From: Phycisphaerae bacterium | GTDB taxonomy: Bacteria > Planctomycetota > Phycisphaerae > UBA1845 > UTPLA1 | Reading direction: 5' to 3' | DNA length: 64,000 bases | Assembly (NCBI GenBank): GCA_019636475.1 | Contig: JAHBXN010000011.1 | Span: 1-64,000, forward strand | Shown here: positions 1-64,000 of the stretch, in pieces | Numbering within the stretch: position 1 is the first letter of the stretch | How the letters are laid out: every line of letters begins with the position of its first letter | Notes under the pieces: generated by a model | What the model saw: only the letters and a program-made list of their open reading frames with translations | Database searches by the model: none | Told to the model about the DNA's origin: nothing | Made by a program: the position numbers and the translations under genes

Positions 1-2495
1 TTGCCATTGCCCTGATCGACCTGCGTCATGCGCCCGGCCGCGTCGTAGGTTGATTCAACCACAATTGTCCGCGTGTTCGGCGATTCGCCCACGCTCCGCG
101 TCACACGCCAGACCCGCCCGGCCGCGTCCAGTTCGGTGATGACCGAGTCCCCGTCCTGATCGGTCGCGGTGTAAACACCGCTTGCATCGTCGTAGTTGTT
201 CGTGAATGTGCGGGTAACTGGTGTTCCTGCGGCGTTGGGTAGATTGACCGGCTCCTCGGTCGCAAGGGAACAAGTCAGAGGGCGATCGAGATCATCATAG
301 GAGAAGCTGCGATTCCGATCGCTGCTGTCATAGGGCGTATCCATGAGCGGATCATTGACACAGCGATTCGACGTGAGCGATGATCCCGTCGGTGAATAGC
401 TGGATGTCGCACAGCCAGCCATCAGCGTCGCGTTGATGCCGGTCGGCTCGATCGGACAGAACGAAACACAGGTCGTTGGACACTGCGCGCAAATCTGCTG
501 TCCCGCGTTGTCGGTGCAATAGGTCGCCGTATCGGGGCCGCACCCGGTGCAATTGGGCTTTCTACGCGCTGAACTGGAAGAGCCAACCACCGCGCCGCCT
601 TCGTTCAGTGTGCGCCCCTGAAAAACCATCGGCCATGCCGGTTTGATATCATATTGCGAATCGACCGGGTTCTCCGTCTCTCGGGCCGTCTGCCCCCATG
701 CGTCATAAGTGAACAGCGTCACCACCCCGTTCGGGTCGGTCACACTCTTGACGAGGCCGTTCCAGTCTTCCGGGTCGATGCCGCTCCCCGTCGCGTCGTC
801 GTCGTAATATGCAATCACCGTCGTCGCTGTGCCGTTGCCCTGGCCGTCGGCCGGCTCGATCAGGTGCGTCGGGCTGGTCGGATGATTGGCATCGTTGTAT
901 TCGATTGCGACGGCCTTGGCCGTGTTGCCGGTCCCCGGCGTGGTCCCCGGCGGTATGATCTTGACCAGGTTGTTCATCCCGCCCGTGTCATACCCGTACG
1001 TCGTCTTGTTCCCGAGCGGATCGGTGGTCGTCAGAACATTGCCGTTCGAGTCATGGGTCGAGGTCCAGGTCTTGCCCAGCGGATTGGTGACGGTCGCGAC
1101 TTCGTGCACCAGGTTTGCCGGCGAGGTGACATGGCCGATCGTCGTCGTCTCGCTGAGCGGATCGGTCGCCTGAATAAGATTGAAGGTGAGAACGTCAAAG
1201 AGGAAGAACCAGTCATTCCCTCGGACATCCGTAAAGACCGTCTCCTGTTCAAAGCTGCTGCTGCCAATTCCGTAATCGATGTGGACCTCCTGCGCCAGCG
1301 GATTGGTTACACGGCTGAGGCGTCCCATGAGGCCGTCATAATCGTGGTCATACACCTTCCCGTTCTGATCGGCGATCGTGTCGATATCGTAGTCGGCCGT
1401 GTAGTCCCAGTGGATGCGATGCCCCAGCGGGTCCTCCAGCGCGACGAAATGGCCGTCGCCATCGGTGTGCGGGTTGCCGGGGTTCGAGGTGTCCTCGTAA
1501 AGCAGCAGCCAGACGCGCTCCGCATTGTTGCCGAGCGATGGGTTGTTCGTCACGCCCAGCGGCGCGGTGATCTCCGCCAGCTTGCCATGAGAGTTGTAGG
1601 AGAAGTCCAGTACGCGACCGGATGCGTCGGTGATGTAGTCGAGTTCACCATCAGCCGGATCGGAGGCGTTATCAATGTAGGTGCAGACCACCTGGTTGCC
1701 GGAGGGGTCTTCAATGAAGTCGAGCAGGCCATCGGTGTGGAAATAGAGCTTTGATTGCGACCTGGTGGTGAGCTTCCAGCCGGTGATGGGCGATGAGCCG
1801 ATGGGTTCGAGCCTGTTGAACACTCCGGGCATGGCATCCCACTGGCCGGTCGAGATATTCCTGCTGAACCTGTCTTTTGTGCCGTCGCCCCAGACGACCA
1901 CAACCGTGTCCGGACCGCCGACACCGCCGGAAATCTTGAGGCTGGTGTCATAGGTATGCGTCCAGACCGGGCCGCCTTCCTTCGCGGCGAGCAGGGCGAC
2001 GAATTCGTCCAGGTCCTGAAGGTCGAGTTCATCATCCTCGTTCATATCCGCGACGGCCTTTTCAGCTTCCGTGGGCGCGTCGGCAAGCACAATACCGACA
2101 AACGGGGACAAATCGGATGTATCGACCTTACCGTCGAGGTTGGCATCTCCGCGCCGAAGCGCCTCGGTCGGCTCCTCCCAGTCGCTGATCATGTGATGGT
2201 GCAGTGCCAGCGAGATGCCAGGGCCGCGGCCGCCCCAGCCGACGATCGGCAAGGCGGTATGGACCCGGCCGGTGTAAAGATCGACCTGCGAGAAAGGCGT
2301 GACGCCCATGCCGGCCGACCAGCGACGCGCCGGTCCCGTCGGCGCCTTGATGGGATACAACTCGACAGCCCCCGGCTGAGCCGAGGCATGCTGACCGTCC
2401 GCTGTAAGAATGAATGATACGCAAATGAAGGTGAAACTCGGTACAGACCATCGGCGCGAGACAGCGCGCAGCCGCATGATGGCTCGAAATTTCAT
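1..2495 (-). CDS. Secreted RHS/YD-repeat protein with dockerin-like segment (3' end outside window)
   Basis: The frame stays open from an ATG at 2495 to the window edge, so the C-terminus is missing. The start is preceded by a good Shine-Dalgarno (AAGGAAAGGA). The first ~40 residues form a signal peptide (basic start, hydrophobic stretch, ending near ASAQ). A short stretch shared with RHS wall proteins follows (MGVTPFSQVDLYTGRVHTAL). Next comes one EF-hand-like dockerin motif (GDANLDGKVDTSDL) with a second acidic half (MNEDDELDLQDLDEF). The rest is YD-type repeat sequence, for example DPLGHRIHWDYTADYDIDTI and TYDAAGRMTQVDQGNG near the edge. A Cys-rich patch (CTDNAGQQICAQC) lies about 250 codons before the edge. 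RHS proteins are large secreted shells, often with toxin tips. Here the C-terminus is out of view, so a toxin role is unproven. Other long frames in this stretch are shadows. Confidence 0.85.
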   Translation of the reverse strand, partial: MKFRAIMRLRAVSRRWSVPSFTFICVSFILTADGQHASAQPGAVELYPIKAPTGPARRWSAGMGVTPFSQVDLYTGRVHTALPIVGWGGRGPGISLALHHHMISDWEEPTEALRRGDANLDGKVDTSDLSPFVGIVLADAPTEAEKAVADMNEDDELDLQDLDEFVALLAAKEGGPVWTHTYDTSLKISGGVGGPDTVVVVWGDGTKDRFSRNISTGQWDAMPGVFNRLEPIGSSPITGWKLTTRSQSKLYFHTDGLLDFIEDPSGNQVVCTYIDNASDPADGELDYITDASGRVLDFSYNSHGKLAEITAPLGVTNNPSLGNNAERVWLLLYEDTSNPGNPHTDGDGHFVALEDPLGHRIHWDYTADYDIDTIADQNGKVYDHDYDGLMGRLSRVTNPLAQEVHIDYGIGSSSFEQETVFTDVRGNDWFFLFDVLTFNLIQATDPLSETTTIGHVTSPANLVHEVATVTNPLGKTWTSTHDSNGNVLTTTDPLGNKTTYGYDTGGMNNLVKIIPPGTTPGTGNTAKAVAIEYNDANHPTSPTHLIEPADGQGNGTATTVIAYYDDDATGSGIDPEDWNGLVKSVTDPNGVVTLFTYDAWGQTARETENPVDSQYDIKPAWPMVFQGRTLNEGGAVVGSSSSARRKPNCTGCGPDTATYCTDNAGQQICAQCPTTCVSFCPIEPTGINATLMAGCATSSYSPTGSSLTSNRCVNDPLMDTPYDSSDRNRSFSYDDLDRPLTCSLATEEPVNLPNAAGTPVTRTFTNNYDDASGVYTATDQDGDSVITELDAAGRVWRVTRSVGESPNTRTIVVESTYDAAGRMTQVDQGNG

Positions 2496-2572
2496 ATGGA
2501 TCCTTTCCTTAAGAATCGGAAGCCCGTTCGTATCACGCCGGCAAGCCCCGCCCAAGGCCCGAGCGTTATTCA

Positions 2573-2603
2573 TACATAACCGCTGACCAAGTTGCTTAGT
2601 CAA
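2573..2603 (-). promoter_or_regulatory. Possible sigma-70 promoter for the RHS gene
   Basis: On the minus strand TTGACT (2603-2598) is followed after 19 bases by TATGTA (2578-2573), about 78 bases before the ATG at 2495. The -35 overlaps an inverted repeat, AAGTTG-N6-CAACTT (2589-2606), followed by a T run on the plus strand. That repeat could be an operator or a weak terminator. The spacer is longer than ideal, so this is tentative. Confidence 0.3.
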
Positions 2604-2796
2604 CTTTTTTGCGGGACTTTTCTCTCCGGCGACGACTGCCGGGCAGTGGCATGATGGCCCGCCTGCATCTCCGCGCAGAAACTGCCCGCCCGCTGCGGCA
2701 GGGTTGAAAAGCGGGATTGGCCGAAGTCTGTGTCGTTCTCGTTGAATGTCCGGCGGCCCGGGACGATTCCGGCCCGGTTCCGGCCCTGCTGAAGCC

Positions 2797-2964
2797 GGTT
2801 ACGGTTCATTCGTAACCGCCTCCCGTTCGGCCGTCACCGGTTACGGTTCATTCGTAACCGCCTCCCGTTCGGCCGTCACCGGTTACGGTTCATTCGTAAC
2901 CGCCTCCCGTTCGGCCGTCACCGGTTGCGGTTCATTCGTAACCCCCTCCCGTTCGGCCGTCACC
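2797..2964. repeat. Four tandem 42-bp units, each with a 7-bp palindrome
   Basis: Four head-to-tail 42-base units start at 2797, 2839, 2881 and 2923. The first three are identical and the fourth has a few substitutions. A partial fifth follows. Each unit holds a perfect inverted repeat, GGTTACG-N7-CGTAACC, and the last copy has one changed arm. The unit length is a multiple of three, and the plus frame reads GYGSFVTASRSAVT four times. The array lies directly upstream of, and in frame with, the transposase reading frame but is cut from it by TGA at 2995-2997. It is too regular and spacer-free for a CRISPR. The role is unknown: VNTR, protein-binding iterons or an IS-associated repeat are all possible. 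Confidence 0.9.
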
Positions 2965-3060
2965 GGTTGTCACGGGATCGGCACCGGTCCGGTTTGAGGC
3001 GGGGCTCATCCGTTCTACGACCGGGTCAACGCAATTCTCAAGGCGCAAACCTTTGACCGC

Positions 3061-3102
3061 ATTGCCGACGGCGCTCATGGCATTGCCGACGGCGCTCATG
3101 GC
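3061..3102 (+). repeat. Exact 21-bp tandem duplication in transposase N-terminal region
   Basis: Bases 3061-3081 are repeated exactly at 3082-3102, giving IADGAHG twice in the frame of the transposase. As I remember the family, a short linker sits here before GFDAFVE, so the duplication looks recent and local. It does not shift the frame. Confidence 0.85.
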
Positions 3103-3204
3103 TTTGGCGGCTTCGACGCCTTTGTCGAGGATCGCTGCCGCAAGTTCTACTCCGACAAGGTCGGCCGGCCGTCGCTGCCGCCGGCGGTCTATTTCCGACT
3201 GCTG

Positions 3205-4407
3205 ATGATCGGCTACTTCGAGGGGATCGGCAGCGAGCGCGGGATCGCCTGGCGGCTGGCGGACTCGCTGGCGTTGCGAAGATTCGCGGGTTACGCGCTG
3301 ACCGACTCGACGCCGGACCATTCGACGATCAGCCGCAATCGGCGGTTGATCGACGTTGAGACGCACCGGGAGATTTTCACCTGGGTCTTGCAGGTTCTGG
3401 CGAAGGAGAAGCTGCTGGATGGCAAGACGCTGGGTATCGATGCGACGACCTTGGAGGCGAATGCGGCCTTGCGGAGCATCGTTCGTCGCGACACGGGCGA
3501 AAGCTATCAGGAGTTTCTGACGCGACTGGCGAAGGAGTCGGGCATCGAGACGCCGACGCGGGAGGACCTGGCCAGACTGGACAGGAAGCGCAGGAACAAG
3601 GGGTCAAACGATGACTGGCAGCATCCGCACGATCCGGACGCGAAGATCACGAAGATGAAGAACGGCAGCACGCACCTGGCCCACAAGGCCGAACATGCGG
3701 TGGACATGGACACGGGTGCGGTCATGGCGGTGACGCTTCAGCCGTCCAGTCGCGGCGACACGACGAGCCTCGGCGAGACGATCAAGCAGGTGGACGAGAA
3801 CCTGGTGTCGGTGATGGCGGATGAGAAGGCGTGCGAGCAGTTGAGCGAGCAGGTCTTGAAGGAAGTGGTGGCGGACAGGGGCTATCACAGCAATGAGGTG
3901 TTGAAGGATCAGAAGGAGCGGGAGATTCGCACCTACATCGCCGAACCGGACCGCGGCCGACGGAACTGGCAGGGCCGGACCGAAAAGGAGATCGCCGAGA
4001 AGCTTGAAGCGCGTGATGCGGTGTATGCCAATCGTCGCCGGATCAAGGGCGAGCGCGGCAAGTCCCTGATGCGGAAGCGCGGGCAGCGGGTGGAACGGAG
4101 CTTTGCCCATTGCCATGACACCGGCGGGATGCGCCGGACGCACCTTCGCGAGCACGAAAACATATTGAAGCGACTGCTCATTCACGTGGCGGGATTTAAT
4201 TTGAGTCTGATCCTGCGCAGGGTGCTCGGCTTCGGGACGGCCAGGAGCATGCAGGATGCGGCGGCGCGGCTGTTGCGCGCGATCGCGGAGTGCATTGCAC
4301 ATGCCCTGCCCGACCTGTGGCGGAGCTTGAACGACAATCGGGAGCCGCGGCGCCGGACAACGAACAACACGACGCCGGACGCTCTATCGATCCATTACGC
4401 CGCGTAA
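3205..4407 (+). CDS. DDE transposase (IS1182/IS5-like), N-terminus without a normal start
   Basis: This encodes a cut-and-paste type DDE transposase. Seen: the N-terminal helical domain (GYFEGIGSERGIAWRLADS, DSTPDHSTISRNRR), the first catalytic Asp in GKTLGIDATTLEANAA, the region DPDAKITKMKNG, a second acidic region (VVADRGYHSNE) and a basic C-terminal domain (RKRGQRVERSFAH). The first ATG is at 3205. Family homology clearly continues upstream in the same frame to about 3001 (HPFYDRVNAIL, FDAFVEDRCRKFYSDKVGRP), where no ATG, GTG or TTG occurs after the TGA at 2995-2997. The copy is therefore either N-terminally damaged, translated from a non-standard start, or expressed by readthrough from the repeat-bearing frame. 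Terminal inverted repeats were not identified. It is convergent with the kinase gene downstream. Confidence 0.85.
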   Translation: MIGYFEGIGSERGIAWRLADSLALRRFAGYALTDSTPDHSTISRNRRLIDVETHREIFTWVLQVLAKEKLLDGKTLGIDATTLEANAALRSIVRRDTGESYQEFLTRLAKESGIETPTREDLARLDRKRRNKGSNDDWQHPHDPDAKITKMKNGSTHLAHKAEHAVDMDTGAVMAVTLQPSSRGDTTSLGETIKQVDENLVSVMADEKACEQLSEQVLKEVVADRGYHSNEVLKDQKEREIRTYIAEPDRGRRNWQGRTEKEIAEKLEARDAVYANRRRIKGERGKSLMRKRGQRVERSFAHCHDTGGMRRTHLREHENILKRLLIHVAGFNLSLILRRVLGFGTARSMQDAAARLLRAIAECIAHALPDLWRSLNDNREPRRRTTNNTTPDALSIHYAA

Positions 4408-4482
4408 AGCACAGCCGTTCGAAAAAACGGAGTTCCGCCACGGGCTGATAGGGGAGGAAACGCGATCGGTATCCGGGCGGGC

Positions 4483-7400
4483 TTAGTTTGCCAAGGCCGA
4501 CTGATGGGCGCGGTTGCCTTCAATACAGGCGTCGGCGAAATGCAGATCGAGTACATGCGTTTCGCCGGCTGAACATACGGCAGCAATGTATCGGCCATCA
4601 AAGCTGAAACACGCCGTGATGATCTCTTCGCCGGGACAAATTTCGTGGGCGGCAAGTTCCCGGCCGGCCGAAACACTCCACAGCCGCACAGTGCCGTCAC
4701 TACTGCATGACGCGAACACGTCAGGCTCGTTCGGCTTGAACTCGACGCCCCACACGGTACCGGCGTGCCCCTCAAAGACATGAAGTCGCTCACCGGACCC
4801 CACATCGAACATCTCGATATTGAAGTTCCATGTTCCGGTCAGTACGCGCGAGTCGTCGGGCGTGAAGGCAATTCCCCACGGCGTGTAGTGGCAGAGCATT
4901 CTCGATATGGGTTTTCCGTCCTTATCCCATAACCTCAGTAACTGATCGCGCGATGTCGTTGCAATCCATCGCCCATCATGCGAGAAGGCGGCCGAAATCG
5001 CTTCGTATCGATCGCAGGAAAGTACGGTCGCATCGGTTGTCTTCGGATAGTCCGCAAGCGCGAAGCTGTCGCCGCGGCGAGCGAAGACCCAGCGCTGCTG
5101 GTCAGCACTCAATGCGACCGACTGCTGGGAGATGAAGTTCGAGTTCGGTACTTCCTCTTCACAATTACCAGTCTCGACATTCCAACGCCGCAAAATGCGG
5201 TCTCGTGAAACGGCGATCACTTCCTTCGCACCAGGACCAAATCGCAAGGCCCGGATCCGGTAGAGCCTGTCGTCCTCTCTAACCGGCAACTTAATCGGCC
5301 TGAGATGCCGGCGGATGGTGCTCGTTCCGAGATCAAGAATCGCGACGGAGCCATCGTCCCGAGCGATGGCCAACGAATTCTCGGCGGGATGAAAGGCGGC
5401 CGACCGGGCATCGGAGATTGCCGATACTTTCTGCTGTGCTGGCGAACCGAGCCGCCAGACCCGGATGTCTCTCATCGTCGTGGCGACCAGCGCGGACTGG
5501 TCCCGTGTGATTGCGAGCCGGGAGATCGAGCCGCGCTGGAAGGATCGCGCGCGTCGGCGGGATTCAACGTCCCACACATCCGTCGAGAACCAGCCGCCGG
5601 CGTAAATCGTTCGGCCGTCATCGGCGAACGCCGCATCGACCACGACGCCGGCAACCGGGCCAAAGGTTCCTTCGCACTCCAGTGATTTGAGGTTCCACTT
5701 CCGAAATGACCGATCGAAGTTGCCGCCCGCGCTGATCAGTCCCCGACCGTCGGGCGAAAATGCCAACATGGAAACAACATCGACATGGCCGACCAGCGTC
5801 GCGATGGGAACCGCAAATGCGTCGTCGATCGCGGATCCCGGCATCGCGCGCTCGCAGAGGCGCTCCGTGTTCCAGAGCACGATGTTGCCGCCGCGCACGG
5901 CTGATGCCATTCGCGTGCCATCCGAGTTGAACCGAATCCGGTAGATACCGGATCCGCCCGTATCCAGCTCGGTGAGCATCTTCGCCGTGCCTGAATCCCA
6001 TATCCGAATCCTTCCATCATCGCCGCCGGCGACAATGGCTCGACCGTCGCAGTTGAAGCAAATCGTGCCGGTGCTTCGCCGATTGGCACGAATCTCATGA
6101 ATCAACTCGCCGGTGATCGGGCGCCAAAGTCCGAGCCTGCCGTCAGCCGTGGAGGCGGCAACCATCTCTCCATCCGAGCTGAACGCCAGATCAAGGGTCA
6201 CCGCTTTCAATCCGGTCAAACTGGCGATTCGAGTCTGCAAGGTGATATCCCAGACTTCCGGGTCGGCTCCTTCGCCGCCCACCGCAGCGAGTCGCCCGTC
6301 CGGGCTGAGCGCCATCGATCGGATCAAACTGAGACCGGTTCGCATGGTCGTCATGCTCGGGAAGCGGCAATAGAGTTCGTTGAGCGCCCAGTAAGCGGCC
6401 GGCGAATCGGGATCACGGAGGAATTCGCGCCAGATGATTGCTTCTGCATCGCCGAAATTTCCGGCCGCCCCGAGCGCGCGGCCGCGGTCGATCTGGCTCT
6501 GCGAGATTTCCACGCGAAGTTGTTCGGCCGTTCGATTGGCGCGATCTCGCTGGGCGAAAGCGTCGTTCCTGGCGACGATCGATTCATCCGCCAAACGTCG
6601 ATTGGTGCGTGCCTGCGCCGAGGCCCAGACCGCGAAGCCGGTCAGCAGGACGACGAACGCCGCGACCGCCGCAAGCACGCCGCGATATCGCCTGACATTC
6701 TTGCGGAGCAAGTAGAGTGCCGAATCTCGCTTGGCCTCGACGGGTTCGTCATTGAGAAATCGTCGGATGTCCTGAGCCAGCTCCGATGCGGACTGGTAGC
6801 GGCGATCCTTGTCCTTGGAAAGCGCTTTGCAGACGATGGCTTCGACGTCCTGCGGAATGCGTCCGGTGCGAGCCGAGGCGGAGGAACGAATCGGTGCTGG
6901 CGGCTCCTCGGCGATGATCCGGGCGATCTCCGCCATGCCTGCGGACCCGAACTCGTAAGGCAGCCGACCTGTCAGCAATTGATAGATCAGTACGCCGACG
7001 GCGTACACGTCGGATCGGGTGTCCACACTATGGGACTCGCCCCGAATCTGCTCGGGACTCATGTAGGCGGGTGTACCGACGACCTGTCCCACGTGCGTGC
7101 GCCGTGCCGCTCCGGGCTCGTCGGCCTCGATCGCGGCCGCGACACCAAAGTCCAGCAGCTTGGGTTGCGCGTCAAAGACGCGCGTGCCCGAGACGAACCG
7201 AGATCCTGACTCGGGCGTGGTGCGGACGACAAGGATGTTATCCGGCTTGATGTCGCGGTGGATGATGCCGTTCTGGTGGGCGTGTTGCAGGGCATCGCAC
7301 ACGCGGGCGATCAACTCGAGCCGTTGCGTGACACTCAGGGGATCGTGGCCATCGCCCGGTGACACGGCGAACTGGAGCACATTCCGGCCTTGAATGTACT

Positions 7401-7947
7401 CCATTGTGTAATAAGGCATCCGCGACGGAAATGGCGGACCCTCGCCGGACGGAAATGTCACTTCCGCGACACCTGCCTCGAAAATCTGCGCGATCCCCGG
7501 ATGCTGCAAACGGCCCAGGACGTGTGATTCGTGCTCGAATCGGGCGAGCGCGTCGGCCGACGCCATGAACCACCGAACCACCTTCAAAGCGACCGTGCGC
7601 CGCGGATTCTCCTGTTCGGCGAGATAGACCACGCCGAAGCCACCCTCGCCGATCTGCCGAAGAATGCGATAGGCCCCGATTTGAATCGGAACCGGCTGGC
7701 TCGAAGGGCGCAGAAGGACTTCGGTGGCGGCACGGACGGCTGCACCCACGGCGGTTTGAAATGCGGCGACGGGCGCTTCATCGTGTTCGAGAAGTCGCAT
7801 GACGCAGGAACGCAGTTTTTCATCGCCGCCCGATTCACGCCGGACGAAGCGCGAGCGCTCGCCCGGCTTCAGAGCGCAGGCAGCCTGAAACAATGCCTCA
7901 GCTTTTCGAAATTCCTCGGGGGACATGCGGCGATAATCCCTCGTCAA
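4483..7947 (-). CDS. Membrane Ser/Thr protein kinase with C-terminal WD40 repeats
   Basis: This is a 1154-residue Hanks-type kinase of the planctomycete kinase-propeller type. A helical N-terminus (~1-85) precedes the kinase domain (~92-400). The glycine loop GEGGFGVV is at ~100-107, the ATP-binding Lys is in VALKVV (~122), the catalytic loop HRDIKPDN at ~230-237, DFG at ~266-268 and the activation/APE-like segment GTPAYMSPEQ at ~291-300. One transmembrane helix lies at ~422-444. The remainder (~540-1145) is a run of WD40-like repeats, for example SPDGRLAAVGG, WDKDGKP and FASCSSDGTVRLW, probably one or two beta-propellers outside the membrane. It starts by a four-base ATGA overlap with the sigma-factor gene, so the two are co-transcribed and presumably act in one signalling path. 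The target is unknown. Confidence 0.92.
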   Translation of the reverse strand: MTRDYRRMSPEEFRKAEALFQAACALKPGERSRFVRRESGGDEKLRSCVMRLLEHDEAPVAAFQTAVGAAVRAATEVLLRPSSQPVPIQIGAYRILRQIGEGGFGVVYLAEQENPRRTVALKVVRWFMASADALARFEHESHVLGRLQHPGIAQIFEAGVAEVTFPSGEGPPFPSRMPYYTMEYIQGRNVLQFAVSPGDGHDPLSVTQRLELIARVCDALQHAHQNGIIHRDIKPDNILVVRTTPESGSRFVSGTRVFDAQPKLLDFGVAAAIEADEPGAARRTHVGQVVGTPAYMSPEQIRGESHSVDTRSDVYAVGVLIYQLLTGRLPYEFGSAGMAEIARIIAEEPPAPIRSSASARTGRIPQDVEAIVCKALSKDKDRRYQSASELAQDIRRFLNDEPVEAKRDSALYLLRKNVRRYRGVLAAVAAFVVLLTGFAVWASAQARTNRRLADESIVARNDAFAQRDRANRTAEQLRVEISQSQIDRGRALGAAGNFGDAEAIIWREFLRDPDSPAAYWALNELYCRFPSMTTMRTGLSLIRSMALSPDGRLAAVGGEGADPEVWDITLQTRIASLTGLKAVTLDLAFSSDGEMVAASTADGRLGLWRPITGELIHEIRANRRSTGTICFNCDGRAIVAGGDDGRIRIWDSGTAKMLTELDTGGSGIYRIRFNSDGTRMASAVRGGNIVLWNTERLCERAMPGSAIDDAFAVPIATLVGHVDVVSMLAFSPDGRGLISAGGNFDRSFRKWNLKSLECEGTFGPVAGVVVDAAFADDGRTIYAGGWFSTDVWDVESRRRARSFQRGSISRLAITRDQSALVATTMRDIRVWRLGSPAQQKVSAISDARSAAFHPAENSLAIARDDGSVAILDLGTSTIRRHLRPIKLPVREDDRLYRIRALRFGPGAKEVIAVSRDRILRRWNVETGNCEEEVPNSNFISQQSVALSADQQRWVFARRGDSFALADYPKTTDATVLSCDRYEAISAAFSHDGRWIATTSRDQLLRLWDKDGKPISRMLCHYTPWGIAFTPDDSRVLTGTWNFNIEMFDVGSGERLHVFEGHAGTVWGVEFKPNEPDVFASCSSDGTVRLWSVSAGRELAAHEICPGEEIITACFSFDGRYIAAVCSAGETHVLDLHFADACIEGNRAHQSALAN

Positions 7948-8525
7948 TTCCGCGCGAGCTGGCTCGATAGGTGTGCCCGGGCCATGCGCCAGTCCGCCTC
8001 AACCGTTGATATTGAAATGCCCAGGACATGCGAGATCTCATCGACGGTCATGCCGCCGTAGAATCGCAACTCGACGACCTTTGCCTTGCGGGAATCGAGC
8101 GCCGCGAGTTGCGTCAACGCTTCGTCCAACTCAACCGCGTCCACCGCATTTTTCTCCGAAGGCATGATTGACGTGGACAACATCACAGGGCGAACACCGC
8201 CCCCGCGTTTGTCTGCGGCGCGAGCCAGGGCATGATTCACCAGCGTATTACGCATGGCCCGAGCCGCGAGTGCCATGAAATGGGCACGATCGCTCCAGTT
8301 GATGTTTGCCTGGCCGGCTAGCTTGACATAAACCTCGTTGACGAGCGCCGTCGGCTGAAGCGTATGGTCCGACCGCTCGCCGCGAAGACATGCGGCCGCG
8401 AGCGCCCGAAGCTCGTCGTAGACGATCGGCAGCAGCGCATCCACGGCCGCTCGACCACCGACCGACAGGCCGGTGAGGAGTTCAGAGCGCGAAGCGTCAT
8501 CCAGATGTCTGTCCGATCCGTCCAC
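7944..8525 (-). CDS. ECF-type RNA polymerase sigma factor (TIGR02999-like)
   Basis: This is a small sigma-70 family protein with region 2 (LLPIVYDELRALAAACLRG, ALVNEVYVKLA, WSDRAHFMALAARAMRNTLV) and region 4 (LDSRKAKVVELRFYGGMTVD, EISHVLGISISTVEADWRMA). It matches the short ECF group common in planctomycetes. I chose the GTG at 8525 (VDGSDRHLDD), giving 193 residues, the usual length. The frame is open to a GTG at 8606, but the extra residues (GGWGGRTVCRDCVFRT) look non-coding. The end overlaps the kinase start by four bases. The kinase may modulate this factor, but no anti-sigma domain is visible. Confidence 0.88.
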   Translation of the reverse strand: MDGSDRHLDDASRSELLTGLSVGGRAAVDALLPIVYDELRALAAACLRGERSDHTLQPTALVNEVYVKLAGQANINWSDRAHFMALAARAMRNTLVNHALARAADKRGGGVRPVMLSTSIMPSEKNAVDAVELDEALTQLAALDSRKAKVVELRFYGGMTVDEISHVLGISISTVEADWRMARAHLSSQLARN

Positions 8526-8737
8526 ATCCGAAGTATACCCGCCCCGCGTCCTGAACACACAGTCGCGGCAGACCGTCCGCCCGCCCCACCCACCCGGAAT
8601 CTTCACCGATCCGCTCGGGGCATCCCGGGCTATTCAGATCGTGACATTCGGGCGATAATCGGGCACCGATTGCGAACAGCCAGCGGCCGGCGGATGGCCA
8701 TGGACTGAGAGCGATCCAACGACACCAACGAGTCCCG

Positions 8738-9316
8738 ATGAATCGCAAAGAGGCCATTTCTCGATCGATCGAGTCCCATATCACGGCATTGCGTTCGTTG
8801 TCCGGCCAGGCCGGGACGATCGACCGGATTGTTGGCGTGATGCAGGCAGCACTTGATTCCGGTGCAAAGATCATGACCTGCGGCAACGGCGGATCGGCGG
8901 CGGAAGCCCTGCATCTGGCGGAGGAAATGATCGGGCGGTTCAGTCGCGATCGCGATCCGCTTTCGGCGCTGAGTCTATCGGCGGATCCGACCGCGATAAC
9001 ATGTATCTCCAATGATTTTGGATTCGAGCAGGTCTTTGCCAGACAGGTTCGCGGACTGGGCCGTAAAGGTGACGTTCTTATTGCACTCTCGACCAGCGGC
9101 CGCAGCGTGAATATCGTGGCGGCATTGGAAGCGGCCCGCGAACTGGGGATCACGACCATCGGCCTGCTGGGACGGCCGGGCAGCGCGGCAGAGCACCATT
9201 GCGACATTGCAATGACACCGGATGCGGCCAATGGCGCACACATTCAGGAAATGCACCTGATGACGATTCATCTCATTTTGGAGCAGTTGGAGCCCAAACC
9301 TCGGCCGGAAGCCTGA
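8738..9316 (+). CDS. gmhA: Phosphoheptose isomerase-like SIS-domain protein
   Basis: This 192-residue SIS-domain protein closely fits GmhA, which isomerises sedoheptulose 7-phosphate to D-glycero-D-manno-heptose 7-phosphate in the cytoplasm for LPS-core or S-layer sugar synthesis. Motifs seen: TCGNGGSAAEALHLAEEM (~48-65, sugar-phosphate binding), SADPTAITCISNDFGFEQVF (~82-101), ALSTSGRSVNIV (~115-126) and a C-terminal helix with HIQEMHLMTIHLI holding the expected Glu/His. It is divergent from the sigma factor upstream. No other heptose gene is nearby. DiaA-like SIS proteins are a less likely alternative. Confidence 0.88.
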   Translation: MNRKEAISRSIESHITALRSLSGQAGTIDRIVGVMQAALDSGAKIMTCGNGGSAAEALHLAEEMIGRFSRDRDPLSALSLSADPTAITCISNDFGFEQVFARQVRGLGRKGDVLIALSTSGRSVNIVAALEAARELGITTIGLLGRPGSAAEHHCDIAMTPDAANGAHIQEMHLMTIHLILEQLEPKPRPEA

Positions 9317-9794
9317 GCTCTGCCGCAGGCGACAGCCACTTCATCCTCCGCACATAGCCGCCGCTCACCGACGTTTTATTTGCGATGGATTGTCGACTTC
9401 TCCGGGAGTACTCGAAGGAATCCAAACTGCGCCGGTCGTACCATTGTGCCGGCGGCTTGAAGGAACTGGCTGGCTTGATACAGCAGCGGCCGGCTGCGAC
9501 TAACGACAGTGCAACCGCACCGGCTGAAAGGGCCCGTCCGTGGACGGATTGCCGAATGAGGCAGCAAAGTCTTGAGGAGGCGTGTTCAATGCGGCGGGAC
9601 TGCTATTCAGGGCTACGGATTGCGTACTCACGACGGCAGACTGCTTGTCCGCGGCGGCGGTTGGCCTGTTCTGAGGGACGGAATGCCTGTCCCTGTCGAG
9701 TGAACGTGATTACAGCGTCGGGTTATGACTGACAATTCTCAGCGTGAATTGCTGAGCTGGCGGCAGGTGCGTCCGAGGTCAAGTGAGACTACAA
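9317..9794. other. Intergenic stretch without a convincing gene
   Basis: About 480 bases separate gmhA from the tRNA promoter. A plus-strand frame (9385-9732) has abundant Cys and Arg and no recognisable domain; its repeats (RRQTACPRRRLACSEGRNACPCR region) look compositional. A minus-strand frame at 9376-9567 is equally featureless. The end of the stretch is overlapped by the 3' end of the recombinase reading frame. Confidence 0.5.
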
Positions 9795-11399
9795 TTGACC
9801 TCGTTGTCGCGCAGGGCTGTAATCTGTTGGTCGCCGGAGCGTCAACGAGGCACAGCCGCCGGGGCGTAGCTCAGTCTGGTAGAGCGCTTGGTTTGGGACC
9901 AAGAGGCCGCAGGTTCGAATCCTGTCGCCCCGAGTCTGACTCATTTCAAGCCCTTCGATGAGTACATCGAAGGGCTTATTCACTTCATAGCAGAGAGTTG
10001 CGCCGTTCAAGACGAAGTTCGAAAACACGATTTCGAGCAACTGGCGTTTTGCGGCGTAATCGGCTGAAAGCCATTTATCGACAAGGGCTTGCGAGAGTTC
10101 GAAAACCCGGATAGCCAGTTCGGCCTGTTCGCCGCGATCGCGGTTTGCGGCCTCGACGCGCAGGCCTGCCGCTGCAATCCTGTCACGCAACTCCGTTGAC
10201 TTGCTTGCGAACGTGTCGGCGTCGATTTCGTCGAGCAGGCGGAGGTTGAGCAGCCGGTCCTGTTGTTGTCGCAAGAGCGTCATTTCGCGTTCGGAAACTT
10301 CGGCCTGTGTCGAGGATTCGGCCCGTTCTCGTTTCGACCATTCGCGCAGGGCGTTCGAGAACCATGTCTGAACCGTGTCGGGCTGCCTGATCGAGCGGAA
10401 GACGGCGAGAATCTGTTCGTCCAGCTTCGACTCGTTGAGGCGAACCTGCGGATGCCCGGGCGCGAGCTTGTACATGGTGCAGCGGTAATAGACGTACTGC
10501 TTACCGGTGGATTTCTTAACGACCTGTTCGCCGGTGATGAGATTGCCGCAGTGGCCGCAGCGGATGAGGCCGCCGGCGTAGGTCAGTTCATGTGAGCGGT
10601 AAGTCTTACCACCGAGCAGGACCTGCACGCGGTCCCAGGTCGCCCGATCGACGAGCGGCTCGTGTTTGCCCGGATACCACTGTCCACCATATTCGACATC
10701 GCCGAGGTAGCAGCGGTCGCGCAAGATCGCGTACACCGAGCTTCGCGGGAAGCGGGGAGAGGAGGGGCGGTACTTCAGCCCTTCATCGGCGAGACGGGCG
10801 ATGACCTGATCGACGGTCAGTGGCTCGTAGGCGTAGAGGTGGAAGATTCGCTTGACAGCATTGGCCCGCATCGGATCGACTTCGATGATGCCGCGGCCGT
10901 CCTTGCGGATGTTCCTGTAGCCGTAGGGCGCGGCCCCGACGAACCAGCCCTCCTGTACGCGGCGGGCGTGACCTTCGCGGACATCGACCGACTGTTGTTC
11001 CGTGTAGAAGCTCGCCATATTGGCGAGCGTTCGCCGCATCATGCGGCCGGCGGGATTGTTGTCGGTCGGTTGCGAAACGGAGACGAAGGCGAGGCCATGC
11101 TCGCTTTCCAGCCGCTCCAGTTCGACGTAATCGAAGAGATTGCGGGCGGCGCGATCGACCTTGTAGAACAGCAGCGCGTCGAGAGTCGCCGCATTCTTCT
11201 TGGCGAAGGCGATCAGTTCCTTGAACGTCTTGCGTTCATCGCGTTTGCTGGCGGTCTCGGCGATGCGGAACAGGCGGACGATTTCGCCGCCGGTCGAGGC
11301 GGCGTAGCGCTTGAGCGCATCCTCCTGCACCGCCAGCGAGAAGCCCTCGCGTTCCTGTTCCCGGCTTGATACCCGCGCCAACGCGACATATCGCTTCAT
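9789..11399 (-). CDS. Large serine recombinase / site-specific integrase
   Basis: This 536-residue resolvase-integrase is likely the enzyme that integrates and excises the element. The catalytic domain (~1-145) has nucleophile Ser11 in ARVSSREQEREGFS, plus LLFYKVDRAARN and GRMMRRTLANMASFYTEQQ. The recombinase domain is at ~165-265 (APYGYRNI, LRDRCYLGDVEYGGQWYPGKH), a zinc ribbon at ~280-310 (CGHCGNLITGEQ, YYRC), then a coiled-coil region and a C-terminal helix. The last ~45 residues (GDRIRTCGLLVPNQALYQTE onward) are the antisense translation of tRNA-Pro and its upstream flank. The gene therefore runs through the attachment site, and its true stop changes with the host sequence. It is last in a minus-strand operon, 3 bases after the small gene upstream. 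Confidence 0.92.
   Translation of the reverse strand: MKRYVALARVSSREQEREGFSLAVQEDALKRYAASTGGEIVRLFRIAETASKRDERKTFKELIAFAKKNAATLDALLFYKVDRAARNLFDYVELERLESEHGLAFVSVSQPTDNNPAGRMMRRTLANMASFYTEQQSVDVREGHARRVQEGWFVGAAPYGYRNIRKDGRGIIEVDPMRANAVKRIFHLYAYEPLTVDQVIARLADEGLKYRPSSPRFPRSSVYAILRDRCYLGDVEYGGQWYPGKHEPLVDRATWDRVQVLLGGKTYRSHELTYAGGLIRCGHCGNLITGEQVVKKSTGKQYVYYRCTMYKLAPGHPQVRLNESKLDEQILAVFRSIRQPDTVQTWFSNALREWSKRERAESSTQAEVSEREMTLLRQQQDRLLNLRLLDEIDADTFASKSTELRDRIAAAGLRVEAANRDRGEQAELAIRVFELSQALVDKWLSADYAAKRQLLEIVFSNFVLNGATLCYEVNKPFDVLIEGLEMSQTRGDRIRTCGLLVPNQALYQTELRPGGCASLTLRRPTDYSPARQRGQL
9795..9823 (+). promoter_or_regulatory. Sigma-70 promoter of tRNA-Pro
   Basis: TTGACC (9795-9800) and TGTAAT (9818-9823) are separated by exactly 17 bases, and the mature tRNA begins 36 bases after the -10 box. 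Spacing and position are ideal. The antisense strand of this same segment is read as the last codons of the recombinase. Confidence 0.75.
9860..9933 (+). tRNA. tRNA-Pro (anticodon TGG)
   Basis: A complete 74-nt cloverleaf: acceptor stem CGGGGCG/CGCCCCG, D-stem GCTC/GAGC, anticodon stem CTTGG/CCAAG with loop TTTGGGA (anticodon TGG), 5-nt variable loop, T-stem GCAGG/CCTGT with loop TTCGAAT, and discriminator A. No CCA is encoded. Its 3' half is antisense to the C-terminus of the serine recombinase, so the gene is probably the attachment site of the adjacent element. Confidence 0.97.
9948..9977 (+). terminator. Hairpin terminator just after tRNA-Pro
   Basis: A perfect 13-bp inverted repeat (AAGCCCTTCGATG, loop AGTA, CATCGAAGGGCTT) begins 15 bases after the tRNA and is followed by TATTC. 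The form is typical of terminators behind bacterial tRNA genes. The same bases encode KPFDVLIEGLE of the recombinase on the other strand, so one sequence serves two strands. Confidence 0.75.
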
Positions 11400-11402
11400 G
11401 GT

Positions 11403-11615
11403 TCAACCCCGCGACAAGACCTCGAACAAACGACCGACGTTGGTGAGTATCTTAACGGCGTCGTCTACGGGCATCGAGTCGCGGTAAAAGGGTTGCCATG
11501 TCGCCAGCGTCTCACGGATCAGCGCGGGCGTGATCCAGTCCGGCGCGCCCTCCGGCACGACGATGCCGTCGTGCGGCTTCTCGTGCGTTCGGATTGGAGT
11601 CTTGCGAGCGGGCAT
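11403..11615 (-). CDS. Small conserved-looking protein before the recombinase
   Basis: A 70-residue protein (MPARKTPIRTHEKPHDGI..., DWITPALIRETLATWQPFY, DAVKILTNVGRLFEVL). The start chosen is the ATG at 11615; the frame extends to a TTG at 11681, but the extension overlaps the upstream spacer and looks non-coding. It ends 3 bases before the recombinase start, so the two are translationally coupled. The helical C-terminal half suggests a small regulatory or accessory protein for recombination such as an excision factor; this is inference from position only. Confidence 0.65.
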   Translation of the reverse strand: MPARKTPIRTHEKPHDGIVVPEGAPDWITPALIRETLATWQPFYRDSMPVDDAVKILTNVGRLFEVLSRG

Positions 11616-11705
11616 TGCAATCGTTTCGTTTTCCCTTGTGAAGTGAGGGCAGGGACGGCGAGGCGAGGGGGCTGGCGACAACGGGCCGATACATCGGATG
11701 GCCGT

Positions 11706-11879
11706 TCACGGGTGTGCATCGAGGCGACCCGCGCACCATCGCCATGCACCTCGCATTCGTTCGCCGATTGCCTTGATACAACATGCGGCCAGCCATGTCG
11801 GAATCACCACGAAGATGACGATGGTGACGATCATCCACCACTTCACGACAGACCAGGCAAATTCCAATGGGTCGCTCAT
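11706..11879 (-). CDS. 57-residue single-span membrane protein
   Basis: A short frame of 57 residues starts with ATG at 11879, only 2 bases after the upstream gene's stop. It reads MSDPLEFAWSVVKWWM, then a strong hydrophobic helix (IVTIVIFVVIPTWLAACCI) and a basic tail (ERMRGAWRWCAGR). One transmembrane helix with the positive tail inside is predicted. It lies within the transfer-gene operon, which suggests a small membrane component of the coupling or transfer apparatus. No family is recognised. Confidence 0.6.
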   Translation of the reverse strand: MSDPLEFAWSVVKWWMIVTIVIFVVIPTWLAACCIKAIGERMRGAWRWCAGRLDAHP

Positions 11880-11881
11880 GT

Positions 11882-12169
11882 TCAATCTCGCTCCGGTTGA
11901 GGCGGCTCAGGCTCAGGACCCTCGTTGCCTTTCTCAATCTGTTGCATCCGTTCATCGAGGATGGACGGCCGCTCGTCGGGGTCGCGCAATTCGCCTTGTT
12001 TGTCCTGCATGACCTCGCCGGGCGTTTTGGTTCCTGCGATTCCGTAGACTGTCGGCTGCGCCACGTTGGATTCGGGATAGACCGCGGCGCGCAGTTCGGC
12101 GAGGCCCTGACGGAACATGGCCGATGCGTGGCCGGCGCCAATCTTTGGGGATGCGTCTTCTTTTGCCAT
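11882..12169 (-). CDS. Hypothetical protein of the transfer operon
   Basis: A 95-residue soluble protein (MAKEDASPKIGAGHASAM, FRQGLAELRAAVYPESNVAQ, PTVYGIAGTKTPGEVMQDK) with an acidic, proline-rich tail. The ATG at 12169 follows a good ribosome site (GAGAGGTG, 8-base spacing). It lies between a membrane protein and the 57-residue membrane gene. The motif NVAQPTVYGI followed by GTKTPGE looks conserved in character, but I do not recognise the family. Confidence 0.65.
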   Translation of the reverse strand: MAKEDASPKIGAGHASAMFRQGLAELRAAVYPESNVAQPTVYGIAGTKTPGEVMQDKQGELRDPDERPSILDERMQQIEKGNEGPEPEPPQPERD

Positions 12170-12204
12170 GAGTGTTGCACCTCTCAAATGCGATGAGACC
12201 TTCG

Positions 12205-12795
12205 CTACTTATCTTTCATGTCACGGAACCGTTCCGCGACGTTGCGTTGTTCGAGATAGGCGTCGTGCATGTCCACAGCGCGGCGACGCTCGTAGCCATC
12301 CGTCAGGCTGTTCGTGATGAAGAGGCTGCCGGCGGTGACCATGAGATAGCCGCCGAGGGGCGGGCTGACCGACAGCATGAATGCGCCGGTCAGCCACATG
12401 ACGATCGGTTCAACGACGCGCTTGACGGTGACTTCGCTCGTGATTCCGGTGATTCGCATCAGTCGCGGCGTCCCGTTGTATCGCGAGTGCGGTTGCGGGC
12501 AGTCGCGCGTGATCCGGCGATTCGTCCGCAGGCGCACGGCGACGCACATCAGGATGAACGTCGCGAGGAAGATGAGCAGGGGTTCGGGCGGATATCCGGG
12601 ATCGCAGAGGATCGGCCAGAAGACGATCATCACCATTCCGCCAATGACCTGAAGCCCGAGATACCGCTCGCCGAACGAGTCGGCCCGGTGCAGGAAGACC
12701 TCGACCGTGACCGCCATGGCGCGGGCGATGAAGACGAGGATTCCGAAGGCGTTTCGAGTTTCTTCGCGGTGATCGGGCATGGGGCTGTCGTGCAT
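12205..12795 (-). CDS. Multi-span membrane protein of the transfer operon
   Basis: A 196-residue protein from the ATG at 12795 (MHDSPMPDHREETRN). It shows hydrophobic segments at ~17-30, ~48-66 (LQVIGGMVMIVFWPILC), ~72-92 (LLIFLATFILMCVAV) and two in the C-terminal half (VEPIVMWLTGAFMLSVSPPL, YLMVTAGSLFITNSL), then a charged tail (YERRRAVDMHDAYLEQR). The open frame extends upstream to 12978, but that part overlaps the VirD4-like gene and looks spurious. Position directly after the coupling ATPase suggests it anchors or gates it in the membrane. Confidence 0.7.
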   Translation of the reverse strand: MHDSPMPDHREETRNAFGILVFIARAMAVTVEVFLHRADSFGERYLGLQVIGGMVMIVFWPILCDPGYPPEPLLIFLATFILMCVAVRLRTNRRITRDCPQPHSRYNGTPRLMRITGITSEVTVKRVVEPIVMWLTGAFMLSVSPPLGGYLMVTAGSLFITNSLTDGYERRRAVDMHDAYLEQRNVAERFRDMKDK

Positions 12796-12895
12796 GGCGG
12801 TCAGTCTCCATGAGGCGTAAGTCGCAATTCGTAGAGCGATGCCGACATTGCGCACTGTTGGCTGGTGCGCGACGTGGACAGCGTTCGCAATCGTG

Positions 12896-14401
12896 TCAGC
12901 CGTTCTGTTGGAAAGACGTTCGCAGCCAGGTGCGGCCGCTCGCAGCGAACTGACGGCCGTTCTGGAACACGATGCCATCCACCTGACATCGGTTCTCGGG
13001 ACCGCCGGTACGAAGCCGCGTGAACTCGCGCGGCTGCACCTCGTATTCGTAGGTCTCGCTGAATCCCGCCGACGTGCTGCCGGTGCGGCCGAACCAGTCG
13101 AGTCCGATGGCGGCCTTCCATTGGTCCTCGGCGTCGTAGGTGCTGTTGCCGCTCGACAGCACCTGTAGCGAGCGGCCGATCAGCCCCGCGGCCCAATCGT
13201 TCGTCACGGGATCACCGTTGGCATGCAGAATCTTGGTGTTGAGATTCGCCAGCAGCGAGTCGGTCTCGGCGCGGCCTTTCTCGCCGCCGCCCAGCGCCGC
13301 CAGGAAGTTGCTGTAGTTCTGTGAGAGCAGGACTGTGGCGACCCGTGCCGCACGGCAGGTGGTCTGGAACTGCATGTCGTAGGACGTGACGAAGTTCTGC
13401 GCCTCGTCGGCCCACAGGAAGACCGGGCGTGGGCTTACGGCGACATTGCGTCGCTCGATCGCGCGTTGAAACATCAGCTTCCAGAGCACCTGCGCGAACT
13501 GGCCGACTTCGCCGAAGGCTTTGACCGGGAGATCAATCAGAATGATCTTTCCCTGCTCGGTCTCTTCGGGCGTGATATTCGTGTCGGTGCTGAACAGCTC
13601 GCGAAGCAGGCCGCGGTTGAGCATGTCCGCCCAGCCGCTGAACGTCGCCTGAATCACGCTGCGCGTTCGCTCGGCCAGGTTCGGCCATTCGATGAGGTTG
13701 TAATCCGCTACGACCGCAAAGTCGTGCGCTTGCCGCGAGGTCTTCTCCTTGGCGTCAACCAGTCGATGATAATGAAAATTCAAGGATTGCCCTTGCCAGT
13801 ACTTGTCTCGGATTTGCGCGGGCGACAGCGGCGCGGACAGCACTACCTGCACCAGATCCGGCACCGAGACGCGGCCGGTCGCGAGTGACACGAGATCGAC
13901 CGCATTCCGCATCGCCTTTTGGGCGTTCTGTTTCCAGAAGTCGCCGTCCTCTCGGCCGCCGCCGGACGCATTGCGCTCACGAATCTCCATGACATTGGAA
14001 AACAGTGCGACGATGTTCTCCGTCAGGCCAGCCCCACTATCTTTTCGATTCAATTCGTAGTCGAGGAAGTTGAATCGGCGTGACGCATCAGGGCCGACGA
14101 TCACCAGATCGCTCTGTCGTCCGGATTCGCGGCAATAGGTTTCCCACATCAGGCGTTCGTCCGATTTTGCGGTGAGCACCAATCCGCCGAATCCGGATTC
14201 CAGCATCGCCAGTGCCAGGGTACGACCGCTGCCGGAGGACTTGCCCGACCCGGTTGCGCCGGTGACGAGTGTGCCTTCGAGTGCATCGCGCACCGTCCAG
14301 GCATCTGTCTTCGACCATCGCAAGAGTTCGTCGCTCAGATTCCACTGACGCGGGCGCGCTTTCGGACGGGATTTGCGTCGGAATAATCGACCGAGCATCA
14401 T
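12896..14401 (-). CDS. VirD4/TraG-like type IV coupling ATPase
   Basis: This 501-residue conjugative coupling protein would feed the relaxase-DNA complex to a transfer channel. Walker A is TGATGSGKSSGSGR (~47-60) and Walker B is PVFLWADEAQNF (~330-341). FGGLVLTAKSDERLMWE, ILIDLPVKAFGEVGQFAQVL and VATVLLSQNYSNFLAAL match TraG/TraD/VirD4 ATPase cores. It lacks the usual N-terminal transmembrane pair. The gene just upstream encodes a small membrane protein and overlaps it by four bases (ATGA), which may supply the membrane anchor in trans. No VirB4/VirB6/VirB9-type genes are seen, so the transfer channel would have to come from elsewhere. Confidence 0.88.
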   Translation of the reverse strand: MMLGRLFRRKSRPKARPRQWNLSDELLRWSKTDAWTVRDALEGTLVTGATGSGKSSGSGRTLALAMLESGFGGLVLTAKSDERLMWETYCRESGRQSDLVIVGPDASRRFNFLDYELNRKDSGAGLTENIVALFSNVMEIRERNASGGGREDGDFWKQNAQKAMRNAVDLVSLATGRVSVPDLVQVVLSAPLSPAQIRDKYWQGQSLNFHYHRLVDAKEKTSRQAHDFAVVADYNLIEWPNLAERTRSVIQATFSGWADMLNRGLLRELFSTDTNITPEETEQGKIILIDLPVKAFGEVGQFAQVLWKLMFQRAIERRNVAVSPRPVFLWADEAQNFVTSYDMQFQTTCRAARVATVLLSQNYSNFLAALGGGEKGRAETDSLLANLNTKILHANGDPVTNDWAAGLIGRSLQVLSSGNSTYDAEDQWKAAIGLDWFGRTGSTSAGFSETYEYEVQPREFTRLRTGGPENRCQVDGIVFQNGRQFAASGRTWLRTSFQQNG

Positions 14402-14778
14402 GCGGCCTCCCGTTCGTCGTTATCATTCGAATCGGACGACATCACGGAGTTTCGCTTGGCGGCCAGGGCCTGCTCGAACTCCAGTTCCTCCAGCATCGTG
14501 CGTCGCTTGCGTTCCGTGACGGCCGACTTCGCGGCGCCGAGCGCGCCGAGGATGTAGCCAATGTCGTCGAGCCATCCGACGCCGGGCACGATATCCGGGA
14601 GGCAATCGACTGGCGACGGGATTAACAGTAGCAGCCCACAGGCCAGCGCCCACTTGGACATTTCCAGTCCGACCGAGCGCAGCTTCGATTGCGGCATGGC
14701 CAGCAGCACCGTCATCGTGATGAAGAACACTGTGCCGCAAATCACAAATACCCTCAGGAATTCAAAGAACTCAACCAT
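14398..14778 (-). CDS. DUF1232/YkvA-like membrane protein
   Basis: A 126-residue protein whose ATG at 14778 follows a strong ribosome site (GGGAGGT). It has hydrophobic helices at ~8-28 (VFVICGTVFFITMTVLLAM) and ~40-58, then the sequence SPVDCLPDIVPGVGWLDDIGY, which is the hallmark Pro-Asp-x-x-Pro-x-x-G-x-x-D-D signature of YkvA/DUF1232 proteins. A charged tail follows. It overlaps the coupling ATPase by four bases and probably provides or stabilises its membrane contact. The frame opens further upstream (14823), but that has no ribosome site. Confidence 0.75.
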   Translation of the reverse strand: MVEFFEFLRVFVICGTVFFITMTVLLAMPQSKLRSVGLEMSKWALACGLLLLIPSPVDCLPDIVPGVGWLDDIGYILGALGAAKSAVTERKRRTMLEELEFEQALAAKRNSVMSSDSNDNDEREAA

Positions 14779-14836
14779 GACTGACCTCCCAACTTTGTCA
14801 ATAGAATCGCCTGGTGAGACCATCCCACCATTCGTA

Positions 14837-15667
14837 TCACCTTTGCGGGCCGACTCTGTTGCCGACCTGCTGTCTCAATGTCTTGCAGAAAGTAGTGAGC
14901 GTGACGCCCTTTGGTCGTGCGCGGCGTGCCTTAGCTAACAGTTCTGAGAGGCACGAGATGAACACGTCGAGAGTTAAGCCACTACATGTCACTGTCACCG
15001 AACGACCGGCCGACAATACGGCGGTTACTCGCGATTTGCGTTCGCTTGGTATCGAATTGCCTACGTTCTTAGATTGCTTAATGCTGGCGACGACGGCGTC
15101 GCGCGATAGGCCGTGCTCAACCGCGTCTTCCGCCAGACGGTTCTGTGTTTCCATGTCTCCGGCTCGAGCAATTTCCACAGCGGTGCTCGCCGCAATCTCG
15201 CCACTCGCAACGAACTTCTTCACGATCGGCGACGCACCCAACAGTGTGAGCAGATTGCTGACTGACGATGTGCTGAGTCCGAGTTCGACTGCGGCCTGCG
15301 ATGCAGACAGGCCTGATTCCTCCATAAACCGAGCGATCGCATTGGCCGTATCGAGGTCAAGTAGATTCTCCCGGTGAATGTTTTCGACCAACCGTGACGC
15401 GAGTAATTGTGACCGGTTGTAGTCGCCCTCGACGATTCGCGCGGGAATCGTCTCTTTCTCGGCTATTTGCGACGCAAGAAACCTCCTCATTCCGACGAGC
15501 AATTCATACTCATCCCCAACTCTGCGAACAATAACGGGATGCAGTACGCCGACTGTCTGAATCGACTTACTCATTCCAAGCAATGAATCACGCGTCGGAA
15601 CGTCTCGATCGTTTTCTCCGAGTCGTATTCGGTCCAATGGGATGTCAACCGTGTGGCGCACAACCAT
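14837..15667 (-). CDS. ParB-like partition / DNA-binding protein
   Basis: A 276-residue ParB/Spo0J-family protein. The N-terminal ParB/Srx domain shows VDIPLDRIRLGENDRD, VGVLHPVIVRRVGDEYELLVG and MRRFLASQIAEKETIPARIV; the CTPase-type patch is partly preserved as LVENIHRENLLDLDTANAI. The central helix-turn-helix is SASQAAVELGLSTSSVSNLL. The start at 15667 has a good AGGGAG site; an upstream frame to 15712 does not. It heads the minus-strand transfer operon, far from the ParA at 32.5 kb, so it may act as a transcriptional regulator rather than the ParA partner. A palindrome at 15700-15715 lies just upstream. Confidence 0.82.
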   Translation of the reverse strand: MVVRHTVDIPLDRIRLGENDRDVPTRDSLLGMSKSIQTVGVLHPVIVRRVGDEYELLVGMRRFLASQIAEKETIPARIVEGDYNRSQLLASRLVENIHRENLLDLDTANAIARFMEESGLSASQAAVELGLSTSSVSNLLTLLGASPIVKKFVASGEIAASTAVEIARAGDMETQNRLAEDAVEHGLSRDAVVASIKQSKNVGNSIPSERKSRVTAVLSAGRSVTVTCSGLTLDVFISCLSELLAKARRARPKGVTLTTFCKTLRQQVGNRVGPQR

Positions 15668-15699
15668 GATGTTTCTCCCTGCTAACAAGCGGCAGCGCC

Positions 15700-15715
15700 C
15701 GCTTGGTGCCAAGCG
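15700..15715. promoter_or_regulatory. Palindrome upstream of the ParB-like gene
   Basis: CGCTTGG-TG-CCAAGCG lies 33 bases before the ParB-like start, between it and a minus-strand TATGTAAT-like -10 region. Its 7-bp arms make it a likely operator for autoregulation or a parS-like site. No other copy was noticed. Confidence 0.5.
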
Positions 15716-15826
15716 CTTGTATTACATACTTGTCGCAGACCATCGGTTCCTTACATCGCGCCACGTTCCGTATTGCCACGCAGCGCCGGCTATGGCATAC
15801 TGAAAGCAGCACATTGCGGGGGATTC

Positions 15827-15997
15827 ATGGCCGAGACTTCATCGCGCGACCGCCAGCGCGAACCGCTTCACGACGAGATCGCTTCGCTTTTCGTTGGTCT
15901 TGCCGACGAGCCTGAACGCCGCATCGCCGAGCTTCAGGCGCTAAAGCGCGCCTTTGATGAAGTGTGGAGCGCGGCTGCCGATGAGCACCGCGCATGA
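15827..15997 (+). CDS. Small hypothetical protein (56 residues)
   Basis: MAETSSRDRQREPLHDEI followed by an amphipathic helical segment (ASLFVGLADEPERRIAELQAL). The ATG at 15827 follows GGGGGA. The frame opens at 15773 but without a ribosome site. It ends in a four-base overlap with the next gene. It is divergent from the ParB-like gene. No family recognised. Confidence 0.5.
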   Translation: MAETSSRDRQREPLHDEIASLFVGLADEPERRIAELQALKRAFDEVWSAAADEHRA

Positions 15998-16479
15998 GGG
16001 GCGAATCGCAGTCCCCCATACTCAATCAAGCGAAGCTCTCGGCTATCCGGTCGCTCTTCAAAGGATTGCCCGACGGCTTCGACGAGCGCCACGCGGCACT
16101 CAAAGCGATCCGCGATGAGTTCCATACCGAGCTTGCCCGTAATTTCGAGACGATTTTGAACGAGTATGCCCAGCTGTTGCCGCAGGACACCTATGACGAG
16201 AAGCGCAAAACTGCCAGCATGATTAACGGACTGCTTCGCAGCGTCGGACTCACGATCCGCAACGACAACGGGCAAGCGGCCTTGCTGGTGGTTGACACGT
16301 TGGGAGACGCCGATCCCAACGTCTCGCGTTTCCGTTTGGAATGGAGGGACGACGAAGGCCGCGTCCGACGCACCGGCACCAAGCAGTACCTTCAAGAACT
16401 CACGCTGATGCAGGAGCATCCGAGGCAGGATTTCTGGGCCAAGCGCATGCGGCGCGAGCCGCCAGACCGGGAACGCTAA
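15994..16479 (+). CDS. Hypothetical protein coupled to the 56-residue gene
   Basis: A 161-residue soluble, charged protein (LSAIRSLFKGLPDGFDERHA, FHTELARNFETILNEYAQLL, GLLRSVGLTIRNDNGQAALL, FRLEWRDDEGRVRRTGTKQY). Starts by ATGA overlap with the gene before, so the pair is co-translated. It has a helical N-terminal half and a beta-rich C-terminal half. I do not recognise the family. It ends 17 bases before the convergent sigma-like gene. Confidence 0.6.
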   Translation: MRGESQSPILNQAKLSAIRSLFKGLPDGFDERHAALKAIRDEFHTELARNFETILNEYAQLLPQDTYDEKRKTASMINGLLRSVGLTIRNDNGQAALLVVDTLGDADPNVSRFRLEWRDDEGRVRRTGTKQYLQELTLMQEHPRQDFWAKRMRREPPDRER

Positions 16480-16496
16480 CGCCCTGGCGCGACCTG

Positions 16497-17045
16497 TTAC
16501 TCGCCCGCGAAGTCGATCAGCAGCGTGCGGAGCCGCTGGCGGCAGCGGCTCTCACGGGCATAGTGGACCGACGCTCGAGTTTGACGGACTTCGGGCCGGC
16601 TGCCTTGCGCCCGATCCACGACATCCGCAAACACCGACCGCTCGGCCGGCGTCAGGCACTCCACCGCGACGGTCAGCGCCTCGCGAAACTCGCGATCCCT
16701 CACTAAGGCGACCGGATCAAAGGACCGCTGACGCGCGGCAGGTTCCTCGACGGAACCGAGCCCGATCGACAATCGCTTGGATTGCCGCACCAAGTGCAGG
16801 CAGTGGAAAAAGATGATGCCATCCACATAATGCCAAAAGGATCCCCGGCTCGGGTCATACCGCATGAGGAAGCCCCGGCACAAGATGGTGATGAGCACAT
16901 CTTGGCAGGCATCCCGCGGGTCGATGTAGGGACGGCTCGCCAATAGTCGCCCGCAGCGTTTGATTACGCGGGCCTCAATCTCATCCCAGGTCGCTCCCGC
17001 CAGTTTTTCAAGCATTTCCACGCCATTGCTTTGGTTTTTCCGCAT
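16497..17045 (-). CDS. Sigma-70-like RNA polymerase factor (divergent)
   Basis: A 182-residue protein resembling ECF factors. A region 2-like part is YIDPRDACQDVLITILCRGF with RYDPSRGSFWHYVDGIIFFH, and a weak region 4 is CLTPAERSVFADVV with a terminal basic helix (CRQRLRTLLI). Region 4 is shorter than usual and its DNA-recognition helix is not clear. It is divergent from a second sigma gene at 17147, with a dyad between them. It may work as a specialised or degenerate sigma factor of the element. Confidence 0.65.
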   Translation of the reverse strand: MRKNQSNGVEMLEKLAGATWDEIEARVIKRCGRLLASRPYIDPRDACQDVLITILCRGFLMRYDPSRGSFWHYVDGIIFFHCLHLVRQSKRLSIGLGSVEEPAARQRSFDPVALVRDREFREALTVAVECLTPAERSVFADVVDRAQGSRPEVRQTRASVHYARESRCRQRLRTLLIDFAGE

Positions 17046-17077
17046 GATCTGCCTTTCTGGATGTCTTTCGTTTTCCT

Positions 17078-17096
17078 AGGTAGGATTTTCCAACCT
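17078..17096. promoter_or_regulatory. Dyad between the two divergent sigma genes
   Basis: The 19-base segment AGGTAGGATTTTCCAACCT has symmetric arms (AGGT-x-GGA / TCC-x-ACCT) and lies in the 100-base gap between divergent sigma-factor genes, about 33 bases before one start and 50 before the other. Likely a shared operator; the binding protein is unknown. Confidence 0.4.
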
Positions 17097-17146
17097 GGAG
17101 CGGGCGCGACCGTCATAGCGCCACCCGGCTACAAAGAGGAATCCAC

Positions 17147-17851
17147 GTGAGGCCCGGACGTAGCGCGGTCTGGCGATTTTTCTTTACGAGCGACAAAGGC
17201 AGGCGTGTACAAGTGGACCAGATGGAGTCAAATGAGGAGCTTTCAACGCTGCTTCGGCTGGCAATCGGCGGAGACATGGCAAGTCTGGGGCAACTGCTTG
17301 AAGCCCAACGATCATGGTGCACGGATGTTGCCCGAAGGCACATGCGAGACGGCATCCTTTTTGCTATTGACCCCGAGGATATCGTACAGACCGCGTTCGC
17401 CAATGCCACGAACAGCATTGCTTCCTTCACCCTTCAATCCGGCGATCCGATGCCGAACTTCAGGGCGTGGATGAAACGCATCATTATTAACACGATTCGC
17501 AAGGCAAATCGGCGCCGAAGCGCTGGCATCCGAGACCTTCATTCCGATTTGTTGGTTGGCTCTTCAAGCCACAATCCGCTTCGCTCACTCGCCAAGAAAG
17601 AGGCGCAACTAATCCTCTCCACATCGTTGGCTACCGTTTCGAAGCAGCACGCTCAGGTCATTCACATGTTCTACTTTGAGGGACTGTCAAAGGCTCGAAT
17701 CGCCGAACAACTTGGCAAGACCCAGGCGAGCGTCATAGGCCTGATACAACGAGCCATGGAAGCGCTTCACGAGGCTGCGGGACACTCATCTGAGTTTTAC
17801 TTGAAAGGTCGGAGACGGCGACGGAAGGGCACCGATGAGCCTGTTCCCTGA
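17147..17851 (+). CDS. ECF-type RNA polymerase sigma factor
   Basis: A 234-residue sigma-70 family protein. Region 2: GDMASLGQLLEAQRSWCTDV, DPEDIVQTAFANATNSIASF, PNFRAWMKRIIINTIRKANR. Region 4: VSKQHAQVIHMFYFEGLSKA followed by RIAEQLGKTQASVIGLIQRA (helix-turn-helix). The GTG start at 17147 has a good site (AAAGAGGA); an internal ATG at 17222 (MESNEEL) is an alternative. It overlaps the downstream kinase by 17 bases, the same sigma-kinase order as at 4.5-8.5 kb, so the two are probably one signalling unit. It lies inside the mobile element. Confidence 0.85.
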   Translation: MRPGRSAVWRFFFTSDKGRRVQVDQMESNEELSTLLRLAIGGDMASLGQLLEAQRSWCTDVARRHMRDGILFAIDPEDIVQTAFANATNSIASFTLQSGDPMPNFRAWMKRIIINTIRKANRRRSAGIRDLHSDLLVGSSSHNPLRSLAKKEAQLILSTSLATVSKQHAQVIHMFYFEGLSKARIAEQLGKTQASVIGLIQRAMEALHEAAGHSSEFYLKGRRRRRKGTDEPVP

Positions 17852-20800
17852 TATGAGCAACTCACCGTCCGATTCGTTCAAGGAGTCGGACGCGGATTTG
17901 ATCCCATCGGAGCCCGGTGGGAAAACGGTAGAGTGGCCACGCGAGTTCGGCCCGTTCCACCTGGTCGAGCAGATCGGCGCCGGCGGTTGCGGAATCGTCT
18001 ATCGTGCCGTCCCAACCTTGCCGGATTCCAACGAGGTCGTGGCGCTCAAAGTCCTCAGGCGTCAGCACGCAAGTTCGGACATCCACCTCAAGCGGTTTCA
18101 CCGCGAAGCGCGGCTCGCGCGCAAGCTGGATCATCCACGCATCGTGAAAACGATCGGTGACGGCGTCCATGACAATTGGCACTATTTGGTGCAGGAGTAT
18201 GTCGATGGCGGCGACTTACTGCATTACATGAGCGATAGGCCGTTACACCCGACCCAGGCGGCCGAATTCATTCAGCAGATTGCGGAAGCCTGTCAGCACG
18301 CGCATTCCCGTGGCATTATTCATCGCGACATCAAACCGCAAAACATTCTCGTCAACGACGGAGTGCCGAGTATTACCGACTTCGGGCTTGCCAAAGACCT
18401 GGACGCCGAAACAAAGCTGACTCGCACGAATTCTCAACCCGGCACCCGGCCTTACATGGCTCCAGAGCAGGCCGATCCGTGCCTTGCTCCAATCAGCAGT
18501 CTATGCGACGTTTATTCGCTCGGCGCGACCCTCTACCAACTCCTGACGTGCCGAACGCCTTTCCCAATCGGATCGGGCCTCAGCGACGAGGCCATCGTGA
18601 ACCAGATCGCCTGGGCCGAACCAATCCTGCCGACCAAGCTGAACTCCAGCATACCCCGCGATCTCGAGACCATTTGCCTGAAGTGCATGGAGAAATGGCC
18701 CCACGATCGTTATCCGACCGCTTCGCGTCTTGCCGACGATCTTGCCAGGTTTCTGCAAGGCAAGCCGATTCTAGCAAGACGTTCAAGCAGGCCGCGGCGA
18801 TTTGTTCGACGCTGCCAGCGAAGGCCCGGACTAACCGCCGCGATCATTGTCCTAACCGTGCTCGCCGCAGCCGGCGCGTTCGCCGCTTTCGATTACGCCC
18901 ACGAGGCGGAGGTGCAGAAGCAGTTCGCAATATCCGAGGGAACGGCAAAGGAAGAAGCCCTAATCGAAGCAAACGCCGCAAAGGCTCAAGCGCGGGTGGC
19001 GGAAACGCAAGCCGGGGAGGAATCGCGCAAGAAGCGGCTTCAGGCATATGCCTCCGACATCCAACAAATCGAGGCATCGTGGAAAACAGGTGACATCTCG
19101 CGCGCGAAGGAACTGCTCGCCAGGCACGCCCGCCCTGATTCCGGCGAAGATCTGAGGGGCATCGAATGGTATTACTGGGCATATCGACTTCGAGACGATG
19201 AACGCCCGTCATTCAAGGCCGCCCGTCGATGTCGCAGCATGGCATTTGATCCAGACGGACGATACATAGCACTTTCCACGCTGGTGAAATTGCAGCTTTG
19301 GACTATCGGCGACCAATCACTCGTACTCGATACAAAAATTGGACGTGGTACGCACACGATCGTGCTCAATAACGGACATTACTCAGACGGGAGTGTTGCT
19401 TTCAGCCCCGATGGTCGTTTTGTCGCGGCCACAAGCTACTTCAACGACAATTCATCGCGAGTGGGCTCGATAGATGTCTGGGAGTTGGACACGCTCGTTA
19501 AGGCTTTTACGATAGAAGATAGCGCCGAGGTCGGTGGGCAAGCAATCACATTTACGCCGGACTCGCGGTATGTGATCGCGGGCGGATACGACCACCGTTG
19601 GATTGCTTATGATCTAGCAGCAACAAACGCCGAACCTCGGCGAGGTCGTCCTTCCGCTGAATTCATCGCAGCACGACCGCAATTCGATGATCAGCCGCAG
19701 CTTCTCGGATTTGCCCTCCCAGTTTGGAGCATTCGCTTCTGCCCAGCACTATCGACGGCGTGTTCTGCCGGACCTTCCTATTATTGGGACTGGCCGTCCG
19801 AGCAGGTGGAGGGAGCGGCGCTTAGACCAATTCGTGATCTCGATGATGCCGTCGCGCTGCACGCACAGGCCGACGACCCGATGCTAATCAAGTTCACGAA
19901 GGACACTCTCGAATTGATCTACTTCGAGAAGGCCAAGAGACCTGCACCGGCCGATTACGAAAAGCTGCGCCGCAGATCGCTCTCGCCTGAGCTTCCCATC
20001 ACGGCGGTCGGATTCTCGCAAAACAAGATTGCTGTAGCATGCAATGACAACATTATCCGGCTCTGGTCCTTCAATCCACCAGACGCGGTATCGTATGAGA
20101 AAGAACTTCGAGGAAACACCAGGTTGATAACCAGCCTTGCGTTTGACGCGCGCGGATCACGTCTGGCCGCAGCACAAGACGATGGTACGATACTGATCCA
20201 TTCGATGTCGCGCAGAGCCGCAAAATCGAAGCAGGCCATACCCTCTGCGCCACAGGTTGCGTCATGTTCGTCCGATGACCGAACCCTCCGCGCCGTATAC
20301 AGCCCCACCGATCGAACGATCGTTGTTTCTCGTTCGGACGATGCTGTACCTGCGTTGCACATCCCGGCTCCATTCGAACCAATTGACATGGCCTTCTTTC
20401 CATCACGGCCCATAATCGCCGTTTCATTCGGCAATTCCCCTGAGGCACACAGCGGATCGAGTAAGACATCGAAATGGCCGAAGGTCGTCATCTGGGACAT
20501 CGAACAAAAGGCCAGGGTTGCATCGTTCAAGTCGACAGCAGCACTAAGGCTATCGCAATTGAGCTTCGATAAGACCGGCGACTTGCTTGCGATTCCGCTT
20601 TATGGCAGGGGGCTTGTCGTATATGACGCGCGAATCGCTTCTGCGATTTCGCTTCCCACGATCGAAAGTTGCCATGCCGTTAAACTGAGTCCTTCGGGCC
20701 GATATTTGGGTATTGGTGGCAAAGAACGGTCTGGTATCTACGACTTGCAGAGCGACGCTTGGTTATTCGCTATCGATGGTTCGTGTCAGCGATGCGCTTT

Positions 20801-21134
20801 TAGTTCTGACGAATCGATGGCGTTCATGCTGGATCATGAAGGCGAGTCGCGCAATACGGTAATTGACCTCAACAAGCGCGAAGTCATCCCGGCAGCGCTG
20901 GGTGGACATGTTAACGACGACATCGATATTTCAAGCGATGGCAAGCGCGCCTTCGTTCGCGGCCGGATGGGAATCGACGTGTTCTTCGTTGAAATTTGGG
21001 CAAGGGCGACCACTATGGAAGTCACGCCGCAGTTGGACGATGGAATGACGCTTTCCGGGTGGTTTGACAAGCAACTTGATTCGTGGAAAGAATTCGGCGC
21101 TCGCTATGAGCAAGTCGATACAGGTAAGGAATAG
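17835..21134 (+). CDS. Membrane Ser/Thr protein kinase with WD40-like C-terminus
   Basis: A 1099-residue Hanks-type kinase. Glycine loop GAGGCGIVY (~48-56), Lys in ALKVLRR (~72), HRDIKPQN (~163-170), DFGLAKD (~182-188), activation segment PGTRPYMAPEQ (~202-212). One transmembrane helix is at ~332-352 (GLTAAIIVLTVLAAAGAFAA). A coiled-coil-like charged stretch (~355-400) precedes a long WD40-like region (FSPDGRFVAATS, FTPDSRYVIAGG, FDARGSRLAAAQDDGTILIH). The start has a good GGAAGGG site and lies within the sigma-factor gene end. It is only broadly similar to the chromosomal kinase at 4.5 kb (same architecture, different sequence). The sensed signal and substrate are unknown. It probably is cargo of the element. 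Confidence 0.9.
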   Translation: MSLFPDMSNSPSDSFKESDADLIPSEPGGKTVEWPREFGPFHLVEQIGAGGCGIVYRAVPTLPDSNEVVALKVLRRQHASSDIHLKRFHREARLARKLDHPRIVKTIGDGVHDNWHYLVQEYVDGGDLLHYMSDRPLHPTQAAEFIQQIAEACQHAHSRGIIHRDIKPQNILVNDGVPSITDFGLAKDLDAETKLTRTNSQPGTRPYMAPEQADPCLAPISSLCDVYSLGATLYQLLTCRTPFPIGSGLSDEAIVNQIAWAEPILPTKLNSSIPRDLETICLKCMEKWPHDRYPTASRLADDLARFLQGKPILARRSSRPRRFVRRCQRRPGLTAAIIVLTVLAAAGAFAAFDYAHEAEVQKQFAISEGTAKEEALIEANAAKAQARVAETQAGEESRKKRLQAYASDIQQIEASWKTGDISRAKELLARHARPDSGEDLRGIEWYYWAYRLRDDERPSFKAARRCRSMAFDPDGRYIALSTLVKLQLWTIGDQSLVLDTKIGRGTHTIVLNNGHYSDGSVAFSPDGRFVAATSYFNDNSSRVGSIDVWELDTLVKAFTIEDSAEVGGQAITFTPDSRYVIAGGYDHRWIAYDLAATNAEPRRGRPSAEFIAARPQFDDQPQLLGFALPVWSIRFCPALSTACSAGPSYYWDWPSEQVEGAALRPIRDLDDAVALHAQADDPMLIKFTKDTLELIYFEKAKRPAPADYEKLRRRSLSPELPITAVGFSQNKIAVACNDNIIRLWSFNPPDAVSYEKELRGNTRLITSLAFDARGSRLAAAQDDGTILIHSMSRRAAKSKQAIPSAPQVASCSSDDRTLRAVYSPTDRTIVVSRSDDAVPALHIPAPFEPIDMAFFPSRPIIAVSFGNSPEAHSGSSKTSKWPKVVIWDIEQKARVASFKSTAALRLSQLSFDKTGDLLAIPLYGRGLVVYDARIASAISLPTIESCHAVKLSPSGRYLGIGGKERSGIYDLQSDAWLFAIDGSCQRCAFSSDESMAFMLDHEGESRNTVIDLNKREVIPAALGGHVNDDIDISSDGKRAFVRGRMGIDVFFVEIWARATTMEVTPQLDDGMTLSGWFDKQLDSWKEFGARYEQVDTGKE

Positions 21135-21248
21135 CGGCGTTCAATTCCGGCGCCGCTTGCTAGTGAATCCATGAACTAAGGCCGGCCCATTTACATTTTC
21201 TTAACGATTCTCTAGTAAGCATACTTATGGTAGACAAAGGACGTTATA

Positions 21249-21272
21249 CCCCCGTAGTTAACGGGCAGGGGG
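21249..21272. repeat. GC-rich inverted repeat before the tyrosine recombinase
   Basis: A CCCGT-N5-ACGGG stem with outer C/G runs (CCCCC ... GGGGG) lies 41 bases before the recombinase start. It could be a terminator for the kinase gene, a regulatory hairpin or a recombination site. No T run follows. Confidence 0.4.
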
Positions 21273-21313
21273 CGCGTTTACGAATTGGCAACCCATAGCG
21301 GCATGGAGGTCGC

Positions 21314-22345
21314 TTGAGTGACAAGGACATCATTCCACATCCCAACCGGTCGTTGACCCCATCCCTCGACGCGGGCAAGCCGCCGGCGATCATCGCTCAG
21401 GCCAGCGCGAACGCGCAGTTCGCCTACACCGAGTTCTTCGGCGACGAGATCGGCAACGATTATACACGCAAGGCGTATCGCCACGCCGTGCATCGGTTCC
21501 TGTTGTGGTGCGAGGACAATGGCTTTGAACTGACCCGCATCCCGCCGGGCAGCGTCGGCCAGTACATTCGAACACTTCAAACCACCGAAGGCAAGCCGGC
21601 GTCGAAGCCGACCTGCAAATTGCATCTGGCGGCGATTCGCAAGTTTTTTGACACGCTCGTACAGCGGCACGCGATTGTGTTGAACCCGGCTGCGTCGGTG
21701 CGCGGGCCGAGGGTGAGCAACGTCACCGGCAAGACGCCGGCGACCGATCCGGCCAGCGCCGGAGTGTTGCTGCGGTCCATCGACGTAGGCAACATTGTTG
21801 GCCTGCGCGACCGGGCGATCCTCGCCATCATGATGTACACCGCCTGCAGGGTTGGCGCCGTCGCCAAGCTCCGCCGCCGTGACTTCTATACCGACGGCAG
21901 GCAGTGGTACCTGCGCTTCGACGAGAAAGGCGGACACCAGCGCGACATCCCGTGCCGCCACGACTTGCAAGGCTTCGTCCAGGAATATATCGACGCACTC
22001 GGCGACTCGCTGGATGCCGACGGGCCATTGTTCCGCTCTGCGCTTGGCCGCACGCGGCAACTCACGGCGTGGGCGTGCCAGAGCAAGGACATCCACCGCA
22101 TGGTCAAACGACGCCTCAAGACTGCCGGACTGCCGACGATTTTGACGTGCCATTCGTTTCGGGCGACGACGGCGACTGATCTGCTTGAACAGGGCGTGCC
22201 GATCGAGGACGTGCAACAGTTGCTCGGCCATGCCGACCTGCGCACGACGCGACTCTACGACCGTCGCGACCGCAAGGTCACGCGGAATATCGTCGAGCGG
22301 ATTTCGATCAAGGCGGAAGGCAGTTCCGATTCGACGCAGTCGTGA
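21314..22345 (+). CDS. Tyrosine recombinase (XerC/XerD-like integrase)
   Basis: A 343-residue phage-integrase family enzyme. SAM-like N-terminal core-binding domain at ~35-125 (YTRKAYRHAVHRFLLWCEDN). The catalytic domain carries the full set: Arg179 (YTACRVGA), Lys205 (DEKGGH), His280-x-x-Arg283 (CHSFRAT), His306 (LLGHAD) and Tyr315 (TRLYDR). The start is TTG at 21314, six bases after an ATGGAGGT ribosome site. It is a second recombinase in the element beside the serine integrase. It could resolve dimers of the RepA replicon or be left from another integration event; no att repeats were found next to it. Confidence 0.9.
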   Translation: MSDKDIIPHPNRSLTPSLDAGKPPAIIAQASANAQFAYTEFFGDEIGNDYTRKAYRHAVHRFLLWCEDNGFELTRIPPGSVGQYIRTLQTTEGKPASKPTCKLHLAAIRKFFDTLVQRHAIVLNPAASVRGPRVSNVTGKTPATDPASAGVLLRSIDVGNIVGLRDRAILAIMMYTACRVGAVAKLRRRDFYTDGRQWYLRFDEKGGHQRDIPCRHDLQGFVQEYIDALGDSLDADGPLFRSALGRTRQLTAWACQSKDIHRMVKRRLKTAGLPTILTCHSFRATTATDLLEQGVPIEDVQQLLGHADLRTTRLYDRRDRKVTRNIVERISIKAEGSSDSTQS

Positions 22346-22422
22346 TGACACTTGTCAAGGTCGTCCGGCGGCGCTATCAATGTGGCCCTCACCCATTGCA
22401 ATAATTGTCAACAGGAACCCGC

Positions 22423-22635
22423 ATGACCCAGCCCAGCCCGCTCCACCTTGCCAACAGCGCCCAACAGATGGCACGCCTCGCGCCGAAAACCGACGCCGTT
22501 GTCTTCAACAAGGTGGCGATGGTCTGCATGGGCGTCATGGCCGCGGCTGCGGTGGTGCAGATGCTTCAGCCGCTGTTGCGGGAGTTGAATCGCAGGCACG
22601 ACCGGCACGAAGGTCGTCACGGTCGCGGTCGATGA
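22423..22635 (+). CDS. Small membrane-anchored hypothetical protein
   Basis: A 70-residue protein starting MTQPSPLHLANSAQQMAR after a CAGGAAC site, with one hydrophobic helix (VAMVCMGVMAAAAVVQMLQ) and a His/Arg-rich tail (RRHDRHEGRHGRGR). It overlaps the 3' end of a convergent membrane-protein gene by 19 bases. No family recognised. Confidence 0.5.
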   Translation: MTQPSPLHLANSAQQMARLAPKTDAVVFNKVAMVCMGVMAAAAVVQMLQPLLRELNRRHDRHEGRHGRGR

Positions 22636-22838
22636 CGATTGCAGTTTACAGCCATCCAACCGCCAATCAGAACGCCGGCGAATGCCGAGATTAACAGGAC
22701 GGACGTGGAATCAAGCCAGCCGGCGTAAAGCAGCAATGAACCGGGCATCCCGTAGATTGCCGCCGTCCCGCCCACCAGCCCGATGCAGAATTCCTGCACC
22801 GGCCCGGTCTTCGGCTCTTCGAGTTCATCCCACGTCAT
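22617..22838 (-). CDS. Small two-span membrane protein
   Basis: A 73-residue protein from ATG 22838 (MTWDELEEPKTGPVQEFCIG). It has two hydrophobic helices (LVGGTAAIYGMPGSLLLYAG and SVLLISAFAGVLIGGWMAV) and a basic tail. It starts in a four-base overlap with the XRE regulator, so the two share a transcript. Function unknown. Confidence 0.6.
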   Translation of the reverse strand: MTWDELEEPKTGPVQEFCIGLVGGTAAIYGMPGSLLLYAGWLDSTSVLLISAFAGVLIGGWMAVNCNRHRPRP

Positions 22839-23218
22839 AGCGTCGCCTTCGCATCGTCGGTGAGCGCATCGGCGATTCGGCCGACCAGTTCTCTGACCTG
22901 ATTGCGGGCGGCGCGGGAACGGATGCGATTGAATTCGGCGAGCAGCGCTGCCGCGCCGTAGGGATGCCAAGGCGGCTCGCCCGTCAACGGCCTGTCCGTC
23001 GCGCCGTCGCGGTACAGCGCATCGACCGAACATTGAATCAGGTCCGCCAGTTGGAGCAGTTGGTCGCAATCAAGGCCGGCACGGCCGCATTCGTAATTGC
23101 GGTAGGTCTTCAATGCGACGCCGATGTGGGCGGCCGCGGCGCGCTCGGACAGTCCGGCGAGATGACGATGATGCCGGAGATTACAGCCGATAAGCGTGTT
23201 GAGACTGCCGCGTTGCAT
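22835..23218 (-). CDS. XRE-family helix-turn-helix regulator
   Basis: A 127-residue DNA-binding protein: N-terminal helix-turn-helix (LRHHRHLAGLSERAAAAHIG, VALKTYRNYECGR) and a C-terminal helical part (AALLAEFNRIRSRAARNQVR). I chose ATG 23218; the frame is open to 23527, but the upstream part contains a good promoter and two direct repeats, so it is more likely leader DNA. It probably represses its own promoter at 23439-23467 and perhaps nearby transfer genes. Confidence 0.7.
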   Translation of the reverse strand: MQRGSLNTLIGCNLRHHRHLAGLSERAAAAHIGVALKTYRNYECGRAGLDCDQLLQLADLIQCSVDALYRDGATDRPLTGEPPWHPYGAAALLAEFNRIRSRAARNQVRELVGRIADALTDDAKATL

Positions 23219-23438
23219 GACGACCCCGCTTTGGTGTGCGTTCTGTTCGTTTGCATCCCGCCGGTGTCTTTCGGCGGAGTGCCGGGAGTCGAAAACGCCG
23301 CATACGGGCGCAGGCTGATTCCCCTTGCGGGTCTTGTATTCACCCACTCCCGACGCGGACAGCGCGGAAGCAGGGCTTGAGATACGAGCCTGCTCGTGAA
23401 GTGATCGTAGTATGCGGGATTTCGGCCCCTCGGAATAA

Positions 23439-23467
23439 TTCATAATCCAGTGGAATTCGTAAGTCAA
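23439..23467 (-). promoter_or_regulatory. Sigma-70 promoter for the XRE regulator
   Basis: On the minus strand TTGACT (23467-23462) and TATGAA (23444-23439) are spaced by 17 bases, close to consensus. The -35 and spacer fall inside one of two direct repeats, fitting an autoregulated promoter. The leader to the chosen start would be about 210 bases. Confidence 0.6.
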
Positions 23468-23511
23468 AGGATTCTGCGATGGCGCGTGTTCACGCGTGGA
23501 TTCGTAAGTCA
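23450..23511. repeat. Two direct repeats overlapping the XRE promoter
   Basis: GTGGAATTCGTAAGTCA (23450-23466) and GTGGATTCGTAAGTCA (23496-23511) differ by one inserted base and start 46 bases apart. The second sits next to the inverted repeat CGCGTG-TT-CACGCG (23483-23496). They look like regulator-binding sites. Confidence 0.55.
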
Positions 23512-23574
23512 GTACACCGACTTGCATCGAATTGGAATGGTTGCATGAAGGATCGCTCGGCGATCAGCCGCACT

Positions 23575-24003
23575 TCATTCAATGGCGTCAATGACCGTGT
23601 CACCCTCGTTTGCCGTCATGTTTTCACGGTGGTCGGCTTCGCGGACCCAGGGGACGCGGTGGCGGGTGATGCCCTCGAAGAGGCGGACGTTCGGACGAAC
23701 TTCGGCGTTGAGATTGCGGCCCTTCAGGCGGATCTTCTGGCCGAGGACGTGCAGCGTGATGCCTTCGCCTGGGTCGTACTCGGCCTTTTCGAGGTAGCCA
23801 TAGCCGATGGCGGTGATGCTGCCGTCTTTCTTTCGCAATTCCAGCATGATGGCGCGGTCGCGGATGCCGCGCAGATGTCCGAACGCGCCGAGGTCGTCGG
23901 GCGATTCGGGGTCCGCGTTCTGTGCACTGTCGGTCGCATTGCGATGCTCGGACAGATTCTCGACGGCGCGGCCGGTGTAGCGTTTGAGGATGCTGTCGGT
24001 CAT
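23575..24003 (-). CDS. Hypothetical protein next to the relaxase
   Basis: A 142-residue protein from ATG 24003 (MTDSILKRYTGRAVENLSEH) with an AGGG site. The middle is beta-rich (ITAIGYGYLEKAEYDPGEGI, TLHVLGQKIRLKGRNLNAEV), followed by RHRVPWVREADHRE. It starts 52 bases after the relaxase stop and is probably co-transcribed, so it may be a relaxase accessory protein. No family recognised. Confidence 0.6.
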   Translation of the reverse strand: MTDSILKRYTGRAVENLSEHRNATDSAQNADPESPDDLGAFGHLRGIRDRAIMLELRKKDGSITAIGYGYLEKAEYDPGEGITLHVLGQKIRLKGRNLNAEVRPNVRLFEGITRHRVPWVREADHRENMTANEGDTVIDAIE

Positions 24004-24055
24004 GGCGTAGGCCCTGTTTCGTTCGGGATGCGATGGCTCACCTTGTGATGATTCA

Positions 24056-26722
24056 TCAGGCCAACTCCCGTTGCGGCTCTGCGACGCGCGGCGGTTCCGG
24101 CTCGCGCGGACGGAGGGATTCCAGGCGGTGCAGCGTTGCCGCGCGCTGGCGCAGCGTGGATGGAGTCGGAGGTTGCGCATTCATGCCCCGACCGGCTACG
24201 AACTCCGTCGCCGACAGTCGCTCGTCGGACCGGTCAACCGCTTCGAGCAACGCTTCTTTGTCGTCGGTGTAGACAGTCACCCCTTCCCTGCCCCGGCTGG
24301 CCGAGACGTAGAACTGTTCGCGGCTCGATGCCGGAAACGACTGCGACGACTGGCCAATGAAGACACGGTGTACGGTCTTGCCCTGGCTGGCGTGGCTGGT
24401 CACGACGTAACCGTGCGACAGGTGCCCGTAGTTGCGGGCGACTTTCCAGCCGTTGGAAAGGACGATGTTGCCGCGCTCGTCGAACTTTTTCACCGTGAAA
24501 ATCGCGCCGTTGTTGAGCCGATGCCGGTCGTCCAGCGTTTTGCCGTTGCGCGTGACGCGCACCGCGTCGCCGGGAGCGAGCGGCAGGATGCTCGGACGGT
24601 AGACCTGATACTTGGCAGCTTCACTGATTGGCGCGGGGCCGTCGCCGAGGATGACGCGCTCACCTTTTTTGAAGCCCTTCGCGTTCTGATGGAATACCAG
24701 CACGTCGCCGGCGTTGAGGTTCACCGGGTCGGCCCGCTCGGCTTCCGTGAGGTTCGCGCTTTCGAGGACGACAAGGCGGCGCTCGCCGTCGCCGAGTCTG
24801 CCCAGTTGCTTGAGCCGGCCACGGATTTCGTCGGTGATCCACTCGCCTTCGAGATGTGTCGGCGATACCACCAGTGCCGTCTTGCCGGTTTCGACGGCAT
24901 TGACGTAATCGCTGGCCAATAGCTTGTACCGCTCGGTCTCATTCACTTCCCGAATCCAGCCGAGCCGGTCCAGTTGCTCGAAGCCTTCGGCGGTGCGGCC
25001 ATCGGAGAGCGCCTTCACCGCGTCCTTGTATGCGCCACTCTGCCGCCGGATGTCGCGGATTTCGGCGGGAATCAGGCCCGCTTCGTCTTCGAGCAACCGC
25101 AGCGCCGCGCCGCGCTCGACGCTGCCGTGCTGTCGCGTGTCCCCGGAGAGAATGACGCGCGCGTCGATGTGTTTGGCCAGGTCGAAGACCTTTGCCATCT
25201 GCCGAGTACCCAGTAATCCCGCCTCGTCAATCCAGAGGACATTGCCCGCAGCATCGCGCTGCAAATCCTGATCGACCAGCAGCCGCGCCACCGTGTCGGC
25301 ATCGGCGAAGCCCTCGTTTCGCAGCACGCCGCGGCTGGCATCGGCCGACGGCGCGAAGGTGAACACACGCTTGCCGTTTGCCTCAATCGCTTCGACCGCC
25401 TCCTGCATCATCGTCGTCTTGCCGGTGCCAGCCACGCCGCGAATGAGAATCACTCGGTCCGGCGTTTGCAACACATGCAGGACAGCTTGCCGCTGTTCGG
25501 TATTGAGCCAATCGCGTTTGAATTCGTGCGATGCCGTTCCGAGTCGGCGGCAAGTTCCCCTGCCCTTGCGCGCGAAGTCAATCATGCCGCGCTCTTCGTC
25601 GAGCACGGCATTCGTCGTCGCCAGCGTCCGCCCGTCGCGATTGGCGATAATCAGCCCCTGCCCTTTGAGCTTGCTCTCAACGTTCGCGAGTGTCGCGTCG
25701 CCGACGGAACGCTTGAGCGCTTCGGCCATGAGCCTGCGCTCGGGAACGACCGAACTGCGCTCGAAGCAGTGCTCGACCGCCTTCTCTGCCGCGTCGCTCG
25801 CCACGCGGTCGTCTTCGGGGAGTGCGTCGCCGCCGATGCGATCGCGGACATTCCGCAGGGCGTCCCATTCGTCCGGGTCGAGGCGAGATTTCCAGTTGTC
25901 CTGCAATTCGGCCAGGGTCATGTCCTTCTGCTTCTTCTCGCGTGTCTTCGCGCCCAGCTCACCCTTGGCTTCCGCATCCGTGATGCCGCGTTCGCGAGCC
26001 TCTTTCTCAATCAATGCCGTCCGCCGCGAGAACTTTTCGAGCGCCGACGACGGCAGCCCGGATAGCTCCCAGCCCTTCTTGCTACGTTCAGTTTGAAGCC
26101 CGAGTTCCTCCAGCCTCCTTGCCAGCCGCGAATGAAACACCGCCTCGAAGAACGGAGCGTCGCGCTTCAGATCGGCAAACTGACCGGCTTTCCATCGAGC
26201 CTCTTCATCGTCCCAAGTCGTGTTGAATACGAAGCAGTGTGCATGCAGGTGCGGATCAGGGATACCATCCACCGGGCGGGCCGTCGTGTGCACGAATTCG
26301 CCCCACACCATGTTGCCGGTCGTGCGGTCCTCGTTTCGGCCTTGCGACCGCACGCGGGTTTTCATTTCCGCTTCGATGTCCTGCATCGTCGCATCGACCG
26401 ACGCGCGGAATGCGTCAAGGATGCGCTCATCCTGCGTCAGGCCGTAAACCAGCGACGCGCTCTTGGGCACATGGAAGTTGAAGTCGTAGCCGACGCGGCG
26501 CTGTGTCCGTTGTCGCGGCGTCAGCGTGTCTCCGGTATTCGGGTCGCGGTTGTCGCACAGCGCGTCCCAGTCGTACTTGCGTACTTCGCCTTCAAGCCCG
26601 AGACGCTTCGCCCCCTCGCCTCGCCAGATGCCGGCCAGCTCATGGCCTTCAGTGTAATAGTCGGCCGTCGAGTAGTAACTCTTCGCGCCGGCAGCGTTCG
26701 TGTTCAGTGTGATCCGTAGCAT
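24056..26722 (-). CDS. MobF-family relaxase-helicase (TrwC/TraI-like)
   Basis: An 888-residue conjugative relaxase that nicks oriT, stays bound through a tyrosine and unwinds the strand. N-terminal candidate catalytic tyrosines occur at 16-17 and 22-23 (KSYYSTADYYTEG). The metal-binding three-His motif is PHLHAHCF (His158, 160, 162). The helicase part has Walker A GVAGTGKTT (~429-437), RVFTFAPSADASRGVL, a DEAG box (LWIDEAGLLGTRQM), ARVILSGDTRQHGSVERG and the C-terminal motif SHGYVVTSHASQGKTV. ATG 26722 is chosen because homology begins at MLRITLNTNAAGAKSYY; the frame extends to 27073 through non-coding-looking sequence. It defines this element as MobF-type. The likely oriT is in the ~500-base gap upstream. 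Confidence 0.92.
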   Translation of the reverse strand: MLRITLNTNAAGAKSYYSTADYYTEGHELAGIWRGEGAKRLGLEGEVRKYDWDALCDNRDPNTGDTLTPRQRTQRRVGYDFNFHVPKSASLVYGLTQDERILDAFRASVDATMQDIEAEMKTRVRSQGRNEDRTTGNMVWGEFVHTTARPVDGIPDPHLHAHCFVFNTTWDDEEARWKAGQFADLKRDAPFFEAVFHSRLARRLEELGLQTERSKKGWELSGLPSSALEKFSRRTALIEKEARERGITDAEAKGELGAKTREKKQKDMTLAELQDNWKSRLDPDEWDALRNVRDRIGGDALPEDDRVASDAAEKAVEHCFERSSVVPERRLMAEALKRSVGDATLANVESKLKGQGLIIANRDGRTLATTNAVLDEERGMIDFARKGRGTCRRLGTASHEFKRDWLNTEQRQAVLHVLQTPDRVILIRGVAGTGKTTMMQEAVEAIEANGKRVFTFAPSADASRGVLRNEGFADADTVARLLVDQDLQRDAAGNVLWIDEAGLLGTRQMAKVFDLAKHIDARVILSGDTRQHGSVERGAALRLLEDEAGLIPAEIRDIRRQSGAYKDAVKALSDGRTAEGFEQLDRLGWIREVNETERYKLLASDYVNAVETGKTALVVSPTHLEGEWITDEIRGRLKQLGRLGDGERRLVVLESANLTEAERADPVNLNAGDVLVFHQNAKGFKKGERVILGDGPAPISEAAKYQVYRPSILPLAPGDAVRVTRNGKTLDDRHRLNNGAIFTVKKFDERGNIVLSNGWKVARNYGHLSHGYVVTSHASQGKTVHRVFIGQSSQSFPASSREQFYVSASRGREGVTVYTDDKEALLEAVDRSDERLSATEFVAGRGMNAQPPTPSTLRQRAATLHRLESLRPREPEPPRVAEPQRELA

Positions 26723-27068
26723 GAATTTCAGTTCGCGGGGGGAGTCATAGATAGCAAACGTACATACACAAGAATGCTCACGGTCTGCAAGCACCCCGTG
26801 CAACAAAATGGCATCCGTATCGAAGTGACACGCAGATGACGCAGTCCGCCATGGCTCGCGAATCTGGATTGCATTTGCGCCGTGCCTGCCATGCAAGCGC
26901 GGCCATGCGGTTGCACTCCTTGCCAATGTGTCGCTGCACCTTTGGCTAACTGTTTTCGTCTCGACGTGAACGAATTGCCCGCTGTTTGTCACGTCCCCTC
27001 TTCGCATCTTCGTGCCGTCCCGCCACATGCGGCCTTCTTGATGGACACGTAAAGCCGCCGCCGGTCCC
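26723..27068. other. Intergenic region upstream of the relaxase, possible oriT area
   Basis: No convincing gene. It lies between the divergent relaxase gene and the accessory operon, where MobF elements commonly keep oriT. Several short inverted words are present, and the strongest structure is the nested palindrome at its right border (27069-27121). No known nic-site consensus was recognised. Confidence 0.35.
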
Positions 27069-27121
27069 GTCAAACAGAAAATCGTTTCCCCCTAAAGGGG
27101 ACCCACCATTTTCAGTTTGAC
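27069..27121. repeat. Nested palindrome (14-bp arms around a CCCC/GGGG hairpin)
   Basis: Arm 1, GTCAAACAGAAAAT (27069-27082), and arm 2, ATTTTCAGTTTGAC (27108-27121), are inverted repeats with one mismatch. Between them CCCC (27089-27092), TAAA and GGGG (27097-27100) make a second stem. The structure lies between the divergent relaxase and accessory operons. It could be the oriT/nic region, an operator, or a transcription barrier. Confidence 0.6.
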
Positions 27122-27227
27122 CGGTGCGCTATCGCTTGGCTTCGCCCCCGGCTGCAAGCGGCTTTTTGAGTCGTGCCATCAGGCCGCGATGGTCGCGGCC
27201 GGACACTTAGATAAGAGGAGACGAATC

Positions 27228-27440
27228 ATGTCAGACAGCAAGAACAATCCGAAGTCCACGCCGAAAGCGCCGACGCACATTGCCTACCAGGTGCGCGATC
27301 GCGAAGGCGGCAAGGGATTCTGGACCCGCATCGGGGCCGCGTGGGCGCACGCCGACAGCAACGGCTTCAACATCCAGATCGAATGCGTGCCGCTCGACGG
27401 CCGCATCACCCTGCGTGTCGCTACAGACACCAAAGAGTAA
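27228..27440 (+). CDS. Small conserved-looking accessory protein
   Basis: A 70-residue protein (MSDSKNNPKSTPKAPTHIAY, QVRDREGGKGFWTRIGAAWA, HADSNGFNIQIECVPLDGRI) preceded by AAGAGGAG. The sequence YQVRDREGGKGFWTRIGAAW with HADGxGFxxxL-like ending is typical of small proteins found beside relaxase and ParA genes on mobile elements of proteobacteria; the function is not known. First gene of the plus-strand accessory row. Confidence 0.7.
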   Translation: MSDSKNNPKSTPKAPTHIAYQVRDREGGKGFWTRIGAAWAHADSNGFNIQIECVPLDGRITLRVATDTKE

Positions 27441-27498
27441 TTGTCACAACGGGGCGGGTTCTTGCAGCCCGCCCCCTTTGCATCGAAAGGCATTTGAT

Positions 27499-27903
27499 AT
27501 GACTGACCATCGCACACTGACACACGCCGATCTGCGGCAATTCACCGGCGATCTGAAACGATACCGCCACTGGGCGACCCGCAGTGTCATCTACACGCCC
27601 GGCATTCAATTCCTGGCCGAAACGGGCGGCGCATACTGGCTCATTGACGAAATCGTATTTGCGCTCGGCTCAAAGCACCTGCAACGGCGGTTCGAGGCCG
27701 ATCCACGGGCAGCGGAAATGCTGTTCTGGACTCTGCGAGTCAGCCCCGACGCCAGCGCTACGCTTGCGGCCGTGGTCGATCAGGATGAACCGCCCGTTTT
27801 CCAGAAGCAAATCTCGTTTACCGATTTCCCGCTTGACCAAGTGGACATTTGGTCGGCGTGCGACGGCGTGGTCTGGACGCTCTATCTGCCGAGCGAGCAT
27901 TGA
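27499..27903 (+). CDS. DUF6876-like protein
   Basis: A 134-residue soluble protein. The N-terminal pattern DLRQFTGDLKRYRHWATRSV, IYTPGIQFLAETGGAYWLID resembles the DUF6876 family as I recall it, found on phages and mobile elements. The middle (RRFEADPRAAEMLFWTLRVS) and the end (SFTDFPLDQVDIWSACDGVV, WTLYLPSEH) complete the domain. ATG 27499 follows AAAGG. The biochemical role is unknown. Confidence 0.7.
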   Translation: MTDHRTLTHADLRQFTGDLKRYRHWATRSVIYTPGIQFLAETGGAYWLIDEIVFALGSKHLQRRFEADPRAAEMLFWTLRVSPDASATLAAVVDQDEPPVFQKQISFTDFPLDQVDIWSACDGVVWTLYLPSEH

Positions 27904-27970
27904 TGTCCGCACGTTTTCCACAACCGGGACGCGGCATGACGCCGTTCCCAATTCTCGAAAGGACTTGACC

Positions 27971-28219
27971 ATGAACCACTCGCCCACCAACTCCGACCGC
28001 GCCCGCTGGGCCGCGAATGCGCTCGCCGTCTTCACCGCCGAGACCTACGGCGGCGACCATCCCGACACGATGGATCGCGGCGACCTCGAAACCGCCATCA
28101 GCGACCTCGTCGCGGACCTGCTTCACTTCGCCGACCGGCACGGATTCGACACCGACGAAATCCTGCGCAGCGCGAATTTCCACTTCGAGGCCGAGCTGGC
28201 CGAGGAGGCGCTGCCATGA
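27971..28219 (+). CDS. Small acidic hypothetical protein
   Basis: An 82-residue acidic helical protein (MNHSPTNSDRARWAANALAV, GDLETAISDLVADLLHFADR, HGFDTDEILRSANFHFEAEL). It ends in an overlap with the zinc-ribbon gene that follows. The frame extends upstream without a ribosome site. A small accessory protein of the same transcript; unknown function. Confidence 0.65.
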   Translation: MNHSPTNSDRARWAANALAVFTAETYGGDHPDTMDRGDLETAISDLVADLLHFADRHGFDTDEILRSANFHFEAELAEEALP

Positions 28220-28449
28220 CCAACGTCAACTGCCTGCAAGGCATCGCCTGCCCGAACTGTGGCAACGATTCCGTCATCCACATCGACGTGCGTGTCCTGG
28301 CCAGAGTCACCGACGACGGCGCCGAGACCTTCGGCGACATGGAATGGGACGGCGACAGCTTCACCGAGTGCCCGCAGTGCGAGCATCGCGGCACGCTGGC
28401 CAAGTTTCGCATCAGAACCACCCAAGATGATTCAACCAAGGAGGAGTAA
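28216..28449 (+). CDS. Small zinc-ribbon protein
   Basis: A 77-residue protein with two Cys pairs: CPNCGNDS near residue 12 and CPQCEHRG near residue 51, a zinc-ribbon arrangement around an acidic strand-rich middle (VLARVTDDGAETFGDMEWDG). It overlaps the gene before by four bases. Perhaps a DNA- or protein-binding adaptor; family unknown. Confidence 0.7.
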   Translation: MTNVNCLQGIACPNCGNDSVIHIDVRVLARVTDDGAETFGDMEWDGDSFTECPQCEHRGTLAKFRIRTTQDDSTKEE

Positions 28450-28454
28450 CGACC

Positions 28455-29195
28455 ATGAACGCATCCACCTTCATCAATCCCTTCCTCGCGGCGCGAAGTG
28501 TTCGACGGGCTCCGGTCGCATTCGTCGCATCGTTCGAGAAAGTCGTCATCGGCAAGGCCACGCTCTACCGCGCCGATTGCTTCGATGTACTACCGACGCT
28601 CTCCGGTATCGGCGCTGCCGTCACCGATCCGCCGTACGGCATCGGTTTCACCTACCGCAGTTACGACGACGCGCCGGACAAGTACGACGCTCTCATGGCG
28701 CGGCTGGTGCCTGAACTGGTCCGCGTCACCGACGACGGCCCGTGTTTCGTCTGGCAAAGCCCGCTGAAAGCGGAAAGTTGGCACCGCTACTTCCCGAGCG
28801 GATGGCGCATTATCGCGGCGTGCAAGACATATCCTCCGCGTAACGGTCGAACGCCGTGCCTCAGCTGGGACCCGGTCATCTTCTGGAGCGGCAATTCGCT
28901 GCTTCGCGACCACCTGCCGCGCGACTGGCACATGGACGACCTGCGCCCGTGGGACGGCTATCGCGGCGACAACCCCGTCCCCTGCCCCCGTCCGCTGTCG
29001 CAGGTGCGGTTCTTCTGCGATTCCATTCGTGCAACCAGCATCGTGGACCCGTTCATGGGTTCAGGCACCACCGGCGTCGCTGCCGTCATGGCCGGCAAGC
29101 GCTTCGTCGGCATCGAGCGCGACCCGGTGTATTTCAAGTATGCGTGCAAACGCATCGAGGCCGCATGGAAGGAGCGCGCTCATGCAGCCGTCTAA
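28455..29195 (+). CDS. Orphan site-specific DNA methyltransferase
   Basis: A 246-residue N4/N6 amino-methyltransferase of the D21/ParB-N-type mobile-element class. The catalytic motif is TDPPYGIGF (DPPY at ~58-61), the SAM-binding motif VDPFMGSGTTGVAAVMAGK near the C-terminus, followed by FVGIERDPVYF. Motif order (DPPY before FxGxG) is that of beta-class enzymes. No restriction endonuclease partner is adjacent, so it probably protects the element's DNA from host restriction or marks its replication. It overlaps the next gene by 14 bases. Confidence 0.88.
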   Translation: MNASTFINPFLAARSVRRAPVAFVASFEKVVIGKATLYRADCFDVLPTLSGIGAAVTDPPYGIGFTYRSYDDAPDKYDALMARLVPELVRVTDDGPCFVWQSPLKAESWHRYFPSGWRIIAACKTYPPRNGRTPCLSWDPVIFWSGNSLLRDHLPRDWHMDDLRPWDGYRGDNPVPCPRPLSQVRFFCDSIRATSIVDPFMGSGTTGVAAVMAGKRFVGIERDPVYFKYACKRIEAAWKERAHAAV

Positions 29196-29526
29196 ACCCA
29201 ATGCCTATGGCGTCCTTGAGCCAAGCCTCCGCGAAGTGGTAGCGACGCGCGGCCGCGCTTTCGCTGCCGTGAATATCGCATTATGCGATGACGGCATGTA
29301 CCGATTCGGCGTCGAAATGCACTACGCCTACGGCGGCTTCACCTTCCCGATTTCTATTGAAGGTCCAGGCTACGCCACAATTGATGCTGCCCGCACGGCG
29401 GCAATGGAGTGTCTTCTCCGCTCATGGCACACGCCCATCCCCTCCGACCCCGACATTGTTCGGGCGGAACTCTTCGAAATGCGGCAGCAGATCGAGGCCC
29501 GCATGAGACAGCCGAGCCTGTTCTGA
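29182..29526 (+). CDS. Hypothetical protein coupled to the methyltransferase
   Basis: A 114-residue protein starting MQPSKPNAYGVLEPSLREV at ATG 29182 (GGAAGGAG site). Two beta-like strands (FRFGVEMHYAYGGFTFPISI style: YRFGVEMHYAYGG, FTFPISIEGPGYATID) precede a helix and the tail FEMRQQIEARMRQ. It overlaps the methyltransferase end. No family recognised. Confidence 0.65.
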   Translation: MQPSKPNAYGVLEPSLREVVATRGRAFAAVNIALCDDGMYRFGVEMHYAYGGFTFPISIEGPGYATIDAARTAAMECLLRSWHTPIPSDPDIVRAELFEMRQQIEARMRQPSLF

Positions 29527-29642
29527 TTCACACACATCGCTCGCACGCGCTTTGCACGGTTCGCGCCAGGCGGGGCATCGCCTGACACGGCCCTTGCCAT
29601 TGAATTCCAAGGAGAACCCTCCGGCTCAGGACCATACCGGCA

Positions 29643-29715
29643 GGCAGGTGCGGCGGAGCGCCTGCGGCCGGTCGCGTCGGGTCCCAGCTACCGTGAGAAC
29701 CCGACGGCGACGGCC
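29643..29715. ncRNA. Structured intergenic segment, possible small RNA or DNA hairpin
   Basis: Two adjacent strong stems lie in an otherwise gene-free stretch (29527-29808). GCAGGTGC pairs with GCGCCTGC around GGCGGA (29645-29666). A long imperfect stem follows: GGCCG-GTCGC-GTCGGGT (29666-29682) against ACCCGAC-GGCGAC-GGCC (29699-29715). No T run follows. It may be a structured leader for the gene at 29809, a terminator, a non-coding RNA or a recombination site. Confidence 0.4.
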
Positions 29716-29808
29716 TTATACGGCAGGCGAAACCGGCGCGAGATTTCTATTTACACGCGGCGTGAAATGCGGCAGGTTCGTAGCCCCGGTCAACTACGAA
29801 TCGAGAGC

Positions 29809-30447
29809 ATGAATTCAGAGCGAAACACCGCCCGCCAGGAACCGCGAGGCGAACAACTCCTGTTCGACTGGACGCAAGTCGAGAATCGCGCGGCGAATCA
29901 GCCGGTTATGCCGCAAGCCGACCAGGCGGCCGACGTGAGTCATGCGATTGATTCAGCCGCTGTCCCCTGCCTTTCGACCACGGCCCAATCGAAGGTCAAG
30001 GAGTCACGGCCATCGGAAGCCTCGGCATCGCATGAAGCCGAGCCGATTGACGGCGACGGCTATCGGCCGAACCATCCGTGGCACTATCTTGGCGACGGCG
30101 ACAACGCGCCGCCGGTGCCGTTCGATGACATCCCGCCGGCCGAGGATTACGACGGCTCCGTGGAACGGGACCTGCCCAAGCCCGCCGCCAAGCGGATCAT
30201 CAAGGCGCGGCAACTTCTGGACGCCGAGCGCGGCGGATTGGAGCAGGCTCGCACTCGTTACGAAGACGTGATCACCCGCGGTGTTGAAGCCCTCAGCCGC
30301 TACGACCGCGAGATCGCCTATGGCGGCAACGACGAGCTGGCCCGTGCCGGAACGCTCGCTCTGCTCTACAACCAGATCGCCTGGCGAAAGGGACGCATCG
30401 CGTGTCTGGAGCAGCTTCAATCGAGGCCCCTCACGCGTTCTCGGTAG
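29809..30447 (+). CDS. Hypothetical protein with helical C-terminus
   Basis: A 212-residue protein. The N-terminal half is disordered and includes GEQLLFDWTQ, a clamp-binding-like QLLFDW peptide. The centre is Pro/Asp-rich (NAPPVPFDDIPPAEDYDG). The C-terminal ~85 residues are a long helical part (AAKRIIKARQLLDAERGGLE, NQIAWRKGRIACLEQLQSR). ATG 29809 is chosen over an upstream frame. The QLLFDW motif hints at contact with the replication sliding clamp; unproven. Confidence 0.6.
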   Translation: MNSERNTARQEPRGEQLLFDWTQVENRAANQPVMPQADQAADVSHAIDSAAVPCLSTTAQSKVKESRPSEASASHEAEPIDGDGYRPNHPWHYLGDGDNAPPVPFDDIPPAEDYDGSVERDLPKPAAKRIIKARQLLDAERGGLEQARTRYEDVITRGVEALSRYDREIAYGGNDELARAGTLALLYNQIAWRKGRIACLEQLQSRPLTRSR

Positions 30448-30530
30448 CACGACAAGGCGACTGTAATCCGTACACTTCAATGCCCGAATGCGGTGTTTCC
30501 AGTCGCCGTTTCCACTGAGTCACCCGGATG

Positions 30531-30547
30531 ATTTTCACCGTGAAAAT
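30531..30547. promoter_or_regulatory. 17-bp palindrome ATTTTCACCGTGAAAAT (copy 1)
   Basis: A symmetric 17-mer (8-bp arms, central C) lies in the gap between the gene at 29809 and the HEPN-like gene. An identical copy is at 32086-32102 with shared flank CACCCGG-x-TG upstream, and a close variant is at 32199-32213. Likely operators for one regulator of this accessory block. Confidence 0.6.
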
Positions 30548-30743
30548 GCCAAGACGCGGGCAAGGAGGACGCTCGCCTGTATCACGAGCGGCCTTTCTCA
30601 GGCGTCGTTGTCCTAGCCGTCCGCCCGGTATTGAGCTACATGCATCACCGGCGAATTCCGATTGGAGTACTTCGCAATTCTGTACACGATAATTGTAAGT
30701 AGAATGGCCGGACAAGGATCCCCCATACTGGGAGGAAGATGGC

Positions 30744-31943
30744 GTGGTGCCGACAATGACGACAACGAATGACGATGATGCGCCGTACATGCTACATGCG
30801 ATCCTGCCGGCGATGCACCTGCGTGACCCCGTGGGCTGTGCTGGCGTAATCTTCTGCACGACCGATCATCTCGACCAGTACGCAGTCGATCCAGCGGCGA
30901 TTCGAGCAGCCGTGCAGCAGCTAGCCCGGCAATACTGCGATGATCACAGTAACGTGCTTGGACGACTGGGCTTGGAGCTGATACCGAATTCGTCCGCTGA
31001 TGCCTTGATTCGGCAGGGTGTAGCACGCATGTGCCGCGATGCGGTCGCCCTCTGCTTCATTATGCGTGGCGCGAGCCTGAATTGTCATCACGAGCAGGTG
31101 TTGTCGGTCGCCAATTCCGACTTTTTCGATACCCTTCCCATTCGGCTTCGAGATCAGGGATTTATCATCCAGCGACCCGGCATGCTCGGAACGAGCAACA
31201 GCCTTGACTACTACCATCCGGCGCTGCCCACGCATCTCGGAACCCCGCGAGACAGCGGCTTTCAGCTTGACGACTATCTAATGTGCGCGTTCGACCGTGC
31301 CATTGCGAAGTACATGGCCGGTCGGCAGCGGCAGGCGCTGCGACAGGTGTTCCGCGCCACCGCCCTTGCCATGCATGCAACACGAATCCTGCCCGAAACG
31401 GAGTCAACCTAATACGACCTCGGGATTCGCATCATCGGCTGGGTCTCCGCCTTCGAGACCCTCGTCCATCGTGGCACTGGTCGTGTGGGCTTGAAAGACG
31501 TTCTTCAACTGGTCGGAAGCGTACACTGGATCGATAGACCACCGCGCAATCGAACTTCGTCGCGCCGATCCGCGATTCAACTTGGCCATAAGCGATTCGT
31601 ATTCCGCGACAAAAGTGGCGTGGGTCGCGAGACGGCGGCCTGCCATTTATACCGGCGTCTTTACAATTTGCGGAACGCCGTGGCTCACGGTAATCAAGTG
31701 AAGCTGCGTGAATTCGCCGCAAATCCAAAGCGCCGTGAAGGTGGCCGTATTGACGAAGTCGCACCACTCCTGTTTCGGGGCTGCCTCTTGGAGCGGTTTC
31801 GCCAGCTTCGCATCATCGAGCGAATCCCTCGACAGGGAACCTTGACACCGAGACAGTTCCACGCCGCCATCAGAGAAACTATGAACGCATCGCATTTTGA
31901 TGAGGCTCTGGCCAAGGTGCTGTTCGGACGAAACGATGAATAA
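30744..31943 (+). pseudogene. HEPN-like gene interrupted by an in-frame stop
   Basis: Two open segments, 30744-31412 and 31413-31943, are in the same frame and separated only by TAA at 31410-31412. The second segment reads on directly (YDLGIRIIGWVSAFETLVHR) with no start codon for its first 24 codons. The whole would give ~399 residues. The C-terminal part has YRRLYNLRNAVAHGNQV, the R-x4-H pattern of HEPN ribonuclease/toxin domains, as in Apea- or AbiJ-like proteins. The start (GTG 30744 or 30747) follows GGGAGGAAG. Either the gene is dead by a nonsense mutation, or it makes a truncated product or needs readthrough. A defence role is inference. Confidence 0.7.
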
Positions 31944-32085
31944 AGATTCGCTTCGTTTCGCTGGAAGGCGGAGAGCAGCACGCCTGATTGCTCGGAATCA
32001 TCCGTGTTCCGCAGGCGTTGCCCCTGCCCTCGGTCGCACACAACATCGGCTATCCAACGGCCAATTCCAGTCAGGCACCCGGCTG

Positions 32086-32102
32086 ATTTTCACCGTGAAA
32101 AT
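32086..32102. promoter_or_regulatory. 17-bp palindrome ATTTTCACCGTGAAAAT (copy 2)
   Basis: Identical to the site at 30531-30547, with similar flanking bases (CACCCGGCTG before it). Lies downstream of the broken HEPN-like gene. Confidence 0.6.
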
Positions 32103-32198
32103 GGCCCAGTCAGTCGCTTGACTTGTGGCGTCAAGCGTGATGAATATCGAATCATGAATTTCCGTCAGACATCTCCCCTATCACAGCTCGTGATAGGA

Positions 32199-32213
32199 CT
32201 TTCACCGTGAAAG
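32199..32213. promoter_or_regulatory. Variant palindrome CTTTCACCGTGAAAG
   Basis: A 15-base palindrome sharing the core TTTCACCGTGAAA with the two 17-mers at 30531 and 32086. It is 332 bases before parA. Confidence 0.5.
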
Positions 32214-32276
32214 ACCGCCTTGCTTCGGTCATTCCCGAAATGCAGAGGTCATGCTTGCGGTCTTTCTTTCCTGCCG

Positions 32277-32314
32277 TCTTGCTTGCCAGCAATCTGGAAG
32301 GCTGGCAAGCAAGA
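32277..32314. repeat. Perfect 14-bp hairpin upstream of parA
   Basis: TCTTGCTTGCCAGC (32277-32290), a 10-base loop and GCTGGCAAGCAAGA (32301-32314) form a perfect stem 217 bases before the parA start. No T run follows. Candidates: centromere, antisense-RNA stem, or terminator. Confidence 0.6.
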
Positions 32315-32530
32315 TTGCCATCCACCCGTCATTCGTTCCTTCGTTCCATCCCTACAGCACGAAGGCATGCCCGCCAGACAGCTTGCGGGACCGATGGAAT
32401 GACAGATTGCAGGACCGACGCACAGATGGACCGACGGAAAGATTGACGGCAGTACCGCATGACGGCGGGCATTCCTGACCGACTGAAATAATGCTTGCCA
32501 TCCATCCCGAAATCGTGCTAGCCATCTTGC

Positions 32531-33211
32531 ATGATTATCGTCGTTGCAAATTCGAAGGGCGGGGTCGGCAAGTCCACCCTGGCCGTCCACCTCGCCGCAT
32601 GGCTCAGCGAGCAGGGGCACCGCGTCACGCTCGCGGACTGCGACACGCAGCAGTCATCGTCCGAATGGATACGCGAGTCGCGCCCTGACATCAAGGCGGT
32701 GCGCCTCGACAATCCCGACACCATCCTCAACGAATTGCCGAACCTGGCGCAGGAGGCGGACTACGTCGTCGCCGACGGGCCGGGCAGTCAGACTGAAACG
32801 AGCAGGGCGCTTCTTCTTCGCGCCGATTTGGCGATCGTGCCGTGCAAGGCGTCGATGCTTGAAGTGAGGGCGCTCGCGAAGGCGACCGACGTGCTTCGCC
32901 AGGCGCAGGACATTCGCGCCGGCATCCCCAAGGCGGTCATCGTGCTCAGCATGGTCGGCAAGACCTACCGGCTCACCAAGGACATGAAGGACGCTGCGGC
33001 GGCTCTGTCGCTTCCGCTCGCGTCGAAGGCGCTCACGCTTCGGCAGATTTACGCCGACGCGCCGGGGCAGGGGGCCGTCGTGTGGACGATGGGCGCTCGC
33101 GCCCGCGAAGCAGCCGACGAGGTGGACAAGCTCTTCCGCGAGATTCTGCCGCAGGCGGTTCGCGACAAGGGAATCAACGTGCGCGCAAAGCGCGTCGCAG
33201 CAATATCGTAA
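32531..33211 (+). CDS. parA: ParA-family partition ATPase
   Basis: A 226-residue Walker-type ATPase. The deviant Walker A is NSKGGVGKSTLAVHLA (~7-22), with VTLADCDTQQSSSEW (~32-46, Asp for Walker A'), DYVVADGPGSQTETS (~75-89) and a C-terminal GARAREAADEVDKLF. It lacks an N-terminal helix-turn-helix, as in plasmid type Ib ParA and orphan ParA of integrative elements. It starts an operon with the small partner and RepA, typical of a segregation/replication module. It positions or segregates element copies. Confidence 0.9.
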   Translation: MIIVVANSKGGVGKSTLAVHLAAWLSEQGHRVTLADCDTQQSSSEWIRESRPDIKAVRLDNPDTILNELPNLAQEADYVVADGPGSQTETSRALLLRADLAIVPCKASMLEVRALAKATDVLRQAQDIRAGIPKAVIVLSMVGKTYRLTKDMKDAAAALSLPLASKALTLRQIYADAPGQGAVVWTMGARAREAADEVDKLFREILPQAVRDKGINVRAKRVAAIS

Positions 33212-33225
33212 AGAGGAGAGAGGAC

Positions 33226-33525
33226 ATGGCCGAACAGCGGCGATCATTGACCGAGGGACTTCAACAGGTTCAAGAGGCTGGCGACAAGGTCGAGAAGGCC
33301 TTCGTCTTCGGTAAGCACCAGGCCGCTCGGCCGAACGGTGATGAAACGCCGGCAACGGTTGTGAACCGCGTGCAACTCAGCACGCGCATCCGCGACGACT
33401 ACTTCAAGGCACTCAAGCGCGCATCGCTCGAACGCCAGATGAATGGCATCGAGCCGAGCACGATCGTTGAAATCATCGAGGAGGCGCTCGAACCGTGGTT
33501 GAAATCGAAAGGATACCTTCGGTGA
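33226..33525 (+). CDS. Small ParA-partner protein
   Basis: A 99-residue protein with ATG 33226 after AAGAGGAGAGAGG. N-terminal MAEQRRSLTEGLQQVQEAGD is a helix that could touch ParA. The C-terminal half (VQLSTRIRDDYFKALKRASL, PSTIVEIIEEALEPWLK) resembles a ribbon-helix-helix domain (strand, helix, helix). It is probably the DNA-binding centromere protein of the ParA system. Overlaps RepA by four bases (GTGA). Confidence 0.75.
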   Translation: MAEQRRSLTEGLQQVQEAGDKVEKAFVFGKHQAARPNGDETPATVVNRVQLSTRIRDDYFKALKRASLERQMNGIEPSTIVEIIEEALEPWLKSKGYLR

Positions 33526-34484
33526 GCGAGGCTCCCGAAGTCGCGACTCAAGATGAGCTCTCGCCGACGGGAACCGAACTGACGCCGACACAGCAACGCC
33601 TCCTTCACGCCGGCAACTGGATCAAGATGATGCCGCCCGAGCGGGCCGACTTCCTGCACACGGTCATGTGCCAGGTCGGACTGCCGCGACGGCGGACCGA
33701 CGCCAAGATGTTCGAGCGGCACAGCGGCCACGTCAGCATTCTGCTGGAGACCGGCAAGCTCTATGACGGGAAGGATTTTGTCGAGCAGCCGTTGCCGTAT
33801 GGCACGATTCCCCGGCTGGTCATGGTGCATGTCAGTTCCGAGGCGATCCGTACCCAGCAGCGCAGCGTTGAGATCGGCGACAGCATGCGCCAGTTTCTGA
33901 ACATGCTCGGCATGCAGACCAGCGGCGGAAAGCGGGGAGGGTACACGGCGCTCCGCAGGCAGATGGAAGCGCTCGCGGCTTGCCGTCTCACCATCGGCAT
34001 GCACGCCGAGGGCCGCGTCGTTACGGTGGATGCCAAGCCGATCAAGCGATTCGAGGCATGGCTGCAACACGACGGTTCGCAGCGGACGCTGTGGCCGGGC
34101 GTGCTGGAGTTGTCCGAGGATTTTTTCAACACGCTGGCCGAACACGCGGTGCCGCTCGACTTCCGCGCGCTCGCAGCGCTGCGGCATTCGTCGCTCGGAC
34201 TCGACGTGTACACATGGCTCGCCCACCGGCTCTGCCGCGTGAATAACGCCAACGGCGTCATGCTCAGCTGGGAGAATCTCCGCGACCAGTTCGGCCAGGA
34301 ATACCACACGTCGAAGGATTTTAAGAAGGAGTTCCGGCAGGTACTGCGACAAGTGTGCGTCGTCTATCCCGACGCAAGAATCGAGGAAGTGATCGGCGGC
34401 CTACGACTCTACCCGTCGCCGCCGCCATTACCTCCGACAACCGTCAGCATGATGTTGCCTTCCGGCAACACCCCCTGTGGATAA
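33522..34484 (+). CDS. RepA-like replication initiator
   Basis: A 320-residue plasmid initiator of the RepA group (PF04796-like as I remember it). Motifs: TPTQQRLLHAGNWIKMMPPE, GLPRRRTDAKMFERHSGHVS, LPYGTIPRLVMVHVSSEAIR, FLNMLGMQTSGGKRGGYTAL (DNA-binding segment), WPGVLELSEDFFNTLAEHAV and GLDVYTWLAHRLCR. I chose the GTG at 33522, which overlaps the partner's stop and has AAAGGA in place; the frame opens at 33495. Its TAA lies inside a DnaA box, and iterons follow, so it acts on the adjacent origin. The element can probably replicate as a plasmid after excision. Confidence 0.88.
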   Translation: MSEAPEVATQDELSPTGTELTPTQQRLLHAGNWIKMMPPERADFLHTVMCQVGLPRRRTDAKMFERHSGHVSILLETGKLYDGKDFVEQPLPYGTIPRLVMVHVSSEAIRTQQRSVEIGDSMRQFLNMLGMQTSGGKRGGYTALRRQMEALAACRLTIGMHAEGRVVTVDAKPIKRFEAWLQHDGSQRTLWPGVLELSEDFFNTLAEHAVPLDFRALAALRHSSLGLDVYTWLAHRLCRVNNANGVMLSWENLRDQFGQEYHTSKDFKKEFRQVLRQVCVVYPDARIEEVIGGLRLYPSPPPLPPTTVSMMLPSGNTPCG

Positions 34485-34622
34485 CTCTCATGAACCGAGA
34501 AGTTATCCACGCTGAATCGTCCCCCCTTGGTGCGCTGAATTGCCCCCCCGTCCGACCCGGTATATGCGCTGAATCACCCCCCCGTAAAACCTATAGTCTT
34601 ATTACCTATAGGTTTCCTATAG
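34476..34622. other. Candidate replication origin (oriV) downstream of RepA
   Basis: Two inverted DnaA boxes, TGTGGATAA (34476-34484) and TTATCCACG (34503-34511). Three repeats of GCTGAAT-x-x-CCCCCC type begin at 34511, 34534 and 34568. An AT-rich stretch with three CCTATAG words and the inverted repeat AAACCTATAG / CCTATAGGTTT follows (34587-34615). This is the standard layout of an iteron plasmid origin beside its repA. Confidence 0.7.
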
Positions 34623-34843
34623 TTGCGAGGCCGGAATTCGTGGAAAAGGGGAAGTAAAGGCATCCAGGAATAGCGTCAGGCAATCAGGGACCGTCGTTTA
34701 TTCCGCATTAGAAGGCCGTACAGCAGCGGAAGGCCGTCTCGACAGCCCGTTCCACGCCCCGACATAAAAAGACACGCTCCTGACGCTTGTATCGCCGGGA
34801 GCGGTGTCTTCCGTTCAGTATCGAAACTGCGAGTGTCGTCAGT
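34623..34843. other. Spacer after the origin, no gene seen
   Basis: About 220 bases without a supported gene. It ends where the convergent dockerin-type gene stops. Confidence 0.4.
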
Positions 34844-35830
34844 TCATCCAATCAGTTCGTTCACGAATGCCTGAATGTCATCACCATTGACCTGGCAGTC
34901 GCCGGACAGGTCGGCGCCGAGGATGCCGCAATCGGGATATTGTGCGGCGAATCCACCTGGATTGACGAGCGCCGTCACGAACGCGGCGGCGTCGAGACCA
35001 TCCACCAGGCCGTCGCAGTTGACATCGCCGCGCACGCCGGAGGGCGCGGGGAGGGTGACAAAGCCGACATTGCCGCCAGCCGGCGACTTTTCCCACACCA
35101 ACGAGAACGCGCCGGTCTGGAGATCGAACGTCCCGACGTACATCGTGGATGGCGAACCGGGCACGCGAAACGCGCCCCACAATTCATCGTTGTACATTTC
35201 AAGCCCGTTTGCTTCCATGTCGAACCCGACGTTCCCTACAGGTGTCCAACTACTCAGCGAGGGCGGATCTGCGAAGCGGTAGAGCGTGTCCGTGATACCG
35301 TCGATCGCGAACCATTCGTGAACGCCGTCGAATGCAAGGCCGCCGATATTGCTACTGCCCGTTGAAACGTTGACGGCCTCACCAACAATTTCAAAGTCGT
35401 GGTCGAGGCGTTTGATGCCGCCATCATCACCGATCGCCCACAATTGGCCGTAGGCGAAATCCAGTGAAACGATCGCGAGACCCGGCGCGCGCTGCCCGAC
35501 TTCAACAAGTGTGGGCGTTCCACAAGCTGCGCCATCGACGCGCCAGAACTTCCCTTCGTTTACCGCCTGAACGGCCAATACATCGCCTGCGACGCATCCC
35601 GCGACTGTCACCCCGGCCGGAACGGTCGTCATGCCGATGATGGCTCCCGGTTGGTTGGGGAACTCTTCCACGGAACCGTTTCCGTCCGCGTTAAACCTGT
35701 AGAGCGTCGCACCGCGACTTACGAGGCACACCGGGTCGGCGAAGACCCGTTGGCCAAACGCCAAAAACACGAAACCCATCAAAATCAGATTCGAAGACCG
35801 CAGCATCCATCGACCGCGCGCGCAAGGCAT
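34844..35830 (-). CDS. Secreted protein with C-terminal dockerin-like repeat
   Basis: A 328-residue protein from ATG 35830 (GGAGGG site). A signal peptide is seen (RSSNLILMGFVFLAFGQRVF ending near ADP). The middle is strand-rich with loosely repeated blades (LYRFNADGNGSVEEFPNQPG, YGQLWAIGDDGGIKRLDHDF, GLEMYNDELWGAFRV), suggesting a beta-propeller. The last ~60 residues hold a dockerin-like pair (GDVNCDGLVDGLDAAAFVTA and GADLSGDCQVNGDDIQAFVN), with EF-hand-like calcium loops, typical of planctomycete surface proteins. It is divergent from an XRE regulator with a palindrome between. As a chromosomal-type gene inside the element it may be cargo. Confidence 0.82.
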   Translation of the reverse strand: MPCARGRWMLRSSNLILMGFVFLAFGQRVFADPVCLVSRGATLYRFNADGNGSVEEFPNQPGAIIGMTTVPAGVTVAGCVAGDVLAVQAVNEGKFWRVDGAACGTPTLVEVGQRAPGLAIVSLDFAYGQLWAIGDDGGIKRLDHDFEIVGEAVNVSTGSSNIGGLAFDGVHEWFAIDGITDTLYRFADPPSLSSWTPVGNVGFDMEANGLEMYNDELWGAFRVPGSPSTMYVGTFDLQTGAFSLVWEKSPAGGNVGFVTLPAPSGVRGDVNCDGLVDGLDAAAFVTALVNPGGFAAQYPDCGILGADLSGDCQVNGDDIQAFVNELIG

Positions 35831-35914
35831 TGGAAGTCCCTCCGGATGGCCCTTTAGCCGCACGCCAGCCTTTCCGTCAAGGCGTGGAGGCGACTGTTTC
35901 GAGACCATCTTATT

Positions 35915-35928
35915 CCAACTATAGTTGG
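35915..35928. promoter_or_regulatory. Perfect 14-bp palindrome CCAACTATAGTTGG
   Basis: A perfect palindrome lies between the divergent dockerin-type and XRE genes, 37 bases before the GTG of the XRE gene. A likely autoregulatory operator. Confidence 0.6.
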
Positions 35929-35964
35929 CAGACCGGACCGATAGCAAGGGGTAGCCTGAAAAAT

Positions 35965-36177
35965 GTGCTTGGCGACGAATTACGAAAGGAACGCCTCAGG
36001 GCCCAACTGACGCAGGAAGAACTGGCGTCCAGGGCCGGCGTGTCTCGAAATTACGTCAGCCTTCTTGAGTTGAACGAGAAATCCCCAACGGTTCAAATGC
36101 TGTTCAGGCTGTGCAAAGTCCTGAAGGTCCGGCCGTCGTCGCTGATTCAACGTGTTGAGCTAGGCGACGGGAGGTAG
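35965..36177 (+). CDS. Small XRE-family helix-turn-helix regulator
   Basis: A 70-residue regulator: GDELRKERLRAQLTQEELAS (helix 1-2), RAGVSRNYVSLLELNEKSPT (recognition helix and turn), VQMLFRLCKVLKVRPSSLIQ. Its length equals one HTH_3 domain, as in restriction-control (C) proteins. I chose GTG 35965; an upstream frame to 35830 runs over the operator and looks spurious. An HNH endonuclease gene follows 58 bases later, so it may be its control protein. Confidence 0.75.
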   Translation: MLGDELRKERLRAQLTQEELASRAGVSRNYVSLLELNEKSPTVQMLFRLCKVLKVRPSSLIQRVELGDGR

Positions 36178-36235
36178 CCTTGCGAGCCGCCGTTTGGAAG
36201 TACAGGGCTCCCCCTGAAGGATCGGATAAATCGAT

Positions 36236-36934
36236 ATGCCAGAACGGCGACGAACAAGACCACCAAGGCAGGTTGAAAAACGCGTCTATCAGGAAGCAGG
36301 GTCGCGATGCGCGTACTGCCCCGAGGCCACTGTCGCCTCTCTCCAGATTCATCACATCGACGGCGACCCGCTGAACCACGTCTTTGAAAACCTGCTTCTG
36401 GTCTGCGCCAACTGCCATACGAAGATCACGGCAGGCACCATTAGCGCAACGACTGTCCGGGACCGGAAACGCTTGCTCATGCAAGCCGGTGCACCGCCTG
36501 TATCCATGCCCGCCGTTTCCGTATCAATCAACGCGTCTCAGTTTCAAGGCGACATCGCTCAGACGATCACCAAGATCGCTACGGGAGGACGCCCCCGTAT
36601 CAAGCACCCCGACGGATCCTTGGGGGCCGACCTAAGCAAGAAGGGGTACATCGACTACCTTATAGCGCGATACTTCGAGTACCGCCAGGCGGACACGTCC
36701 TACGGACGGCACGTCGCGTTTTCGCACGGCGTGTTGCACAAGAGCATTCAGCGTAAATTCGGGCACAAGACGTTTTTCATGCCCGTCGAGTTTTTTCCGC
36801 AGCTGGTGAATTATCTGCATCAACAGATTGACAAGACGATCCAAGGCAAGCGCAACACGAAACGTGGCATCCCGAACTATCACACCTTCAACGTGCATCT
36901 GATCGAACACGATCACTCGGCCGCACGTCGATGA
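36236..36934 (+). CDS. HNH endonuclease
   Basis: A 232-residue protein. The N-terminal HNH domain (~15-65) has CAYCPEA, the core LQIHHIDGDPLNH and NLLLVCANCHTKI: two Cys pairs for zinc and the HH-D catalytic core with N. A ~30-residue linker and an unassigned C-terminal domain follow (GGRPRIKHPDGSLGADLSKK, AFSHGVLHKSIQRKFGHKTF). Together with the small XRE gene before it this looks like a control protein plus nuclease, possibly restriction-like or a defence nuclease. No methyltransferase is adjacent; the orphan methyltransferase at 28.5 kb is not obviously its partner. Confidence 0.85.
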   Translation: MPERRRTRPPRQVEKRVYQEAGSRCAYCPEATVASLQIHHIDGDPLNHVFENLLLVCANCHTKITAGTISATTVRDRKRLLMQAGAPPVSMPAVSVSINASQFQGDIAQTITKIATGGRPRIKHPDGSLGADLSKKGYIDYLIARYFEYRQADTSYGRHVAFSHGVLHKSIQRKFGHKTFFMPVEFFPQLVNYLHQQIDKTIQGKRNTKRGIPNYHTFNVHLIEHDHSAARR

Positions 36935-37235
36935 GTGGAGTGGACGAACCGGTCGGTACGTCGTCACCCAGGGTTTATTACGCCAGTTGTTTAACGCACT
37001 CCGGCATTCATATCAAATTCGCATTGTTTTTTGGTTGATTCCGCCGCGACGATGTGGCATGTCATGTCGCGTCCAATTTAATTCCCTTCAACATGCCCTT
37101 CCGATTACTTCGTCACCACACTGAACACACCGCAATCCCCGTCCTGATCCGGCTTCCGACGCCGGTGGGCAGGGTCGTTCACGTGCGTGCGGCCGAGCGC
37201 GCGGGCGGGCATGAATTCACGGATCGCGCGGCGTT
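36935..37235. other. Intergenic region before the methyltransferase-helicase
   Basis: About 300 bases with an AT-richer centre (36995-37040) that may contain a promoter. A 61-residue plus frame (37054-37239) shows no recognisable domain. No gene supported. Confidence 0.4.
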
Positions 37236-40200
37236 TTGACGATGGCCCGGAAGTCGCGATCGCATTATCACACCCCATTATTGTTTTCGCTCGAGAGCGG
37301 CGACACAGCGGTTGCACTCGAAGACCCATCGCCACAACAGGAAGGAGACTCCCATGCCCTACAAGACGATCATTCTCGAACTGCTGCAAGCGAACACGAA
37401 GTTGCACGAGACGCTCCGCTGCGGTCGGATGCTGCTTCCGGTCACGGAGTCACTTGCGATAGCGCTGAAGGCGCGGCACGAGGTGCTGAAGGAGCAGCTC
37501 GCCACGACGCAAACCGGCATCGAATCGAGTCAGGCATCGAGCGCGGCGATGGAGATCGCGGTCACGGAGATGGAGAATCGTTTGCAGGCCGCGTTTCCGC
37601 CGGACGGGCAGGTGGAACTGTCGCTGGACGACGCGATGGCGTTCGTCCGAAGTCTCACGTCGCACGCCTGAAATGGTCGCGCAGCCCGACGCTTTGGGAT
37701 CTACCCGGCGAAGAAACGCACGAGGATGCAATTGGACAGGCCGTCCACGGCGAGCATTCCGAATCCCAAGTCAGTTATTCGACTGAATCAAACGAACAGC
37801 ATCACGCCACTCAATCCGCAATTCCCAATGACACGGCACCGGCACCCGTCGTCCAGTTCGCCGGCGGCGAAAAGGAAAAGGCACGCGACATCCTCGCCGC
37901 CATTCGCACACTGCAACAAATCGAGCGGGAGAAGCGGCCGGCATCCTTTGAGGAAAAACAAGTCCTTGCCCGGTTCCCCGGCTTTGGCCCCGTGGCCCTA
38001 TCGATCTTCCCCGACCCGGTGACGGGCCGCTACAAGAACGCCGGCTGGCAGGTGCTGGGCGAGGAACTGCAAGCGTTGCTTTCGCCCGCCGAGTACGACA
38101 GCGCCAAGCGAACCACGTTCAATGCCTTCTACACGTCGCCGACCGTAATAGGCGCGATTCACGATGCAATCAAACGGCTCGGCGTGCCCGACAATGCCCA
38201 GATTCTCGAACCCGGCTGCGGCAGCGGCAACTTCATGAGCCAGGGCGGTGGCCGGCACTGCTTCATCGGCGTCGAATTAGATTCCATATCCGGCCGCATC
38301 GCCCGGGCGCTGCATCCCGAACACGACATCCGCATCGAGAACTTCCGCGACACCAAGCTGCCGGAAGGCCGCGTCGGCGCCGTTGTCGGCAACGTGCCTT
38401 TCGCCGACATCAAGCTCGAATACGACGGTAAGCGGCTGTCGTTGCACGATTATTTCCTTGCCAAGTCGGTCGATGCCCTGAATCCCGGCGGTGTCATGGC
38501 AATGGTCACGACGCATTTTACCCTCGACAAGCAGAATGCAGCCATCCGTGAGTACCTCGCCTCGAAGGCGGATTTTGTCGGCGCGATCCGCTTGCCCTCC
38601 GACGCCTTCAAGCGCGAAGGCACGAACGTCGTCACCGACATCCTTTTCTTTCGCAAACGCGCCCCCGGCGACCCGGAACATCACGCCGACCCCGACTGGC
38701 TCGGCGTCGCGCCGCTTGCGATCGACGGCCTCGAAATTCCAATCAATCGCTACTTCCTCAATCACCCGGAGATGGTGCTGGGCGACTGGAGCCGTAAGGA
38801 CACGCTTTACGGCGGGGAAGGGTACAGCGTCCGTGGCAACGGCGACCTCACCGCGAAACTCAAGGACGCGATCCGCCAATTGCCGGAATTCGCGCCGACC
38901 CATACGGATCATGCGACTGAGAAGCACGCCCCGGAGTTCACGCCGCCGCCACCCGAGAAGCATATCAACGAAGGCAGCTTCTTCGTCGGAGCGGATCAGG
39001 CGATCAATCAGCTTGTTAGCCGCCAGGCCGTGCCGGTCGTGTACGGCGGGAAGACACTCAAGGCAACCGGCGCGCTGACCGGCCGCAGAATGGCCGCACT
39101 GATCGGGCTGCGCGACTGCGCGAGACGCGTGCTTCAATCGCAAAACGAAGACTGGCCGGTCGAGCATCGCGACGAAGCGCGGCGCGAACTCAATCGCGTG
39201 TACGACCGTTTCGTCCGTGCCTACGGCCCGATTAACAAAACGACGTTCGGCGAGACCCGCGACGGCAGCGTCATCCGTCGTCGGCCCAACCTCGTGAAAT
39301 TCATCGAAGACCCCGACGCGATGCTTGTCATGTCGCTGGAAGAGTATGACGAAGTCACCGGCAAGGCTGCCAAGGCCGCGATCATGACCAAGGACGTGGT
39401 CGGCCGGACGCCCCCCGTGACGAACGTCGCCAGCGCCGAGGAGGGATTGCTCGTTTCACTCAACCAACGGGGCAGGGTAGACCTGCCGTTCATCGCCGAG
39501 TTGTACGACAAGCCCGAACAGCAAATCATCGAAGAACTAGGCGATTTGATCTACCGCGACCCCGAATCGAAGCAGTGGAAGACGGCCGACGAGTACCTGT
39601 CAGGCAACGTCCGGCACAAGCTGGCCGTTGCCGAAAAGGCCGGGCCGACATTCGCACGAAACGCCGAGGCATTGCGCCGCGTGCAGCCCGAGGACGTGCT
39701 TCCCGGCGACATCGACGCCAATCTCGGCGCGCCGTGGATACCCGCGTCCGACATCCAGGCGTTCGCAGCCCAGTTGTTTCACGTTTCCCCGGAGGCCGTG
39801 CCCGTCGCGCATCTTGAGAAGGACGCGGTGTGGAGCTTCGACGCAGGTTACGCCGCCAAGCAATCCGTCGCCGCCACGTCTGATTACGGCACCGAACGCG
39901 CAAACGGCACATGGCTGCTGGAACTCGCACTCAACATGAAGTCGCCGACCATCTACGACGTGATTGACCGCGGCGACAAGGAAGAACGCGTCGTCAATCA
40001 GGAAGAGACGATGGCTGCCCGCGAGAAGCAGAAGCAGATCAAGGAGCGCTTCCGCGCCTGGGTGTTCACCGACCACGAACGCACCGAGCGGCTGGTCCGC
40101 ATCTATAACGACACATACAACAACCTCCGTCCGCGCCTCTTCGACGGCTCGCACCTCGACTTCCCCGGCATGAACCAGACGATCCAATTGCGCCCGCATC

Positions 40201-42959
40201 AAACGGCGGCCGTCTGGCGCGGCATGAGTTCCGGCAACACGCTGCTAGCCCACGTCGTTGGCGCCGGCAAGACGTTCACGATGGCCGCGACAGGCATGAA
40301 GATGAAGCAGGCCGGACTCATCAAGAAACCGATGTACGTCGTGCCCAATCACCTGCTGGAGCAGTTCTCTCGCGAGTTCATGCAGCTCTACCCGAACGCG
40401 AAATTGCTCGTCGCCACCAAGGAAGACCTGCGCCGCGACCGCCGCAAGCTGCTGACTGCCAAGATCGCCAGTGGCGATTGGGATGGCATACTCGTGACGC
40501 ATTCTTCGTTCGAGCGGATCGGCATGTCGCGGGATTACCAGGAGGAGTTCCTCGTTGAGCAGATCGCCGAGTACGACCAGTTGCTGATCGAACACGCCGC
40601 CGCCAAGGGATCGAATCGCAACATCATCAAGCAGATCGAGAAACAGAAGGCGGCGCGGGTCGAGCGGCTGAAGAAGTTGCTCGCCCAGGAGAAGAAGGAC
40701 GACGGACTCGTGTTCGACGAATTGGGCGTCGATCATGTGTTCATCGATGAAGCGCATTATTTCAAAAATCTGGAGACGCCGACCAAGATGGACCGGGTCG
40801 CCGGCATTCAGACCGGCGGCAGTGAGCGCGCTTTCGACGTGTTCATGAAGGCGAGCTACCTGGGCGAGCAGCATCCCGGCCACGGCGTCACGTTCGCCAC
40901 CGGCACGCCGGTCTCGAACACGATGGTCGAGATGTACACCATGCAGCGATTCCTTGACCCGGCCGGGTTGGAGAGCAGGGGCCTGGAACACTTCGACGCA
41001 TGGGCGGCCACGTTCGGGGAAGTCATTGACACGATGGAGATTTCACCGGACGGCGCTTCGCTTCGGCCGCGCAGCCGGTTCGCCAAGTTCACTAACCTGC
41101 CGGAATTGCAGCAGATGTTCCGGGCCTTCTCCGACGTGCAGACAGCAGAAATGCTGAAACTCCCGACGCCGAAACTGGAAACCGGCAAGGCGATCGTCGT
41201 CGCCTGCCCCATGTCTGACGAACAGCACGCACTACAGGACGAGCTGGTCAAGCGGTATGAACGACTACGAAGGGACAAGGTGGACCCGCGCGAGGACAAC
41301 GCGCTGGCCATCACGACCGACGGCCGCAAGCTGGCCCTCGATGCGCGGATGCTGTCGGCCACCGCACCCGACTTCCCCGGATCGAAGATCAACCGACTGG
41401 TCGAGAACGTCCACGACATCTGGCAGCGTACCGCCGACACGCGCGGCACGCAGATGATCTTCTGCGACATGGGCGTGCGTACGACGCCGTGGGGCTACTC
41501 GGCATATGACGACGTGACAGAAAAACTGATCGCTGCAGGCATCCCGCGCGAGCAGATTGCCGCCATCGGCGATGCCGATTCCGATGCCAAGAAACAGGCA
41601 CTCTTCGAGAAAGTCCGTAACGGCTCCGTCCGCGTTTTAGTCGGCAGCACGCAGAAGATGGGCACCGGCACGAACGTTCAGCAGCGACTTGTCGCTTTGC
41701 ACCATCTTGATGCCCCGTGGAAGCCGGCGGAAGTGGAGCAAAGGGAAGGCCGCATCCTCCGCCAGGGCAACACGAACGAAGAGGTTGCTGTCTATCGCTA
41801 CGTCACCGAAGGCTCGTTCGACGCCTACATGTGGCAGGCCCTTGAAACCAAAGCCCGATTCATCGGCCAGGTCATCACCGGCGACAACGCTGCCCGCCGG
41901 GCCGAGGATGTCGGGGGGCAGGAACTTTCATACGCGGAAGTGAAGGCCATAGCCTCCGGCAACCCGGCGGTGCTGACGCTGGCTGAAGCCGACGCCGAGT
42001 TGCAGCGGCTAGCGCTTCTCAAAAAGAACCACGTCGATGAGCAGTACATCGCCCGCCGCAGCGTACGGGACTTGCCAGAGAGAATCGCCCGGCTCAACGA
42101 GCGGATATCCAAGCTCACGGCCGACCAATCGACCGCCGTCGCCCATGCCCGCGACCCGGTTATGATCAACAGGCGAGAGTATGCGAAGGACGAGGCCGTC
42201 GCTGCGCTGGGCGCGCAGTTGGACAAACTCCCGCGCGACGTGCGTGAAGAGCAGCGATTCCCGATCGGCACGTATCGCGGCCTGCGCTTCGGACTCGTGC
42301 TGCACCGGGACTTCGCGCCCGATGCGTACATTGAGGGGGAGACAACGCGCGACGACCGACTCATTCGCGGCAGCCACGGCCCGCGCGCTGTACTTAACGC
42401 TCTGGAGCGGCTGTGCAACGCCTACGGCAACGAGATTGCCGGTGTGAGGCAGGACCTGTCCATCGCCGAGTCCCAGCTACGGGATTACCAGCACCGGATC
42501 GGAAAGCCGTTCGTCCACGAGCCATACCAAACTGAATTGGCCGCACTGCGCGACCGGCTCAAGGCGAGCCTCGCCGGTATTCCATCGCACGTCGGCAGTG
42601 ACGCATCACCTGATCCCGCTTCCGAGCCGCCGCTTTCGACCGCCGAACTGGCCGAGCGTATCAAGGCGCTCAAAGCCGCCCACACCATCGACGCCGCTCC
42701 CGTACGCACCACCACCCGCCGCCTCGACGCCGAGGTACCCGTCACGGCCCGTATCCGCCGACGCTCGGCTGATCTTTCTACCGAACCAGTACCGCCCGAC
42801 GATGCCGCTGCCGATTTCCATCCGAATGACTTCAAGTTGAGCACTCATTCCGACCTACCGTCCAAAGTTCACGAGAACTTGGACGGAACAATTCGCCTTC
42901 TGCAACAGCGGCGGTCGGAGCGTCCCGCAACACCTTCTCAACCCTGGAAACGCAGATGA
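37236..42959 (+). CDS. Giant methyltransferase-helicase (DarB-like antirestriction protein)
   Basis: The open frame gives 1907 residues. SAM-dependent N6-methylase fold: motif I EPGCGSGNF (~324), catalytic-like NVPF (~388, VVGNVPFADI). Helicase superfamily 2: HVVGAGKTFTMAATG (~1004), VDHVFIDEAHYFKN (DEAH, ~1170), FATGTPVSNTMVEMYTMQRF and REGRILRQGNTNEEV (~1504). Such fusions occur on phages (P1 DarB) and conjugative elements as antirestriction proteins. The N-terminus is uncertain. The only in-frame ATGs are at 37236/37242, giving RSHYHTPLLFSLESGD, which looks real, but residues ~40-145 are a low-complexity frame antisense in character to an overlapping, well-supported small gene at 37354-37671. 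From ~LKWSRSPTLWDLPG onward coding is clear. It is the last gene of the element before the metal island. Confidence 0.88.
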   Translation: MTMARKSRSHYHTPLLFSLESGDTAVALEDPSPQQEGDSHALQDDHSRTAASEHEVARDAPLRSDAASGHGVTCDSAEGAARGAEGAARHDANRHRIESGIERGDGDRGHGDGESFAGRVSAGRAGGTVAGRRDGVRPKSHVARLKWSRSPTLWDLPGEETHEDAIGQAVHGEHSESQVSYSTESNEQHHATQSAIPNDTAPAPVVQFAGGEKEKARDILAAIRTLQQIEREKRPASFEEKQVLARFPGFGPVALSIFPDPVTGRYKNAGWQVLGEELQALLSPAEYDSAKRTTFNAFYTSPTVIGAIHDAIKRLGVPDNAQILEPGCGSGNFMSQGGGRHCFIGVELDSISGRIARALHPEHDIRIENFRDTKLPEGRVGAVVGNVPFADIKLEYDGKRLSLHDYFLAKSVDALNPGGVMAMVTTHFTLDKQNAAIREYLASKADFVGAIRLPSDAFKREGTNVVTDILFFRKRAPGDPEHHADPDWLGVAPLAIDGLEIPINRYFLNHPEMVLGDWSRKDTLYGGEGYSVRGNGDLTAKLKDAIRQLPEFAPTHTDHATEKHAPEFTPPPPEKHINEGSFFVGADQAINQLVSRQAVPVVYGGKTLKATGALTGRRMAALIGLRDCARRVLQSQNEDWPVEHRDEARRELNRVYDRFVRAYGPINKTTFGETRDGSVIRRRPNLVKFIEDPDAMLVMSLEEYDEVTGKAAKAAIMTKDVVGRTPPVTNVASAEEGLLVSLNQRGRVDLPFIAELYDKPEQQIIEELGDLIYRDPESKQWKTADEYLSGNVRHKLAVAEKAGPTFARNAEALRRVQPEDVLPGDIDANLGAPWIPASDIQAFAAQLFHVSPEAVPVAHLEKDAVWSFDAGYAAKQSVAATSDYGTERANGTWLLELALNMKSPTIYDVIDRGDKEERVVNQEETMAAREKQKQIKERFRAWVFTDHERTERLVRIYNDTYNNLRPRLFDGSHLDFPGMNQTIQLRPHQTAAVWRGMSSGNTLLAHVVGAGKTFTMAATGMKMKQAGLIKKPMYVVPNHLLEQFSREFMQLYPNAKLLVATKEDLRRDRRKLLTAKIASGDWDGILVTHSSFERIGMSRDYQEEFLVEQIAEYDQLLIEHAAAKGSNRNIIKQIEKQKAARVERLKKLLAQEKKDDGLVFDELGVDHVFIDEAHYFKNLETPTKMDRVAGIQTGGSERAFDVFMKASYLGEQHPGHGVTFATGTPVSNTMVEMYTMQRFLDPAGLESRGLEHFDAWAATFGEVIDTMEISPDGASLRPRSRFAKFTNLPELQQMFRAFSDVQTAEMLKLPTPKLETGKAIVVACPMSDEQHALQDELVKRYERLRRDKVDPREDNALAITTDGRKLALDARMLSATAPDFPGSKINRLVENVHDIWQRTADTRGTQMIFCDMGVRTTPWGYSAYDDVTEKLIAAGIPREQIAAIGDADSDAKKQALFEKVRNGSVRVLVGSTQKMGTGTNVQQRLVALHHLDAPWKPAEVEQREGRILRQGNTNEEVAVYRYVTEGSFDAYMWQALETKARFIGQVITGDNAARRAEDVGGQELSYAEVKAIASGNPAVLTLAEADAELQRLALLKKNHVDEQYIARRSVRDLPERIARLNERISKLTADQSTAVAHARDPVMINRREYAKDEAVAALGAQLDKLPRDVREEQRFPIGTYRGLRFGLVLHRDFAPDAYIEGETTRDDRLIRGSHGPRAVLNALERLCNAYGNEIAGVRQDLSIAESQLRDYQHRIGKPFVHEPYQTELAALRDRLKASLAGIPSHVGSDASPDPASEPPLSTAELAERIKALKAAHTIDAAPVRTTTRRLDAEVPVTARIRRRSADLSTEPVPPDDAAADFHPNDFKLSTHSDLPSKVHENLDGTIRLLQQRRSERPATPSQPWKRR
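37354..37671 (+). CDS. Small helical protein overlapping the helicase N-terminus
   Basis: A 105-residue protein with an excellent ribosome site (GGAAGGAG) before ATG 37354. It reads MPYKTIILELLQANTKLHET, LRCGRMLLPVTESLAIALKA then a coiled-coil-like part and GQVELSLDDAMAFVRSLTS. Codon use and amino-acid pattern look like a real protein, more than the overlapping frame. It lies wholly inside the open frame of the giant helicase. Similar small genes sit beside such helicases in mobile elements, but I do not know the family. Confidence 0.75.
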   Translation: MPYKTIILELLQANTKLHETLRCGRMLLPVTESLAIALKARHEVLKEQLATTQTGIESSQASSAAMEIAVTEMENRLQAAFPPDGQVELSLDDAMAFVRSLTSHA

Positions 42960-43081
42960 ATGGTCCGAAATGATGTCTTGCCCCCTTGTCGGCGTTGCGG
43001 AAACGTGAAATTCAACGTTCTATGGGAGCACAACATCTTGATGCTATTGACATCGCATGAGGAAGCCGATAGGACTATTAC

Positions 43082-43480
43082 ATGGTTCTGCGCGTGCTCA
43101 ATCTAGCGGTCGCCTGCTGGGCGCTTCATATCTCGCCCTCGTTGTGCTTGGCGGGCGTCCTGACTCACCCCTGCACTCCAACCACGAGCGGCACAATCGC
43201 AACCACCTGCTATGGTGATCAAGATCACGATCAGCCTAATTCCGATCCTGGGTCCTGCTCCCACGAGGACAACTGTAATTCCGATCCATGCCATGAGGGC
43301 CCGATCGTTAAGGAGGGCGGCGACCAGACGCTCGCTGTAGCGCCTTTGCTTCCGGTATTGCCTGGATTCAATACGACGGGAGTCTCGCTCGCACCGCTCG
43401 CTCCTTGGCACAACTCGGATGGCCCTCCCAATCGACCCCAATTGCCGCTCCATCAAAGTGACCTTCCCCTTCTGATCTGA
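43082..43480 (+). CDS. Secreted Cys-rich protein, SDLPLLI-ending family (copy 1)
   Basis: A 132-residue protein: signal peptide (LNLAVACWALHISPSLC), the core AGVLTHPC, then a Cys/His/Asp-rich middle (CYGDQDHDQPNSDPGSC, SHEDNCNSDPCHEGP), a Pro-rich linker and the ending PLHQSDLPLLI. It is paralogous to 55651-56061 at both ends (P-x-L-C-x-AGVL and SD[LV]PLLI). It precedes the outer-membrane factor of the first RND set by 33 bases, so it belongs to that operon. A periplasmic metal-binding or lipid-inserted role is inferred. No known family. Confidence 0.75.
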   Translation: MVLRVLNLAVACWALHISPSLCLAGVLTHPCTPTTSGTIATTCYGDQDHDQPNSDPGSCSHEDNCNSDPCHEGPIVKEGGDQTLAVAPLLPVLPGFNTTGVSLAPLAPWHNSDGPPNRPQLPLHQSDLPLLI

Positions 43481-43513
43481 TTCCCCAATTGACCAGCCGT
43501 TAATCGTTCGGCA

Positions 43514-45118
43514 TTGCCGAATGCGTTTTCGTATGCGCGTGCTTTTTCGCGCAGCTTCGTCAATTGGAGATTGATTATCTTGTGCCATGCAAGAGTCTAT
43601 TGCTGCCGAATTCTGCTTCTGTTCCCTGTCTTTGTGATCATGGGCTGCGCGACCGTAAACGCCCGACGCGATTACCAACGTGCAGGCTCTGAGGTCGCGC
43701 GCGCCATCGGCCAGGCTCCGCTTGAGAACCCGGAAGATCAGGCCATCGCCGACGCCGCAATCGCGGAGTTGATGACTGACGGGCTTACTGCCGACGAAGC
43801 CGTGAAGCTCGCGCTGCTCAACAATCCCAGAGCGCGGGCGGTCTTGCTGCAGGTCGGCATGGCGCGTGCGGACGTGGTTCAAGCCGGCCTCTGGTCGAAT
43901 CCGACTATCGGATTTTCGTTCAATCTGCCGACCGGGGGCGGATCTAATCAGTTCGGCATGAACCTGGCCCAAAACATTGCGGACCTGTGGATGATCCCAT
44001 CGCGCAGCCGTGCGGCAAATCAAGACTTGGAACGGATGACACTCAGCGCCGCTCAGGAGCTGGTCTCCTTGGCGGTGGACACGAAAGTTGCATACTTCAA
44101 CGCCCTGGCGGCTGATAGCGCACTTTCGATTGCGCAGGACAACGTGTCGCTGACGGAGGAGCTGCTTCGCATTACGAACGCTCGTCTGGAAGCGGGCACG
44201 GTCGGGTCACTCGATGTGAATCTCGCAAAGGGGCAGGCGCTTCGAGCCGAGGTCGATGCTCGATCGGCGCGATTGGAATCAGCAAGTTCACGCCGCACGC
44301 TGGCGGCGCTTCTGGGACTGACCACGTCGGCAAAAGAGATCTTGCTCAACGAGACGCTACCGATGCCTGTTGAGAGCGAACTGCCAGTAGACCGCTACGT
44401 GGCGACAGCGCTAGACTCGCGCCTTGATGCCCGCGCTGCTCGCGACGCGGTTGAGGCGGCTGCCGCCCGAGTCGAGCTTGAACTGGCGAGTGTCTTCAAG
44501 AACGTCGAGCTCGGATTCGAAGCGGAACACCAGGCACACCGGGCGCAGGGCGGGCGAAAGATTCTCGCCGATACGGCGAGATCGTCCATCGCAAACGGTC
44601 AACTCACCGCGCCCGAGATTCAATCGCGCGGCCAGCGAAATCTGGAAGATAGCCAGCGAATCGACGCCATTCTTGGCCCATCGCTGAGCTTGTCACTGCC
44701 CATTTTCGATCAGAACCAAGCGCAGATCGCCAAAGCCCGAATGAGCTACCTGGAAAGTAAGGCGATGCTGGAGGGCCTCGAACGGGGCATTGTGCAGGAT
44801 ACGCGCGAAGCTGCCGATCGCCTTGCGACTGCCTGGAACGTAGCGACCCTTTACCAGAATGAAGTCCTGCCACAAGCGCAGGAGACGCTCGATCTATCCC
44901 AGGCAACATATCAGGCGGGTCAGACCACGATTTTGAACGTCATCGATGCGCAGCGCTCGTTGCTGGAAACGCGTCGGGCGAACGTCGCAGCATTGCAGGC
45001 TGCGGCGAGCGCCATTGCTGAATTGGAACGGGCTACCGCACGTCCTGTGGATGAATTACTTGAACCGGCCGGGCCAACGACGCAGCCGACTGAAACGCAA
45101 CCTTCGGGCGAGGGATAA
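43514..45118 (+). CDS. Outer-membrane factor of a heavy-metal RND pump (CusC/CzcC-like)
   Basis: A 534-residue TolC-family lipoprotein. Lipobox at VFVIMGC, helical hairpins with LTADEAVKLALLNNPRARAV and the second repeat after ~300 (ATALDSRLDARAARDAVEAA), and the channel stretch YQAGQTTILNVIDAQRSLLE typical of the family. It forms the outer-membrane channel of a tripartite efflux complex with the adaptor (45363) and pump (48852). The TTG at 43514 is used here; the true start may be nearer the lipobox. No second outer-membrane gene is present for the later RND pair, so both systems may share it. Confidence 0.88.
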   Translation: MPNAFSYARAFSRSFVNWRLIILCHARVYCCRILLLFPVFVIMGCATVNARRDYQRAGSEVARAIGQAPLENPEDQAIADAAIAELMTDGLTADEAVKLALLNNPRARAVLLQVGMARADVVQAGLWSNPTIGFSFNLPTGGGSNQFGMNLAQNIADLWMIPSRSRAANQDLERMTLSAAQELVSLAVDTKVAYFNALAADSALSIAQDNVSLTEELLRITNARLEAGTVGSLDVNLAKGQALRAEVDARSARLESASSRRTLAALLGLTTSAKEILLNETLPMPVESELPVDRYVATALDSRLDARAARDAVEAAAARVELELASVFKNVELGFEAEHQAHRAQGGRKILADTARSSIANGQLTAPEIQSRGQRNLEDSQRIDAILGPSLSLSLPIFDQNQAQIAKARMSYLESKAMLEGLERGIVQDTREAADRLATAWNVATLYQNEVLPQAQETLDLSQATYQAGQTTILNVIDAQRSLLETRRANVAALQAAASAIAELERATARPVDELLEPAGPTTQPTETQPSGEG

Positions 45119-45121
45119 CAA

Positions 45122-45319
45122 ATGCTATTTCAAGAAACAAAACGGTCTGGCGCTTCCTTGCCGATTGCCATCTCTGCAATCGGAATATGCTTGGCGAGCG
45201 GTTGTCAAATGGATGACTCCGGCAGTGGCGACGCTAGTGCCATTGCAACCGTTGTCGCGTCGCTTGGTGAGTTTGCGGCGTCGTTTGCAAGAAACTTACT
45301 GGCCGCCTGGCTGCTTTGA
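45122..45319 (+). CDS. Small lipoprotein between channel and adaptor
   Basis: A 65-residue protein starting at ATG 45122, three bases after the channel gene. Signal with lipobox ISAIGICLASGC, then a short Asp/Ser stretch (QMDDSGSGD) and a hydrophobic C-terminal helix (FAASFARNLLAAWLL). The double anchoring suggests a small membrane-associated accessory of the efflux complex. Another frame through this region is a false extension of the adaptor gene. Confidence 0.65.
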   Translation: MLFQETKRSGASLPIAISAIGICLASGCQMDDSGSGDASAIATVVASLGEFAASFARNLLAAWLL

Positions 45320-45362
45320 GGGTTCAAAACCTACGACGGCTGGATTGCCGTGGAGAGGCGAT

Positions 45363-46700
45363 ATGCTTCGAATGACAACAATCGGACTGTTATCTCAATT
45401 TCTGGGACGTGGACGCAATGCAATTGCCTGGTGCGTCCTCATAGGAACTGTCCTTTGCGCGTGCCTGACCGCATGCCGCGATTCTGGGTCGAATTCGGGC
45501 TCGGCGGCGGAGTCGGTCGCCGCGGCCGAAAGCGGCGGGCACGACGGACACTATCACGGCGAGGAGGCGCACGTTGACGAAGTCACGCTGGCCCGTGACG
45601 CAATCGACCGCTACGGAATCAAGGTAGAGACGGCCTCATTGTATCGGCTTGGACCGAGTTTCGTGGCTCCAGCCAGAGTCGCGTTCAATGCGGAGGCGAT
45701 TGCGCATATCGGTTCCACGTTGCCCGGCCGCGTCGTGGAATTGGCGGTCCGCCTCGGCGACATAGTGACGAAGGGGGACTTGCTGCTGGTCGTGGAAAGT
45801 CCGCAACTGGGCGAGGCTCAAAGTGATTATCTTCAAAAACTGATCGCGGCCCAGACGACGATTGCGACCGTGGACTTGGCAAAGAATGCGTTAGACCGCG
45901 CACAGCGGCTCTACGATGAAAACCGTGGCATCGCGCTGGACGAAGTGCAAAAAAGAGAGGTCGAATTCAAGGTGGCCCAAGCATCGCTTCGCACCGCAGA
46001 GTCGACCGCGGTCGCGGCAGAAAACAAGCTTCATGTGCTCGGAATGACACAGGAGACGGTAACAGCGATTAAGGCATCCGGCGAGGTCAACCCGCGCTTT
46101 CCGATCGTGGCTCCGATTTCTGGTGAGGTGGTGGAGCGCGAAGTGACGCTTGGGGAGCTTGTCAGTCCCGAACGAGAAAAACTCCTCGTGCTGGCCAACA
46201 TCGATATCTTGTGGGTGCTGGCCGACGTGCCTGAGGCCCATTTGCCCGAACTTGCTCAGGGAGCCAAGGCGTGGATAAACGCTGGGAGCCTCGATCCACA
46301 TAAGCACGAAGGTCAAATCTCCTATGTCGCGCCCATGATCGACCCGCACACCCGGACGGTCTCGGTTCGCGTGGCGGTGGAGTGTGAGGATCGCTCACTG
46401 AAGCCGGGCATGTTTGTGCAGGTCGAGATTGCCTCGACCGACCGTAACAATCCAGATCCTGCCCCCGTTGTGGCGGTGCCGGACATCGCGGTTCAAACCG
46501 TCGAGGGCGAGACATCGGTGTTCGTTCCTGTGCCGGGCGAAGAGAACACCTTTGCAAGGCGCGCGGTCTCAGTCGGAAAGGCCGTGGCCGGCTTGGTGCC
46601 GGTTTACCGCGGCCTGGCCGAAGGTGAAGCGTACGTCGCATCCGGAAGCTTCCTCCTGAAGGCGGACCTCGGCAAGGCGACGGCAGAGCACGCGCATTAA
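45363..46700 (+). CDS. RND periplasmic adaptor (CusB/CzcB-like)
   Basis: A 445-residue membrane-fusion protein. Lipobox LTAC at ~38, then a His-rich metal-binding stretch (GGHDGHYHGEEAHVDE), barrel-sandwich halves (AHIGSTLPGRVVELAVRLGD, RFPIVAPISGEVVEREVTLG), a helical hairpin (DYLQKLIAAQTTIATVDLAK) and the beta-barrel/membrane-proximal domain (LWVLADVPEAHLPELAQGAK). ATG 45363 follows GGAGAGG; the longer frame upstream overlaps the lipoprotein gene. It links pump and channel and probably delivers metal to the pump. Confidence 0.9.
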   Translation: MLRMTTIGLLSQFLGRGRNAIAWCVLIGTVLCACLTACRDSGSNSGSAAESVAAAESGGHDGHYHGEEAHVDEVTLARDAIDRYGIKVETASLYRLGPSFVAPARVAFNAEAIAHIGSTLPGRVVELAVRLGDIVTKGDLLLVVESPQLGEAQSDYLQKLIAAQTTIATVDLAKNALDRAQRLYDENRGIALDEVQKREVEFKVAQASLRTAESTAVAAENKLHVLGMTQETVTAIKASGEVNPRFPIVAPISGEVVEREVTLGELVSPEREKLLVLANIDILWVLADVPEAHLPELAQGAKAWINAGSLDPHKHEGQISYVAPMIDPHTRTVSVRVAVECEDRSLKPGMFVQVEIASTDRNNPDPAPVVAVPDIAVQTVEGETSVFVPVPGEENTFARRAVSVGKAVAGLVPVYRGLAEGEAYVASGSFLLKADLGKATAEHAH

Positions 46701-47241
46701 GCGGTTTCGAGCGGGATATCGGCCAAGGGAAATCATATGAGCGCGAATTGCAGGCGATTGGTTGTCACCGGCTCCGCAGGGACGGGCCTGTTCGAAGTTG
46801 AACAGCGCGTACCGGCACGCGGACACGGATGGAAAGGTTCACCCCCTGGCGCGGAGCAGGCCCCGCCGAAGGGCGGCGCGCCGCGCCGTCGAGGGGAAAT
46901 GCGGCAGGCCGGGGCGGCTTGGGGCCGCCTCGGTGGCAGGTTTCCGCGCGGGGGCGTGGACCGCCGGTGTGTTGGTCCCAATCCGCCGCACCGCTCAGTG
47001 GCGCGCTCCCCCGTTGGAGCGGCGGGTCCGCTCCCCGGAGCGGGCGCTCGGCTCCAGGGGCGTGAACGTCCGGCCCCCGTCGCTCAGCGGCGGACGGTGC
47101 GAGCCGAACATTGGTGCAAGTTATTGCAAATGTGTAGGTTATGTCAGCTTTGGCCCGTCCGTCCGGAACGAGGCGCAGGGATGCACGGTGGCCGTCGGCC
47201 GCATGTCGGCCGGGCGCGACGGGCCGTTTGGAGGAACTGCA
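46701..47241. other. GC-rich non-coding segment splitting the adaptor and pump genes
   Basis: About 540 bases, very G+C-rich (46820-47140) with many short G and C runs. Several overlapping frames are open in it, but all are low-complexity (Pro/Gly/Arg) and look non-coding. The right end (47110-47140) is AT-richer and could hold the promoter of the following gene. With the next three genes it interrupts the usual adaptor-pump order. Confidence 0.5.
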
Positions 47242-47913
47242 ATGCCTGATTACATCCCCGGCGGGGACGCCGAATTCGGCACCTGGCTGGACAACTTCAT
47301 CGCCTATGCCAACGCCAACCTCACGGGACTTGGGCTGGTTGCGGGCGACCTGACGCCGGTGACCACGGCGCAGTCCGCGTGGAAAGCCGCCTACCCCGCG
47401 CATATTGCCGCGCAGCAGGCGGCGCTGGCGGCCCGGCAGGACAAGGACGCGGCCCGCGCCGGCGTCGAGGCTGCGGTTCGCCCGCTGGTGCGCCGGTTAC
47501 AGGCGAGCCCGGCGGTGGATGACGCCGAGCGGGCGTCGTTGGGGATCACCGTGCCTGATGCGGGCGCGACGCCGGTCGGCCCGCCGACGACGCGGCCGCT
47601 GGTGCTCGTCGAGTGCGGACAGCGGTTGCAGCACACCATCAACTTCCGGGATGAGGCCACGCCCACCCGCAAGGCCAAGCCCCCGGGTGTGCTGGGGGCT
47701 GAAATCTGGGTGAATGTCCTGCCCATCGGCTCGCCCACACCGGGCGACCCGGAGACATTCGGCTTCGTGGCACTGGACACCAAGACACCCTACACGCTGA
47801 ACTTCGACGCTGCCGATGGCGGGAAAAACGCGCATTACCTGGTGCGCTGGGTAAATTCGACCGGCCAAAAGGGACCGTGGAGCGAGACGGCCACGGCGAC
47901 GGTCGGAGCCTAG
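47242..47913 (+). CDS. Planctomycete-type hypothetical protein with FN3-like end
   Basis: A 223-residue protein (GGAGGAA site). N-terminal helical part (GTWLDNFIAYANANLTGLGL, VTTAQSAWKAAYPAHIAAQQ), an Arg/Ala-rich middle and a C-terminal strand-rich part (YTLNFDAADGGKNAHYLVRW, VNSTGQKGPWSETATATVGA) like a fibronectin-III fold. I recall this family as common and multi-copy in planctomycetes and related genomes; the function is unknown. No signal peptide. Confidence 0.75.
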   Translation: MPDYIPGGDAEFGTWLDNFIAYANANLTGLGLVAGDLTPVTTAQSAWKAAYPAHIAAQQAALAARQDKDAARAGVEAAVRPLVRRLQASPAVDDAERASLGITVPDAGATPVGPPTTRPLVLVECGQRLQHTINFRDEATPTRKAKPPGVLGAEIWVNVLPIGSPTPGDPETFGFVALDTKTPYTLNFDAADGGKNAHYLVRWVNSTGQKGPWSETATATVGA

Positions 47914-47940
47914 GGGCTTTTGCGGAAAGGCGAATGAGAC

Positions 47941-48225
47941 ATGCGGTCCATCGTGAGATTCTCCGTGGATGGCGAAACTGACGGGCAACTGCGCAACCGC
48001 CTGGCCGCGCTCTTGACCGATGCGGGATTCGTGCTCAACCCGCACGTTACCGCGACGTACGAGCACAACATGATCAACGAGCACGAATTGGCCGGCGTGA
48101 TGCAGCAGTTTTGGCAGCAGGCGATGAACCCGCCGAACGAGGCCCACGTGGACCATGTCTGGATGTACGCGGACAATCCGCCGGCCTTTCCGCTTCATTT
48201 CCCTGATACGGGAGACGAGCCATGA
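47941..48225 (+). CDS. Hypothetical protein
   Basis: A 94-residue soluble protein (IVRFSVDGETDGQLRNRLAA, LLTDAGFVLNPHVTATYEHN, NEHELAGVMQQFWQQAMNPP). Overlaps the next gene by four bases, so the two are co-translated. No known domain recognised. Confidence 0.65.
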   Translation: MRSIVRFSVDGETDGQLRNRLAALLTDAGFVLNPHVTATYEHNMINEHELAGVMQQFWQQAMNPPNEAHVDHVWMYADNPPAFPLHFPDTGDEP

Positions 48226-48836
48226 TTCTCGACTGGAATGAATGGCGGCACGGGAACCCCCGGCTCTTCTCCCTGATTGTGCTCGCGAAGCGGCATCGAA
48301 CGGTGGTCGGGGCGCTGCTGGTCGTAGGCGTTCTGATCGAGCATGTGATGACGCGGGCGGCGCCGGTCGACTTGCACCGGCCCTCCCTTCGGCAGGCCGG
48401 AGGGTTGATGTTGATTGCGATCGGTCTGGCGATCCGGCTCTTTGCGCTGGCCTCCATCCGCAAGAGGCGGGTGCTGGCCACCAGCGGCGCGTATTCCTTT
48501 TGCCGCCACCCGCTTTACTTGGGAACGGTGGCGATGGCGCTCGGTTTGTGCGTCCTTTTGTCGGACCTGAAGAGCTTCGTCCTGTTCGCAGTCTATTTCG
48601 CGCTGTTCTATCCGCTGACGATTCTGTGGGAGGAGTTCCGCCTCGCGGAGCGCTTCGGAAAGCGGCACGAGGAATATGCCCGCACGACGCCCCTTTTCCT
48701 GCCGTTCGGCAGGTTCCGACCCGGCACGTTGCTGTGGCCGCGCGCCGTGCGAAACGGCGCACTGGGATTGATCGGGATAACCGCGCTGCTGCTGGCGTGC
48801 ATCGAAGTCATGGCCGAGGTGATGTCGGCACATTAA
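48222..48836 (+). CDS. Isoprenylcysteine methyltransferase-like membrane protein
   Basis: A 204-residue protein of the ICMT/PEMT type. Several transmembrane helices, then the signature SGAYSFCRHPLYLGTVAMAL, GLCVLLSD and the acidic, basic end WEEFRLAERFGKRHEEYART typical of the SAM-binding C-terminus. Substrate unknown; it may methylate a lipid or membrane protein. It is placed between the adaptor and pump genes, a location seen for such genes in some metal islands. Confidence 0.8.
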   Translation: MILDWNEWRHGNPRLFSLIVLAKRHRTVVGALLVVGVLIEHVMTRAAPVDLHRPSLRQAGGLMLIAIGLAIRLFALASIRKRRVLATSGAYSFCRHPLYLGTVAMALGLCVLLSDLKSFVLFAVYFALFYPLTILWEEFRLAERFGKRHEEYARTTPLFLPFGRFRPGTLLWPRAVRNGALGLIGITALLLACIEVMAEVMSAH

Positions 48837-48851
48837 GGAGCGTCTTCCCTC

Positions 48852-51800
48852 ATGCTTGAAAAAGTCCTCCATTTTTCCATCCGCAACCGCTGGCTGGTCA
48901 TGCTGTTCACTATCATCATCGCTGCTATCGGCGTCAATTCGCTGATCAAGCTTCCGATCGATGCGGTGCCGGACATCACCAACAACCAGGTGCAAATCAA
49001 CACAGAGTATCCGGCGCTTTCGCCTGTTGAAATCGAGAAGCAGATCACGTTTCCGATCGAAGTGTCCTTCGCCGGAATCCCCGGCCTGCAATCAACGCGT
49101 TCACTGTCGCGCAATGGGTTCTCGCAGGTTACCGCGATCTTCGATGACGACGTGGACATCTACTTTGCCCGCCAGCAGGTGTTTGAACGGCTGAGTCAGG
49201 CGGGTGAGAGTCTTCCTCCGGGAGCAGAGCCGGTCATGGGGCCGATCGCGACCGGACTCGGCGAAGTTTACATGTACACCGTGGAGTATGAGCATCCTCA
49301 CGGAGAAGGCGCTCCGAAGACTGACGGAAAGCCTGGCTGGCAGAGTGACGGCTCTTACCTGACGCCGGAAAGTCGAAGTCTTCGTGGCGATGTCGAATTG
49401 GTGGCCTATCTCCGCGAGGTCCAGGACTGGCTGATCAGCATGCAGCTTCGCACGGTATCCGGTATTGCCGGCGTTGACTCCATCGGCGGCTATGTGAAAC
49501 AGTACCACGTCCAGCCCGATCCGATGAAGTTGGTGAGCTATGGCCTGACCTTTAGCGACGTGATCGAGGCGTTGGAGCGCAACAACATCAGCACCGGCGC
49601 GGGCTACATCGAGCACAAGGGAGAGATGTACATCGTCCGCGCTGCAGGACGAATCAACACGCTTGAGGAAATTGAGACTATTACGGTCGGTTCGCGAAAC
49701 GGCGTGCCCATCTACATCCGAGATATCGTCGTGCCGGGAGGCGTTCGAATTGGCCGCGAGTTGCGAACCGGGTCAGCGAGCGAAAATGGCGAGGAGATAG
49801 TCGTCGGCACGGCGATCATGCTCTTGGGGGAGAACAGCCGAACGGTCGCAGCCGCCGCAGATGCAAAACTGGCCGACATTCAACAAAGTCTGCCGCCTGG
49901 CATCCGCGCCAAGACCGTATTGAATCGTACCAAGCTGGTTGATGCTACGATTCGCACGGTTGAAAAGAACCTCGTTGAAGGCGCAATCCTGGTCATCGTG
50001 GTGCTGCTGCTCCTGCTCGGCAACTTTCGCGCGGCGCTGATCTGTGCCCTGGCGATACCCCTGTCGATGCTCTTTGCTGCCATCGGAATGGTGCAGACTA
50101 AGGTGAGCGGAAACCTGATGTCGCTTGGTGCCATTGACTTCGGTCTGATCGTCGATGGTGCTGTCATCATCGTGGAGAACTGCATCCGTCGGCTGGCGGA
50201 GGAACAGCACGCCAAAGGGCGCCTGCTGACGCTCCAAGAGCGACTTCACATCGTCTTCGAAGGCAGCAAACAGGTGCGTAGCGCAACCGCCTTCGGCGAG
50301 GCCATCATCACAGTTGTGTACGTGCCGATCCTCACACTGACGGGCATCGAAGGGAAGATGTTCCACCCGATGGCGCTGACCGTCATATTCGCCTTGGCCG
50401 GAGCATTCGTCTTGTCGTTGACTTTCGTGCCGGCAATGGTGGCGATTCTGGTGCGAGGCCGGGTGAAGGAAAAAGAAGTCTTCGTCATTCGGTGGGCAAA
50501 GGCAGCGTACGAGCCCGCAGTTCGTTGGGCGCTAAGGGCCCGTTGGGCGGTCGCAGGCGTTGCGGTTGTAATTTTCACCGCGTCGCTGGTCTTGTTCAAC
50601 ACGTTGGGACAGGAGTTCGTGCCCAGGCTGGATGAGAAGGATCTCGCGATGCATGCGCTTCGCATTCCAAGCACGTCTCTCACGCAATCACAGGAGATGC
50701 AGTTTGACGTTGAGCGTGTCGTCAGCGCATTTCCGGAGGTCGCTTTTCTTTATTCCAAAATCGGCACCGCAGAAATGGCGACAGACCCGATGCCGCAGAA
50801 CGTGGCGGACACCTTCGTCATTCTGAAGCCCGAAGAAGAATGGCGCAGCGAGGCTGAGTTGGACAAGCTGATTGCGGCGAAGACAGAGGAGATGGAGCGG
50901 ATAATGGGTCACGGCGAGGAGGAAGACGCCCACGGAAGTGATGAGGGTGGACACGATACAGTCGTAGCCATAGGCCATAAGGGCAAGTTGCTCAAGCTCA
51001 TCGAGCTGAGCGTCAAGGCCCTACCGGGCAACAACTACGAATTCACGCAGCCCATCGAAATGCGGTTCAACGAACTGATTGCCGGCGTGCGAGGCGACGT
51101 GGCGGTCAAGGTCTATGGCGATGACTTCGACGCGATGCGAAAGACCGCGGACCAAATACTGGCGGTGCTGCAGACGATTCCTGGCGCCGCGGATGCGAGA
51201 GTCGAACAAACAAGCGGCATGCCGGTCCTCACTGTGGAGATCGACCGGGCCGCGATCGCGCGCTACGGGCTCAATGTTGCCGATGTGCAAGACGTTGTGG
51301 CTGTCGCGATCGGTGGCCGAGAAGCGGGCCTGGTCTTCGAGGGCGACCGCCGATTCGACGTGATCGTTAGGCTCCCCGATTCGCTTCGCGCGCAACCGCA
51401 GACGCTCGAAAACCTGTGGATTCCTCTTCCAGCCCGCGAGGACGACTTCGAGGATGTTCGCGTCGCATCCGCTTCACAATTGACCGGAATCATGACGCCG
51501 CCGGCGCGCATGGGATTTATCCCACTTGGCGACGTTGCGAGAATCGACGTCACCGAGGGAACCAATCAAATCAGCCGCGAAAACGGCAAGCGGCGCGTCT
51601 TTGTGCAGTGCAATGTGCGCGGGCGCGACCTCGGTTCGTTCGTGGCAGAGGCACAGGCAAAGGTAAGGGCGATTTCGCAGCCGTCAGGTCAATGGATTGA
51701 TTGGGGCGGACAATTCGAAAACCTCGTTGCGGCCAAGCGCCGGCTGGCTGTGGTTGTGCCGATCTGCTTTCTGCTGATTTTCATTCTGCTATTCAGCACG

Positions 51801-52379
51801 TTCAAGAGCGCAAAGTATTCGCTTCTCGTCTTCAGCGCCGTACCGCTGGGACTCACCGGAGGTATTGCGTCGCTTTGGCTGCGCGACATGCCCTTCTCCA
51901 TTTCGGCAGCGGTCGGCTTTATTGCCTTGTCCGGCGTCGCGGTACTGAATGGTCTGGTTATGGTCACGTTCATCAACCAGCTTCGCCAGGAAGGCATGGC
52001 GCGTGATCAGGCCATTATTCACGGTTCATTGACCCGACTAAGACCAGTGCTCATGACCGCGCTCGTCGCGTCACTGGGGTTTGTGCCGATGGCACTAGCA
52101 ACCGGCACCGGCGCTGAAGTCCAACGTCCGCTTGCAACGGTCGTCATCGGAGGGCTTGTGACAAGCACGCTTCTTACGCTGCTCGTGCTTCCGGCGCTCT
52201 ATCGAATCTTCACTGGTTGGGATCCCAGCGGTGCGCCGAGTCCGGTTCCCCAAAAATGGGAGGAGCCCGACGCAAGGTCGCTGGAATCTCAACGGGAGTC
52301 GGATACTTCGGCTGCCGGACCGTCGTCCGAACAACCCAGAGAAGACGATGATTCGCGCGATTCAAACCGAACAGGTTGA
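48852..52379 (+). CDS. Heavy-metal RND efflux pump (CusA/CzcA-like) 1
   Basis: A 1175-residue HME-type RND protein. N-terminal PIDAVPDITNNQVQINTEYP, porter-domain motifs, the TM4 proton-relay pattern GAIDFGLIVDGAVIIVEN, FAIG/GVAVLNGLVMVTFIN near the C-terminus and RPLATVVIGGLVTSTLLTLL. Inserted after residue ~680 is a His-rich loop (GHGEEEDAHGSDEGGHDTVV), absent from the second pump. It exports divalent or monovalent metal from the periplasm through the adaptor and channel. Metal (Cu/Ag versus Zn/Co/Cd) is not decided by what I can see. Confidence 0.93.
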   Translation: MLEKVLHFSIRNRWLVMLFTIIIAAIGVNSLIKLPIDAVPDITNNQVQINTEYPALSPVEIEKQITFPIEVSFAGIPGLQSTRSLSRNGFSQVTAIFDDDVDIYFARQQVFERLSQAGESLPPGAEPVMGPIATGLGEVYMYTVEYEHPHGEGAPKTDGKPGWQSDGSYLTPESRSLRGDVELVAYLREVQDWLISMQLRTVSGIAGVDSIGGYVKQYHVQPDPMKLVSYGLTFSDVIEALERNNISTGAGYIEHKGEMYIVRAAGRINTLEEIETITVGSRNGVPIYIRDIVVPGGVRIGRELRTGSASENGEEIVVGTAIMLLGENSRTVAAAADAKLADIQQSLPPGIRAKTVLNRTKLVDATIRTVEKNLVEGAILVIVVLLLLLGNFRAALICALAIPLSMLFAAIGMVQTKVSGNLMSLGAIDFGLIVDGAVIIVENCIRRLAEEQHAKGRLLTLQERLHIVFEGSKQVRSATAFGEAIITVVYVPILTLTGIEGKMFHPMALTVIFALAGAFVLSLTFVPAMVAILVRGRVKEKEVFVIRWAKAAYEPAVRWALRARWAVAGVAVVIFTASLVLFNTLGQEFVPRLDEKDLAMHALRIPSTSLTQSQEMQFDVERVVSAFPEVAFLYSKIGTAEMATDPMPQNVADTFVILKPEEEWRSEAELDKLIAAKTEEMERIMGHGEEEDAHGSDEGGHDTVVAIGHKGKLLKLIELSVKALPGNNYEFTQPIEMRFNELIAGVRGDVAVKVYGDDFDAMRKTADQILAVLQTIPGAADARVEQTSGMPVLTVEIDRAAIARYGLNVADVQDVVAVAIGGREAGLVFEGDRRFDVIVRLPDSLRAQPQTLENLWIPLPAREDDFEDVRVASASQLTGIMTPPARMGFIPLGDVARIDVTEGTNQISRENGKRRVFVQCNVRGRDLGSFVAEAQAKVRAISQPSGQWIDWGGQFENLVAAKRRLAVVVPICFLLIFILLFSTFKSAKYSLLVFSAVPLGLTGGIASLWLRDMPFSISAAVGFIALSGVAVLNGLVMVTFINQLRQEGMARDQAIIHGSLTRLRPVLMTALVASLGFVPMALATGTGAEVQRPLATVVIGGLVTSTLLTLLVLPALYRIFTGWDPSGAPSPVPQKWEEPDARSLESQRESDTSAAGPSSEQPREDDDSRDSNRTG

Positions 52380-52445
52380 GGCGGGTGCGACGGTGTACTT
52401 GCCAAGCATTGTTGTTCATGTGGCACTTTGCCAAGGAGACAAGTC

Positions 52446-52730
52446 ATGCGAAATGTAAGTCTGAAGAGCGTTGCTGTAGGTCTGTTTCTGGGCGTTGGCT
52501 TGACTGCCTGCGCTGCCAATCTTTTTGCGCAGCCCGGAACCGCCCAGCCGGTCAAGAGTGAAACGCAGTACTTCGTGACCGGCGAGGGGGATGATGCTCA
52601 TCTGTGGGTCCGCGAGGGAACCAAGCTTCGCTGTGTCGGACACGGCGAATGCAAGACTCACGGCGACCACAAGGGACATGATGACGATCACGCTGGCCAC
52701 GATCATGACAAGGAAAAAGCGAAACCGTAG
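52446..52730 (+). CDS. Periplasmic His-rich protein
   Basis: A 94-residue protein (AAGGAGACA site, ATG 52446). Signal peptide (SVAVGLFLGVGLTACAANLF), a small strand-rich core (YFVTGEGDDAHLWVREGTKL, one Cys pair CVGHGEC) and the tail HGDHKGHDDDHAGHDHDKEK. Likely a periplasmic metal buffer for the RND pump. Overlaps the following gene by 26 bases. Confidence 0.75.
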   Translation: MRNVSLKSVAVGLFLGVGLTACAANLFAQPGTAQPVKSETQYFVTGEGDDAHLWVREGTKLRCVGHGECKTHGDHKGHDDDHAGHDHDKEKAKP

Positions 52731-52992
52731 GCGCCGGCGAGGCGGGAGCCAAAGCGCACGGCGTTCGCCGAAACCGCCGAGCGTACGCAGCATGGTGGCA
52801 TGGACGATTCCCTTCGTGGTACTCGCCGTGCTCGTCGACTGGCTTCTGTACCACGACATGGCCAGTCATCGCGCGAAGTATGGCCATTGGTACTTCCCTC
52901 TTCAGGGAATCGTAATGGCGGTGTTCGTCACGATATCGGCGATCTCATTTCCGATTGTGTGGTGTCACCTGCGGCGAAAGGGCGCGAAATGA
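52705..52992 (+). CDS. Two-span membrane protein of the efflux operon
   Basis: A 95-residue protein from ATG 52705: a very basic N-terminus (MTRKKRNRRRRRGGSQSARR) followed by two hydrophobic helices (AWTIPFVVLAVLVDWLLY and LQGIVMAVFVTISAISFPIV). A start further upstream is possible, but the frame overlaps the His-rich gene. Function unknown; placement suggests an accessory of the pump operon. Confidence 0.6.
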   Translation: MTRKKRNRRRRRGGSQSARRSPKPPSVRSMVAWTIPFVVLAVLVDWLLYHDMASHRAKYGHWYFPLQGIVMAVFVTISAISFPIVWCHLRRKGAK

Positions 52993-53453
52993 CGGCGGAA
53001 CGATGCGCGATGATATTTCGGGTCATCGGAATCTTGGTGTCGGTAGCTGGCGCAGCATTTATTACTGGGTGTGCGCCCGGTCGAGTAGATCTATTCGATT
53101 CCGGCGCGCTCCGACTGGAAAAGGTTCCCGACGAACGCGGACATTACCGCGACATACACGCCTACCGAACGGACGACGGAATCTCGGTAGTTGGATACGT
53201 TCGTCGTTCATCGCGGCCCGCTCACGTTCATGTGCGGATCGACAATGCCACGGGACAAACACTCGCCGAAACCAAGGCAAGTGTACGCCGAGTTCCGCGA
53301 AGCGCCCGACGCGTTCGCCACGCGCGTTTTGAGGCTGTTTTTCCTGTGCAGGCATCTGACGGTTTCATCGTACGAATTCGGCATCATGTCGGTAGATGCG
53401 TTGATACCGACCCCGAGCAATCGATAGTGCCAACTGATCGGGATGGAGCTTGA
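52989..53453 (+). CDS. Lipoprotein of the efflux operon
   Basis: A 154-residue lipoprotein starting MTAERCAMIFRVIGILVSVA with lipobox AAFITGC. The mature part reads like a small strand-rich domain (YRDIHAYRTDDGISVVGYVR, HVHVRIDNATGQTLAETKAS). It overlaps the membrane-protein gene by four bases and the ATPase start by four. Its target is unknown, perhaps metal or the efflux complex. Confidence 0.65.
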   Translation: MTAERCAMIFRVIGILVSVAGAAFITGCAPGRVDLFDSGALRLEKVPDERGHYRDIHAYRTDDGISVVGYVRRSSRPAHVHVRIDNATGQTLAETKASVRRVPRSARRVRHARFEAVFPVQASDGFIVRIRHHVGRCVDTDPEQSIVPTDRDGA

Positions 53454-55648
53454 AAGTGGCCAAAACGTCCACGCAATTCCGCGTAGCAGGCATGGACTGC
53501 CCCGACGAAATCGCGGAGCTGCAGCAATGCCTGGCTGTGGATGGTGTCGATGACCTGTCGTTCAATCTGATGCAGTCGTCCATGACGGTTGAACATGATC
53601 CCGCCCGAATCGACGTGGACGAGATCATCCGACGGGTTCGGACTACGGGCATGAAGGCATCGGTCTTGGAGGACTCATCTACGGGGCCGAATGACGCGCG
53701 AGCTCCGTCTCCCAAGGGCCCGTTCTGGATGGCTGTGACTTCCGCCGCCGCAGCGGCCATCGGCGCTGCGTTGTCGTTGTTTCCCGCAAGTATGATTCTT
53801 CATGCCCCGTGGCCGGCGGCGATAGCATACACACTCGCCATCGCCGCTGCCTGGCGTTTTGTTCTGCCCAAGGCATGGTCTTCGCTGCGTCGGCTACGCC
53901 TCGACATGAATGTGCTGATGACAGTGGCGGTCATCGGCGCGGTCGGACTCGGTGAGTGGCTCGAAGGTGCAGCCGTCGCTGTTCTCTTTGCTATTTCCCA
54001 CCTGCTGGAAACATGGAGCGTCAACCGCGCGCGACGTGCAATCCAATCCCTCATGGAACTCAGTCCGGAACGGGCCCGAGTGTTGCAAGAGGATGGATCG
54101 GAGCGCGAACTCGCGGTTGAGGACGTAGAGGTTGGGAGCCGAATCGTCATCCGTCCGGGTGAAAAGTTTCCGCTTGATGGCGAAGTCGTGGAAGGCGAAA
54201 CGACGGTCAATCAAGCCCCAATCACCGGCGAATCAGCTCCGGTTGACAAGGCGCCTGGTGACGAGGTCTTCGCCGGTACCGTAAACCAGGACGGCGCCGT
54301 CACCGTCAGGGTCACCAAAGCTGCCGGCGACACTGTGCTAGCAGGCGTTATTCGTCTGGTCGAGCAGGCTCAGTCTCGCCGTTCTCGATCCGAGCAGTTC
54401 GTCGAGACGTTCGCTCGGTATTACACACCGGCCGTCGTCATCGGCGCCGTACTATTGTGCATCGTGCCGCCTCTGTTTTTCGGCGCAGCATGGTCGGCGT
54501 GGTTCTACCGCGCACTCGTTTTGCTGGTCATCGCATGCCCCTGCGCCCTGGTCATTTCGACGCCCGTTTCGGTCGTGAGCGGCTTGGCCGCCGCCGCCCG
54601 AAACGGCGTGCTCATCAAAGGAGGCGAATTCCTGGAAGCCGTCGGCCGGACTCGCGTGATCGCCATCGACAAGACAGGGACGCTGACGCACGGCAAACCG
54701 GTCGTTCAAGAGGTAATACCGCTCGGCGATGCCACGGAGCAGGGGTTGTTGGAACTCGCAGCCGCGATCGAGCAACGCAGTGAACACTCGATCGCGCGGG
54801 CCATCGTCGATTTCGCCAACGAACGAGGAATCTCGCCGCCGCCTTGCCACGATTATCAGGCTATTCGCGGTAAGGGTGCACAGGCGACCGTGGACGGCAC
54901 TCGTCACTTCCTCGGCAACCATCGCTTACTCGAAGAGAAAAACGTCTGCACCGACGAGATTCATCGAGTGATGACCGAGCATGAGGATTGCAATCACACG
55001 GTCGTCGGCATCGCGTCGGAAAAGCGTCCTCTCGGTGTCATCCTTCTCGCCGACGGCTTGCGCGAGGAAGCCCCGGAGGCTATACAGTCTCTGCGTCGCG
55101 ACGGCATTGAACGCGTCATCATGCTGACGGGGGACAACACTGGAACGGCCGAAGCGATCGCCAAGGAATGCGGCGGAATTGAACCGCGCGGCGAGCTACT
55201 CCCGGCGGACAAGGTCAAGGCCGTCGAAGCGCTCCGACACTCGCACGAGCACGTACTCATGGTTGGCGACGGAATCAACGATGCGCCGGCACTGGCGGCC
55301 GCGAGCGTCGGCATCGCGATGGGCGTCGGGGGCACCGACGCCGCCTTGGAAACTGCCGACATCGCCCTGATGACCGACGACCTACGCAAGCTCCCCTGGC
55401 TCTTGCGCCACAGCCGTCGCACGCGCCGCGTGATCATGCAGAACATCGCCCTTTCCTTGGGCATCAAGGCGGTATTCCTGGTACTCGCGGTCCCCGGGCT
55501 GGCAAACCTCTGGATGGCCATCGCGGCCGATATGGGTGCTTCGCTGTTGGTTACGGCAAACGGCCTACGGCTGCTTCGATCTGGGTTCCGGGAGGGGGCG
55601 GCATTATCGACCGGCATTCGACGGGCGTCGGGTCAGAGGGTAGAATAG
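53450..55648 (+). CDS. P1B-type heavy-metal ATPase (Zn/Cd/Pb-like)
   Basis: A 732-residue metal-exporting ATPase. An N-terminal HMA-like domain is present (~8-70), but its metal motif is GMDCPDE rather than GMxCxxC. CPCALVIS is the transmembrane metal-site motif; DKTGTLTHGKP carries the phosphorylated Asp; MLTGDNTG, GDGINDAPALAAASVGIAMG the hinge. The last helices have AADMGASLLVTANGLRLL, whose Asp-x-Gly is typical of Zn/Cd/Pb (P1B-2, ZntA/CadA-like). Metal choice is inference. The TTG start at 53450 overlaps the lipoprotein stop; a GTG follows at 53456. It empties the cytoplasm into the periplasm, where the RND pumps act. Confidence 0.92.
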   Translation: MKVAKTSTQFRVAGMDCPDEIAELQQCLAVDGVDDLSFNLMQSSMTVEHDPARIDVDEIIRRVRTTGMKASVLEDSSTGPNDARAPSPKGPFWMAVTSAAAAAIGAALSLFPASMILHAPWPAAIAYTLAIAAAWRFVLPKAWSSLRRLRLDMNVLMTVAVIGAVGLGEWLEGAAVAVLFAISHLLETWSVNRARRAIQSLMELSPERARVLQEDGSERELAVEDVEVGSRIVIRPGEKFPLDGEVVEGETTVNQAPITGESAPVDKAPGDEVFAGTVNQDGAVTVRVTKAAGDTVLAGVIRLVEQAQSRRSRSEQFVETFARYYTPAVVIGAVLLCIVPPLFFGAAWSAWFYRALVLLVIACPCALVISTPVSVVSGLAAAARNGVLIKGGEFLEAVGRTRVIAIDKTGTLTHGKPVVQEVIPLGDATEQGLLELAAAIEQRSEHSIARAIVDFANERGISPPPCHDYQAIRGKGAQATVDGTRHFLGNHRLLEEKNVCTDEIHRVMTEHEDCNHTVVGIASEKRPLGVILLADGLREEAPEAIQSLRRDGIERVIMLTGDNTGTAEAIAKECGGIEPRGELLPADKVKAVEALRHSHEHVLMVGDGINDAPALAAASVGIAMGVGGTDAALETADIALMTDDLRKLPWLLRHSRRTRRVIMQNIALSLGIKAVFLVLAVPGLANLWMAIAADMGASLLVTANGLRLLRSGFREGAALSTGIRRASGQRVE

Positions 55649-55650
55649 AC

Positions 55651-56061
55651 GTGATGATTCGAGGAGCGGTCAGACTGTTGATGGCGTGCCTGCTGGTTGG
55701 TCCGCCTGCGCTCTGCAAGGCGGGCGTGCTTGTCGCCTGCTGCGATCACGAGTCCCTTCGGGCAAGTAACGATGAGCCCTTGGGGTCGGCTTGCTGTACC
55801 GATGTGGAGGATGGCTGCAACACAGACACGACGGTACCGGATTCAACTCCTCGAAAATGTGAGGCGTGCGCAGGTATCTGCGCTGGAGCGGTCAAACCGT
55901 CTGACGAGTCCAAAGCCGCCGCACTTGACGCCCAACCGGCCATCCTCGTGGTCATCGTCATCAACTCAATGGCCTGTCCGAGGATTCGCCCTGATTCCCT
56001 TCACTCCTTGCCAGGTTCCAGACTGCCCTTCCCAGTATCCGACGTTCCACTGCTGATCTGA
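55651..56061 (+). CDS. Secreted Cys-rich protein, SDVPLLI-ending family (copy 2)
   Basis: A 136-residue protein starting at GTG 55651 or ATG 55654 just after the ATPase. Signal peptide (RLLMACLLVGPPALC), AGVLVACC, Cys-rich middle (GSACCTDVEDGC, RKCEACAGICAG), then ILVVIVINSM and the ending PFPVSDVPLLI. It shares with 43082-43480 the pattern ACxLxxxPxLCxAGVLxxxC and the C-terminal SD[LV]PLLI, with little else alike. It precedes the second RND adaptor by 130 bases. Probable periplasmic or membrane-associated metal-binding protein; the family appears undescribed. Confidence 0.75.
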   Translation: MMIRGAVRLLMACLLVGPPALCKAGVLVACCDHESLRASNDEPLGSACCTDVEDGCNTDTTVPDSTPRKCEACAGICAGAVKPSDESKAAALDAQPAILVVIVINSMACPRIRPDSLHSLPGSRLPFPVSDVPLLI

Positions 56062-56191
56062 TCTCCGTTAACAATTTCGATGCCCTCATTGACCGCGCGC
56101 CCAATCGGTGTACGCGGAGCTGTTTGTTGATAGCGCAATCAGGTGCGAAGTTCAGCAACTGGAAACGAATCCCATTGTCAGGAGATCATCA

Positions 56192-58510
56192 ATGCAAGAA
56201 AGACGTTGGATGTCGATAGTGATCGCTTGCGCGATCGTTGCGTGCTTCTCATCGGTCGGCTGCGAAAAAAAAGCGGACAGCGGATCTGGCGGACCCACAA
56301 GCTCATCAGGCGACGACGGCTCTGGTACGTCCAATGGCCCTGCTGCCAGCGCCCTAGCCCCCACCCTTGACAAGGGCTGGTGTAGCGGGCATGGCGTGCC
56401 GGAATCCGTCTGTACTCGGTGCAACGCATCGCTCATTCCGCAATTCAAGGACGCCAGCGATTGGTGCGCGGAACACAATCTTCCTGAGTCGCAGTGCACA
56501 ATCTGCCGCCCGGAGATCAAGGCGGAATGGGCCAAGCTCGATCCTGCGAACGCGGCCAAGGAGAAAGCCGGAGCCGCCTCCGTGTCCGAGAGCGGGACGA
56601 GTTCCCTCGGTCCTGCTTCCAGCCCGATCGAGCCGACGCTCGATAAGGGCTGGTGCGGCGGACACGGTGTACCGGAGTCGGTCTGCACGCGGTGCAATTC
56701 GTCATTGATTGCCGCGTTTAAGGAGGCGAGTGACTGGTGCGAGGAGCACGGACTACCTGAGTCGCAGTGTGTGTCCTGTCACCCGGAAGTCGAGGCGGAA
56801 TGGCACAAGCTCAATCCCGCAGCCTCTAACCAGGATCAACACGGCGATTCGAGAAGCATGGGCAACACGCCTGACGATGACGAATCGCGCTTCGCTGGAA
56901 AGTGGTGCTCGGAGCACGGGGTTCCCGAGTCCGTTTGCACCCGATGCAATTCGGCCCTGATCGCCGGTTTCAAGGGCGCCAACGACTGGTGCGGTGAACA
57001 TGGGCTGCCGGAGACTCAATGCACGATCTGCAATCCGCAGGTGCGCGAGAAATGGGCGGCCATGCGGCCGGCGGCGACCAACGTGATTGACGACAAACTT
57101 AAGGGAATCCTGTTGGAGCGCTCGCCTCGAATCCTGACAGGCGCGAGCGATCCCTTGTGCCAGGTCGATACGCTTCGCGTGACCTTTCTTGATCCCAGTA
57201 TCGTCCGGAAGGCGGGAATCACGGTTGAAAGAGTTGGACGGCGAACGATGTCTGCGACGATTGATGTCCCTGCTGAGATCGAGTTCGACGCGACTCGTAT
57301 GACTCGCGTGACGCCGTTGGTGTCCGGAGTGATCCGGGAAGTTCCCGTAGAACTTGGTAGCAACGTGAACGTCGGTGATCGACTGGTCGTCATCGACAGC
57401 CCCAGCCTCGGAGAGGCCAAGAGCGAGTACATCGAACGCGCCCAGAATCTCAAGCTGGCAAAGGCGGACCTCGAACGCGTCGGCACGATTTATGAAGGGA
57501 CGCGGCGAATGCTCGATGTATGCACGGCGGACGCGCAGCCCGTCCAGATTCGCGAGGCACTCGATAAATCGCCGGTGGGCGACGCGAAGGCGAAGCTGCT
57601 GCGGGCTCATGCTGCGCTGCAATTGGCGAAGTCGGAAGCCGCACGAGCGGAGACGCTTCAGCAAAAGAAGATCAACAGCGAGCGGGATTATCAGGCCGCC
57701 CAAAGCGCGCTTGCGGCTGCCGAAGCTGATTTTGTCGCCATACGTGAGGAGGTCGGCTTTAACGTCGATCAGGCGCGGCTGTCTGCGGAACGCGGGGTTG
57801 AAATAACCCGGACTGCTTTGGAGTCCGCCGAGCGCCGGCTGCACATCCTGGGTTTGAATCAGGATCAGATCGCCAAGATTGGAAGCGAGCCGCACGAATC
57901 GCTTTCTCGCTTCGAGCTGAGAAGTCCCGCTTCCGGGCGCGTCGTCGATCGCGCCGTGTCCGTCGGCGAGTCGGTAGAAGCAGATAACGTGCTCTTTGTT
58001 GTGGTTGACACCTCGGAGATGTGGCTCATGGCCGATGTGTACGAGCGCGACCTGCGTCAACTGCGGGTCGGACTGCCAGTACAGTTCATCGTGGACAGCA
58101 TGTCGGGCGCCAACTTTGAGGGAAAGGTCGCCTGGATCAGTAGCCAAGTGAGCGATCGCACGCGAACCGTTCGCCTTCGGGCAAGCCTGCCGAATCCTGA
58201 AGGCCTGCTCCGCGCCAAGATGTTCGGACAAGCGAGAATTGTCCTCCATGACAACGAGCATGTGGTAGGAGTTCCCGTCGATGCCGTCCAGACCGACGGA
58301 TGTTGTCAGCTCGTGTTCGTCGAGGAATCTGAAACGGTCTTTCAGCCTCGCAAGGTCGTGCTAGGCGCCCGCGCCAACGGATTCGTGGAGATTCTCAACG
58401 GCCTGAAGGAGGGCGAAGCCATTGCCAGCATCGGCAGTTTCTTGATGAAGACGGAGATCCTCAAGGGCAGCATCGGCGCTGGGTGTTGCGAAGTCGAACC
58501 AGGAAGGTGA
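56192..58510 (+). CDS. RND adaptor with six Cys/His finger modules
   Basis: A 772-residue CusB-like adaptor (TCAGGAG site, ATG 56192). Lipobox SVGC (~24). Residues ~61-115, ~152-206 and ~236-290 are three copies of a double module: WCxxHGVPESVCTRCN then WCxEHxLPE[ST]QCxxC, each with C-x2-H and C-x2-C spacing, separated by Ser/Ala/Asp linkers. The fusion-protein body follows (~330-770): TRMTRVTPLVSGVIREVPVE, a helical hairpin and RSPASGRVVDRAVSVGESV, then DVYERDLRQLRVGLPVQF. The tail is also Cys-bearing (QTDGCCQL, GAGCCEVEPGR). The modules could pick up metal in the periplasm and pass it to the pump; no transfer has been shown. Confidence 0.88.
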   Translation: MQERRWMSIVIACAIVACFSSVGCEKKADSGSGGPTSSSGDDGSGTSNGPAASALAPTLDKGWCSGHGVPESVCTRCNASLIPQFKDASDWCAEHNLPESQCTICRPEIKAEWAKLDPANAAKEKAGAASVSESGTSSLGPASSPIEPTLDKGWCGGHGVPESVCTRCNSSLIAAFKEASDWCEEHGLPESQCVSCHPEVEAEWHKLNPAASNQDQHGDSRSMGNTPDDDESRFAGKWCSEHGVPESVCTRCNSALIAGFKGANDWCGEHGLPETQCTICNPQVREKWAAMRPAATNVIDDKLKGILLERSPRILTGASDPLCQVDTLRVTFLDPSIVRKAGITVERVGRRTMSATIDVPAEIEFDATRMTRVTPLVSGVIREVPVELGSNVNVGDRLVVIDSPSLGEAKSEYIERAQNLKLAKADLERVGTIYEGTRRMLDVCTADAQPVQIREALDKSPVGDAKAKLLRAHAALQLAKSEAARAETLQQKKINSERDYQAAQSALAAAEADFVAIREEVGFNVDQARLSAERGVEITRTALESAERRLHILGLNQDQIAKIGSEPHESLSRFELRSPASGRVVDRAVSVGESVEADNVLFVVVDTSEMWLMADVYERDLRQLRVGLPVQFIVDSMSGANFEGKVAWISSQVSDRTRTVRLRASLPNPEGLLRAKMFGQARIVLHDNEHVVGVPVDAVQTDGCCQLVFVEESETVFQPRKVVLGARANGFVEILNGLKEGEAIASIGSFLMKTEILKGSIGAGCCEVEPGR

Positions 58511-58516
58511 CATCGT

Positions 58517-61500
58517 ATGCTGAATGCAATCATTGAATGGTCGCTACGGTATCGCTTTCTCGTCATCGCACTGACCGCGTTGGTCGTCATTACGGGCGCA
58601 TTCTCGGCTGCGCATCTTCCGGTTGACGCGTTTCCGGACACGACGCCTGTGCAGGTGCAGATCAACACCGTTGCGCCGGCCTTGACGCCACTGGAGATCG
58701 AACAGCAGATCACGTTTCCGGTGGAACAGTCCATCAGCGGCCTGAAGTCGCTCAAGGAAGTCCGGTCGCTTTCGAAGTTCGGACTGTCGCAAGTCACGGT
58801 CATTTTTGAGGACGGCGTCGACATTTACTTTGCGCGGCAGCTCGTGATGGAGCGGTTGGGCACGGTTGACCTGCCCGAGGGCCTGCCAAGCCCGACGATG
58901 GGCCCGGTAGCGACGGGACTCGGTGAAGTGTTCCACTACATCTTGACCAGCCAGACACGCAGCCTGAGTGAACTGCGTACGATTCAGGACTGGATTGTCA
59001 AGCCGCAATTGCGAAGCGTTTCGGGCGTCGCGGAAGTCAATAGCTGGGGTGGTCGTGAGCGCCAGTACCAGGTCGTCGTCGATCCCGCCCGATTGCTGAA
59101 GTATGATCTGACGCTCCTCGACGTCTTCGAGGCCCTGCGGCGAAACAACATGAATGTCGGCGGCGGCAACATCACCAGAGCCGGCGAATCACTGTTAGTG
59201 CAGGGCGTCGGGTTGCTCACAACGCTTGAGCAGGTCGAAGAAGTCGTCATAAAGTCCGAGGATGGCGTGCCGGTGTACATACGCGACCTCGGCCGAGTCG
59301 TTGACGGTCACGAGATTCGCCGAGGCGCCGTCACCTACGCCGGCCAAGGTGAAGCGGTGCTCGGGCTCGGCTTTATGCTGATGGGCGAAAACACGCGCGA
59401 AGTCACCGAACGCATGAAGGCGCGAATGGAGGAGATTCGCCCATCGTTGCCGGAAGATGTCAACGTAACCGCGGTGTACGATCGCACGGAACTGGTCGAC
59501 CACGTCCTTCACACTGTGCAGACGAATCTGGTCGAGGGCGCAATCCTCGTCATAGCTGTGCTCTTTGTTTTCCTAGGAAACCTGCGAGCCGGGCTGATTG
59601 TCGCCGCGGCCATACCCTTGTCGATGCTGTTCGCCGCCAATTGCATGCTTCAAGCGGGTATCGCGGGCAGCTTGATGAGCCTGGGAGCGATAGACTTTGG
59701 CTTGATCGTAGACAGTTCGGTCATTCAGATCGAGAACAGCGTACGGCACCTTGCACATGATGGGGGCAAGCGGTCGCGAATTGACGTGGTGCGCGACGCC
59801 GCTATCGAAGTTCGTAAGCCTACGATGTTCGGCGAACTGATTATCATGATCGTCTATCTGCCGATCCTGACGCTGGAGGGGATTGAAGGAAAGCTGTTTC
59901 GCCCAATGGCACTCACCGTCATCTTTGCCCTGATCGGATCGCTCGTGCTGTCGCTTACGTTGATGCCCGTACTCGCCAGCCTGCTGCTACCGAGGAAGCC
60001 GCGCGAGCGAGACCCCATTTTGGTTCGGGCTGCAAAGCGAGTCTATACACCGGCCTTGGACTTTGTGCTACGCCATCGCGTGCTGGTACTTTCGGCTGTA
60101 GCGATCGCACTCGCCGGTGGGGTCTTTCTGGGGTCTCGACTCGGAACGGTGTTCATTCCTCGGTTATCCGAAGAGGCGCTGGTCATCAACACGGTACGTC
60201 TGGCGGGCGTCTCAGTGGATGAGTCAGTCCGGTATGGAACGCAACTAGAGAAACTCATGTTGGCAGAGTTTCCGGATGAAATCCTGCACATCTGGTCACG
60301 AACCGGAACAGCCGAAGTTGCAACAGATCCCATGGGACTTGAATTGACAGACGTGTTCCTGACCCTCAAGCCTCGTGATGAATGGACCCGGGCCGGCACA
60401 CAGGCGGAGCTCGTCGAGCAAATGGAGACAGTGCTTGCCGGAATGCCCGCGATGCGCGCTATCTTCACGCAACCCATCGAAATGCGCGTCAATGAAATGG
60501 TGGCGGGCATACGCAGCGATCTCGGGATCAAGGTCTTCGGTGATGATTTTGAAGCTCTGAAATCGATTGGCGATGAAATCGCTGGACTGTTGGAACGCGT
60601 GCCGGGCGCGAGCGATGTGACGGTCGAGCAGGTCACGGGGCAGCCCCTATTGGAAATCCGCGTGCGACAGAATCAACTGGCACGCTACGGGATTTCCGCC
60701 GGCGACGTGCTCGATTTTATAGCCTCGATCGGCAACCTCCAGATGGGTGAAATCCGACAGGGTCAAGTACGATTTCCGCTGACGGTCCGACTTCCAGACG
60801 AGTATCGAACGGATCCAGAGCGGGTCGGCAACCTGCTGATTCCTACTGCGTCGGGCGAGCGCCTGCCGCTGTATCGGCTTGCAGAATTACGCATCACGGA
60901 AGGGCCGTCCACCATCAACCGCGAATGGAGCAAACGCCGCCTTATCGTGCAGTGCAACGCCCGTGGTAGAGATATCGGCGGCCTCGTGAAGGATGTCGAG
61001 GAGCGGATTGCCTCCGAGGTGGTACTCCCGACCGGTTACTACGTACGATTCGGCGGTCAATTCGAGCATCTGGAACGCGCGAGTCGTCGGTTGATGATCG
61101 TCGTTCCGCTGGCCTTGCTGCTGATATTCCTACTCTTATATCTGACCTACGGACGAGTGATGGACGTGATTCGAATATTCATGACGCTGCCCCTTGCCGC
61201 GATCGGGGGCATAGTCGCCCTACACCTTCGAGACATGCCCTTTAGCGTGTCGGCCGGCGTTGGATTCGTGGCCATGTCGGGCGTCTCGGTTCTCGGCGAT
61301 ATGGTGTTTGTCTCGTTTCTGCGCGGGCTGATGGAACAGGGCAGGAGTCTCCGCGATGCCATCCGTGAGGCAGCCCTCACGAGGATTCGGCCTGTTCTGA
61401 TGACAGGATTGGTCGCCAGTCTCGGGTTTGTTCCCATGGCGCTGAATACCGGCGTCGGCGCGGAAGTGCAGCGGCCGCTGGCGACAGTCGTGATCGGCTG

Positions 61501-61591
61501 CGTCGTCACGTCGACATTCCTGACTCTCTTGGTGCTCCCCGTGTTCTACTCAGCGCTCGGGCGGGACCGCAATCCTCAGAGGGCTAACTAG
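58517..61591 (+). CDS. Heavy-metal RND efflux pump (CusA/CzcA-like) 2
   Basis: A 1024-residue HME-type pump. PVDAFPDTTPVQVQINTVAP, porter-domain repeats, TM4 relay GAIDFGLIVDSSVIQIENSV, GVSVLGDMVFVSFL and RPLATVVIGCVVTSTFLTLL. Unlike pump 1 it has no His-rich insertion and its usual length. It starts 7 bases after the finger adaptor. It has no own channel gene, so it likely uses the one at 43.5 kb or an unseen TolC. Specificity unknown; GMDC-like ligands are not visible. Confidence 0.92.
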   Translation: MLNAIIEWSLRYRFLVIALTALVVITGAFSAAHLPVDAFPDTTPVQVQINTVAPALTPLEIEQQITFPVEQSISGLKSLKEVRSLSKFGLSQVTVIFEDGVDIYFARQLVMERLGTVDLPEGLPSPTMGPVATGLGEVFHYILTSQTRSLSELRTIQDWIVKPQLRSVSGVAEVNSWGGRERQYQVVVDPARLLKYDLTLLDVFEALRRNNMNVGGGNITRAGESLLVQGVGLLTTLEQVEEVVIKSEDGVPVYIRDLGRVVDGHEIRRGAVTYAGQGEAVLGLGFMLMGENTREVTERMKARMEEIRPSLPEDVNVTAVYDRTELVDHVLHTVQTNLVEGAILVIAVLFVFLGNLRAGLIVAAAIPLSMLFAANCMLQAGIAGSLMSLGAIDFGLIVDSSVIQIENSVRHLAHDGGKRSRIDVVRDAAIEVRKPTMFGELIIMIVYLPILTLEGIEGKLFRPMALTVIFALIGSLVLSLTLMPVLASLLLPRKPRERDPILVRAAKRVYTPALDFVLRHRVLVLSAVAIALAGGVFLGSRLGTVFIPRLSEEALVINTVRLAGVSVDESVRYGTQLEKLMLAEFPDEILHIWSRTGTAEVATDPMGLELTDVFLTLKPRDEWTRAGTQAELVEQMETVLAGMPAMRAIFTQPIEMRVNEMVAGIRSDLGIKVFGDDFEALKSIGDEIAGLLERVPGASDVTVEQVTGQPLLEIRVRQNQLARYGISAGDVLDFIASIGNLQMGEIRQGQVRFPLTVRLPDEYRTDPERVGNLLIPTASGERLPLYRLAELRITEGPSTINREWSKRRLIVQCNARGRDIGGLVKDVEERIASEVVLPTGYYVRFGGQFEHLERASRRLMIVVPLALLLIFLLLYLTYGRVMDVIRIFMTLPLAAIGGIVALHLRDMPFSVSAGVGFVAMSGVSVLGDMVFVSFLRGLMEQGRSLRDAIREAALTRIRPVLMTGLVASLGFVPMALNTGVGAEVQRPLATVVIGCVVTSTFLTLLVLPVFYSALGRDRNPQRAN

Positions 61592-61763
61592 CGGGACGTC
61601 TTTCAAGGGGCCGACCATTAAACGCCCGCGGATCACAGCTCAGTGCCTCATCAGTGTCGATTCGGGTCGGTGCCTACGGGCGTTTTGAGTTCGTGTACGT
61701 GGCCGTAACAAGCTACCGCGTAAGGATTTAGAGTCAATCACTCCGATCTCTTCCTGGCGTCTC

Positions 61764-61795
61764 TTGACCTTACATGTAGGTATAAGGTGTATACT
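61764..61795 (+). promoter_or_regulatory. MerR-type promoter with operator
   Basis: TTGACC (61764-61769) and TATACT (61790-61795) are 20 bases apart, the long spacing typical of MerR-activated promoters. Between them ACCTTA (61767-61772) and TAAGGT (61783-61788) form the operator dyad. It drives the MerR gene at 61811 and the two genes after it. Confidence 0.75.
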
Positions 61796-61810
61796 TAGCG
61801 AGGTGAAACC

Positions 61811-62236
61811 ATGAGAACGCAAAACGCGGGACAACTAACCATCGGCGAGACAGCCCAATCGGCGGGCGTGGCCACCACGACGCTGAGGTACTACGAGCGC
61901 AAGGGGCTCCTTTCGCCGACCGACCGCAGCCGGGCGGGCTACCGCCTGTACGACAATAGCGCCGTCGAGCGACTGGAGTTCATCCGCGCGGCACAGGCCG
62001 TCGGATTCACGCTGGACGACATCCGCGCGCTACTGCAGTTGAACGGGGACTCGCCCTGCAAGCAAGTGCAGGCGCTGATCGGGCGGCGGATGGCCGAGGT
62101 CGATGAGAAGCTCGCCGACCTGCGCCGCGTGCGAGCCACGCTGGCCGACGCGCTTGAGCGCTGCCGCAAATCGAAGAAAGGGTGCGCCGTCGTGGCGGAC
62201 TTGAAACGGAAACGCGGAATACGGAGATCGAACTGA
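61811..62236 (+). CDS. MerR-family heavy-metal regulator
   Basis: A 141-residue MerR-type activator. Winged helix (LTIGETAQSAGVATTTLRYY, ERKGLLSPTDRSRAGYRLYD), coiled coil, and a C-terminal Cys set: SPCKQVQ, then RCRKSKKGCAV. Mercury MerR uses three Cys; here the spacing of the last two is 7, so the metal (Hg, or another soft metal) is uncertain. It sits behind its own operator and overlaps the next gene (TGATG), so it activates the downstream Cys-rich and MerT-like genes. Confidence 0.9.
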   Translation: MRTQNAGQLTIGETAQSAGVATTTLRYYERKGLLSPTDRSRAGYRLYDNSAVERLEFIRAAQAVGFTLDDIRALLQLNGDSPCKQVQALIGRRMAEVDEKLADLRRVRATLADALERCRKSKKGCAVVADLKRKRGIRRSN

Positions 62237-62553
62237 TGAGTACACTCAGGCCACTCACGCTGGCTTTCGCCGCCGCCGTTGGACTTGTTGCCGTCGCGGG
62301 CATCGTGCTGGCACAGTCGCGCGCCGAGCGCCCGGACTGTCCTGGTAAGATCACCTGTCCACAGACGGGCGAGATCGTTTGCCGGGACGAATGCCCGACC
62401 GTCGATCCGAACCGTCCTGACTGCCCAGGTCGGATCGTCTGTCCGTTGACTGGGGACCTAGTTTGCAAGGATCGCTGCCCGCTCCACAAGAGCGGCGCGA
62501 CAGCCGACGCACCACAGGCCGAGGTGCCGCCCTGCTGCGCCAGGAAAGGTTGA
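62236..62553 (+). CDS. Secreted protein with two Cys-rich repeats
   Basis: A 105-residue protein from ATG 62236, overlapping the MerR stop. A hydrophobic N-terminal signal (LTLAFAAAVGLVAVAGIVLA) is followed by two near-identical blocks, RPDCPGKITCPQTGEIVC-RDECP and RPDCPGRIVCPLTGDLVC-KDRCP, then CPLH and a CCARKG end. Pattern C-PG-x-I-x-C-P-x-TG-x2-V-C-x-D-x-C-P. The placement under MerR suggests a periplasmic metal-binding protein. No known family recognised. Confidence 0.72.
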   Translation: MSTLRPLTLAFAAAVGLVAVAGIVLAQSRAERPDCPGKITCPQTGEIVCRDECPTVDPNRPDCPGRIVCPLTGDLVCKDRCPLHKSGATADAPQAEVPPCCARKG

Positions 62554-62598
62554 TCGCGATCGGGCCAATCGCACTCAGGCCGCGTCAGAGGAACACAC

Positions 62599-63771
62599 AT
62601 GCCGCGTTGCCCTCAATGTGGGAACAATGGAAGTAAGGTTAGGCGCGTGACGCTCGTAAGCCTGCTCCGCCCGAAGTGCAGGGAGGACATCGGGGACGAC
62701 CCCTACCATGTGTGCTCCACGCCGGAATGTGGGACGGTCTACTTTGGCGCCGACGGCGCCACCGCCTTCGACAAGACCGACCTCTCTGTACGGTTCGGAT
62801 TGAAGGAGACCGCACCGCCCCGTCCGGTGTGCTACTGCTTCGACCACAGCATCGAGGAAATCCACGAGGAGATACTCCAGACGGGTCTATCGACGGTGCT
62901 GGACAGCATCAAGACGGCGATGAAGGGGCCGGGTTGCCGCTGCGAATACATGAATCCGATGGGCGGCTGCTGCCTGAGGAGCGTGCAGGAAGTCGTGGAG
63001 CAGGGGTTCAGACTTGCTGGCCGCGAGGATGGGTCGGCACGACGCGGTCTCGGCGACCGCGAGGACTGCTGCGTTTCCGGTGCTGCACATAAGAAACTGA
63101 CGGACAGGGCCCGCGAGGATAGCTGCCGGACATTATCTGGCGCGCACGGCGTCGAAGTGCCCAGTCGCCGGGCGGGCGTTGTCGCGGCGGGCGGGTCGGT
63201 GCTGGCTGCGATCCTCTCGTCGGCCTGCTGCTGGCTCCCGCTGGTTCTGATCGCGTTCGGTGTGTCGGCGGCGGGCGTAGCCGGGTTCTTCGAGGCGTAC
63301 CGACTCTACTTCATCACGGGCGCGCTCGTTTTCCTGAGCTTCGGGTTCTACACAGTCTACTTCCGTCGGGCAACCTGCGCTCCGGACTTCGACTGCGCGG
63401 CCCCCAACCGGAGGCTGCGTGCGGTCAACCGAATCATGCTGTGGACGGCCACGGGCTTGGTCGGCGCGTTCGTGCTCTTCCCGAACTATGTCGGCTACCT
63501 GTTCGCGGCTCCGACATCGCAGAGTGCTCTCGCACCGGATGTACCCCTCGCCACGGCCAAGTTCCGTATCGAAGGGATGACCTGCGACGGATGCGCGACC
63601 GGGCTGCGCGCGGCGCTGGCCAAGCTCCCGAATGTGGCGTCCGTCGAGGTTGACTACCCGACCAAGACGGCGGTGGTTCGGTACGCCGCCGGCAGTCCGC
63701 GTGCCGCCGATCAGGTGGTTGAGGCAATGATTGCCGCTGGCTACGCCACCACGTTGTTGGAGCATCAATGA
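62599..63771 (+). CDS. CopZ-like / MerT-like / MerP-like fusion protein
   Basis: A 390-residue protein (AGAGGA site, ATG 62599). Residues ~1-140 look like the zinc-ribbon plus [2Fe-2S]-type CopZ domain (CPQCGN, CSTPECG, CYCFDHS, CRCEYMNPMGGCCL). Residues ~190-300 have MerT-like helices with SSACCWLPLVLIAFG and AYRLYFITGALVFLSFGFYT. Residues ~320-390 form an HMA domain FRIEGMTCDGCATGLRAAL (GMTCxxC) like MerP. Known MerT imports mercuric ion and MerP delivers it; the CopZ part could accept metal in the cytoplasm. It follows the MerR gene, but no MerA reductase is inside this window. Confidence 0.85.
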   Translation: MPRCPQCGNNGSKVRRVTLVSLLRPKCREDIGDDPYHVCSTPECGTVYFGADGATAFDKTDLSVRFGLKETAPPRPVCYCFDHSIEEIHEEILQTGLSTVLDSIKTAMKGPGCRCEYMNPMGGCCLRSVQEVVEQGFRLAGREDGSARRGLGDREDCCVSGAAHKKLTDRAREDSCRTLSGAHGVEVPSRRAGVVAAGGSVLAAILSSACCWLPLVLIAFGVSAAGVAGFFEAYRLYFITGALVFLSFGFYTVYFRRATCAPDFDCAAPNRRLRAVNRIMLWTATGLVGAFVLFPNYVGYLFAAPTSQSALAPDVPLATAKFRIEGMTCDGCATGLRAALAKLPNVASVEVDYPTKTAVVRYAAGSPRAADQVVEAMIAAGYATTLLEHQ

Positions 63772-63773
63772 AA

Positions 63774-63789
63774 CCAAGCCGGCGCTTGG
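63774..63789. terminator. Weak hairpin after the fusion gene
   Basis: CCAAGC-CGGC-GCTTGG begins two bases after the fusion gene's stop. A 6-bp stem with no T run; perhaps a weak terminator or mRNA end stabiliser. Confidence 0.35.
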
Positions 63790-63926
63790 ACTGATCGTGG
63801 GCTAATGCTAATCGCCGGTGATTGAATGCCAATGGACTCGCGACGTGCAATTCGACCACGGTTCTACGGCGAAGAAACGCGTCGAAATGCGTCAACCTGC
63901 AAATCCGACGAATCCCGCTAAGTAGG

Positions 63927-64000
63927 AGTCGAGCGGGGTATCGGCTCTACGACGATCGGACCGTGGAGCGGCTCCGATTCATCCGCTCAGCTCAAGCGAT
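63927..64000 (+). pseudogene. MerR-like fragment running off the window
   Basis: This frame reads SRAGYRLYDDRTVERLRFIR then SAQA, nearly the same as residues ~38-62 of the MerR at 61.8 kb (SRAGYRLYDNSAVERLEFIR). Upstream (63855-63926) only a degraded, frame-shifted match is seen (RFYGEET in another frame), and no start or ribosome site. It could be a decayed copy or a regulator whose 5' end was replaced. Its fate beyond 64000 is unseen. Confidence 0.5.

Follow-up and report, generated by a model that had tools for sequence, protein, structure and literature searches.

The window analysed here, a 64,000-nucleotide stretch of a Phycisphaerae genome (contig JAHBXN010000011.1, positions 1 to 64,000), contains two small open reading frames located, as an earlier note on this DNA had claimed, at 43082-43480 and 55651-56061. 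Leader protein 1 (43082..43480, + strand) has 132 residues in the order HPC ... CSHEDNCNSDPC ... SDLPLLI, which we call type A, and ends at a TGA stop codon (43478-43480). Leader protein 2 (55654..56061, + strand), of type B, reads ACC ... CC ... CEACAGIC ... SDVPLLI and also ends at TGA (56059-56061); it has 135 residues from ATG 55654, or 136 from the alternative GTG start at 55651. Both proteins display a hydrophobic N-terminus followed by the shared AGVL core (PSLC.AGVL and PALC.AGVL in proteins 1 and 2, respectively), a Cys-rich middle, and a single SD[LV]PLLI ending (last residues QSDLPLLI and VSDVPLLI), as had been noticed earlier; the proposed signal-peptide pattern ACxLxxxPxLC holds only as a loose fit (ACWALHISPSLC and ACLLVGPPALC). 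Each was also said to stand directly before an RND gene set, and both are indeed the first gene ahead of RND genes. Downstream of protein 1 lie a TolC-family outer-membrane factor (43580..45118, + strand, open frame from 43514), an RND membrane-fusion protein (MFP; open frame 44946..46700, + strand, true start probably further downstream) and, 2.1 kb beyond the MFP frame, a CusA/CzcA heavy-metal RND pump (48852..52379, + strand) with the TM4 signature DFGLIVDGAV. The TTG 43580 start of the TolC gene was assigned by eye, from a Shine-Dalgarno (SD) sequence and a lipoprotein signal, while our start-picking script chose TTG 43571. Protein 2 precedes an MFP with three Cys-rich repeats at its N-terminus (56192..58510, within 56108-58510, + strand) and a CzcA-type heavy-metal RND pump (58517..61591, + strand) with the TM4 signature DFGLIVDSSV.

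Proteins 1 and 2 share weak pairwise similarity in the N-terminal half only (BLASTP E 0.001), but a profile built from 14 type-A sequences matched protein 2 across nearly its full length (E 3.8e-6), indicating that their likeness is not due to chance. A third, divergent copy, ending in CVPLLI, is present in the same genome (G000:C6:302228-302623, minus strand). The window pair belongs to a wider bacterial leader family and is not isolated: 98 members were collected in planctomycete genomes (97 distinct after removal of one duplicate protein), and 12 more were found later. With protein 2 as query, no relative was detected among 53 candidate stretches of the named genomes; a 7-sequence alignment as query yielded 6 loci from 33 candidates. 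A CzcA survey, scoring up to 10 candidates per genome, returned at least 89 places, each represented among the matches listed by just one that passed the cut-off, split matches being left out. Among these listed matches, 54 CzcA places had no detected leader, and the upstream regions of 20 were examined with a regular expression requiring the tail or the signal motif. A leader was present in 11 of the 20; of the remaining nine, five had no leader and four were stretches shorter than 3 kb, and further matches to the expression were set aside by eye. Because the expression required the tail or the signal motif, the tails of leaders found in this way do not constitute independent evidence; their motif distance, stop codon and stem do.

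The members are 104-154 residues long (median 126; three exceed 150 by another listing), and contain a median of 9 Cys and 4 His; 95 of 97 have a motif of the Pro-x-Leu-Cys type close to the N-terminus. The earlier note held that homologs lacking the RND context or the ending would speak against its proposal. In 97 of 98 members a same-strand TolC, MFP or CzcA gene follows, the exception being at a contig end, and no other kind of gene was seen downstream (98 checked, one not judgeable). The tail is likewise retained, with P at position -3 in 95/97 and L at -2 in 92/97. Furthermore, the leader type follows the TM4 signature of the pump, with 34 DG and 4 DS for type A against 1 DG and 24 DS for type B.

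The claim that these proteins belong to no named family withstood model scans. Both window proteins matched 0 families at E values up to 10; among the 98 members the best NCBIfam E value was 0.086, and Pfam values were 0.02 or worse except for one match to DUF2946 (PF11162). This match concerned a single member (E 3.4e-4), the 97 others having none at E ≤ 1, and rescanning 10 members in search of it gave no such match. Membership in DUF2946 was also rejected by motif, since CXXC with a C-terminal RAPP about 45 residues apart is absent and 82/97 tails end in P-L-x-[IVL]. HYC_CC_PP (NF047658), which gave one 11.5-bit match elsewhere in the genome that contains the window, was not among the families matched by the 98 members at E ≤ 1, and other named families were rejected by the scans. 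No relative was found among solved structures at E up to 1. AlphaFold modelling of protein 1 (8 sequences) argued against a folded C-terminal domain, with a mean pLDDT of 53.3 and a single helix at residues 2-23, although the shallow alignment makes this weak evidence. Finally, the leaders do not resemble lipoproteins by eye, as the Pro-x-Leu-Cys site has no small residue ahead of the Cys, unlike the adaptor lipoproteins of the window.

The earlier view that conservation lies at the two ends is supported, with a conserved Cys/His motif in addition, and metal binding by the middle of the leader is plausible. We located the motif by regular expressions, searching for xDPC first and, failing that, for the last CxxC; 2 of 98 members had neither and were left unclassed. 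The distance from the motif to the last residue has a median of 63 in type A and 66 in type B (MAD 1 each), with 59-71 residues in 58/61 type A and 61-68 in 34/35 type B, whereas the spacing from the signal Cys to the motif is looser (MAD 8 and 4, respectively). Among the later-found leaders, 10 of 12 had CFC, CIC or CxxC, at 56-66 residues in those 10; where a leader (L239 and L241) offered two matching Cys motifs, the CFC one was taken. The linker has a constant length and a poorly conserved sequence: in the 21 type A leaders with exactly 63 residues, mean identity was 0.157 over the 50 residues after the motif (up to 0.57 at certain positions right after it) versus 0.534 over the last 12. 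In addition to the P and L cited above, the tail has L (78), R (14) or Q (3 of 97) at position -1 and I, V or L at position 0 in 88/97. The tail proline uses all four codons (CCC 29, CCT 23, CCG 22, CCA 21), which points to selection on the peptide. PP occurs within the last 15 residues of 24/97 members and, by eye, of neither window protein, and the tail bears no resemblance to RAPP or poly-Pro arrest motifs.

Could these be stable periplasmic metal-binding accessories of the pump, in line with the earlier note? They would then be metallochaperones or sensors comparable to CusF or CzcI, and their free C-terminus, P-L-x-[I/V/L], would dock on a partner such as the RND complex or a PDZ protease. 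The signal-like N-terminus, the Cys/His-rich composition and the strict RND linkage are all compatible with such a role. PDZ ligands follow a C-terminal hydrophobic-x-hydrophobic pattern, and a tail that varies more at -1 than at -2 and is hydrophobic at position 0 conforms to it. An accessory of this kind does not explain the constant length of a poorly conserved linker, is at odds with the lack of a predicted fold, and makes C22, the Cys adjoining the putative signal-peptidase site and invariant in the alignment of 98, an odd feature of a signal peptide destined to be discarded. Two further properties that it does not account for reside in the nucleic acid. First, the stop codon is TGA in 90/97 leaders versus 253/475 open frames of at least 350 codons at the same loci, and TGA is followed by T in 78/90 leaders versus 57/255; 11 of the 12 later-found leaders also use TGA. 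This bias is less striking against TolC stops (37/47, p 0.025), and it could come from RNA pairing instead of arrest.

The second property is a predicted pairing between the stop region and the SD of the next gene. At locus 1, the 5' arm CCAATTGAC (43485..43493, + strand) starts 4 nt past the stop codon, which is unpaired in the minimum-energy fold, and the 3' arm (43559..43569, + strand) comprises GTCAATTGG (43559-43567) and overlaps the likely TolC SD, GGAG (43566-43569), assigned by eye (z -2.69; 1/200 shuffles folds as well). At locus 2, the stop codon together with the predicted 5' arm TGATCTCC occupies 56059..56066 (+ strand), facing GGAGATCA (56181..56188, + strand), which includes the next SD (z -1.95; 5/200 shuffles fold as well); here the probability that the SD pairs with the stop region is 0.81 versus 0.11 in shuffles. 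For the family, downstream start codons were picked by a heuristic and RNA tests were restricted to called intergenic lengths of 60-240 nt (73 of the 94 loci with a called start). The called length is 90-146 nt in 58/94 loci; in 19/94 the first gene detected starts over 302 nt further on, a gap that a divergent TolC probably fills. The SD was unrecognisable in 3 of 85 loci, leaving 82 for SD pairing; window leader 1 falls outside these 82 because the script took TTG 43571 as the start. The mean probability of SD pairing with the stop region was 0.453 versus 0.143 with shuffled bodies (n = 82, p 9e-8) and 0.584 versus 0.145 in the later-found 12, with only 40/82 loci reaching 0.5.

Arms taken from the same locus paired better than arms exchanged between loci: the observed value was reached by 0/20000 permutations for the 73 loci and by 11/20000 for the later-found 12. 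Related loci are not independent of one another in these pairing tests. The excess persisted with GC-matched swapping (73 loci, 7/20000). Where the CzcA start had been located, the own-arm effect was seen with the SD of the next gene (11/20000) but was absent with that of CzcA in the same operon (5636/20000). The pairing energy of the stop region was as favourable for CzcA as for next-gene SDs (-11.5 vs -11.3, n = 62), 27 and 28 loci, respectively, reaching -12 or lower. SD-core occupancy showed no excess over swapped arms (36/82 observed, 40.0 expected), which conservation of both arms presumably explains. Paired runs of at least 7 bp were in modest excess (41/85 vs 33.0 expected, 395/20000), with no clear excess in either set alone (1341/20000 and 4167/20000), and a control shifted by -40 gave a weak pairing signal as well (101/20000). 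The folding energy of the whole intergenic region was modestly lower than that of coding controls (mean z -0.67, n = 73, vs -0.17, n = 71, p 0.007). Overall, the stop region is a probable anti-SD strand, covarying with the next ribosome-binding site; statistical support holds for the group, though not at each single locus.

A stem whose 5' arm lies at the stop would by itself suffice for plain translational coupling, in which ribosomes terminating on the short leader gene unfold the SD stem and thereby fix the pump level, metal-dependent arrest playing no part. We judge this improbable, somewhat more so than the periplasmic accessory, itself unlikely, since coupling leaves the conserved tail, the Cys/His motif and their fixed distance unexplained. 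The earlier proposal that the C-terminus of the secreted protein is recognised by something finds no support in its simple form: a motif kept at a set distance from the stop, a preference for TGA and a stop region predicted to pair with the SD suggest instead that the ribosome reads the tail during synthesis, and no fold is predicted beyond the N-terminal helix. The leader is probably not an ordinary secreted protein but a metal gauge, read by the ribosome, that turns on the pump genes. Its anatomy fits a nascent-chain metal sensor such as CutF or CruR more closely than it fits a secreted protein that binds metal, and on balance we favour leader peptides (uORFs) that act in cis, are exported and sense metal during their own synthesis. 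The signal sequence would route the nascent chain to SecYEG. With the ribosome at the TGA codon, the Cys/His motif would lie some 63 residues away from the peptidyl-transferase centre and already be periplasmic, and the conserved tail L-P-x-P-x-S-D-x-P-L-L-I may delay termination. Metal at the motif would decide, in one direction or the other, whether the ribosome stays or leaves. The stop-codon region would otherwise pair over the SD of the leading pump gene, which usually lies 90-146 nt further on; a ribosome paused at the stop would melt this stem, allowing translation of TolC or MFP, then of the pump.

For an efflux pump, metal-promoted pausing is likelier than the opposite direction. In the latter case, metal would relieve the pause and Rho or another terminator would act in the intergenic region. 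CruR is reported to act so, with fixed motif spacing too (PMC9426467, parts available), and the called intergenic lengths of 90-146 nt would suit it; but shut-off by metal makes little sense for efflux pumps, and we consider this reading very improbable.

Like CutF of Rhodobacter capsulatus (PMC9973294), the leaders are small proteins, predicted to be exported, that carry a Cys metal motif, end in a conserved C-terminal motif and precede metal genes. CutF also has a stem over the next SD; in the leaders such a stem is supported for the group but reaches a pairing probability of 0.5 at 40/82 loci, and some controls show no excess. The family shows the signal-like N-terminus, size (≤150 residues) and Cys/His motif of CutF-like proteins, as well as metal-homeostasis genes downstream on the same strand (97/98); RND outer-membrane factors are the commonest neighbours of CutF-like proteins in that source. 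The differences lie in the tail (P-L-L-I at the stop versus a PP motif), in the spacing (about 63 residues from motif to last residue versus 45 from motif to C-terminal motif), and in the 5' arm, which here sits at or just past the stop codon, unlike in CutF. The published search demanded PP within 15 residues of the end, a filter passed by only 24/97 leaders. The same source describes CzcI of Cupriavidus metallidurans, a small protein upstream of czcCBA suggested to be a metal-sensing regulator; the likeness, a small upstream protein, was drawn from description only, czcI not being shown in the stretch of pMOL30 consulted (115000-150000).

CruR (DUF2946), according to the parts available of PMC9426467, has CXXC and RAPP at a conserved 45-residue spacing, a signal peptide reported as dispensable, and Rho-dependent termination. 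The leaders are, like it, first-gene uORFs in which the metal motif and a conserved C-terminal motif keep a fixed spacing; CXXC and RAPP are CruR's own, and tail, spacing and stop-codon geometry differ. Elsewhere in the same planctomycete genomes, DUF2946 matches amounted to 23/61 at E ≤ 0.01, 3/61 being over the cut-off. In 12 inspected of the 24 listed, CxxC and RxPP were 44-49 residues apart in 12/12, and the stops were TAA (7), TGA (3) and TAG (2). A later paper (PMC10987492, in part) describes Sec/YidC arrest peptides that stall with a stop codon in the A site, such as uA_NSP-stop, and lists the uA_LPPP class in Planctomycetota. Like uA_NSP-stop, the leaders have a conserved C-terminus ending at the stop and lie ahead of the gene served; uA_NSP-stop serves protein-export genes, whereas the leaders combine a Cys/His motif with a heavy-metal pump.

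We give about even credence to a more specific proposal, that P-L-L-I-UGA defines a new class of stop-codon arrest peptides, common in one order of Planctomycetota, which would sense divalent metals in the periplasm by means of a Cys/His motif placed some 63 residues from the ribosome active centre. The stop region would serve both as arrest site and as anti-SD strand, coupling outside metal to pump synthesis, and the motif types (HESDCxxDPC, CxxC..C, CFC) would be tuned to the metals of the pumps. Metal sensing by a nascent exported protein has been described for copper with CutF (PMC9973294) and CruR (PMC9426467), and a later paper states that arrest itself is undemonstrated for either (PMC10987492). 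If the leaders work as proposed, such sensing would have been solved by more than one kind of sequence, since this family, from another phylum, has a distinct tail and ruler length, a preferred stop and pump partners with several metal signatures. Tail, distance, stop codon and stem can be altered separately and would thus provide a clean test system, and a function would be assigned to the approximately 110 unannotated first-gene proteins found here.

Both small proteins described in the earlier note are present in the window, protein 1 at 43082-43480 (+) and protein 2 at 55654-56061 (+), and each heads one of the two HME-RND gene sets, as had been claimed. The note's remark that it knew of no named family with these features agrees with our searches, in which no Pfam or NCBIfam model matched either protein at E <=10. 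Protein 1 and protein 2 have little in common (BLASTP E 0.001, N-terminal half only); since a profile of protein 1-like sequences (type A) recovers protein 2 (E 3.8e-6), the two types are homologous. Searches of 61 genomes with one protein at a time turned up relatives of either protein within the same family or order, and the profile search proposed in the note, with profiles built from 14 type-A and 9 type-B (protein 2-like) sequences, expanded the pair to a family of 98 extracted proteins, 97 of them distinct. At E <=0.001, at least 55 of the 114 genomes in the order carried type A and at least 47 carried type B, and a phylum-wide sample of 392 genomes, counting the window's own, gave at least 9 and 3, respectively; these are lower bounds because the candidates scored per genome were limited (<=10 in the phylum sample, 37 for type A and 36 for type B in the order). 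By label, the MAGs behind the named relatives are Phycisphaerae (four), Planctomycetaceae (one) and Nevskiales (one), which makes an uncultured planctomycete the probable source of the window. The Nevskiales-labelled MAG carries a close type-A protein of 115 aa ending AELPLLI (L057; WYBE01000031.1, 8001-8348), a placement reflecting either gene transfer or mis-binning.

The co-occurrence with RND genes that the note had put forward for testing was nearly complete: tblastn with the window's TolC (outer-membrane factor), MFP (membrane-fusion protein) and CzcA (RND pump) detected at least one of the three downstream on the same strand in 97/98 loci, usually in the order TolC-MFP-CzcA or MFP-CzcA. 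In the sole exception, L214, the sequence stops 486 nt past the gene. The first detected gene has its called start 39-302 nt from the leader, as we call these first-gene proteins, in 75/94 loci, and 90-146 nt from it in 58/94. In the reverse view, a profile-detected leader stood at 35 of the 89 over-cut-off CzcA places among the matches listed for the 61 genomes. Of 20 regions upstream of CzcA genes that had no profile-detected leader, 11 contained a leader that the profiles had missed (one type B, two His-rich with SLLI at the end, and eight that combine a CFC motif with a final LPLLI or FPLLI), and in the other nine, four of them <3 kb long, no leader was seen. The family is therefore wider than both profiles, though some of these pumps may lack it. 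The window's own genome has a third copy, on contig 6, upstream of a CzcA-like gene scoring slightly below the cut-off (692.7 bits). The operons of the two top-scoring CzcA among the matches listed (L230 and L231; 1653 and 1649 bits) begin with a His-rich protein whose last residues are SNSLLI or NHSLLI and whose stop is followed by a region pairing with the Shine-Dalgarno, possibly a further leader type.

Leader type follows pump class. Where the TM4 motif was readable (it was not in 26/97 loci), the pump signature was DG in 34, DS in 4 and DD in 8 type-A loci, and DS in 24 and DG in one of the type-B loci. Under the published HME classes, DG marks Zn/Co/Cd-type and DS Co/Ni-type pumps, and type A includes an AIG subgroup of the Cu/Ag kind. 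Because operons are inherited as a unit, this match is an association and no proof of sensing.

Several further features surround the window operons. The second MFP (56192-58510) has, within 56192-57200, three N-terminal Cys-rich repeats (WC..HG.PES.CTRCN ... WC.EHGLPE.QC..C) outside its Pfam matches, possibly a metal-binding extension. In the first operon, MFP and CzcA are separated by a G+C-rich stretch, 46700-48850 (66% in 46001-48000), that includes an ORF without Pfam matches (46762-47913) and, by eye, a membrane methyltransferase-like ORF (48222-48836). A small exported-looking protein at 62182-62553, with two repeats RPDCPG.I.CP.TG..VC.D.CP, a C-terminal CC and no Pfam match, has a MerR-like ORF (by eye) on one side and a zf_CopZ/MerT/HMA protein (62599-63771) on the other. 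Shortly before leader 1 ends a 1907-aa protein (37236-42959) that matches ResIII, SNF2 and Helicase_C and, weakly, N6-methylase; it looks like a mobile-element helicase/methylase.

The leaders share a common anatomy. A hydrophobic N-terminus with Pro-x-Leu-Cys is found in 95/97, and in 94/97 HxC, CC or EC comes no more than 12 residues later; the metal-type motif is CSHESDCxSDPC in type A and CxxC..C in type B. Counting back from the last residue as 0, the conserved tail positions are 0 (I, 70/97), -2 (L, 92), -3 (P, 95), -5 (D, 67), -6 (S, 70) and -10 (P, 75). The tail is conserved as peptide, since proline -3 is encoded by CCC (29), CCT (23), CCG (22) and CCA (21). From the last motif Cys to the C-terminal end, medians are 63 (type A) and 66 residues (type B), each with a MAD of 1 and few outliers (77, 84 and 107 in type A, one at 82 in type B); the portion ahead of the motif varies in length (MAD 8 and 4, respectively). 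Mean identity is 0.157 over the 50 residues after the motif versus 0.534 over the last 12, although a few residues right behind the motif are conserved. Such a linker, fixed in length but loose in sequence, resembles a ruler. Cys 22 of protein 1, beside the presumed signal-peptidase site, is invariant across the 98-member alignment, as if it bound metal or the signal stayed uncleaved.

Membership in DUF2946 was tested and rejected. DUF2946 proteins of the same genomes have a similar ruler of different value, 44-49 residues from CxxC to RxPP (12/12 inspected). One DUF2946-like protein of the window's own genome (L255, G000:C3:475857-476081; 21.3 bits, under cut-off) has CQTC plus a RAPP at the C-terminus and is a CruR-like leader alongside the present family. 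Planctomycetes are described as containing a few DUF2946 homologs (PMC9426467); these are a separate family from the P-L-L-I leaders. The CutF-like collection, as described, used a PP filter (PMC9973294), which only 24/97 of our leaders would pass. Among the titles and abstract openings of open-licence papers examined, none concerned this tail or such planctomycete leaders.

The leader stop is TGA in 90/97, versus 253/475 same-locus open frames of >=350 codons, some possibly not genes (p 5e-15). Among other operon genes, TGA ends 44/79 CzcA, 22/84 MFP and 37/47 TolC, the last differing from leaders at p 0.025 only. T follows TGA in 78/90 leaders versus 57/255 for comparison. In many intergenic sequences the stop region reads TGATTCC or TGATCCC and the Shine-Dalgarno (SD) of the next gene reads GGAATC or GGGATC, so that a match of the stop region to this SD likely explains the bias. 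At the protein 2 locus, TGATCTCC (56059-56066, +) stands opposite GGAGATCA (56181-56188, +); at the protein 1 locus, CCAATTGAC (43485-43493, +), starting 4 nt past the stop, stands opposite GTCAATTGG (43559-43567, +). Perfect runs of >=7 bp occur in 41 loci, including a stop-codon base in 27. The mean probability P that the SD pairs with the stop region was 0.453, versus 0.143 with shuffled bodies (n=82). When arms were swapped among loci, 0/20000 permutations paired as well as the own arms for 73 loci and 11/20000 for 12 leaders found later, an effect absent for the CzcA SD (5636/20000) and a stretch within the next gene (10295/20000), nearly absent for the intergenic stretch preceding the SD (1634/20000), and persisting under GC-matched swapping (7/20000) though arm G+C is correlated (0.54). 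Shuffled bodies, arm swapping and the missing effect in control stretches thus support a real stem. Against it, the stop region pairs with the CzcA SD at a mean energy equal to that with the next-gene SD, perfect runs are only modestly more numerous, a control window shifted to -40 also gives 101/20000, and P is <0.5 in 42/82 loci; SD-core occupancy showed no excess over swapped arms (36/82 versus 40.0 expected). We interpret these results as a conserved anti-SD strand located at the stop codon, which some loci supplement with further, locus-specific pairing.

Precedents have been described. CutF is itself quickly degraded, and copper-dependent production of the protein encoded next reportedly requires its signal sequence, its Cys motif, its C-terminal motif and an SD-covering stem (PMC9973294). 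CruR reportedly senses copper via a CXXC at a fixed distance, 45 residues, from RAPP (PMC9426467). Other leaders stall with a stop codon in the A site, and the same account describes ribosome arrest as not yet demonstrated for CutF or CruR (PMC10987492). The analysis establishes the family, its RND linkage, tail, ruler and stop bias, and a pairing signal at group level. We propose that the leaders are exported, bind metal and arrest the ribosome, metal more likely promoting the pause than relieving it. With about 30 residues for the ribosomal tunnel and about 17 for the membrane (PMC9973294), the ~63 residues from motif to stop would bridge both and put the motif on the outer side. With a ribosome halted at the TGA, the 5' arm would be covered or crowded and the Shine-Dalgarno set free. 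Each ingredient of CutF, CruR and the stop-codon stallers is present in the planctomycete leaders in a form of its own, and the family seems to work like CutF and CruR.
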